From an uncultured Candidatus Saccharibacteria bacterium (GTDB lineage Bacteria > Patescibacteria > Saccharimonadia > Saccharimonadales > UBA1547): 18,235 nucleotides of DNA. Under the pieces are notes generated by a model. The model was not told the origin of the DNA, searched no databases, and saw only the letters and a list, made by a program, of their open reading frames with translations. Each line of letters opens with the position of its first letter. The stretch's first letter is position 1. A program made the position numbers and the translations under genes. The stretch spans positions 1-18,235 of the forward strand of contig CAMLKA010000019.1 in assembly GCA_946480535.1 (NCBI GenBank), written 5' to 3'. Below are positions 1-18,235 of the stretch, one piece after another.

Positions 1-2102
1 TCAAGGGAGTACCAGGCGTTCGATGTCCCCATAAAGTGGATTTCGCCGTTTGCAAGAATGTCGATACGAGCATGAGTGGCATTGCTTGAGGTGGCTGTGA
101 GGACGCGGGCTTTTGGCCTAAACCCTGCAGGCAATGTTCCGATGACACTGTCGTATGTCGTTGAACCGGCACGGATGAGTCCACGAAGCTGTACGACGTT
201 GTCAGCAGAAGACTTACTGTACTGAGCGGTTGTGAAGCTACCACCATAGTTTACCCAGCTGTTTACCATAGTGAGGTTTGTCCAGGTTGTGCCTGGGGCA
301 GTGTTTGGCATATAAGTGGTGTTCAGTGACAGGTACCCGTTCGTACCGTTGCCCTTTGTCACGAGTGCTGCTGGGCTCGCCGAAACACCGATTCCGGCGA
401 AAGAGGTAGAGCGAGAAGCCATGTGATGATAGAGGTTTGGTGTCAGCGCGGCTGTGAGGTTGAATATTGCCGTATTGTCCGCAATGGTACCGCTCTTTAC
501 AAGTCCTTGAATAACGACACGGCTATTAGAGAGCTGCGTATAGCCTGCGTTTGCAAGGTCGCCACCGTAGTTTACCCATCCATTAAGAAGTGATGGTGCG
601 GTCATTGAAGTTCCACTTGGTACATATCGAACAGGTTCGAGTGAGATCCAAGCAGCACCACCCGTGTTGAAGATGACATTTCCGTATGAGTCGACATCAA
701 CACGACCTGGATCGTTACCGCCATTACCGGTGAGTGTTCCAAAGATGAGCCGAGCAGAAGGTACGTAGTCGTTTGGCAGTGTTCCGATGACATCACCGCT
801 TGCTGGTGCGCCAGAATTGCGTACAAGGCCCTTGAGCATAATCATGCCCGTCTTCGTCTTGGTATATGCTGCGGTGGTGTAACCGGCGGCATAATCAGTC
901 CAGCCACCCTTAAGAATGAGTGGTGCCCAGAGCGGAATGGTGAGTGAGTTTGAGGCAAAGGCCGAGTCTCCGAACGAGTTCGTCGCGCGGACGCGGGCCT
1001 CAACGGTATCTTCGTGCCAACCATCTGTGACAGTGTAGGTGCGGTTATTGTTGTCGATGTTGGTTGATTCGGTTGTACTCTGCCAGGCGCCACCATTAAT
1101 ACGGTACTCAAGGTCGTACGACTCGGCACCGCTTACGCGTGGCCATGTGAAGTTAACGTTGTGTCCGTCAGATACAGTACTTGAGATAGCTGGTGTATTT
1201 GGTACGGCTGTTGGCGGGGTCTCGATAGCAATACCCGAAGCGTTTGAGTCGAGTCGCGTCACGCGCAGGGTCCCTGAGCGTTCGAGGTCACGGCCGGCAA
1301 TAGTTTTCTTTGAGGTAATGGTCACTTCAATGGTCGGTGTGGTTTGAAGAGCAGCGTTTCGTACGGTGTAGTCGCTGACAGAGGGGTTGTTGGCAGTGGT
1401 TGATGCTGTTGTTGAGTCGGCTGAGGTGTAGTAGGCAATGTCGAAATCCGCTGGGTCGACATTTGTGAGCATGAGCGTGTCGTTAACCTTACAGTGAGTG
1501 AGCGTCGATGCGTTATAGCCGTTAATGCAGCTTGGGAGCTGCCATGGCGCCGCGCCACAACGGATTGCCGCATTGGCGTAATCTTCACGCATAATTGTGC
1601 GTCGCCAGAGGCTATCGTTTAAATCAATAAAGTACACGATATTCATGGTCATTGGGGTGTTCTTCGAATATTCGGCCAGGCTGCTGCAAGAGTTCGGTTT
1701 GTTCGCAAGATACACTAAACCTGTTGTTGAAGAAATCGGGTTACCGTTCGTAACGAGCGCATTGAGGATAAGGCTTTCTGGCTGGCCACCTGTTTCAATA
1801 TTATTAAATGGTACAGTACTCCCGTTTGTTGTATCACCACCCACACCTTGTTTTGTGTTTGTGAGCGTAACGTTCGACTGTGCGAGGTAGGTGGTGCTGA
1901 GCTTTACATCTTCTTCAATTTGGTTAAGGGTACTTTGAAGGTCGTAAGCAAGAACATTTGACCCTCGAGAGGACATCACTTCACCCGTTAAGTTAACGAG
2001 CAGTGCAATAAAAGCGCCAATCATAAGAATGACAATAGGCGCGATCACCATCATTTCTACCAGAGTGAAGCCTTGACTCATTGTTTGGCGGAGGCGGTTC
2101 AT
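1..2102 (-). CDS. Prepilin-like protein with FN3 and tail-fibre-like repeats (3' end outside window)
   Basis: This frame stays open for 700 codons from the ATG at 2102 to the window edge, so the C-terminus is missing. The N-terminus (MNRLRQTMSQG/FTLVEMM) is a class III type IV prepilin signal: a basic leader, Gly11 before the cleavage site, Glu at mature position 5, then a hydrophobic helix to about residue 38. Residues 40-290 are a pilin-like globular part. About 301-390 reads like a fibronectin type III domain (TP.I..TVSDG..V.FTWPRVSGAESYDLEYR, shown with gaps). From about 399 there are three copies of an approximately 100-residue module (GGWTDYAAGY; NGWVNYGGD; NSWVNYGGS), each continuing into a 'LKGLVR/IQGLVK/LRGLIR' strand; two carry 'VIGTLP..(Y/F).P.AR'. 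These resemble modules of phage tail fibres. It is the last seen gene of a three-prepilin operon, and its ATG overlaps the preceding TAA by one base. It is probably a minor-pilin adhesin; the target is unknown. Confidence 0.85.
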   Translation of the reverse strand, partial: MNRLRQTMSQGFTLVEMMVIAPIVILMIGAFIALLVNLTGEVMSSRGSNVLAYDLQSTLNQIEEDVKLSTTYLAQSNVTLTNTKQGVGGDTTNGSTVPFNNIETGGQPESLILNALVTNGNPISSTTGLVYLANKPNSCSSLAEYSKNTPMTMNIVYFIDLNDSLWRRTIMREDYANAAIRCGAAPWQLPSCINGYNASTLTHCKVNDTLMLTNVDPADFDIAYYTSADSTTASTTANNPSVSDYTVRNAALQTTPTIEVTITSKKTIAGRDLERSGTLRVTRLDSNASGIAIETPPTAVPNTPAISSTVSDGHNVNFTWPRVSGAESYDLEYRINGGAWQSTTESTNIDNNNRTYTVTDGWHEDTVEARVRATNSFGDSAFASNSLTIPLWAPLILKGGWTDYAAGYTTAAYTKTKTGMIMLKGLVRNSGAPASGDVIGTLPNDYVPSARLIFGTLTGNGGNDPGRVDVDSYGNVIFNTGGAAWISLEPVRYVPSGTSMTAPSLLNGWVNYGGDLANAGYTQLSNSRVVIQGLVKSGTIADNTAIFNLTAALTPNLYHHMASRSTSFAGIGVSASPAALVTKGNGTNGYLSLNTTYMPNTAPGTTWTNLTMVNSWVNYGGSFTTAQYSKSSADNVVQLRGLIRAGSTTYDSVIGTLPAGFRPKARVLTATSSNATHARIDILANGEIHFMGTSNAWYSL

Positions 2103-3151
2103 TACTTTGCGCCTCCCGTAACAAGTTGCGAGATTTCTGAAGCGCTGAGCGCCCGGTCGTACACGCGAACATCGTCGATAGAGCCGTTTTGCATGTCATG
2201 AAGGTCTGAGTTGTGCGTTGCGCCAATGTACATAGGGAGCGTCGTAGAAGTGAAGCCACCCCAGGTTGCTGCGACGGCGGTGCTGCCGGTGTTATTCACA
2301 AAGCAACGCAATGTTGTGCCGCTATAGACGATGCTAATAAGTTGCCAGGTATTTGGCGTGATGGTAGGTGCGGTCGCCGGCTGGTAATAGGTAGAAGAGT
2401 TGATACGCATACGACATTCAACTGTGTTGGTTCCTGTGAGCTGGAGCAGATGAACTCCCCCTACGGCATCATCGCGGAAGCCAAGGATACCCGAGTGTCC
2501 ACTTGGCGCTGCTGGAGGACGAACCCAGGCGGTAATCGTAAAGGCGCTTCGCCCAACCATTGCAGAGGAGAAATTATTGACGTAGAGGGGGTTGAGCGTA
2601 GTTGAGTTGAAGTAATATGCATTGTTGGGCTGTCCATTTTGACCGTCGGTTGGCGTGGCGCCGGTGTTTGTAAGGTTATAGCCGCCAGCCGCCGCGTCTC
2701 CATTTCCGTTGAGTGGCCACCAGGCGATTAAGCCATCGGTGATATCGGGGTTAGGGGTGGCGCCGGTTGATTTATCAACAAAGGTTGCGTAGCGAACGGT
2801 TGAGCTGGCGTCGCCATAGGTAACGATAGCCTCTACTTTACTGAGGGTTGGCGTGTCGGTTTGCGGACATGAAATGTTTACCGAGACGCTAACGTCGACA
2901 AGATCCTGAACCGTAATGGGCAAGTTGGCGAGTGCTGTTTGTGAGGTGCAGGGGTTTGTTGCGGCGTTTGAGTAGCGACGGAGATAGTCGTAGGCGATAT
3001 TACTAGCTTTTGCCTCGGCACGCGTTTCACCGCCATCTTTAATAACGACATTAAAGAGCTGATAGCCGGCAATAAGAAAGGCTGCAGCCACGAAAAGCGT
3101 AATAAGCAGCTCAACTGCGCTAAATCCCGACTGGTTTCGCCTATGGTTCAT
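2102..3151 (-). CDS. Prepilin-like protein with C-terminal LamG/concanavalin A-like domain
   Basis: The protein has 349 residues. The N-terminus (MNHRRNQSG/FSAVELLITLFV) has the prepilin peptidase site after Gly9, Glu at mature position 5 and a hydrophobic helix to about residue 31. Residues 35-135 form a small pilin-like part. From about 139 (DGLIAWWPLNGNGDA) to the end the sequence follows the LamG_3/concanavalin A-like lectin-glucanase pattern: 'AFTITAWVRP', 'NTWQLISIVYSG..LRCFVN' and the closing 'GSIDDVRVYDRALSASEI'. Such domains usually bind glycans or proteins. A type IV pseudopilin carrying a jelly-roll is best read as a pilus-borne adhesin. The start overlaps the upstream stop (TAATG, one base), as does its own stop with the next gene, suggesting translational coupling of all three. 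Confidence 0.88.
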   Translation of the reverse strand: MNHRRNQSGFSAVELLITLFVAAAFLIAGYQLFNVVIKDGGETRAEAKASNIAYDYLRRYSNAATNPCTSQTALANLPITVQDLVDVSVSVNISCPQTDTPTLSKVEAIVTYGDASSTVRYATFVDKSTGATPNPDITDGLIAWWPLNGNGDAAAGGYNLTNTGATPTDGQNGQPNNAYYFNSTTLNPLYVNNFSSAMVGRSAFTITAWVRPPAAPSGHSGILGFRDDAVGGVHLLQLTGTNTVECRMRINSSTYYQPATAPTITPNTWQLISIVYSGTTLRCFVNNTGSTAVAATWGGFTSTTLPMYIGATHNSDLHDMQNGSIDDVRVYDRALSASEISQLVTGGAK

Positions 3152-3675
3152 TATTGGTTTTTACTCGTAATTACGTGGACGGTACTATCTGATTCTTGGT
3201 AATAATAAATATTAAAACGACGGCAGTCACCATCCGTTAAAGGGTCGGTGCAGAGGGCGCCACTTGTAGTGAGGGGTTGGTAGACATATATGTCGTTTGA
3301 GGTTGAAGGGGCAGGGTCGATACTCGCTGGATCGGTAAGGGTATTTGTTGCCGCTTGGAGGCTAATGGTGTCAGGCTCGGCTTTACCGGGCGCGTAAACG
3401 TTTTTCAGATCAAGATCGGGAAGGTATTGCTTAATTTGAGCAGTCGTAAGATAGGTGGTGCCAGGATATGAACCTCCACTCTTCACAATATTAGGATCCT
3501 GATTGCGATAGTAGGATTCGAGGTGAAGTGCGAGGCTTTCGGCGTCGCCTTTTCGTTCGGAATCGCGGGCATTTGCCTGGGTTGAATTGAGGTTAACGAC
3601 GGCCAAAGTTAAGAGAATACCCATGATGGTAATAATTATCAAAAGCTCTACCACCGTGAACCCACGCCGTATCAT
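3151..3675 (-). CDS. Type IV prepilin-like protein (PulG/PilE-like), first gene of the pilin operon
   Basis: The protein has 174 residues. It starts MIRRG/FTVVELLIIITIMGILLTL: a very short basic leader, Gly5 cleavage site, Glu at mature position 5 and the long N-terminal helix of type IV pilins and type II pseudopilins. The remainder (ARDSERKGDAESLALHLESYY) has the helical linker typical of PulG-like proteins, then a small beta domain with two Cys (CTDPLTDGDC) that could form a loop disulfide. It would be processed by a prepilin peptidase and assembled at the cytoplasmic membrane. The gene leads the operon, with its promoter directly upstream. Whether it is the major pilin cannot be told from sequence. 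Confidence 0.88.
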   Translation of the reverse strand: MIRRGFTVVELLIIITIMGILLTLAVVNLNSTQANARDSERKGDAESLALHLESYYRNQDPNIVKSGGSYPGTTYLTTAQIKQYLPDLDLKNVYAPGKAEPDTISLQAATNTLTDPASIDPAPSTSNDIYVYQPLTTSGALCTDPLTDGDCRRFNIYYYQESDSTVHVITSKNQ

Positions 3676-3681
3676 GTATAT

Positions 3682-3710
3682 AGCATAAGGGGTTTGGGGG
3701 TATTTCGCAA
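3682..3710 (-). promoter_or_regulatory. Sigma70-type promoter of the pilin operon, probably leaderless
   Basis: On the minus strand there is a -35 box TTGCGA (3710-3705), a 17-base spacer and a -10 box TATGCT (3687-3682). Only six bases separate the -10 box from the ATG at 3675, so the predicted transcription start falls at or next to the start codon. No Shine-Dalgarno sequence is present. Confidence 0.55.
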
Positions 3711-3725
3711 GGTTATACTGCGCGG

Positions 3726-4754
3726 TTATTGAGCGGGAATTTCGAGCGGTTCTTGTTCGATGATGATTTGGAACATATCGCGCACTTTACCAATGATTTC
3801 GTCGCGGGCGGCTGCAAGATCGGCGTAACTCTGAGCCGATTCATTAATAAGAACGAGGGCGTTCTTGTCGTTTACGTGCATGCCATGGAGTGTTTGGCCT
3901 TTGAGGCCTGTCTTTTCAATCAGCCAACCGGTGTATACCTTGTAGGTGTCGTTGCCCATTTCATAGGCCTTCATATCAGGATATTGCGCCATAAGACCTT
4001 CCATTTTCCATGATTCAACGATGGCATTTTTGAAGAATGACCCAGCGCTTGGACGCACGGCAGGGTCGGGGAGTTTATCGGTGCGAATGGCGACGACGGC
4101 GTCACGAACAGTTTGCTGGGTGAAAACCGAAATAGCGTGTTCGTCAAAGTAGCTCTGGAGCGAATCGTAAAATGGTGGGGCGGGAAGTGATTTCGAGAGC
4201 TTGAGGGTAATACTTGTGATGATATAACGCCCCTGTTGGCTGCCGCGGAAAATGCTGTGACGGTACGTAAATTCACACTCGGCGTTCTGCAGCGTTACCA
4301 TGCTGTGCGATTGCGTGTCGTAGGCCTCAAGCGACACGAGTGTCTCGGAAATCTCTTGTCCGTACGCGCCGACATTTTGCACAGGAGCAGCCCCGGCAGT
4401 TCCAGGAATGGCTGACATGGCCTCAATACCGCTGAGGCGCATATCGACAGTCCGCTTGACCACTTCGTCCCAAATTTCACCTGCACCAATTTTGATTGTT
4501 GTCGAGTTAAGGTCGTCGGCAATTGTCTCAAAGCCAGGAATTTTAATACGAAGCACAAGGCCCTTGTAGCCTTCGTCGTGGGCAATAACGTTGCTTCCAC
4601 CTCCAAGAACGAAGACCGGAACATTTTTGGCCTGCGCGTCAGAGTAGAGTTGATGTAACTCTTGTACGGTATGGGCTTCGGCAAAGTATTGCGCCGGGCC
4701 GCCAAGTTTCATTGTTGTCAGACTTTTCAGGGAAATGTTGGTGTGTATATCCAT
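3726..4754 (-). CDS. murB: UDP-N-acetylenolpyruvoylglucosamine reductase MurB
   Basis: This is an FAD enzyme that reduces UDP-GlcNAc-enolpyruvate to UDP-MurNAc with NADPH in cytoplasmic peptidoglycan precursor synthesis. At 342 residues it matches type I (E. coli-like) MurB in length. FAD-binding motifs are visible: TTMKLGG (13-19), GGGSN (51-55) and the PGTAGAAPVQNVGAYG stretch (117-132). The substrate-binding Tyr-Arg lies in FTYRHSIFR (162-170). The catalytic Ser is in AGSFFKN (237-243, Ser239), and the C-terminal acid is probably Glu338 in PLEIP. The start at 4754 is supported by length and by a TATAAT box 11 bases upstream. It is a single gene, transcribed towards the pilin operon but ending before that operon's promoter. 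Confidence 0.97.
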   Translation of the reverse strand: MDIHTNISLKSLTTMKLGGPAQYFAEAHTVQELHQLYSDAQAKNVPVFVLGGGSNVIAHDEGYKGLVLRIKIPGFETIADDLNSTTIKIGAGEIWDEVVKRTVDMRLSGIEAMSAIPGTAGAAPVQNVGAYGQEISETLVSLEAYDTQSHSMVTLQNAECEFTYRHSIFRGSQQGRYIITSITLKLSKSLPAPPFYDSLQSYFDEHAISVFTQQTVRDAVVAIRTDKLPDPAVRPSAGSFFKNAIVESWKMEGLMAQYPDMKAYEMGNDTYKVYTGWLIEKTGLKGQTLHGMHVNDKNALVLINESAQSYADLAAARDEIIGKVRDMFQIIIEQEPLEIPAQ

Positions 4755-4765
4755 AGGTGAACTAA

Positions 4766-4771
4766 ATTATA
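4766..4771 (-). promoter_or_regulatory. -10 box of murB
   Basis: A perfect TATAAT lies on the minus strand, 11 bases before the murB ATG. The predicted leader is only about five bases and there is no Shine-Dalgarno sequence. The -35 region is weak at normal spacing. Confidence 0.5.
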
Positions 4772-4789
4772 GCTTTTTTGAAATTATTA

Positions 4790-4798
4790 TGCTACAAT
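4790..4798 (+). promoter_or_regulatory. Extended -10 promoter, probably for tRNA-Arg
   Basis: TGCTACAAT is an extended -10 element (TGn plus TACAAT) on the plus strand, divergent from murB. A start near 4805 would give a 5' leader of about 60 bases before tRNA-Arg. No good -35 is seen. Confidence 0.4.
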
Positions 4799-4867
4799 TA
4801 CCTCTGTACTTTTGGTATTAGTCATTTGGGTTTGTCCCGGGCGGCTCTGGCAAAAAGACGCGCATGG

Positions 4868-4944
4868 GCACCCGTAGCTCAGTGGATTAGAGCACTGGTC
4901 TTCGGAACCAGGTGTCGCAAGTTCGAATCTTGCCGGGTGTACCA
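4868..4944 (+). tRNA. tRNA-Arg(UCG)
   Basis: The cloverleaf is complete. The acceptor GCACCCG pairs with CGGGTGT (a G-U at the end). The D arm is GCTC/GAGC. The anticodon stem CTGGT/ACCAG carries loop CTTCGGA, giving anticodon TCG. The T arm is GCAAG-TTCGAAT-CTTGC. The discriminator A and the CCA end are encoded. It reads CGA and related Arg codons. Confidence 0.95.
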
Positions 4945-4946
4945 AG

Positions 4947-4975
4947 TTGATTTATTCTAACATTTGTGTTATAAT
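4947..4975 (+). promoter_or_regulatory. Promoter of tRNA-Lys
   Basis: TTGATT (4947-4952), a 17-base spacer and TATAAT (4970-4975), with TGT directly before the -10 (extended -10). The predicted start is about five bases before the tRNA. It lies in the short gap after tRNA-Arg, so tRNA-Lys can be transcribed on its own. Confidence 0.75.
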
Positions 4976-4986
4976 AAATAACATAT

Positions 4987-5063
4987 GGGTCAGTAGCTCA
5001 GCTGGTTAGAGCGTCTGCCTCTTAAGCAGAATGTCGTGGGTTCAAGTCCCACCTGACCCTCCA
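4987..5063 (+). tRNA. tRNA-Lys(CUU)
   Basis: The cloverleaf is complete. The acceptor GGGTCAG pairs with CTGACCC. The D arm is GCTC/GAGC. The anticodon stem TCTGC/GCAGA has loop CTCTTAA, giving anticodon CTT. The T arm is GTGGG-TTCAAGT-CCCAC. The CCA is encoded. It reads AAG. Confidence 0.96.
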
Positions 5064-5098
5064 AAGAAAAACGTCCTCATTCGAGGACGTTTTTCTTT
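5063..5098. terminator. Bidirectional intrinsic terminator
   Basis: A perfect 16-bp inverted repeat (core ACGTCCTC / GAGGACGT) has an ATTC loop and is flanked by A-rich and T-rich arms, so it gives a T tract on either strand. It begins on the last base of tRNA-Lys and serves both that tRNA and the convergent membrane-protein gene that ends at 5110. Confidence 0.9.
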
Positions 5099-5109
5099 GT
5101 ATTGCAGAT

Positions 5110-5610
5110 TTAACTTGCCGCTGGTTTCTTGTGCGTTTCAGGCGCAAGGCTCGGCGCACCGGCTGCATCATTCCACGGAGATTTATCAACCGCCATAAGG
5201 ATAAACCAGATTGGTGAGAGGAAGATGGCGAGCAGAACATACGCGCCGTCTTTACCAAGCTTCAGGCCGATGTTGTACATAGCAATATACATAAATACCG
5301 CTGAGACGATATTTACGAATGGCAAAATTGTAAGTACAGCCCAGAAACCTTGTTGGCCACCGATTTCGAGCATTTTCCAGTTGTTATAAAATGGCACCCA
5401 TGCAATCCATGGTTTTACACCAGCCTTTTTAAAGATTTGCATAAGACAAATCGCCATGACCACGTAGATGGCCACGAAGAAAATGAAGAAAACGAAGCTA
5501 AACATGAGCGCCGCCGCTGCCGCAACAGCCGGGTCCCCTTCGTAGGTGGTTGAATAAAGCATCGCTTCATCGTACGTCTCGTATTGTGCAAATGTTGAAA
5601 GAATTCCCAT
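5110..5610 (-). CDS. DUF5684-like integral membrane protein
   Basis: The protein has 166 residues, starting at the ATG at 5610 (MGILSTFAQY). That codon has a Shine-Dalgarno GGAGA a few bases upstream; an open-frame extension upstream to 5805 lies antisense to folD and has no support. An N-terminal helix covers about 32-57. The signature segment follows: 'FKKAGVKPWIAWVPFYNNWKML' (written here as a pattern; Trp, Pro and Tyr-Asn are the key residues), a helix at 87-114, and 'LGKDGAYVLLAIFLSPIWFILMA' to about 140. This matches the DUF5684/'signal-peptidase-like' small membrane proteins common in Patescibacteria. The function is unknown. The tail is hydrophilic (APETHKKPAAS). Family placement is from memory of the pattern, not a search. 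Confidence 0.85.
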   Translation of the reverse strand: MGILSTFAQYETYDEAMLYSTTYEGDPAVAAAAALMFSFVFFIFFVAIYVVMAICLMQIFKKAGVKPWIAWVPFYNNWKMLEIGGQQGFWAVLTILPFVNIVSAVFMYIAMYNIGLKLGKDGAYVLLAIFLSPIWFILMAVDKSPWNDAAGAPSLAPETHKKPAAS

Positions 5611-5632
5611 ATGTGTTCTCCTTAGTGGTTTT

Positions 5633-5641
5633 ATTGTAGCA
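5633..5641 (-). promoter_or_regulatory. Extended -10 of the DUF5684-like gene
   Basis: TGCTACAAT lies on the minus strand, 22 bases before the ATG at 5610, giving a short leader that contains the GGAGA ribosome-binding site. The gap to the divergent folD is only 53 bases. Confidence 0.5.
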
Positions 5642-5663
5642 CGCATTTTGTTAGGCTTAGAGT

Positions 5664-6482
5664 ATGAAGATTCTTGATGGACGTGAACTGGCCGATTATG
5701 TAAAAGAGCGTCAAGCAAAACAGGTGAGGGCACTTCGCCAAGCCTGGAATACCTTTCCGAAGCTTGCAATCGTGGTTGCAAATGATAGCCAGGTGATTGA
5801 TACATTTGTTCGCCTTAAACAGGCATACGGTGAAGATGTCTTAATTGACGTCGACGTCTATAAGGTAGACCAAGCGGAAGTGCGGACAACAATTGAGCGA
5901 CTGAATGACGACGAAACTGTTCACGGTATTATCTTGCAACTTCCATTGTCTGATCCATCGGAAACAGATGCACTTGTGGCACGTATTAGCCCGCAAAAAG
6001 ATGTTGATGGGCTTGGCCCGAACGCCGAGTACACTTCAGCAACTGCAACGGCAATTGACTGGCTTGTTGCTGGGTATAACGTCACACTTCGTGATAGGAA
6101 AATCGCTATCGTTGGACGAGGGCGCTTAGTGGGCGCTCCACTTGCGCAGCTCTGGCTTGGCGCCGGGCTTGATGTTACAACCTACGATGATACGACGACC
6201 GATCTTCAAGGGTCTCTTCGCAGCGCAGATATTATTGTCTCTGCAACCGGTGTGCCAGGGCTTATCACCTCTTCTATGGTGGCGCCCGGCAAGGTGGTGG
6301 TAGACGCGGGAACGGCCTCTGAAAACGGCGTCATTGTTGGCGATGTCGCTGCTGATGTTCGCGATCGCCAAGACCTTACAATCACTCCACAAAAGGGAGG
6401 TGTTGGTCCGCTCACTATCGCTGCATTGTTCGATAATGTAATGTTAGCCGCTCGAAAAACGGTTCCACCGGAAGAGGCTTAG
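5664..6482 (+). CDS. folD: Bifunctional FolD-type methylenetetrahydrofolate dehydrogenase/cyclohydrolase (divergent)
   Basis: This cytoplasmic one-carbon enzyme oxidises 5,10-methylene-THF to methenyl-THF (NADP) and hydrolyses it to 10-formyl-THF. At 272 residues it is slightly short for the family. Landmarks are the catalytic Lys in FVRLK (48-52, Lys52), QLPL (92-95), KDVDG (112-116, conserved Asp), a Rossmann loop GRGRLVG (151-157, usually GRS..VG) and GGVGPLT (245-251). Oddities: the Tyr normally four residues before the catalytic Lys is Phe48, and the usual 'PCTP' after KDVDG is replaced by SATATA. In characterised FolD enzymes Lys is needed for cyclohydrolase and the Tyr assists, so activity may be altered. 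No clear Shine-Dalgarno precedes the ATG, and TAGGCT six bases upstream may be a -10 of a leaderless mRNA. Confidence 0.93.
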   Translation: MKILDGRELADYVKERQAKQVRALRQAWNTFPKLAIVVANDSQVIDTFVRLKQAYGEDVLIDVDVYKVDQAEVRTTIERLNDDETVHGIILQLPLSDPSETDALVARISPQKDVDGLGPNAEYTSATATAIDWLVAGYNVTLRDRKIAIVGRGRLVGAPLAQLWLGAGLDVTTYDDTTTDLQGSLRSADIIVSATGVPGLITSSMVAPGKVVVDAGTASENGVIVGDVAADVRDRQDLTITPQKGGVGPLTIAALFDNVMLAARKTVPPEEA

Positions 6483-6485
6483 TAC

Positions 6486-6854
6486 TTAAGCGCCGAGTGC
6501 GTCTTTGACGCGCTGTACCACTTGGCGAGGGGTGAGTTCGGCTTTTACGATATAGCCATGAATGCCGAGGCTGCGAATACCTTTTGGTGCTTCTTCTTCG
6601 CCGAGGTTAGTAAGAATAATAACAGGGATATCTTTACCCCAAGGTTGTTTGCGAATTTCAGCAAGCGCTTCGTCGCCGCCCATTTCAGGCATTTGAAGGT
6701 CGAGCAAAAGGATGTCTGGAGAGAAGTGCTCGACAAGCGCGACGCCTTTTTTGCCATTATCTGCAAGCTGCACGTCAAAGCCATCGGCTTCAAACTTCAT
6801 GCGGTACATTTGGCTAATTACTGGGTCGTCTTCAACAATTGCAATCTTCGTCAT
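6486..6854 (-). CDS. Stand-alone CheY-like response regulator receiver
   Basis: The protein has 122 residues and is a receiver domain only, with no output domain. The acidic pocket is Glu8-Asp9-Asp10, the phospho-acceptor is Asp52 (LLLDLQMPEMGG), the signalling Thr is Thr82 (ILTN) and the conserved Lys is Lys104 (YIVKAEL). All are intact, so phosphorylation is likely. It lies head-to-head with the histidine kinase gene 43 bases away, the natural partner. Without a DNA-binding domain it must act by protein contact, for example on motility, pilus or a phosphorelay. It ends four bases from folD, tail to tail. Confidence 0.95.
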   Translation of the reverse strand: MTKIAIVEDDPVISQMYRMKFEADGFDVQLADNGKKGVALVEHFSPDILLLDLQMPEMGGDEALAEIRKQPWGKDIPVIILTNLGEEEAPKGIRSLGIHGYIVKAELTPRQVVQRVKDALGA

Positions 6855-6861
6855 ATCTGAA

Positions 6862-6870
6862 ATTATATCA
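6862..6870 (-). promoter_or_regulatory. Extended -10 promoter of the receiver gene
   Basis: TGATATAAT on the minus strand is an extended -10 with a perfect TATAAT, seven bases from the ATG at 6854. This implies a leaderless or nearly leaderless transcript. Confidence 0.6.
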
Positions 6871-6897
6871 TGAGGATATATAGCATGAGCGCGATTT

Positions 6898-8907
6898 GTG
6901 GATTATACTGTGAGTGTGATTGAAGCGCTTATTGTTATTGGTGGGATAATAGGAGTCGCAGCCGTAGGGCTTTCTGTTTCGGGGCGAATGACCAAATGGT
7001 GGTCGAGTGCTTTGTATGCTCTTATTACCGCGTCGCTTGTCGTGTTGATGGTATCGGGCTTTTATGCACTTGATGCCTCAAGCCCCGTAGCGTTGCTTTG
7101 GTATGGACGTCTGAGTGCAATGTCGGTGGTGGTTGCTCTCACGTGTTTGTATTTCTTAATTCAAGAGCTTGTGGAAGACGCGCGAGTCGACACGATAGGG
7201 AAGAGCCTTCGTATTGGTGTGGTGTGGGGCGCACTTCTTCTGATTATTCTTTGTTTTACGCCTGCTGTTTTCCCGGCTGCGTATATTGTAGACGGCGAGC
7301 CGTTTATTAACGCTGGGTGGGGAACGATTCCACTTATCGTATTTATTACGAGTATTTTTGTATTGATTGGCTATTACGTCATCGATCAAGTGCGAAGTGT
7401 CTATCACCGACGACATGGCGTGCTCGATCTTCGCTTTGTGGCGGTGCGAACTGTTTCGTATCTTTTAACGGTCCTTGCTGCTGTAGCTATCTTTTCAGTC
7501 GTGGCGTACACGCTCGCCACCGTTTTTGTACACGATGAATCGGGCGCTGAAGCACTTTTGAGCCCCGTCGCAATTGGTGCCGCTCTTGTGACGGCGCTCG
7601 CTTTTCAGCCACTCCGTCGGTTTTTTAATAAATATAGCGACACATTCCTTTATAAGGATAACTACTCACTGAATCCTTTTACTGTTCAGATAAGCCAGAC
7701 GCTCAATTCAACAAACGATCTCCGTACACTGCTTGAGCGGTCTTCGAACGTGATTGCTTCTACGCTTCGGGCAAGCCAGGCGTTTTTCTTCGTACATCTG
7801 CTCGAGGATCGCTATATGATTGCTGGAACTGACGGGCATTCAAAGGTAAGCCCTGTCGAATTCGATGCAATTGATACAGGATCAAAAAAGCCTTCTTCGC
7901 TGCTTATTACTCAGTTTGACTCGGCGCACCCTATGCATCGGATGATGGTCAGCCATCGATTAGGGCTTATTATGCCGCTGTATAAAGGTGAAACATTGGT
8001 CGGATTTCTTTGTCTCGGACGGTCAAAGGGTGCGGGCTATACGAGCCGTGATTTGCGTGCGCTCCGAACCATTTCTGATGAACTAACGATTGCTATTCAA
8101 AATGCGCTCTCTGTCGAAGAAGTGCGAAAATTGAACGACACACTCGAGCAACGTATTGGCTCGGCAACGAAAGAACTACGCACCAGTAATGCGCAGCTGC
8201 AACGTTTGGATGAAGCGAAAGACGAGTTCATTAGCATGGCAAGCCACCAACTTCGCACGCCGCTAACAAGCATTAAGGGCTACATTAGCATGATGCTTGA
8301 GGGGGACGTTGGGCCAGTTACGAAGGATCAAAAGTATATGCTGAATGAAGCTTTCGTGAGTAGTGAGCGCATGGTCCGACTTATCGGTGACTTTTTGAAC
8401 GTTTCGCGCCTCCAAACCGGAAAGTTTGTGATTGAAAAGCATCCGGTTGATTTGGCACTTTTGGTGGAGCGTGAAATCGATGGTCTCGCGCAGAATGCCG
8501 CCGCGCGTGGTATGAAGTTTATCTATAAAAAGCCGAAGGGCATTCCAGTACTTGATCTTGATGAAAATAAAATCCAGCAAGTGGTGATGAACTTTGCCGA
8601 TAATGCCATTTATTATTCGAAAGAAAAGTCAAAGATTACGGTTACCCTGCAAAAAACAGCTGATGCCATTGAATTTAAGGTGATTGATACGGGGATTGGC
8701 GTACCGAAAGAGGAGCAGGCACACCTCTTTAATAAGTTCTTCCGCGCCACCAATGCGCGCCGTGCTCGACCAGACGGAACCGGCGTAGGGCTTTTCCTTG
8801 CGAAAAAGGTCATCGATGATCACCACGGAAGTATTATCTTTGAGTCAAAAGAAGGGAAGGGGAGTACCTTTGGCTTCCGCCTTCCCCTTCCAAAAGAAGA
8901 AAATTAA
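6898..8907 (+). CDS. 7-TM, GAF-containing sensor histidine kinase
   Basis: The protein has 669 residues. The N-terminal 240 residues have about seven hydrophobic helices (roughly 5-27, 35-57, 66-88, 104-126, 142-163, 185-210, 219-238), like the 7-TM sensor module of some kinases. A GAF-like domain follows (about 265-405), then a coiled-coil linker (405-440). HisKA holds the phospho-acceptor His450 in SHQLRTPL. The ATPase part has the N box NFADNAIYYS (565-574), G1 DTGIG (597-601), F box FNKFF (611-615) and G2 GTGVGL (627-632). It is therefore a complete, active-looking membrane kinase, paired with the divergent receiver. The start is taken as GTG 6898, the most upstream start that keeps helix 1; other GTGs at 6910 and 6916 are possible and none has a Shine-Dalgarno. 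Confidence 0.94.
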   Translation: MDYTVSVIEALIVIGGIIGVAAVGLSVSGRMTKWWSSALYALITASLVVLMVSGFYALDASSPVALLWYGRLSAMSVVVALTCLYFLIQELVEDARVDTIGKSLRIGVVWGALLLIILCFTPAVFPAAYIVDGEPFINAGWGTIPLIVFITSIFVLIGYYVIDQVRSVYHRRHGVLDLRFVAVRTVSYLLTVLAAVAIFSVVAYTLATVFVHDESGAEALLSPVAIGAALVTALAFQPLRRFFNKYSDTFLYKDNYSLNPFTVQISQTLNSTNDLRTLLERSSNVIASTLRASQAFFFVHLLEDRYMIAGTDGHSKVSPVEFDAIDTGSKKPSSLLITQFDSAHPMHRMMVSHRLGLIMPLYKGETLVGFLCLGRSKGAGYTSRDLRALRTISDELTIAIQNALSVEEVRKLNDTLEQRIGSATKELRTSNAQLQRLDEAKDEFISMASHQLRTPLTSIKGYISMMLEGDVGPVTKDQKYMLNEAFVSSERMVRLIGDFLNVSRLQTGKFVIEKHPVDLALLVEREIDGLAQNAAARGMKFIYKKPKGIPVLDLDENKIQQVVMNFADNAIYYSKEKSKITVTLQKTADAIEFKVIDTGIGVPKEEQAHLFNKFFRATNARRARPDGTGVGLFLAKKVIDDHHGSIIFESKEGKGSTFGFRLPLPKEEN

Positions 8908-9128
8908 GCGTTGCTTGCGATACGAATAAGTTCGAAAATAAGCCAAGAGACACCAATCGCGATTGCTACGGTGATAAGCACTGGCTTGAGGATACGCTTG
9001 CGCTCGAACCACCACTGCCCAAACTTTGAACGGTTGGCGGCACTAATGCGTGTTACGCTTGGTTTGGTAAGTGCGGCATCGGCGCCACGGTACTGCTTAT
9101 TACGTTTCTTCTTTATCTTATTTGCCAT
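8904..9128 (-). CDS. Small single-pass membrane protein, unknown
   Basis: The protein has 74 residues: a very basic N-terminal half (MANKIKKKRNKQYRGADA) and one hydrophobic helix (about 48-68, PVLITVAIAIGVSWLIFEL) after a WWFERKR segment. The cytoplasmic-basic/TM layout suggests a membrane-anchored tail. I considered SecE, but the conserved 'W(P)' motif after the amphipathic helix is not visible and the helix ends the protein. It overlaps the end of the kinase gene by four bases, convergently. The gene has its own promoter, so it is likely real. Confidence 0.75.
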   Translation of the reverse strand: MANKIKKKRNKQYRGADAALTKPSVTRISAANRSKFGQWWFERKRILKPVLITVAIAIGVSWLIFELIRIASNA

Positions 9129-9138
9129 AATTACCCTT

Positions 9139-9147
9139 AGTATACCA
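9139..9147 (-). promoter_or_regulatory. Extended -10 promoter of the 74-residue protein
   Basis: TGGTATACT on the minus strand lies 10 bases before the ATG at 9128. It directly follows the T tract of the upstream terminator, so the -35 region would overlap the terminator hairpin. The predicted leader is very short. Confidence 0.55.
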
Positions 9148-9148
9148 A

Positions 9149-9175
9149 AAACCCCGCTCGGAATGAGCGGGGTTT
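9149..9175 (-). terminator. Intrinsic terminator of the surface-protein gene
   Basis: AAACCCCGCTC / GAGCGGGGTTT is an 11-bp stem with a 5-base loop. On the minus strand it is followed by a run of T. It lies 67 bases after the stop of the surface-protein gene. Confidence 0.88.
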
Positions 9176-9202
9176 AAGGATTTTGAAGCCAGACTGCTTC
9201 TG

Positions 9203-9220
9203 TTGTCTCGAATGAGACAA
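9203..9220 (-). other. Hairpin in the 3' trailer of the surface-protein mRNA
   Basis: TTGTCTC-GAAT-GAGACAA is a 7-bp perfect stem without a T tract, between the stop codon (9242) and the terminator. It may protect the 3' end. The 11-mer GGAATGAGCGG occurs just after it (9221) and again inside the terminator (9160). Confidence 0.5.
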
Positions 9221-9241
9221 GGAATGAGCGGTCAGACTCTA

Positions 9242-10987
9242 TTATTGGTTGAGGGCACGGCGGCTTGCGATGTAGTAAGCAGCGCTTGCGATAAGTGCAC
9301 CAAGACCAACAATGGCAACAATGCTTTCACCTGCACCAGTCTTTGGAAGTTCTGGTGGGGTTACTGGTGTTTCTTCACACTTGCTAAGGTCGGTAGAGTA
9401 CTTAGTTTCGTCGAAGTCTTTTTCGTCGATAGTAACGATTTGCTTAGTAGTAAGGTCACACACCTTAATCTTTGAAGGTGGAGTTTCCTTACAGTCAGCA
9501 AGGTTCTTTGAGTACTTGCTTGAGTCAAAGTCTTTCTCGTCAATAGTAACGATCTTCTTTGTTGAGAGTTCACAAACCTTGATCTTCTTGCTTTCTTCCT
9601 TCACTTCGAATGAGCCCTTACATGCTTCGCTTGTAGCAGTCTTGTCTTGGCCGTCAACAGTGAAGGTAACGGTAGCTTGAACTGTGTACTTGCCAGCAGT
9701 TGCTTGGGTGTAGTCGAGTGAGGTTGAAGTTGAAGTCTTGGTATCAACAGTTGCACCAGCTGCGTTCTTGATAACGTAGGTTACGCTCTTGAACGTTGCG
9801 TTTTGAGCAGTGTAGCTGGTGTTGAAGCGGAACGTAGTACGGTTCACTTGGGTAATACCGAGTGCCTTACATGCGTACTTAACTTCTGGTTGACATTCTT
9901 TTTCAACAGTAACGTTAGCAGTGTCTTCTTTGTAGTAGCCACCGCTTGAGGTGTGAACCTTGTTGATGAGCTTAGATGGACCACAAGGAAGCTTGTCCTT
10001 GTCGGCTACCTTAGCGCTAAAGATTACCCATGCATTACCGTTTGGTGCGTATGAGCCGATGTTGATACCGGTCTTGGTAACACCGTTGTCAGAAACTGGG
10101 GCACCTGATGGGTGCTTTGAGTTACCAAGTACGGTGCTGTCGTTTACGTAGGTCATGTTAGCAGGAAGAATGTCGCGAATCATGACGTTGTCTTGTTGAA
10201 CAGTACCGACGTTGCGGTATTCAAGAAGGTAGTCAACGGTTTCGCCTGGTTGCGCCTTGTAGTCGTCAACCCATTTGTTCTCGCCGTGCTTACTTACGAG
10301 CTTGTTTGTAGTGAAGTTAATAACTCCGCCAACTTGTGCTTTAACCTTAAAGCTTACGTAGCCAGAGTACTTGAAACATCCAGGGATTTTACCGTCGAGC
10401 TTGTCATAACCGACAAGAGCACCGGCGCTGGTAACGATACCATCACTCAGCTTTGCACCTGTTTGCTTGAATACGTTGTTGTAAAGAACAGCTGAGCCAG
10501 GAACGTAGGTAAGGTTGAAGTCTTGGCTGCTCTTGAAAATTGCCTGGTCCCAGATCTTGTTTGGGTTGGCGTTGCTTGAGGTAACAAATCCGTCAATCTG
10601 GATTTGCTTACCAGTCGTGTTAGGGACATTAGCCATAACACGAGTGTTTTCCGCAACGAGGTTTAGGTCGTCGCGGGCGTTGTTGTGTACGTACATCTGC
10701 ACAAGGTATTCCTTGTTAGATTCTACGGTAATCTCGTCCTTCCAGTTGCCTGGGCCCGTGTCAGCAGCGTCCTTAATACGCACAAAGTTGCGTTCGTCGC
10801 CGTAGTTCGGGTTGTCCGTGATTGAGTTAAAGGTGTTATATGTCGCAGGGTTGTTAACCGTAAAGGTTGGGCGGTCTGGACCCCAAGCCAATACAGCAGC
10901 AGGCACGATGATTGCAGCAGCAACCATGAGCATAGCAGCAGTAAAGCGCTTTGGAGCACGACGGATGAGTGAAGTGAGCTTACTCAT
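9242..10987 (-). CDS. LPKTG-anchored surface protein with DUF11-like and Cys-paired repeats
   Basis: The protein has 581 residues, starting at the ATG at 10987. That codon has GGAG six bases upstream; an ATG at 10999 would place this ribosome-binding site inside the gene. A signal peptide covers 1-34 (RRAPKRF, hydrophobic core, VLA/W). A DUF11-type 'conserved repeat' beta domain lies near 230-365 (QPGETVDYLLEYRNVG, MIRDILPANMTYV). An Ig/PKD-like segment follows at 385-460 (KSVTYVIKNAAGATV). Then come two 35-40-residue repeats with 'KVC-L-TK-IVTIDEKDFD--KYS' and a Cys at each end. LPKTG (547-551), a hydrophobic helix and a basic tail (SRRALNQ) form a sortase-type anchor. It is probably displayed on the cell wall; repeats of this style are frequent in Saccharibacteria surface proteins (from memory). 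Its ligand is unknown. Confidence 0.9.
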   Translation of the reverse strand: MSKLTSLIRRAPKRFTAAMLMVAAAIIVPAAVLAWGPDRPTFTVNNPATYNTFNSITDNPNYGDERNFVRIKDAADTGPGNWKDEITVESNKEYLVQMYVHNNARDDLNLVAENTRVMANVPNTTGKQIQIDGFVTSSNANPNKIWDQAIFKSSQDFNLTYVPGSAVLYNNVFKQTGAKLSDGIVTSAGALVGYDKLDGKIPGCFKYSGYVSFKVKAQVGGVINFTTNKLVSKHGENKWVDDYKAQPGETVDYLLEYRNVGTVQQDNVMIRDILPANMTYVNDSTVLGNSKHPSGAPVSDNGVTKTGINIGSYAPNGNAWVIFSAKVADKDKLPCGPSKLINKVHTSSGGYYKEDTANVTVEKECQPEVKYACKALGITQVNRTTFRFNTSYTAQNATFKSVTYVIKNAAGATVDTKTSTSTSLDYTQATAGKYTVQATVTFTVDGQDKTATSEACKGSFEVKEESKKIKVCELSTKKIVTIDEKDFDSSKYSKNLADCKETPPSKIKVCDLTTKQIVTIDEKDFDETKYSTDLSKCEETPVTPPELPKTGAGESIVAIVGLGALIASAAYYIASRRALNQ

Positions 10988-11204
10988 AATTCTCTCCATT
11001 TCTTGATTCGTCTCGCAGATGGAATCAATTAATAAATATATTTATCGCACTAGTATGTGAAACATTGTCGCCAGGTTGTTAAAGGTTATCAAATCAGATC
11101 ATTACACAAGTGCACGTCGAGTGACGAAAGGTGACTCACGAGGAGCCAGACTCGACATACAAGTGTAAAACACTAATTTGGAATCTAACTCCTCGGATTG
11201 TTTG
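10988..11204. other. AT-rich intergenic region upstream of the surface-protein gene
   Basis: No gene is seen. On the minus strand TTTCAC-16-TATATT (about 11039-11066) is a weak candidate promoter, overlapping the palindrome ATAAATATATTTAT (11032-11045). TTGATA-17-GACAAT (11068-11091) is an alternative. The segment 11085-11119 is copy L of the repeat described separately. Further right an inverted repeat GTCGAGT / ACTCGAC (11116-11122, 11150-11156) encloses GTGACTCAC. Base composition changes to GC-rich just after 11204. Confidence 0.5.
11085..11119 (+). repeat. Intergenic repeat, copy L
   Basis: The first 22 bases match copy R (13266-13245, opposite strand) at 20 of 22 positions, with the shared core TCAGATCATTACA. 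After a 3-base gap, TGCAYGTC is also shared. On the far side, CCTGGCG (minus strand, about 11067-11073) also recurs in register beside R, so the similarity covers about 75 bp in total. The two copies form an inverted repeat around the minus-strand lipoprotein operon. Confidence 0.75.
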
Positions 11205-11221
11205 CTATGGAAAAGGCCCAG

Positions 11222-11258
11222 TGTGGGCGTGCCGGTTTTTGAGGCCGGCACGCCCACA
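11222..11258 (-). terminator. Strong hairpin after the lipoprotein gene
   Basis: TGTGGGCGTGCCGG / CCGGCACGCCCACA is a 14-bp perfect stem with a 9-base loop, four bases after the stop codon. On the minus strand only a short T run (CCTTTTCC) follows, so it may act as a terminator or as a 3'-end stabiliser, as is common in high-GC genomes. Confidence 0.7.
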
Positions 11259-11262
11259 TGGA

Positions 11263-12501
11263 TCAGCAGGTCGTCTGCCCGGGGGCGCACGACGTGCTGG
11301 TGCCCGGATCCGACGGGGCCGGGGCCGGCTCGACCGGAGGCGTCACCACGATGGGCGACGGCTCAGGTGCGGGAGCCGGGATGGTACCTCCACCAGGGGC
11401 GGGAACCGGTGCCGGTGCCGGTGCGGGTGCTGCGGGAGGCGGCACGTACGTGGCGGGCGGGTTGGCCGGTTCGCTCGGCTGGTAGTGGTCCGGACGAGCG
11501 GGCAGCACGTTGGGCATCTGCTGTGTGGGCAGACTTCCCGTACGAGAAGGATCCTCTGCAGGATTCTTCCCGCCGGGGCCCTCGGGTGTGTCCGGGGTGT
11601 CCGGGGTCACCGGCGGCGGGGGCGGCGGCTTGTGGAAGCCGGCCGTCGGGTTGGCGCAACCGGGGCGGTGGGCCACGACGGGCTTATCCGCTTCCGGGGT
11701 GTTCGGGTCGACCGGGTTGCCAGCGGCATCGAAGTTGGCTCGGGTCACCTTGCAGGTGGCCGAGTCGACAAAGAACCACTGGGCGTCGCCAGCCTTGGTC
11801 GGGGTGTTCCCGACCGCGACCTGAACGTCGCCGTTGAGACCGGTGTTGCCGGCCACCTCTGCGTCGACGGTGATCTGGATTGCTTCCCAGTTCTCCGCGT
11901 TCAGCACCACCGCACGATCGAGATCGGGCAGCTGGGCGAGGTGAGCGTTCGCCGCCAGCACGAGGTCGGGGTTGTCGGAATCGAACGACTCCTGCAGCTC
12001 CTCTCGTGAAGTGGCAACCTTCTCATCACCGCGGAATCCCGCGGCGCCCTGACTGTTCAGGACCTCGTTCTCCCAGTCGATCCGCTCCTCACCGACGACG
12101 AACTCGTTGTCGGTGAAGCCCTCTTCGCGCATGTAGGCGAAGGCCGCGTCGGTCCGGCACTGGGCCAGGTCGGCGGCGGCTTGGGCGAGCTCTTCCTCGG
12201 TCGGGCACTCGGTGGCCGCACGCTCTTCGAGCGTGGACACCAGAGTGGCGACCGCTTCGTCGTCCTTCGGGTTCGAGAACCCCATGGACGCCAGCTGGTT
12301 GCGCTTGCCCGAGTTGGGCTTTGCTTCCGCGCTGGGAGCGACCCGAGCCAGGACAGCCTCCGCCTCTTCGCCACAGAGGGCGTTGAGGGCGGCGGCGCTG
12401 GACAGGTTGGGCAGGTCCTCATCCGAGGACACGCTGGCGCACCCCGACATGAGGAGTGCTGCCAGCGCCACTGCGGCGATCGCCGCGTACTTGCGCTTCA
12501 T
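11263..12501 (-). CDS. Proline-rich lipoprotein, unknown family (GC-rich island)
   Basis: The protein has 412 residues. The start is ATG 12501, which has the Shine-Dalgarno AGGAAG; the open frame extends upstream to 13071 but there overlaps the membrane-protein gene in another frame. The N-terminus (MKRKYAAIAAVALAALLMSGC) is a lipoprotein signal with lipobox LMSGC and lipidation Cys21. Residues 30-250 are acidic and helical with scattered Cys (43, 99, 115, 250). After VVAHRPGC (275-282) the C-terminal third is almost all Pro, Ala, Thr and Pro-Ala repeats (KPPPPPPVTPDTP; APAPAPVPAPG) and ends with a Cys pair (SCAPGQTTC). The tail looks like a wall-spanning spacer. Codons end almost always in C or G, unlike the flanking genes. 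It is the second gene of an operon with the 4-TM protein, 11 bases apart. No function can be assigned. Confidence 0.88.
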   Translation of the reverse strand: MKRKYAAIAAVALAALLMSGCASVSSDEDLPNLSSAAALNALCGEEAEAVLARVAPSAEAKPNSGKRNQLASMGFSNPKDDEAVATLVSTLEERAATECPTEEELAQAAADLAQCRTDAAFAYMREEGFTDNEFVVGEERIDWENEVLNSQGAAGFRGDEKVATSREELQESFDSDNPDLVLAANAHLAQLPDLDRAVVLNAENWEAIQITVDAEVAGNTGLNGDVQVAVGNTPTKAGDAQWFFVDSATCKVTRANFDAAGNPVDPNTPEADKPVVAHRPGCANPTAGFHKPPPPPPVTPDTPDTPEGPGGKNPAEDPSRTGSLPTQQMPNVLPARPDHYQPSEPANPPATYVPPPAAPAPAPAPVPAPGGGTIPAPAPEPSPIVVTPPVEPAPAPSDPGTSTSCAPGQTTC

Positions 12502-12512
12502 GGCACTTCCTT

Positions 12513-13019
12513 TCAGTTGCTGGGCGTCTTCCACTTGATGTAGCGGAGCGCCAGGGTGATCACTGCGGCCTGCAGTGCGGTGAAGAGGATCACGAACAGG
12601 AACGGCACGAGGCCGAACACGTTGATGTCCTCGAGGTTGATCCAGCCGGACCAGTACACCACCACTCCCAGAGCGAGAGCGGCGAGTACCAGAACGCCGG
12701 GCAGCCATCCGTACTTGCGGGACAGCTTGTTGGAAATCCAGTAGATGAACGCGAGCAGCGCCAGTGCGCCGATCAGCGTGATGAAGTTGCCGAAGCTTCC
12801 GAACATCGCGTTGATCGTCGTGCCGACGTCGTTCCAGCTGAAGCCGAACTCGCCGTTGAAGCCCGTCGTGACTCCGATGGAGAACGCGAAGACGAGCAGG
12901 ACGAGGTTGAGCGGCAACAGCACGAGGAACGTCGTGATGAGCACGCGCTTGGTGCTGAGGACCAGCGGCACGGCCGGAGCGTTGTGCACGGGACGAGCCG
13001 AGGTGGTGGTGGCGGTCAT
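12513..13019 (-). CDS. Four-helix integral membrane protein, unknown (GC-rich island)
   Basis: The protein has 168 residues. The start is ATG 13019 with GGAG six bases upstream; a TTG two codons earlier is less likely. A polar N-terminus (MTATTTSARPVHNAP) is followed by hydrophobic helices at about 26-48, 76-96, 105-124 and 134-158. The 49-75 loop is rich in Gly, Asn and aromatic residues (GFNGEFGFSWNDVG), and the tail is basic (LRYIKWKTPSN). No motif I recognise. It precedes the lipoprotein gene by 11 bases, and both share codon bias and a promoter about 300 bases upstream, so the two products probably work together in the envelope. Confidence 0.88.
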   Translation of the reverse strand: MTATTTSARPVHNAPAVPLVLSTKRVLITTFLVLLPLNLVLLVFAFSIGVTTGFNGEFGFSWNDVGTTINAMFGSFGNFITLIGALALLAFIYWISNKLSRKYGWLPGVLVLAALALGVVVYWSGWINLEDINVFGLVPFLFVILFTALQAAVITLALRYIKWKTPSN

Positions 13020-13312
13020 GGCCAACTCCTTTGGTTGATTTCCCCTTGGGATTTTCTGCGCGGATGCGCAATTGAATGCGACTACCGCAGCTGCAGCCCA
13101 GGGGGTTGGGAGCAGCGCGTCAATCCGTGTAAGCGAACTGGCGCGCTGCTTCCAATCATGAAAGGGTTGGTGACTTTTCTATAGCGTACAGTGCGCGAAT
13201 TAGCAGTATTTGAAATAGCAAATAAAGCGCATTCAGACATGCACTGTAATGATCTGACTTGTTAACGACCTCCTCACCCTGGCGGGGTCTCTCATACCTC
13301 ACCCGTGAATGA
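13020..13312 (-). promoter_or_regulatory. Long structured 5' leader of the membrane-protein/lipoprotein operon
   Basis: About 290 bases separate the predicted start (near 13313) from the first gene. In the RNA sense the leader holds a short open frame (ATG 13287 to TGA, 20 codons, starting MRDPARV), repeat copy R, an 8-bp closing stem TACAGTGC / GCACTGTA (13248-13241 with 13194-13187) around a smaller ATTTG/CAAAT hairpin, an inverted repeat AGCAGCGCG / CGCGCTGCT (13150-13111), and TGCGC/GCGCA near the ribosome-binding site. This looks like a cis-regulatory RNA; no known class is recognised. Confidence 0.5.
13245..13273 (-). repeat. Intergenic repeat, copy R
   Basis: On the minus strand this reads GGAGGTCGTTAAC followed by AAGTCAGATCATTACA. 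The 13 bases GTTAACGACCTCC (plus strand 13261-13273) recur exactly at 13527-13539 (copy T). The other part matches copy L at 20 of 22 positions. Confidence 0.75.
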
Positions 13313-13319
13313 TGTTCTT

Positions 13320-13348
13320 AATTTATCACAAAACATTGAAAATGTCAA
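13320..13348 (-). promoter_or_regulatory. Promoter of the minus-strand island operon
   Basis: A perfect -35 TTGACA (13348-13343), a 17-base spacer and -10 TAAATT (13325-13320). The palindrome CATTGA-5-TCAATG (13334-13350) overlaps the -35 box and could be an operator. Confidence 0.7.
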
Positions 13349-13469
13349 TGCTTTATACAATATATATAGGAAAAGCACAAGCTTTATCTGTGGTGAGGGG
13401 AAGCTGAGAGAAATCCGTACGCTACATGTGGTGGTTTTTAGGCATATTTTGCACCAAATAACACAATAT
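13349..13469. other. AT-rich spacer between divergent promoters
   Basis: No gene is supported. It contains TATACAATATATATAGG and a GC-richer stretch with AGCTT/AAGCT pairing, but no convincing small RNA. It is the regulatory gap between the two divergent island operons. Confidence 0.4.
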
Positions 13470-13498
13470 TTGACATTTTTTGTCAATAATAGTATATT
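13470..13498 (+). promoter_or_regulatory. Promoter of the plus-strand two-gene operon
   Basis: A perfect -35 TTGACA (13470-13475), a 17-base spacer and -10 TATATT (13493-13498). The palindrome TTGACA-5-TGTCAA (13470-13486) covers the -35 box. It shares TTGACATTTT with the divergent promoter, suggesting the same regulator. Confidence 0.78.
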
Positions 13499-13501
13499 TC
13501 A

Positions 13502-13567
13502 CCCCTAGTGCGAACTGTAAGGTGCAGTTAACGACCTCCGCCCCCCGGAGGACGTTGCCAATAGGGG
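13502..13567 (+). promoter_or_regulatory. Candidate three-way-junction RNA in the 5' leader
   Basis: A closing stem CCCCTA / TAGGGG (13502-13507, 13562-13567) encloses two hairpins: AACTG-7-CAGTT and AACG-A-CCTCCG-5-CGGAGG-A-CGTT. The predicted RNA 5' end (about 13505) falls in the closing stem. A further hairpin GCTCGGA-TGAA-TCCGAGC follows before the start codon at 13611. The element contains repeat copy T. Confidence 0.5.
13527..13539 (+). repeat. Intergenic repeat, copy T
   Basis: GTTAACGACCTCC is identical to 13261-13273 in the same orientation, 266 bases apart. In both copies it forms the 5' leg of a hairpin. ACTGTAA lies just upstream of both. Confidence 0.7.
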
Positions 13568-13610
13568 CAGCACGCTCGGATGAATCCGAGCCGATTAACA
13601 ATGGGGTAGC

Positions 13611-14036
13611 ATGGTATTCACCACGCCGTCATGTAAGGACGTCGTTTGGAACGTGGCCCAGGTGATGACGAGGGTCATCCCGGACCGCGAGCTGACGGAG
13701 TCCTTCTGTACGCCGAAGATCTCGCAGCAGAAGCAGCTCGAGATGCAGGAAGGGCTCGCGGAGTCCGTTCTCGCAGCCAGCGAGAGCGAAGACAACGCCG
13801 ATCTCAAGTACCTCCTCGAGTGCCACAGCAGTGAGCCCGAGGAGCAGCGCAAGCTCGTCGACAACGCGATCCGCCTGCTCGCCCGTGCCTACAGCTCCTG
13901 TTCCTCGGTCTACCCGAGGGACTGGTTCGCCAAGTTCCGGCAGCGCATGCTGTCGGTGAATGGCGAGGAGCCTCCGGCCGGCGAACTCGTGTTCATCGCA
14001 CCTCCCGCGCTCGACGCGAAGGAGGCGGTGGCATGA
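13611..14036 (+). CDS. Unknown acidic helical protein (GC-rich island)
   Basis: The protein has 141 residues, starting ATG 13611 (MVFTTPSCKDVVWNVAQ). The ribosome-binding site is poor (GGGG just upstream), so expression may depend on the structured leader. The body is mostly helical and acidic (QLEMQEGLAES, ASESEDNADLKYLLE, EEQRKLVDNAIRLLARAY) with four Cys (8, 33, 71, 97) and a WFAKFRQRML segment (105-114). No signal peptide or membrane segment is seen, so it is probably cytoplasmic. Codons are strongly C/G-ending. Its stop overlaps the next start (ATGA), so the pair is translationally coupled. I do not recognise the family. Confidence 0.82.
   Translation: MVFTTPSCKDVVWNVAQVMTRVIPDRELTESFCTPKISQQKQLEMQEGLAESVLAASESEDNADLKYLLECHSSEPEEQRKLVDNAIRLLARAYSSCSSVYPRDWFAKFRQRMLSVNGEEPPAGELVFIAPPALDAKEAVA
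14019..14025 (+). promoter_or_regulatory. Perfect Shine-Dalgarno inside the upstream gene
   Basis: AAGGAGG lies seven bases before ATG 14033 and fixes that start. It is stronger than any ribosome-binding site seen in the native genes of this window. Confidence 0.85.
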
Positions 14037-14434
14037 GCATCACGGTCATTCAGCGCGAAGGCAGGATCGAGATCGTTCACGGAAGTGAGCGGAAGCGAAC
14101 CGTCGTCTCGAGGGATCTCGTTCGGCGCATCGTCGACGCGAAGGTGTCGCGGGATGAGTCGGCGAGCAACTTCGCGGATGAGGTCGTCAAGGCGGTCAAG
14201 GCGAGCATCGACAACGATACGAAGCTCAAGCCGCCCAAGCGCTACCATCTGCTCTTCGAGCTGGCCGTCTACGGGCGCGCTGTGCTGAAGATGCATCCGT
14301 CGGCGCTGACGCACATCACGCTGACGTTCGAGCCGGGCGATAGGGACACCTACCGCTCAATCTCAACGATGGTCGGCAAGGAGCGCGACAAGCTGAACAA
14401 GCAGTTCGACGCCCGCCTCGCAAGGACGCGCTGA
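14033..14434 (+). CDS. Unknown small protein (GC-rich island)
   Basis: The protein has 133 residues, starting at ATG 14033 after a perfect AAGGAGG. The N-terminus is beta-like (MSITVIQREGRIEIVHG), the middle is helical (ASNFADEVVKAVKASI), then a basic loop KLKPPKRYH, a mixed segment (LFELAVYGRAVLKMHPSALTHITLTFEPG), and a basic C-terminal helix (KERDKLNKQFDARLARTR). No transmembrane segment or catalytic motif is visible. The overlap with the preceding gene (ATGA) suggests the two proteins form a complex or antidote-like pair, but nothing proves this. The codon bias is like its island neighbours and unlike the flanking chromosome. Confidence 0.85.
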   Translation: MSITVIQREGRIEIVHGSERKRTVVSRDLVRRIVDAKVSRDESASNFADEVVKAVKASIDNDTKLKPPKRYHLLFELAVYGRAVLKMHPSALTHITLTFEPGDRDTYRSISTMVGKERDKLNKQFDARLARTR

Positions 14435-14479
14435 GCAACACCCCCCGCTAAGGAGTCTTCGAACACCTTCTTGGCAACC

Positions 14480-14555
14480 CTCCGTCGGGGCCTGGGCATT
14501 TCGCCTGGGCTCCGACGGGGCACACAACACCTCAGAGGCCCATAGGGGCTTTTTT
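14480..14555 (+). terminator. Double hairpin terminator after the two-gene operon
   Basis: The first hairpin, CCGTCGGGGCCTGGGC / GCCTGGGCTCCGACGG (14482-14518, loop ATTTC), has about 16 bp with three G-U pairs but no T tract. The second is short (AGGCCC-ATA-GGGGCT, one mismatch, 14536-14550) and runs into a T6 tract, as in an intrinsic terminator. Confidence 0.75.
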
Positions 14556-14557
14556 GT

Positions 14558-14585
14558 TTGACTTAATTCATTTAAATGATATAAT
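14558..14585 (+). promoter_or_regulatory. Strong promoter of the 151-residue protein gene
   Basis: TTGACT (14558-14563), a 16-base spacer and TATAAT (14580-14585), with TGA directly before it (extended -10). It follows the preceding terminator immediately. The predicted leader is about 72 bases and includes CTTA-bulge-CCCC-GTA-GGGG-TAAG (14613-14635) and a small stem CGAAA/TTTCG (14650-14664) that runs into the start codon. Confidence 0.8.
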
Positions 14586-14663
14586 AATTTAGCTATACGA
14601 AGAGGACAGATTCCTTATCGGCCCCGTAGGGGTAAGCAATCGAACCTAGCGAAATGAGTTTTC

Positions 14664-15119
14664 GTGCCCCAACAGTCCGTGACTCCCATCCACTCCCGCC
14701 GTCAGGGCACCACCCGCGAGACGAACTTCGATGTTTCGCGCGAGGGTGCCGCACGGGTCGCGCTCCAGATCGAGCGGGCGCCGGACAACATCTGCCGGCT
14801 CCTGTTCCAGGAGTACGGGGGTGACTACGCCACGCGCCGGTCCTCGACCGACCAGCTGTGCCTCGTTCTGACGCGTCGCGGCGTCGTCGACAAGGCAGTC
14901 GTCAAGAACAACACGATCCGTCTCGGCATCGTCAAGGCGGGCTTCAAGGCCGCGGTCGCCGACAAGCGCATCATCGTCATCCACCGCAAGGGGAGTCGCC
15001 TGATGGTCCAGCTGTCGACCAGCGAGTACCAGGCTCAGCTGAACCAGGCTGAGCGGGAGCAACGCGCTCGCAGCCGCCAGCAGTCGGCGCAGCCCCGCAA
15101 GCGAGTCGTCAACGGCTGA
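14664..15119 (+). CDS. Unknown basic protein (GC-rich island)
   Basis: The protein has 151 residues, starting at GTG 14664; an in-frame stop lies just upstream, so no longer start exists (GTG 14679 is the alternative). The ribosome-binding site is weak, and the start codon lies at the end of a small hairpin. The protein is basic. It has a polar N-terminus (HSRRQGTTRETNFDVSREG), a core with helix and strand character (ARVALQIERAPDNICRLLFQEYGG, DKAVVKNNTIRLGIVKAGFKAAV), a beta segment (KRIIVIHRKGSRLMVQ), then a Gln/Arg-rich C-terminal helix (QAEREQRARSRQQSAQPRKR). This charge profile would suit nucleic-acid binding, which is inference only. No family is recognised. Confidence 0.83.
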   Translation: MPQQSVTPIHSRRQGTTRETNFDVSREGAARVALQIERAPDNICRLLFQEYGGDYATRRSSTDQLCLVLTRRGVVDKAVVKNNTIRLGIVKAGFKAAVADKRIIVIHRKGSRLMVQLSTSEYQAQLNQAEREQRARSRQQSAQPRKRVVNG

Positions 15120-15131
15120 GTGGGGTAGGTT

Positions 15132-15178
15132 CGAGTGGGGCGGTGTGCATTGCATGCCGCCCCACACGACTATTTTTT
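15132..15178 (+). terminator. Terminator of the 151-residue protein gene
   Basis: GTGGGGCGG / CCGCCCCAC (15135-15143, 15157-15165), extended inwards by wobble and TGC/GCA pairs to about 14 bp, with a T6 tract at 15173-15178. A typical strong intrinsic terminator. Confidence 0.85.
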
Positions 15179-15185
15179 GTAAAAT

Positions 15186-15219
15186 ACCTCTTAGGCACTA
15201 GCCAAACAGAGGTTTTTTT
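15186..15219 (+). terminator. Second intrinsic terminator before tRNA-Glu
   Basis: An outer stem ACCTCT / AGAGGT, an inner stem GGC-ACTA-GCC and a T7 tract. It insulates the glycolytic segment from the GC-rich island. An extended -10 starts on the last T of the tract. Confidence 0.75.
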
Positions 15220-15227
15220 GTTAAAAT
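15219..15227 (+). promoter_or_regulatory. Extended -10, probable promoter of tRNA-Glu and perhaps pyk
   Basis: TGTTAAAAT overlaps the end of the terminator T tract. The predicted start is near 15234, giving a leader of about 38 bases before tRNA-Glu. No good -35. Confidence 0.45.
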
Positions 15228-15247
15228 AACCCAGGTAAAAAAGAAAA

Positions 15248-15366
15248 ATGCCTTTGATTTGTTCTTTTGATGGCCTCATCGTCTAACGGTTAGGACACCA
15301 GGTTTTCATCCTGGCAATCGGAGTTCGATTCTCCGTGAGGTCACCAATAGAACCGACCAAAGGCAT
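15248..15366 (+). other. Inverted repeat bracketing tRNA-Glu
   Basis: ATGCCTTTG (15248-15256) and CAAAGGCAT (15358-15366) are perfect 9-bp complements on either side of the tRNA, with extra partial pairing inwards (TTC/GAA). The precursor RNA could therefore fold into a stem that holds the tRNA, which might guide processing. Confidence 0.5.
15272..15346 (+). tRNA. tRNA-Glu(UUC)
   Basis: The acceptor GGCCTCA pairs with TGAGGTC. The D arm is GTCT/GGAC. The anticodon stem CCAGG/CCTGG has loop TTTTCAT, giving anticodon TTC. The T arm is GGAG-TTCGATT-CTCC. The CCA end is encoded. It reads GAA and GAG. Confidence 0.95.
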
Positions 15367-15398
15367 ATTTATATTTAAAATGAAGGGCGTTTCTCATC

Positions 15399-16811
15399 AT
15401 GGCTATTATCTTTAAGCGAACAAAAATTCTTGCAACTCTTGGACCTATTACCAGTACTCCGGAGATGATCGAAAATCTTATTAACGCAGGTGTAAACGGC
15501 CTTCGTCTTAACTTTAGTCACGGTGACTACGATGAACGAACCGAGCAGATTCGTTGGATTCGTGAAGCAAGTGCAAAGATTGGCAAGCCAGTTGCAATTC
15601 TTCAAGACCTTCAGGGTCCGAAGATTCGTCTTGGTATGCTCAACGAAAACACTCCCGTAAAGACCGGTGATGAAATTATTCTTGATTATGCCGCAGAGCA
15701 CAACGGCCTTACTTTCCCGGTGCAGTACAACCTCGCTGAAAAGGTAAAGGTTGGTGAGCCAATTTACATTTTTGACGGCAAGGTTCGCACCACTGTTCTT
15801 GAAATTACCTCTGAAACTGCTATCAAGCTTCGTATCGAAAACGACGGTGTACTTATGAGCAAGAAGGGTATTAACCTTCCTGACACCGACTTTGGTGGTG
15901 ACATTCTTACCCCTAAAGACCTTAAAGATATCGAATACGGCCTTGGTCAAGATATCGACTACGTAGCACTGAGCTTCGTACAAAGCGCAGAAGACATTCA
16001 CAACCTTCGCCAAATCCTTGTAGCTGGTGGTTCAAAGGCGCAAATTATCGCTAAGATCGAGACCAAAGCTGCAGTAGAGCCAGCAGTGATGGAAGAAATC
16101 GTGAAGGCGACTGACGGTATTATGGTGGCTCGTGGTGACCTCGCGGTTGAAGCGGGTGCAGAAATCGTTCCAATCGTACAGCGCAAGCTCCTTGCTCTTT
16201 GCCGTAAGCACGGTAAGCTCAGCATTGTTGCGACCCAAATGATGGCGAGTATGGTTGATAACCCAGAGCCAACACGCGCTGAGGTAAGCGACGTTGCAAA
16301 CGCGGTTATCCAAGGTGCCGACACGGTGATGCTTTCAGACGAAACGGCTAACGGTAAGTACCCTCTCGAAACTGTTGCTGCAATGAAAAAGGTGATTCTT
16401 TACACCCAAGACAACGCACCAGTATCTCCAATTCACGACATTAACGCCAAGAATGTTCAACTCGATGCTATTAGTACCGCTGCTGTTACGCTTGCGGAAC
16501 AACTCAAGGTTGATGCAATTATTGCGGAAACGAAGTCTGGCGCAACTGCTGCTACTATTGCTGCGCACCGTCCAAACCTTCCAATCATCAGCGTTACCAG
16601 TGAGCAAAAGGCCGCACAACAACTCGGTCTCAGTTACGCAAACCGTAGCTATGTTCGCCCAGACGCTCCTGAGGCAGGATTCGATCTCTTTAAGGAGCTA
16701 AAGAGCGAAGGATTCTTCGGTGAAGGCCAGGCGAAGGTTATTATCGTCAGTGGTCAACAGCCAGGTGTTATCGGTACAACCGACACCATTAAAGTTCGTG
16801 TACTTGAATAG
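15399..16811 (+). CDS. pyk: Pyruvate kinase
   Basis: It converts phosphoenolpyruvate and ADP to pyruvate and ATP, the last glycolytic step, in the cytoplasm. At 470 residues it has the usual bacterial length. Visible motifs are NFSHG (38-42), DLQGPKIR (70-77), SFVQSAEDI (192-200), the catalytic Lys219 and metal-binding Glu221 in AKIETKAAV, MVARGDLAVE (242-251, metal-binding Asp247), ATQMMASM (278-285) and SDETANGKYPLETV (313-326). The C-terminal regulatory domain (about 350-470) is present. The start ATG 15399 has only a weak GAAGGG upstream. It may be co-transcribed with tRNA-Glu and is followed 54 bases later by pgk. Codon use is that of the native genes. Confidence 0.98.
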   Translation: MAIIFKRTKILATLGPITSTPEMIENLINAGVNGLRLNFSHGDYDERTEQIRWIREASAKIGKPVAILQDLQGPKIRLGMLNENTPVKTGDEIILDYAAEHNGLTFPVQYNLAEKVKVGEPIYIFDGKVRTTVLEITSETAIKLRIENDGVLMSKKGINLPDTDFGGDILTPKDLKDIEYGLGQDIDYVALSFVQSAEDIHNLRQILVAGGSKAQIIAKIETKAAVEPAVMEEIVKATDGIMVARGDLAVEAGAEIVPIVQRKLLALCRKHGKLSIVATQMMASMVDNPEPTRAEVSDVANAVIQGADTVMLSDETANGKYPLETVAAMKKVILYTQDNAPVSPIHDINAKNVQLDAISTAAVTLAEQLKVDAIIAETKSGATAATIAAHRPNLPIISVTSEQKAAQQLGLSYANRSYVRPDAPEAGFDLFKELKSEGFFGEGQAKVIIVSGQQPGVIGTTDTIKVRVLE

Positions 16812-16833
16812 TCTCAATTTACGTATTTCGTAG

Positions 16834-16839
16834 TACAAT
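16834..16839 (+). promoter_or_regulatory. Possible -10 box upstream of pgk
   Basis: TACAAT lies 26 bases before the ATG at 16866 in the AT-rich pyk-pgk gap. There is no convincing -35, so pgk may also be read through from pyk. Confidence 0.35.
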
Positions 16840-16865
16840 ATAGACAAGTAACAAATAGGGTGGGT

Positions 16866-18089
16866 ATGGGTTTCTTCAAAAGAACTATAAAGGACGTTCC
16901 AATTGATCACAAAACCGTTCTCGTACGGGCTGATTATAATGTCCCTTTAAACAAACAAGGTGAAATTAGTGATGATTTAAGGATTCGAGCAAGTCTTCCG
17001 ACACTCGAGTATCTTTTAAAGCACCACTCTAAAGTAGTAATTATGAGCCACCTTGGGCGTCCTGAGGGCCGCGACAAGTCGCAGAGTCTTGAGCCAATTG
17101 CGGCGCGACTCTCTGAGCTTCTTGGTCGTAACGTTATTTTTGTCGAAGATTGTATTGGCGATAAGGTAGTGCAAGCGGTCAAAAAAGCCCCTGCGAACGC
17201 GGTTATTTTGCTTGAAAACCTTCGCTATTACAAAGAAGAAGAGGCGAATGACAGCAAGTTTGCCGAAAAAATTGCTAAAGCCACCGGTGCACGCTACTTT
17301 GTGCAAGATGGATTTGGTGTTGTGCACCGCGCGCACGCGAGCACCGAAGCCATTACACACTTCATTCCTGGGGTATCGGGGCTTCTTCTCGAGCGTGAGT
17401 ACGTCACCATTACTGGTGCTATGGGGCACCCAAAGCGTCCACTCGTTGCGGTGATGGGGGGCGCGAAAGTCAGCGATAAAATCACCGTCATCGAAAAGCT
17501 CATTGGTGTTGCCGATCGGGTTGTTATTGGCGGCGCAATGGCAAATACTTTCTTGAAATATAAGGGGTATCACATTGGTGCGAGTATGGTGGAAGAAGGT
17601 CAAGAGTCGGTGCTTGACGGTATCTATTCTGCAGCACATGAAAAATCGCACGGTCATGCCGACGATTTCATTATGCTTCCCGCAGATGTAGCGGTTGCGA
17701 AAGAGATTTCTGAAAGTGAATCCCGTCGTAACGTTGGCCTTGGTGATGTGGCCGCCGATGACAAAATTCTTGATATTGGCGAAAAGGCCATTGAAAACGT
17801 CGTCGAAGCCGTAAAAGGCGCGAAAACGGTCATTTGGAATGGAACGCTCGGATACGCTGAGCTTCCTGAGTTTGCTCACGGCTCTGCCCGTTTGGCGCTC
17901 GAGTTGGCGACGAACCCTGAAATCACCTCAATTATTGGTGGTGGCGATACTGCAGATTTCGTTTTGAAATGGGATGGTAACGGGGGTGAGAGCTTCACGC
18001 ACGTTTCAACGGGCGGCGGAGCATCATTGGAGCTCATGGCAGGTAAAAAACTTCCGGGGGTCGAGAGTTTGCTCGACGCTTCGAGATAA
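16866..18089 (+). CDS. pgk: Phosphoglycerate kinase
   Basis: It transfers the acyl phosphate of 1,3-bisphosphoglycerate to ADP, giving ATP and 3-phosphoglycerate. The protein has 407 residues from ATG 16866 (MGFFKRTIKDV); an in-frame GTG two codons earlier is possible, but the ATG matches family N-termini and has GGGTGG upstream. Motifs are VLVRADYNVPLN (18-29, substrate Asp/Asn), SHLGRPEG (61-68), LLENLRYYKEEEAND (115-129), DGFGVVHRAHAS (148-159), GGAKVSDKITVIEKL (198-212), IWNGTLGYAE (323-332) and the nucleotide loop GGGDTADF with STGGGASLELMAGKKLPG (358-398). 'GFGVVHRAHAS' and 'WNGTLG' differ slightly from the commoner 'FGtAHRAHAS' and 'WNGPMG'. Native codon style. Confidence 0.97.
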   Translation: MGFFKRTIKDVPIDHKTVLVRADYNVPLNKQGEISDDLRIRASLPTLEYLLKHHSKVVIMSHLGRPEGRDKSQSLEPIAARLSELLGRNVIFVEDCIGDKVVQAVKKAPANAVILLENLRYYKEEEANDSKFAEKIAKATGARYFVQDGFGVVHRAHASTEAITHFIPGVSGLLLEREYVTITGAMGHPKRPLVAVMGGAKVSDKITVIEKLIGVADRVVIGGAMANTFLKYKGYHIGASMVEEGQESVLDGIYSAAHEKSHGHADDFIMLPADVAVAKEISESESRRNVGLGDVAADDKILDIGEKAIENVVEAVKGAKTVIWNGTLGYAELPEFAHGSARLALELATNPEITSIIGGGDTADFVLKWDGNGGESFTHVSTGGGASLELMAGKKLPGVESLLDASR

Positions 18090-18097
18090 GCTACACT
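18069..18097 (+). promoter_or_regulatory. Possible promoter of tpiA at the end of pgk
   Basis: TTGCTC (18069-18074), a 17-base spacer and TACACT (18092-18097), ending 25 bases before the tpiA ATG. It would allow separate expression, although read-through from pgk is also expected. Confidence 0.45.
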
Positions 18098-18122
18098 AAA
18101 GGACAAGAAAAGCATAGGCACT

Positions 18123-18235
18123 ATGGCACGCGATAAAAAACTGATTATTGGCAACTGGAAAATGAACCTTGGTGTGCACGAGGCAAGTTTGCATTTGCAT
18201 AAACTTGCAGGCGAAGTAAAAACACACCGTAATGT
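18123..18235 (+). CDS. tpiA: Triosephosphate isomerase, N-terminal part (cut by window edge)
   Basis: Only 37 complete codons are in the window. MARDKKLIIGNWKMNLG contains the TIM signature GNWKMN, with the catalytic Asn and Lys (GNWK) at the end of beta strand 1. The enzyme interconverts dihydroxyacetone phosphate and glyceraldehyde 3-phosphate. It lies 33 bases after pgk in the same direction, a common glycolytic pairing. Confidence 0.95.
   Translation, partial: MARDKKLIIGNWKMNLGVHEASLHLHKLAGEVKTHRN

Follow-up and report, generated by a model that had tools for sequence, protein, structure and literature searches.

A variable surface-protein locus of Saccharibacteria whose operon carries a structured leader and a complementary 3' element

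The window analysed here, the whole stretch of 18,235 nucleotides, contains a GC-rich island of five orphan genes at about 11.2 to 15.2 kb. With moderate confidence, we interpret this island as a hypervariable locus for surface proteins, resident at a single site, with a leftward operon that belongs to a family of 'clamped' transcription units. Each clamped unit would have a promoter and a structured 5' leader that includes core A, then one or two variable genes, and finally element B at its 3' end. Pairing of A with B in the mRNA would join its 5' and 3' parts and could control how the unit decays, is processed (possibly by RNase III) or is translated; cross-pairing among neighbouring units would be restricted by sequence specific to each unit. 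Alleles would be exchanged as the conserved flanks undergo homologous recombination, with diversifying selection acting on a protein that may face the host bacterium, phages or competitors.

More tentatively, we suggest a class of cassettes defined by a self-complementary RNA frame rather than by a protein. The leader and 3' element would lock the mRNA ends, unit-specific sequence would separate neighbours, and fast-changing genes would be slotted in, among them a gene for a mosaic surface protein, placed at a single fixed site. This points to an undescribed way to frame and control variable surface genes. The literature searched, in which most subscription papers were not covered, contains no report on a Saccharibacteria locus or RNA of this kind, and the accessible parts of PMC11665869 and PMC10633639 make no mention of either.

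The leader, element B and the family of units

The leftward operon is preceded by the sigma70-like promoter TTGACA-17-TAAATT (13320..13348, minus strand, 10/12 match) and by a structured 5' leader that is conserved across relatives (13020..13318, minus strand). The leader has a folding z-score of -4.1, with none of 200 shuffled sequences equally stable, and double changes occur at 13 of 54 predicted pairs in eight sequences. It includes a strong hairpin with compensatory changes (13108..13153, minus strand; columns 166-226 of alignment A3). The leader alignments A6 and A7 took in 37 of the 64 A sites and 16 sites, respectively. A search of Rfam 15 found only tRNAs above the gathering threshold in the window, and the leader is unmatched.

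Core A (13236..13266, minus strand) reads GTTAAC-AARTCAGATYATTAYA-GTGCATGTC, with GTTAAC at 13261-13266, the core at 13245-13260 and block 3 at 13236-13244. An inverted copy of the leader core, element B (11078..11118, plus strand), lies just past the surface gene, with GTTAAAG at 11078-11084, the core at 11091-11106 and block 3 at 11110-11118; a weak promoter-like site (9/12) overlaps it. Comparison of units shows, at the level of sequence, that A and the same-strand reverse complement of B are complementary, and that the two elements have evolved together within each unit. In 46 units, a set that contains siblings, 735 of 736 core positions are complementary between the 5' leader and the same-strand 3' region. 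Differences between the A and B cores comprise 30 that are compatible with G.U wobble, none of the mirror type and one transversion, with 25 of the 30 in a single column and just 14 distinct core pairs. Block 3 is less clean than the core, with 7 wobble, 3 mirror-type and 15 transversion differences in its aligned parts; its totals retain the mis-oriented unit at L080 5279, which was dropped from the 47 automatically paired units for the core count.

When the set is enlarged to 54 units by eight more found with a relaxed core, A pairs with its own B at -39.4 kcal/mol versus -33.4 kcal/mol across loci, and none of 5,000 permutations is as good. The result is the same when shuffling is confined to the six multi-unit genomes (21 units), and the controls for the A/B pattern gave no matches. 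The start and end of the unit's mRNA appear to pair with each other, B being assumed to be co-transcribed with A. RNAalifold, run on eight sequences, preferred to pair the core locally with upstream leader sequence, an interaction that would compete with B. If the conserved end-to-end clamp is real, it would constitute a new RNA family and a natural test system for the effects of 5'-3' closure in bacterial mRNAs of up to three kilobases.

In six genomes, units resembling that of the main locus occur as arrays whose genes are small and unrelated to one another. In 16 small units remote from the LPXTG gene, B is again the final element, which shows that it belongs to the unit. Several A sites in arrays are without a B at two or fewer mismatches (for example L077 4041 and 10609, L079 7206, L080 7313 and L081 5494), and for sites in L061, L062, L064, L066 and L068 the partner is lacking on the fetched contig. 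The strict pattern is missing from 332 of 394 relatives, and incomplete MAGs together with divergence may explain part of these absences.

We consider it unlikely that A and B mark the ends of a mobile cassette at the level of DNA. In that case single-stranded DNA would fold A onto the reverse complement of B, a recombinase would move or circularise the units, and any RNA role would be secondary. Integron cassettes and IS200/IS605-like single-strand transposition are parallels. Units are indeed found at several intergenic places and in arrays, at five junctions the reverse complement of B abuts the A of the next unit with a 17-24 nt spacer and one shared GTTAA site, and the wobble asymmetry is also compatible with single-stranded DNA. 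However, most units keep a leader of their own, the compensatory changes in the leader hairpins are RNA-like, and the main locus is fixed at one site. In addition, no recombinase was noticed among the ORFs of the arrays read, and the same gene was not found at two places among the units.

We regard it as improbable that A and B are same-orientation binding sites of one trans-acting factor, with their complementarity a by-product of the inversion of B. Twelve of the 16 core positions are invariant in the 46 units, beyond what pairing alone demands, but the differences are one-sided (30 wobble-type versus no mirror-type), A and B fit better within units than across units of the same genome, and the spacers between the blocks vary in B.

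Site, alleles and composition of the main locus

The island sits between conserved neighbours. A DUF11/LPXTG-anchored surface protein is encoded downstream of the unit (9242..10999, minus strand; its matches to Pfam DUF11 and the NCBIfam LPXTG anchor both exceed the cut-off), and tRNA-Glu (15272..15346) and pyruvate kinase (15399..16811) follow on the other side, both on the plus strand. In many Saccharibacteria the island has the same position between the LPXTG/DUF11 and pyruvate kinase genes. The LPXTG gene falls within the fetched stretch for all 38 main-locus (long) units, and in L001, L003 and L004 tRNA-Glu likewise separates the island from pyruvate kinase. The layout common to relatives is a leftward operon encoding a membrane protein and a surface (lipo)protein whose tail is Pro-rich, with small orphan genes running in the opposite direction.

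The stretch 11263-13019, given as a single range in the original prediction, comprises two genes on the minus strand. One encodes a surface lipoprotein of 412 amino acids (11263..12501) with a lipobox recognised by eye, a head domain and a Pro-rich tail; a partial model covers residues ~85-290. The other encodes a membrane protein of about 168 amino acids (12513..13019, or to 13022) with four hydrophobic stretches identified by eye. Past the lipoprotein stop codon is a GC-rich hairpin (11223..11256, minus strand) with no T run directly behind it. Similar hairpins and counterparts of the membrane protein occupy the same places in L001, L003 and L004.

On the divergent side are the small orphan genes B1 (13611..14036) and B2 (14033..14434, or to 14431), which overlaps B1, and C (14664..15119), a small basic orphan with its own sigma70-like promoter at 14558 (11/12), all on the plus strand. 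A divergent promoter (13470..13498, plus strand, 11/12) has its -35 element inside the dyad TTGACA-N5-TGTCAA (13470-13486), which is mismatch-free in 15 of 38 loci. A second dyad, CGCTA-N4-TAGCG, occurs with two mismatches at 13420..13433; these two conserved dyads are the probable control sites of the divergent small genes. Six sigma70-like sites are found in 10900-15500, compared with 1.5 in shuffled sequences. The AT-rich spacers with near-consensus sites (up to 11/12) noted originally are borne out, and these blocks consist of conserved promoter, leader and operator DNA.

The coding part of the locus is hypervariable and mosaic, whereas the noncoding part is conserved. The siblings G016 and G017 have flanks 83-90% identical and unrelated alleles, as at a hypervariable antigen locus, with no blastn match from about 120 bases past B to the start codon of the first gene. 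By such comparison, coding parts have been replaced between the conserved leader and the 3' flank. In L057, positions 4157-6833 and 8265-9129 are also without blastn matches in the G016/G017 comparison, so the island is not the sole variable piece there.

The lipoprotein is not a singleton: P0002 is 90% and P0004 59% identical, and relatives at loci L063 and L075 are 35% and 30% identical. Among the best 7,984 candidates scored, five hits are surface proteins built alike and none is an actinobacterial relative. Of the 946 pairings among 44 proteins, 8 have both head and tail in common, 82 the head only and 30 the tail only, the 'head only' count perhaps being too high as low-complexity sequence was masked. 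With that caveat, the alleles are modular mosaics of the kind expected at a hypervariable antigen locus, and these alignments show head and tail modules reshuffled among alleles. How epibiotic Saccharibacteria vary their surface towards hosts or phages is not described in the literature searched, and one recognisable mosaic surface locus offers a direct handle on this variation.

As first proposed, the five island proteins match no known family. None reaches a curated Pfam or NCBIfam cut-off (the best sub-threshold match is Yip1, E 0.0013, for the membrane protein), and the best PHROGs match has E 0.099. None matches an integrase or transposase family; a PHROG excision factor appears only below threshold (E 0.43). 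Among 5.8 billion proteins, B2 finds its own cluster alone.

The island's distinct composition is real. GC content is 0.58-0.73 at about 11.25-13.25 kb and 13.5-15.25 kb and 0.43-0.55 elsewhere in the window, except where measuring windows straddle an edge. GC3 of the five genes is 0.82, 0.91, 0.86, 0.86 and 0.88, versus 0.43-0.55 for 12 other measured genes of the window and near 0.47 for the genome. This contrast, the orphan proteins and the exchanged coding alleles would suit a recently acquired high-GC element, whether host-derived cassettes, a satellite, or a plasmid or phage module. We find such an origin very improbable, and it is already largely contradicted. A recent island should be absent from the orthologous site of relatives, but it is present there between the same neighbours, even in distant relatives. 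Moreover, 37 of the 38 loci have a higher GC3 in the surface gene than in the flank (mean difference +0.23; the window enters with a longer shadow frame of GC3 0.69, the true gene having 0.82), and the excess is correlated with flank GC3 (r=0.67). In L078, L083, L085 and L091 it is small or absent, although L067 and L094 retain a large excess at equally low flank GC3, so composition alone leaves the cause of the excess unsettled.

Searches for relatives argue in the same direction: none were found for the lipoprotein in phages or plasmids, for B2 in plasmids, or for B2, C, the lipoprotein and the membrane protein in viral contigs (four of the five island proteins). The suggested satellite element, or any homology to a known phage or plasmid module, is not borne out by these searches. 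From the idea of host cassettes under parasite promoters, the variable coding cassettes and resident promoters survive, while the host origin finds no support. An assembly chimera, suggested by the sharp composition steps near 11.2 and 15.2 kb, has a negligible probability, as independent genomes have the same surroundings at the junctions and conserved noncoding sequence on either side, in the same layout and at the same site. A GC-rich orphan 'island' can be an old resident locus.

Comparison with known systems

Single-site antigen loci (ospC-like loci, capsule loci) exchange alleles in conserved flanks. The main locus is similar in its conserved flanks, unrelated alleles and mosaic surface protein, but belongs to an epibiotic bacterium and has a conserved RNA leader on one side and a complementary element at the 3' end. 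Integron gene-cassette arrays also combine unrelated small genes with imperfect inverted repeats. Unlike integron cassettes, most units here have their own leader, and no integron integrase was noticed among the fetched ORFs. The core boxes of integron attC sites are GTTRRRY/RYYYAAC, which the GTTAAC/GTTAAAG junctions, judged by eye, do not fit. The processing stems of rRNA are inverted repeats around kilobases of transcript that pair at a distance. The units share the distant inverted repeats, whereas their enclosed RNA is protein-coding and variable, and their cleavage is putative.

Type I toxin mRNAs of the hok/aapA kind have a long-distance 5'-3' interaction in which a 3'-end anti-SD sequesters the SD; they encode toxins and are repressed by an antisense RNA, according to PMC6733600. 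Measured against that description, the Saccharibacteria units have 5' and 3' parts that are complementary, co-evolve and would pair within one mRNA, and they share several loci per genome, nucleotide covariation, and membrane proteins among their products. However, their A-to-B spans are 528-3219 nt and their variable products, of 83-622 amino acids, are not short hydrophobic toxic peptides. Nor does SD sequestration by the 3' element fit: in the window, the core precedes the first start codon by about 225 nt. The units are also not known to have an antisense RNA. In the icaR mRNA of Staphylococcus aureus, PMC3868564 describes 5'-UTR/3'-UTR pairing that creates an RNase III substrate. That case concerns one gene, whose UCCCCUG motif lies at the SD, whereas the Saccharibacteria have a longer three-block stem, many units and a location away from the SD. 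By analogy, the clamped units resemble the logic of hok, AapA and icaR, but would span 0.5-3.2 kb.

A conserved noncoding frame around a variable locus

The GC-rich genes at about 11.2–15.2 kb of the window, between the genes for an LPXTG/DUF11 surface protein and pyruvate kinase, constitute a resident locus. With the window's histidine kinase as query, five loci were recovered (three from Saccharibacteria and one from Patescibacteria), and as far as their contigs extend they share the gene order pilin genes, murB, folD, response regulator, kinase, a 74-aa gene and the LPXTG gene. In L001, L003 and L004 a 3.3–4.0 kb stretch, likewise GC-rich and laid out as in the window, leads on to pyruvate kinase and PGK. 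Pyruvate kinase was found in 54 of 61 relatives of the L004 genome, and the DNA upstream of it was taken for 20 relatives, some truncated at contig ends. The recurrent layout is a minus-strand membrane protein gene and surface protein gene (12513–13019 and 11263–12501 in the window) beside the LPXTG gene; the membrane protein gene is sometimes absent, for example in L014. Conservation is lower in three consecutive genes of the window that look pilin-like by eye (3–3675; 55%, 42% and 64% against L004) than in the genes around them, murB reaching 86%.

The original prediction described an island of unrecognised GC-rich genes and proposed actinobacterial host cassettes, a satellite element or an assembly chimera as its origin. 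The island was borne out in part, and the ideas on origin were mostly not confirmed. Its proteins indeed stay below the curated cut-offs of Pfam and NCBIfam, with E 0.099 as the best value in PHROGs, and B2 (14033–14434) has no companion among 5.8 billion proteins. The real finding is that a hypervariable surface locus is framed by conserved, self-complementary noncoding sequence. Each unit comprises a promoter, a leader with a core (A, 13236–13266 in the window), one or two variable genes, and an inverted core copy (B, 11078–11118 in the window); at this locus B lies between the surface-gene stop codon and the LPXTG gene.

The coding part undergoes allele replacement and mosaicism. Between genomes G016 and G017 the matched stretches around the locus are 83–90% identical and the leader is conserved; blastn finds no match from about 120 bases past B up to the base before the first gene's start codon. 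The surface proteins of G016 and G012 share 49% identity, and the G017 protein matches the one from G012 only in the tail (E 2.7e-4). Among 946 pairs of 44 surface proteins, compared with low-complexity masking on, 8 have head and tail in common, 82 the head only and 30 the tail only. The head of the window's protein recurs in L063, P0004 and P0005, and the tail in P0006, which has an unrelated head. Outside the island, L057 8265–9129, which adjoins it on the LPXTG-gene side, and 4157–6833 also lack blastn matches in the G016/G017 comparison. In L067, L097, L099, L101 and L104, by eye, some surface-protein C-termini carry a sorting-signal-like hydrophobic stretch and Arg-rich tail, and others a short conserved motif near the last Cys.

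Leader structure and A/B complementarity

The operon promoter (TTGACA-17-TAAATT) precedes a leader of conserved structure, the core of which is nearly invariant across 12 genomes. The leader fold beats 200 of 200 shuffles (z -4.1 in the window, -6.2 in L004), and RNAalifold predicts 54 pairs from eight leaders, with both sides changed in 13. The 5' hairpin of another clade is 93% paired, versus at most 57% when slid (16 sequences). The leader had no match in Rfam. AT-rich spacers with promoters had been proposed, and good promoter-like sites are present there. The divergent promoter sits in a candidate dyad, TTGACA-N5-TGTCAA, mismatch-free in 15 of 38 loci, 13 of which have a second candidate dyad (CGCTA-N4-TAGCG-like, 0–3 mismatches) 50–62 bases before the first. 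Two copies of the 13-mer GTTAACGACCTCC lie in the window in the same orientation (13261–13273 and 13527–13539; 0.01 expected). The first is the complement of operon-leader sequence and the second belongs to the divergent leader that precedes B1 (13611–14036), and the two divergent leaders are therefore complementary over 13 nt. It was not seen in the divergent leader of L004.

A and B are complementary and co-evolve. The core pattern matches 20 of 61 relatives, 14 of which carry exactly one site in each orientation, and 62 of 394 relatives, with no match in controls in either case. Across 16 core columns of 46 units (14 distinct core pairs), 735 of 736 positions form standard pairs when A is paired with the reverse complement of B, the variable columns showing joint change or wobble. 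With search patterns that admitted wobble-compatible and mirror-type differences alike, 30 differences are wobble-compatible (25 in column 3), none is mirror-type and one is a transversion. The third block tends to match within a unit: it is GTGCATGTC in most units, GCGCATGTT in both elements of L075, GTGCACGTC in those of L086 and of L113, ACATG in L067, L072, L097, L101, L102 and L107, TATAA in L100 and CATCAG in L116. A unit's own A and B agree here better than in 2000 of 2000 permutations, but the aligned letters of this block also include 15 transversions and 3 differences of the mirror type. Duplexes predicted for 54 units average -39.4 kcal/mol for own pairs versus -33.4 across loci, and within single genomes (21 units, 6 genomes) -39.0 versus -33.8, with 0 of 5000 permutations as good in either test. 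The window's duplex reaches -44.6; 500 shuffles of B average -15.4 (best -28.8). Since the differences are one-sided, they argue for RNA or single-stranded DNA, and less for protein sites on duplex DNA, and point to one strand pairing with itself.

A weak promoter-like site (9/12) for the LPXTG gene, 11064–11092, overlaps B; if real, the LPXTG transcript would begin downstream of B.

Units elsewhere and composition

The LPXTG gene lies within the fetched stretch for all 38 units longer than 1.2 kb. Sixteen small units (0.45–1.0 kb) occupy other intergenic places, and B therefore belongs with the unit rather than with the LPXTG gene. Their proteins are unrelated to each other and to other fetched loci, except for one pair at 31%. 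A looser core matches 35 of 38 genomes (controls 0), mostly at one or two sites, with 10 each in G203, G223 and G166, 7 in G231, 5 in G175 and 4 in G196. That the units are mobile cassettes is a less likely rival explanation, kept alive by five junctions at which the reverse complement of B of one unit adjoins A of the next. Several array A sites have no B within two mismatches. Near the G223 array, L077 5576–6247 encodes a 223-aa protein whose C-terminus presumably resembles lysozyme-like aggregation-promoting factors.

GC content is 0.58–0.73 in two blocks of the window, and the predicted preference for C/G-ending codons is confirmed, with GC3 of 0.82–0.91 in the five island genes versus 0.43–0.55 in the other 12. 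Surface-gene GC3 exceeds that of flanking genes in 37 of 38 loci (mean difference 0.23) and correlates with it (r=0.67, slope 1.28). The excess is small or nil in L078, L083, L085 and L091, and large in L067 and L094 despite equally low flanks. A persistent local GC bias fits better than a single import; as guesses, selection on mRNA or biased gene conversion tied to recombination at the locus may cause it. GC richness is not limited to codons, because the spacer at 14434–14557, which separates B2 from the promoter of gene C (coding region 14664–15119), is GC-rich with hairpins; it includes a terminator-like site (14534–14553). On the divergent side of L023, three further small GC3-rich ORFs on both strands (3740–6497) suggest that this side can also grow.

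Likeliest mechanism

A single transcript would run from A through B and be closed end to end by A/B pairing, which may control its decay, processing or translation; the protein would be surface-exposed and under diversifying selection. RNAalifold also pairs the core locally with the leader upstream of it; speculatively, this could give a switch its second state. Known 5'-3' pairings act at the SD, in hok and AapA (PMC6733600) and in icaR (PMC3868564). Here, by contrast, about 225 nt separate the core from the first start codon downstream of it, and a role in stability or processing is therefore likelier than direct SD masking.
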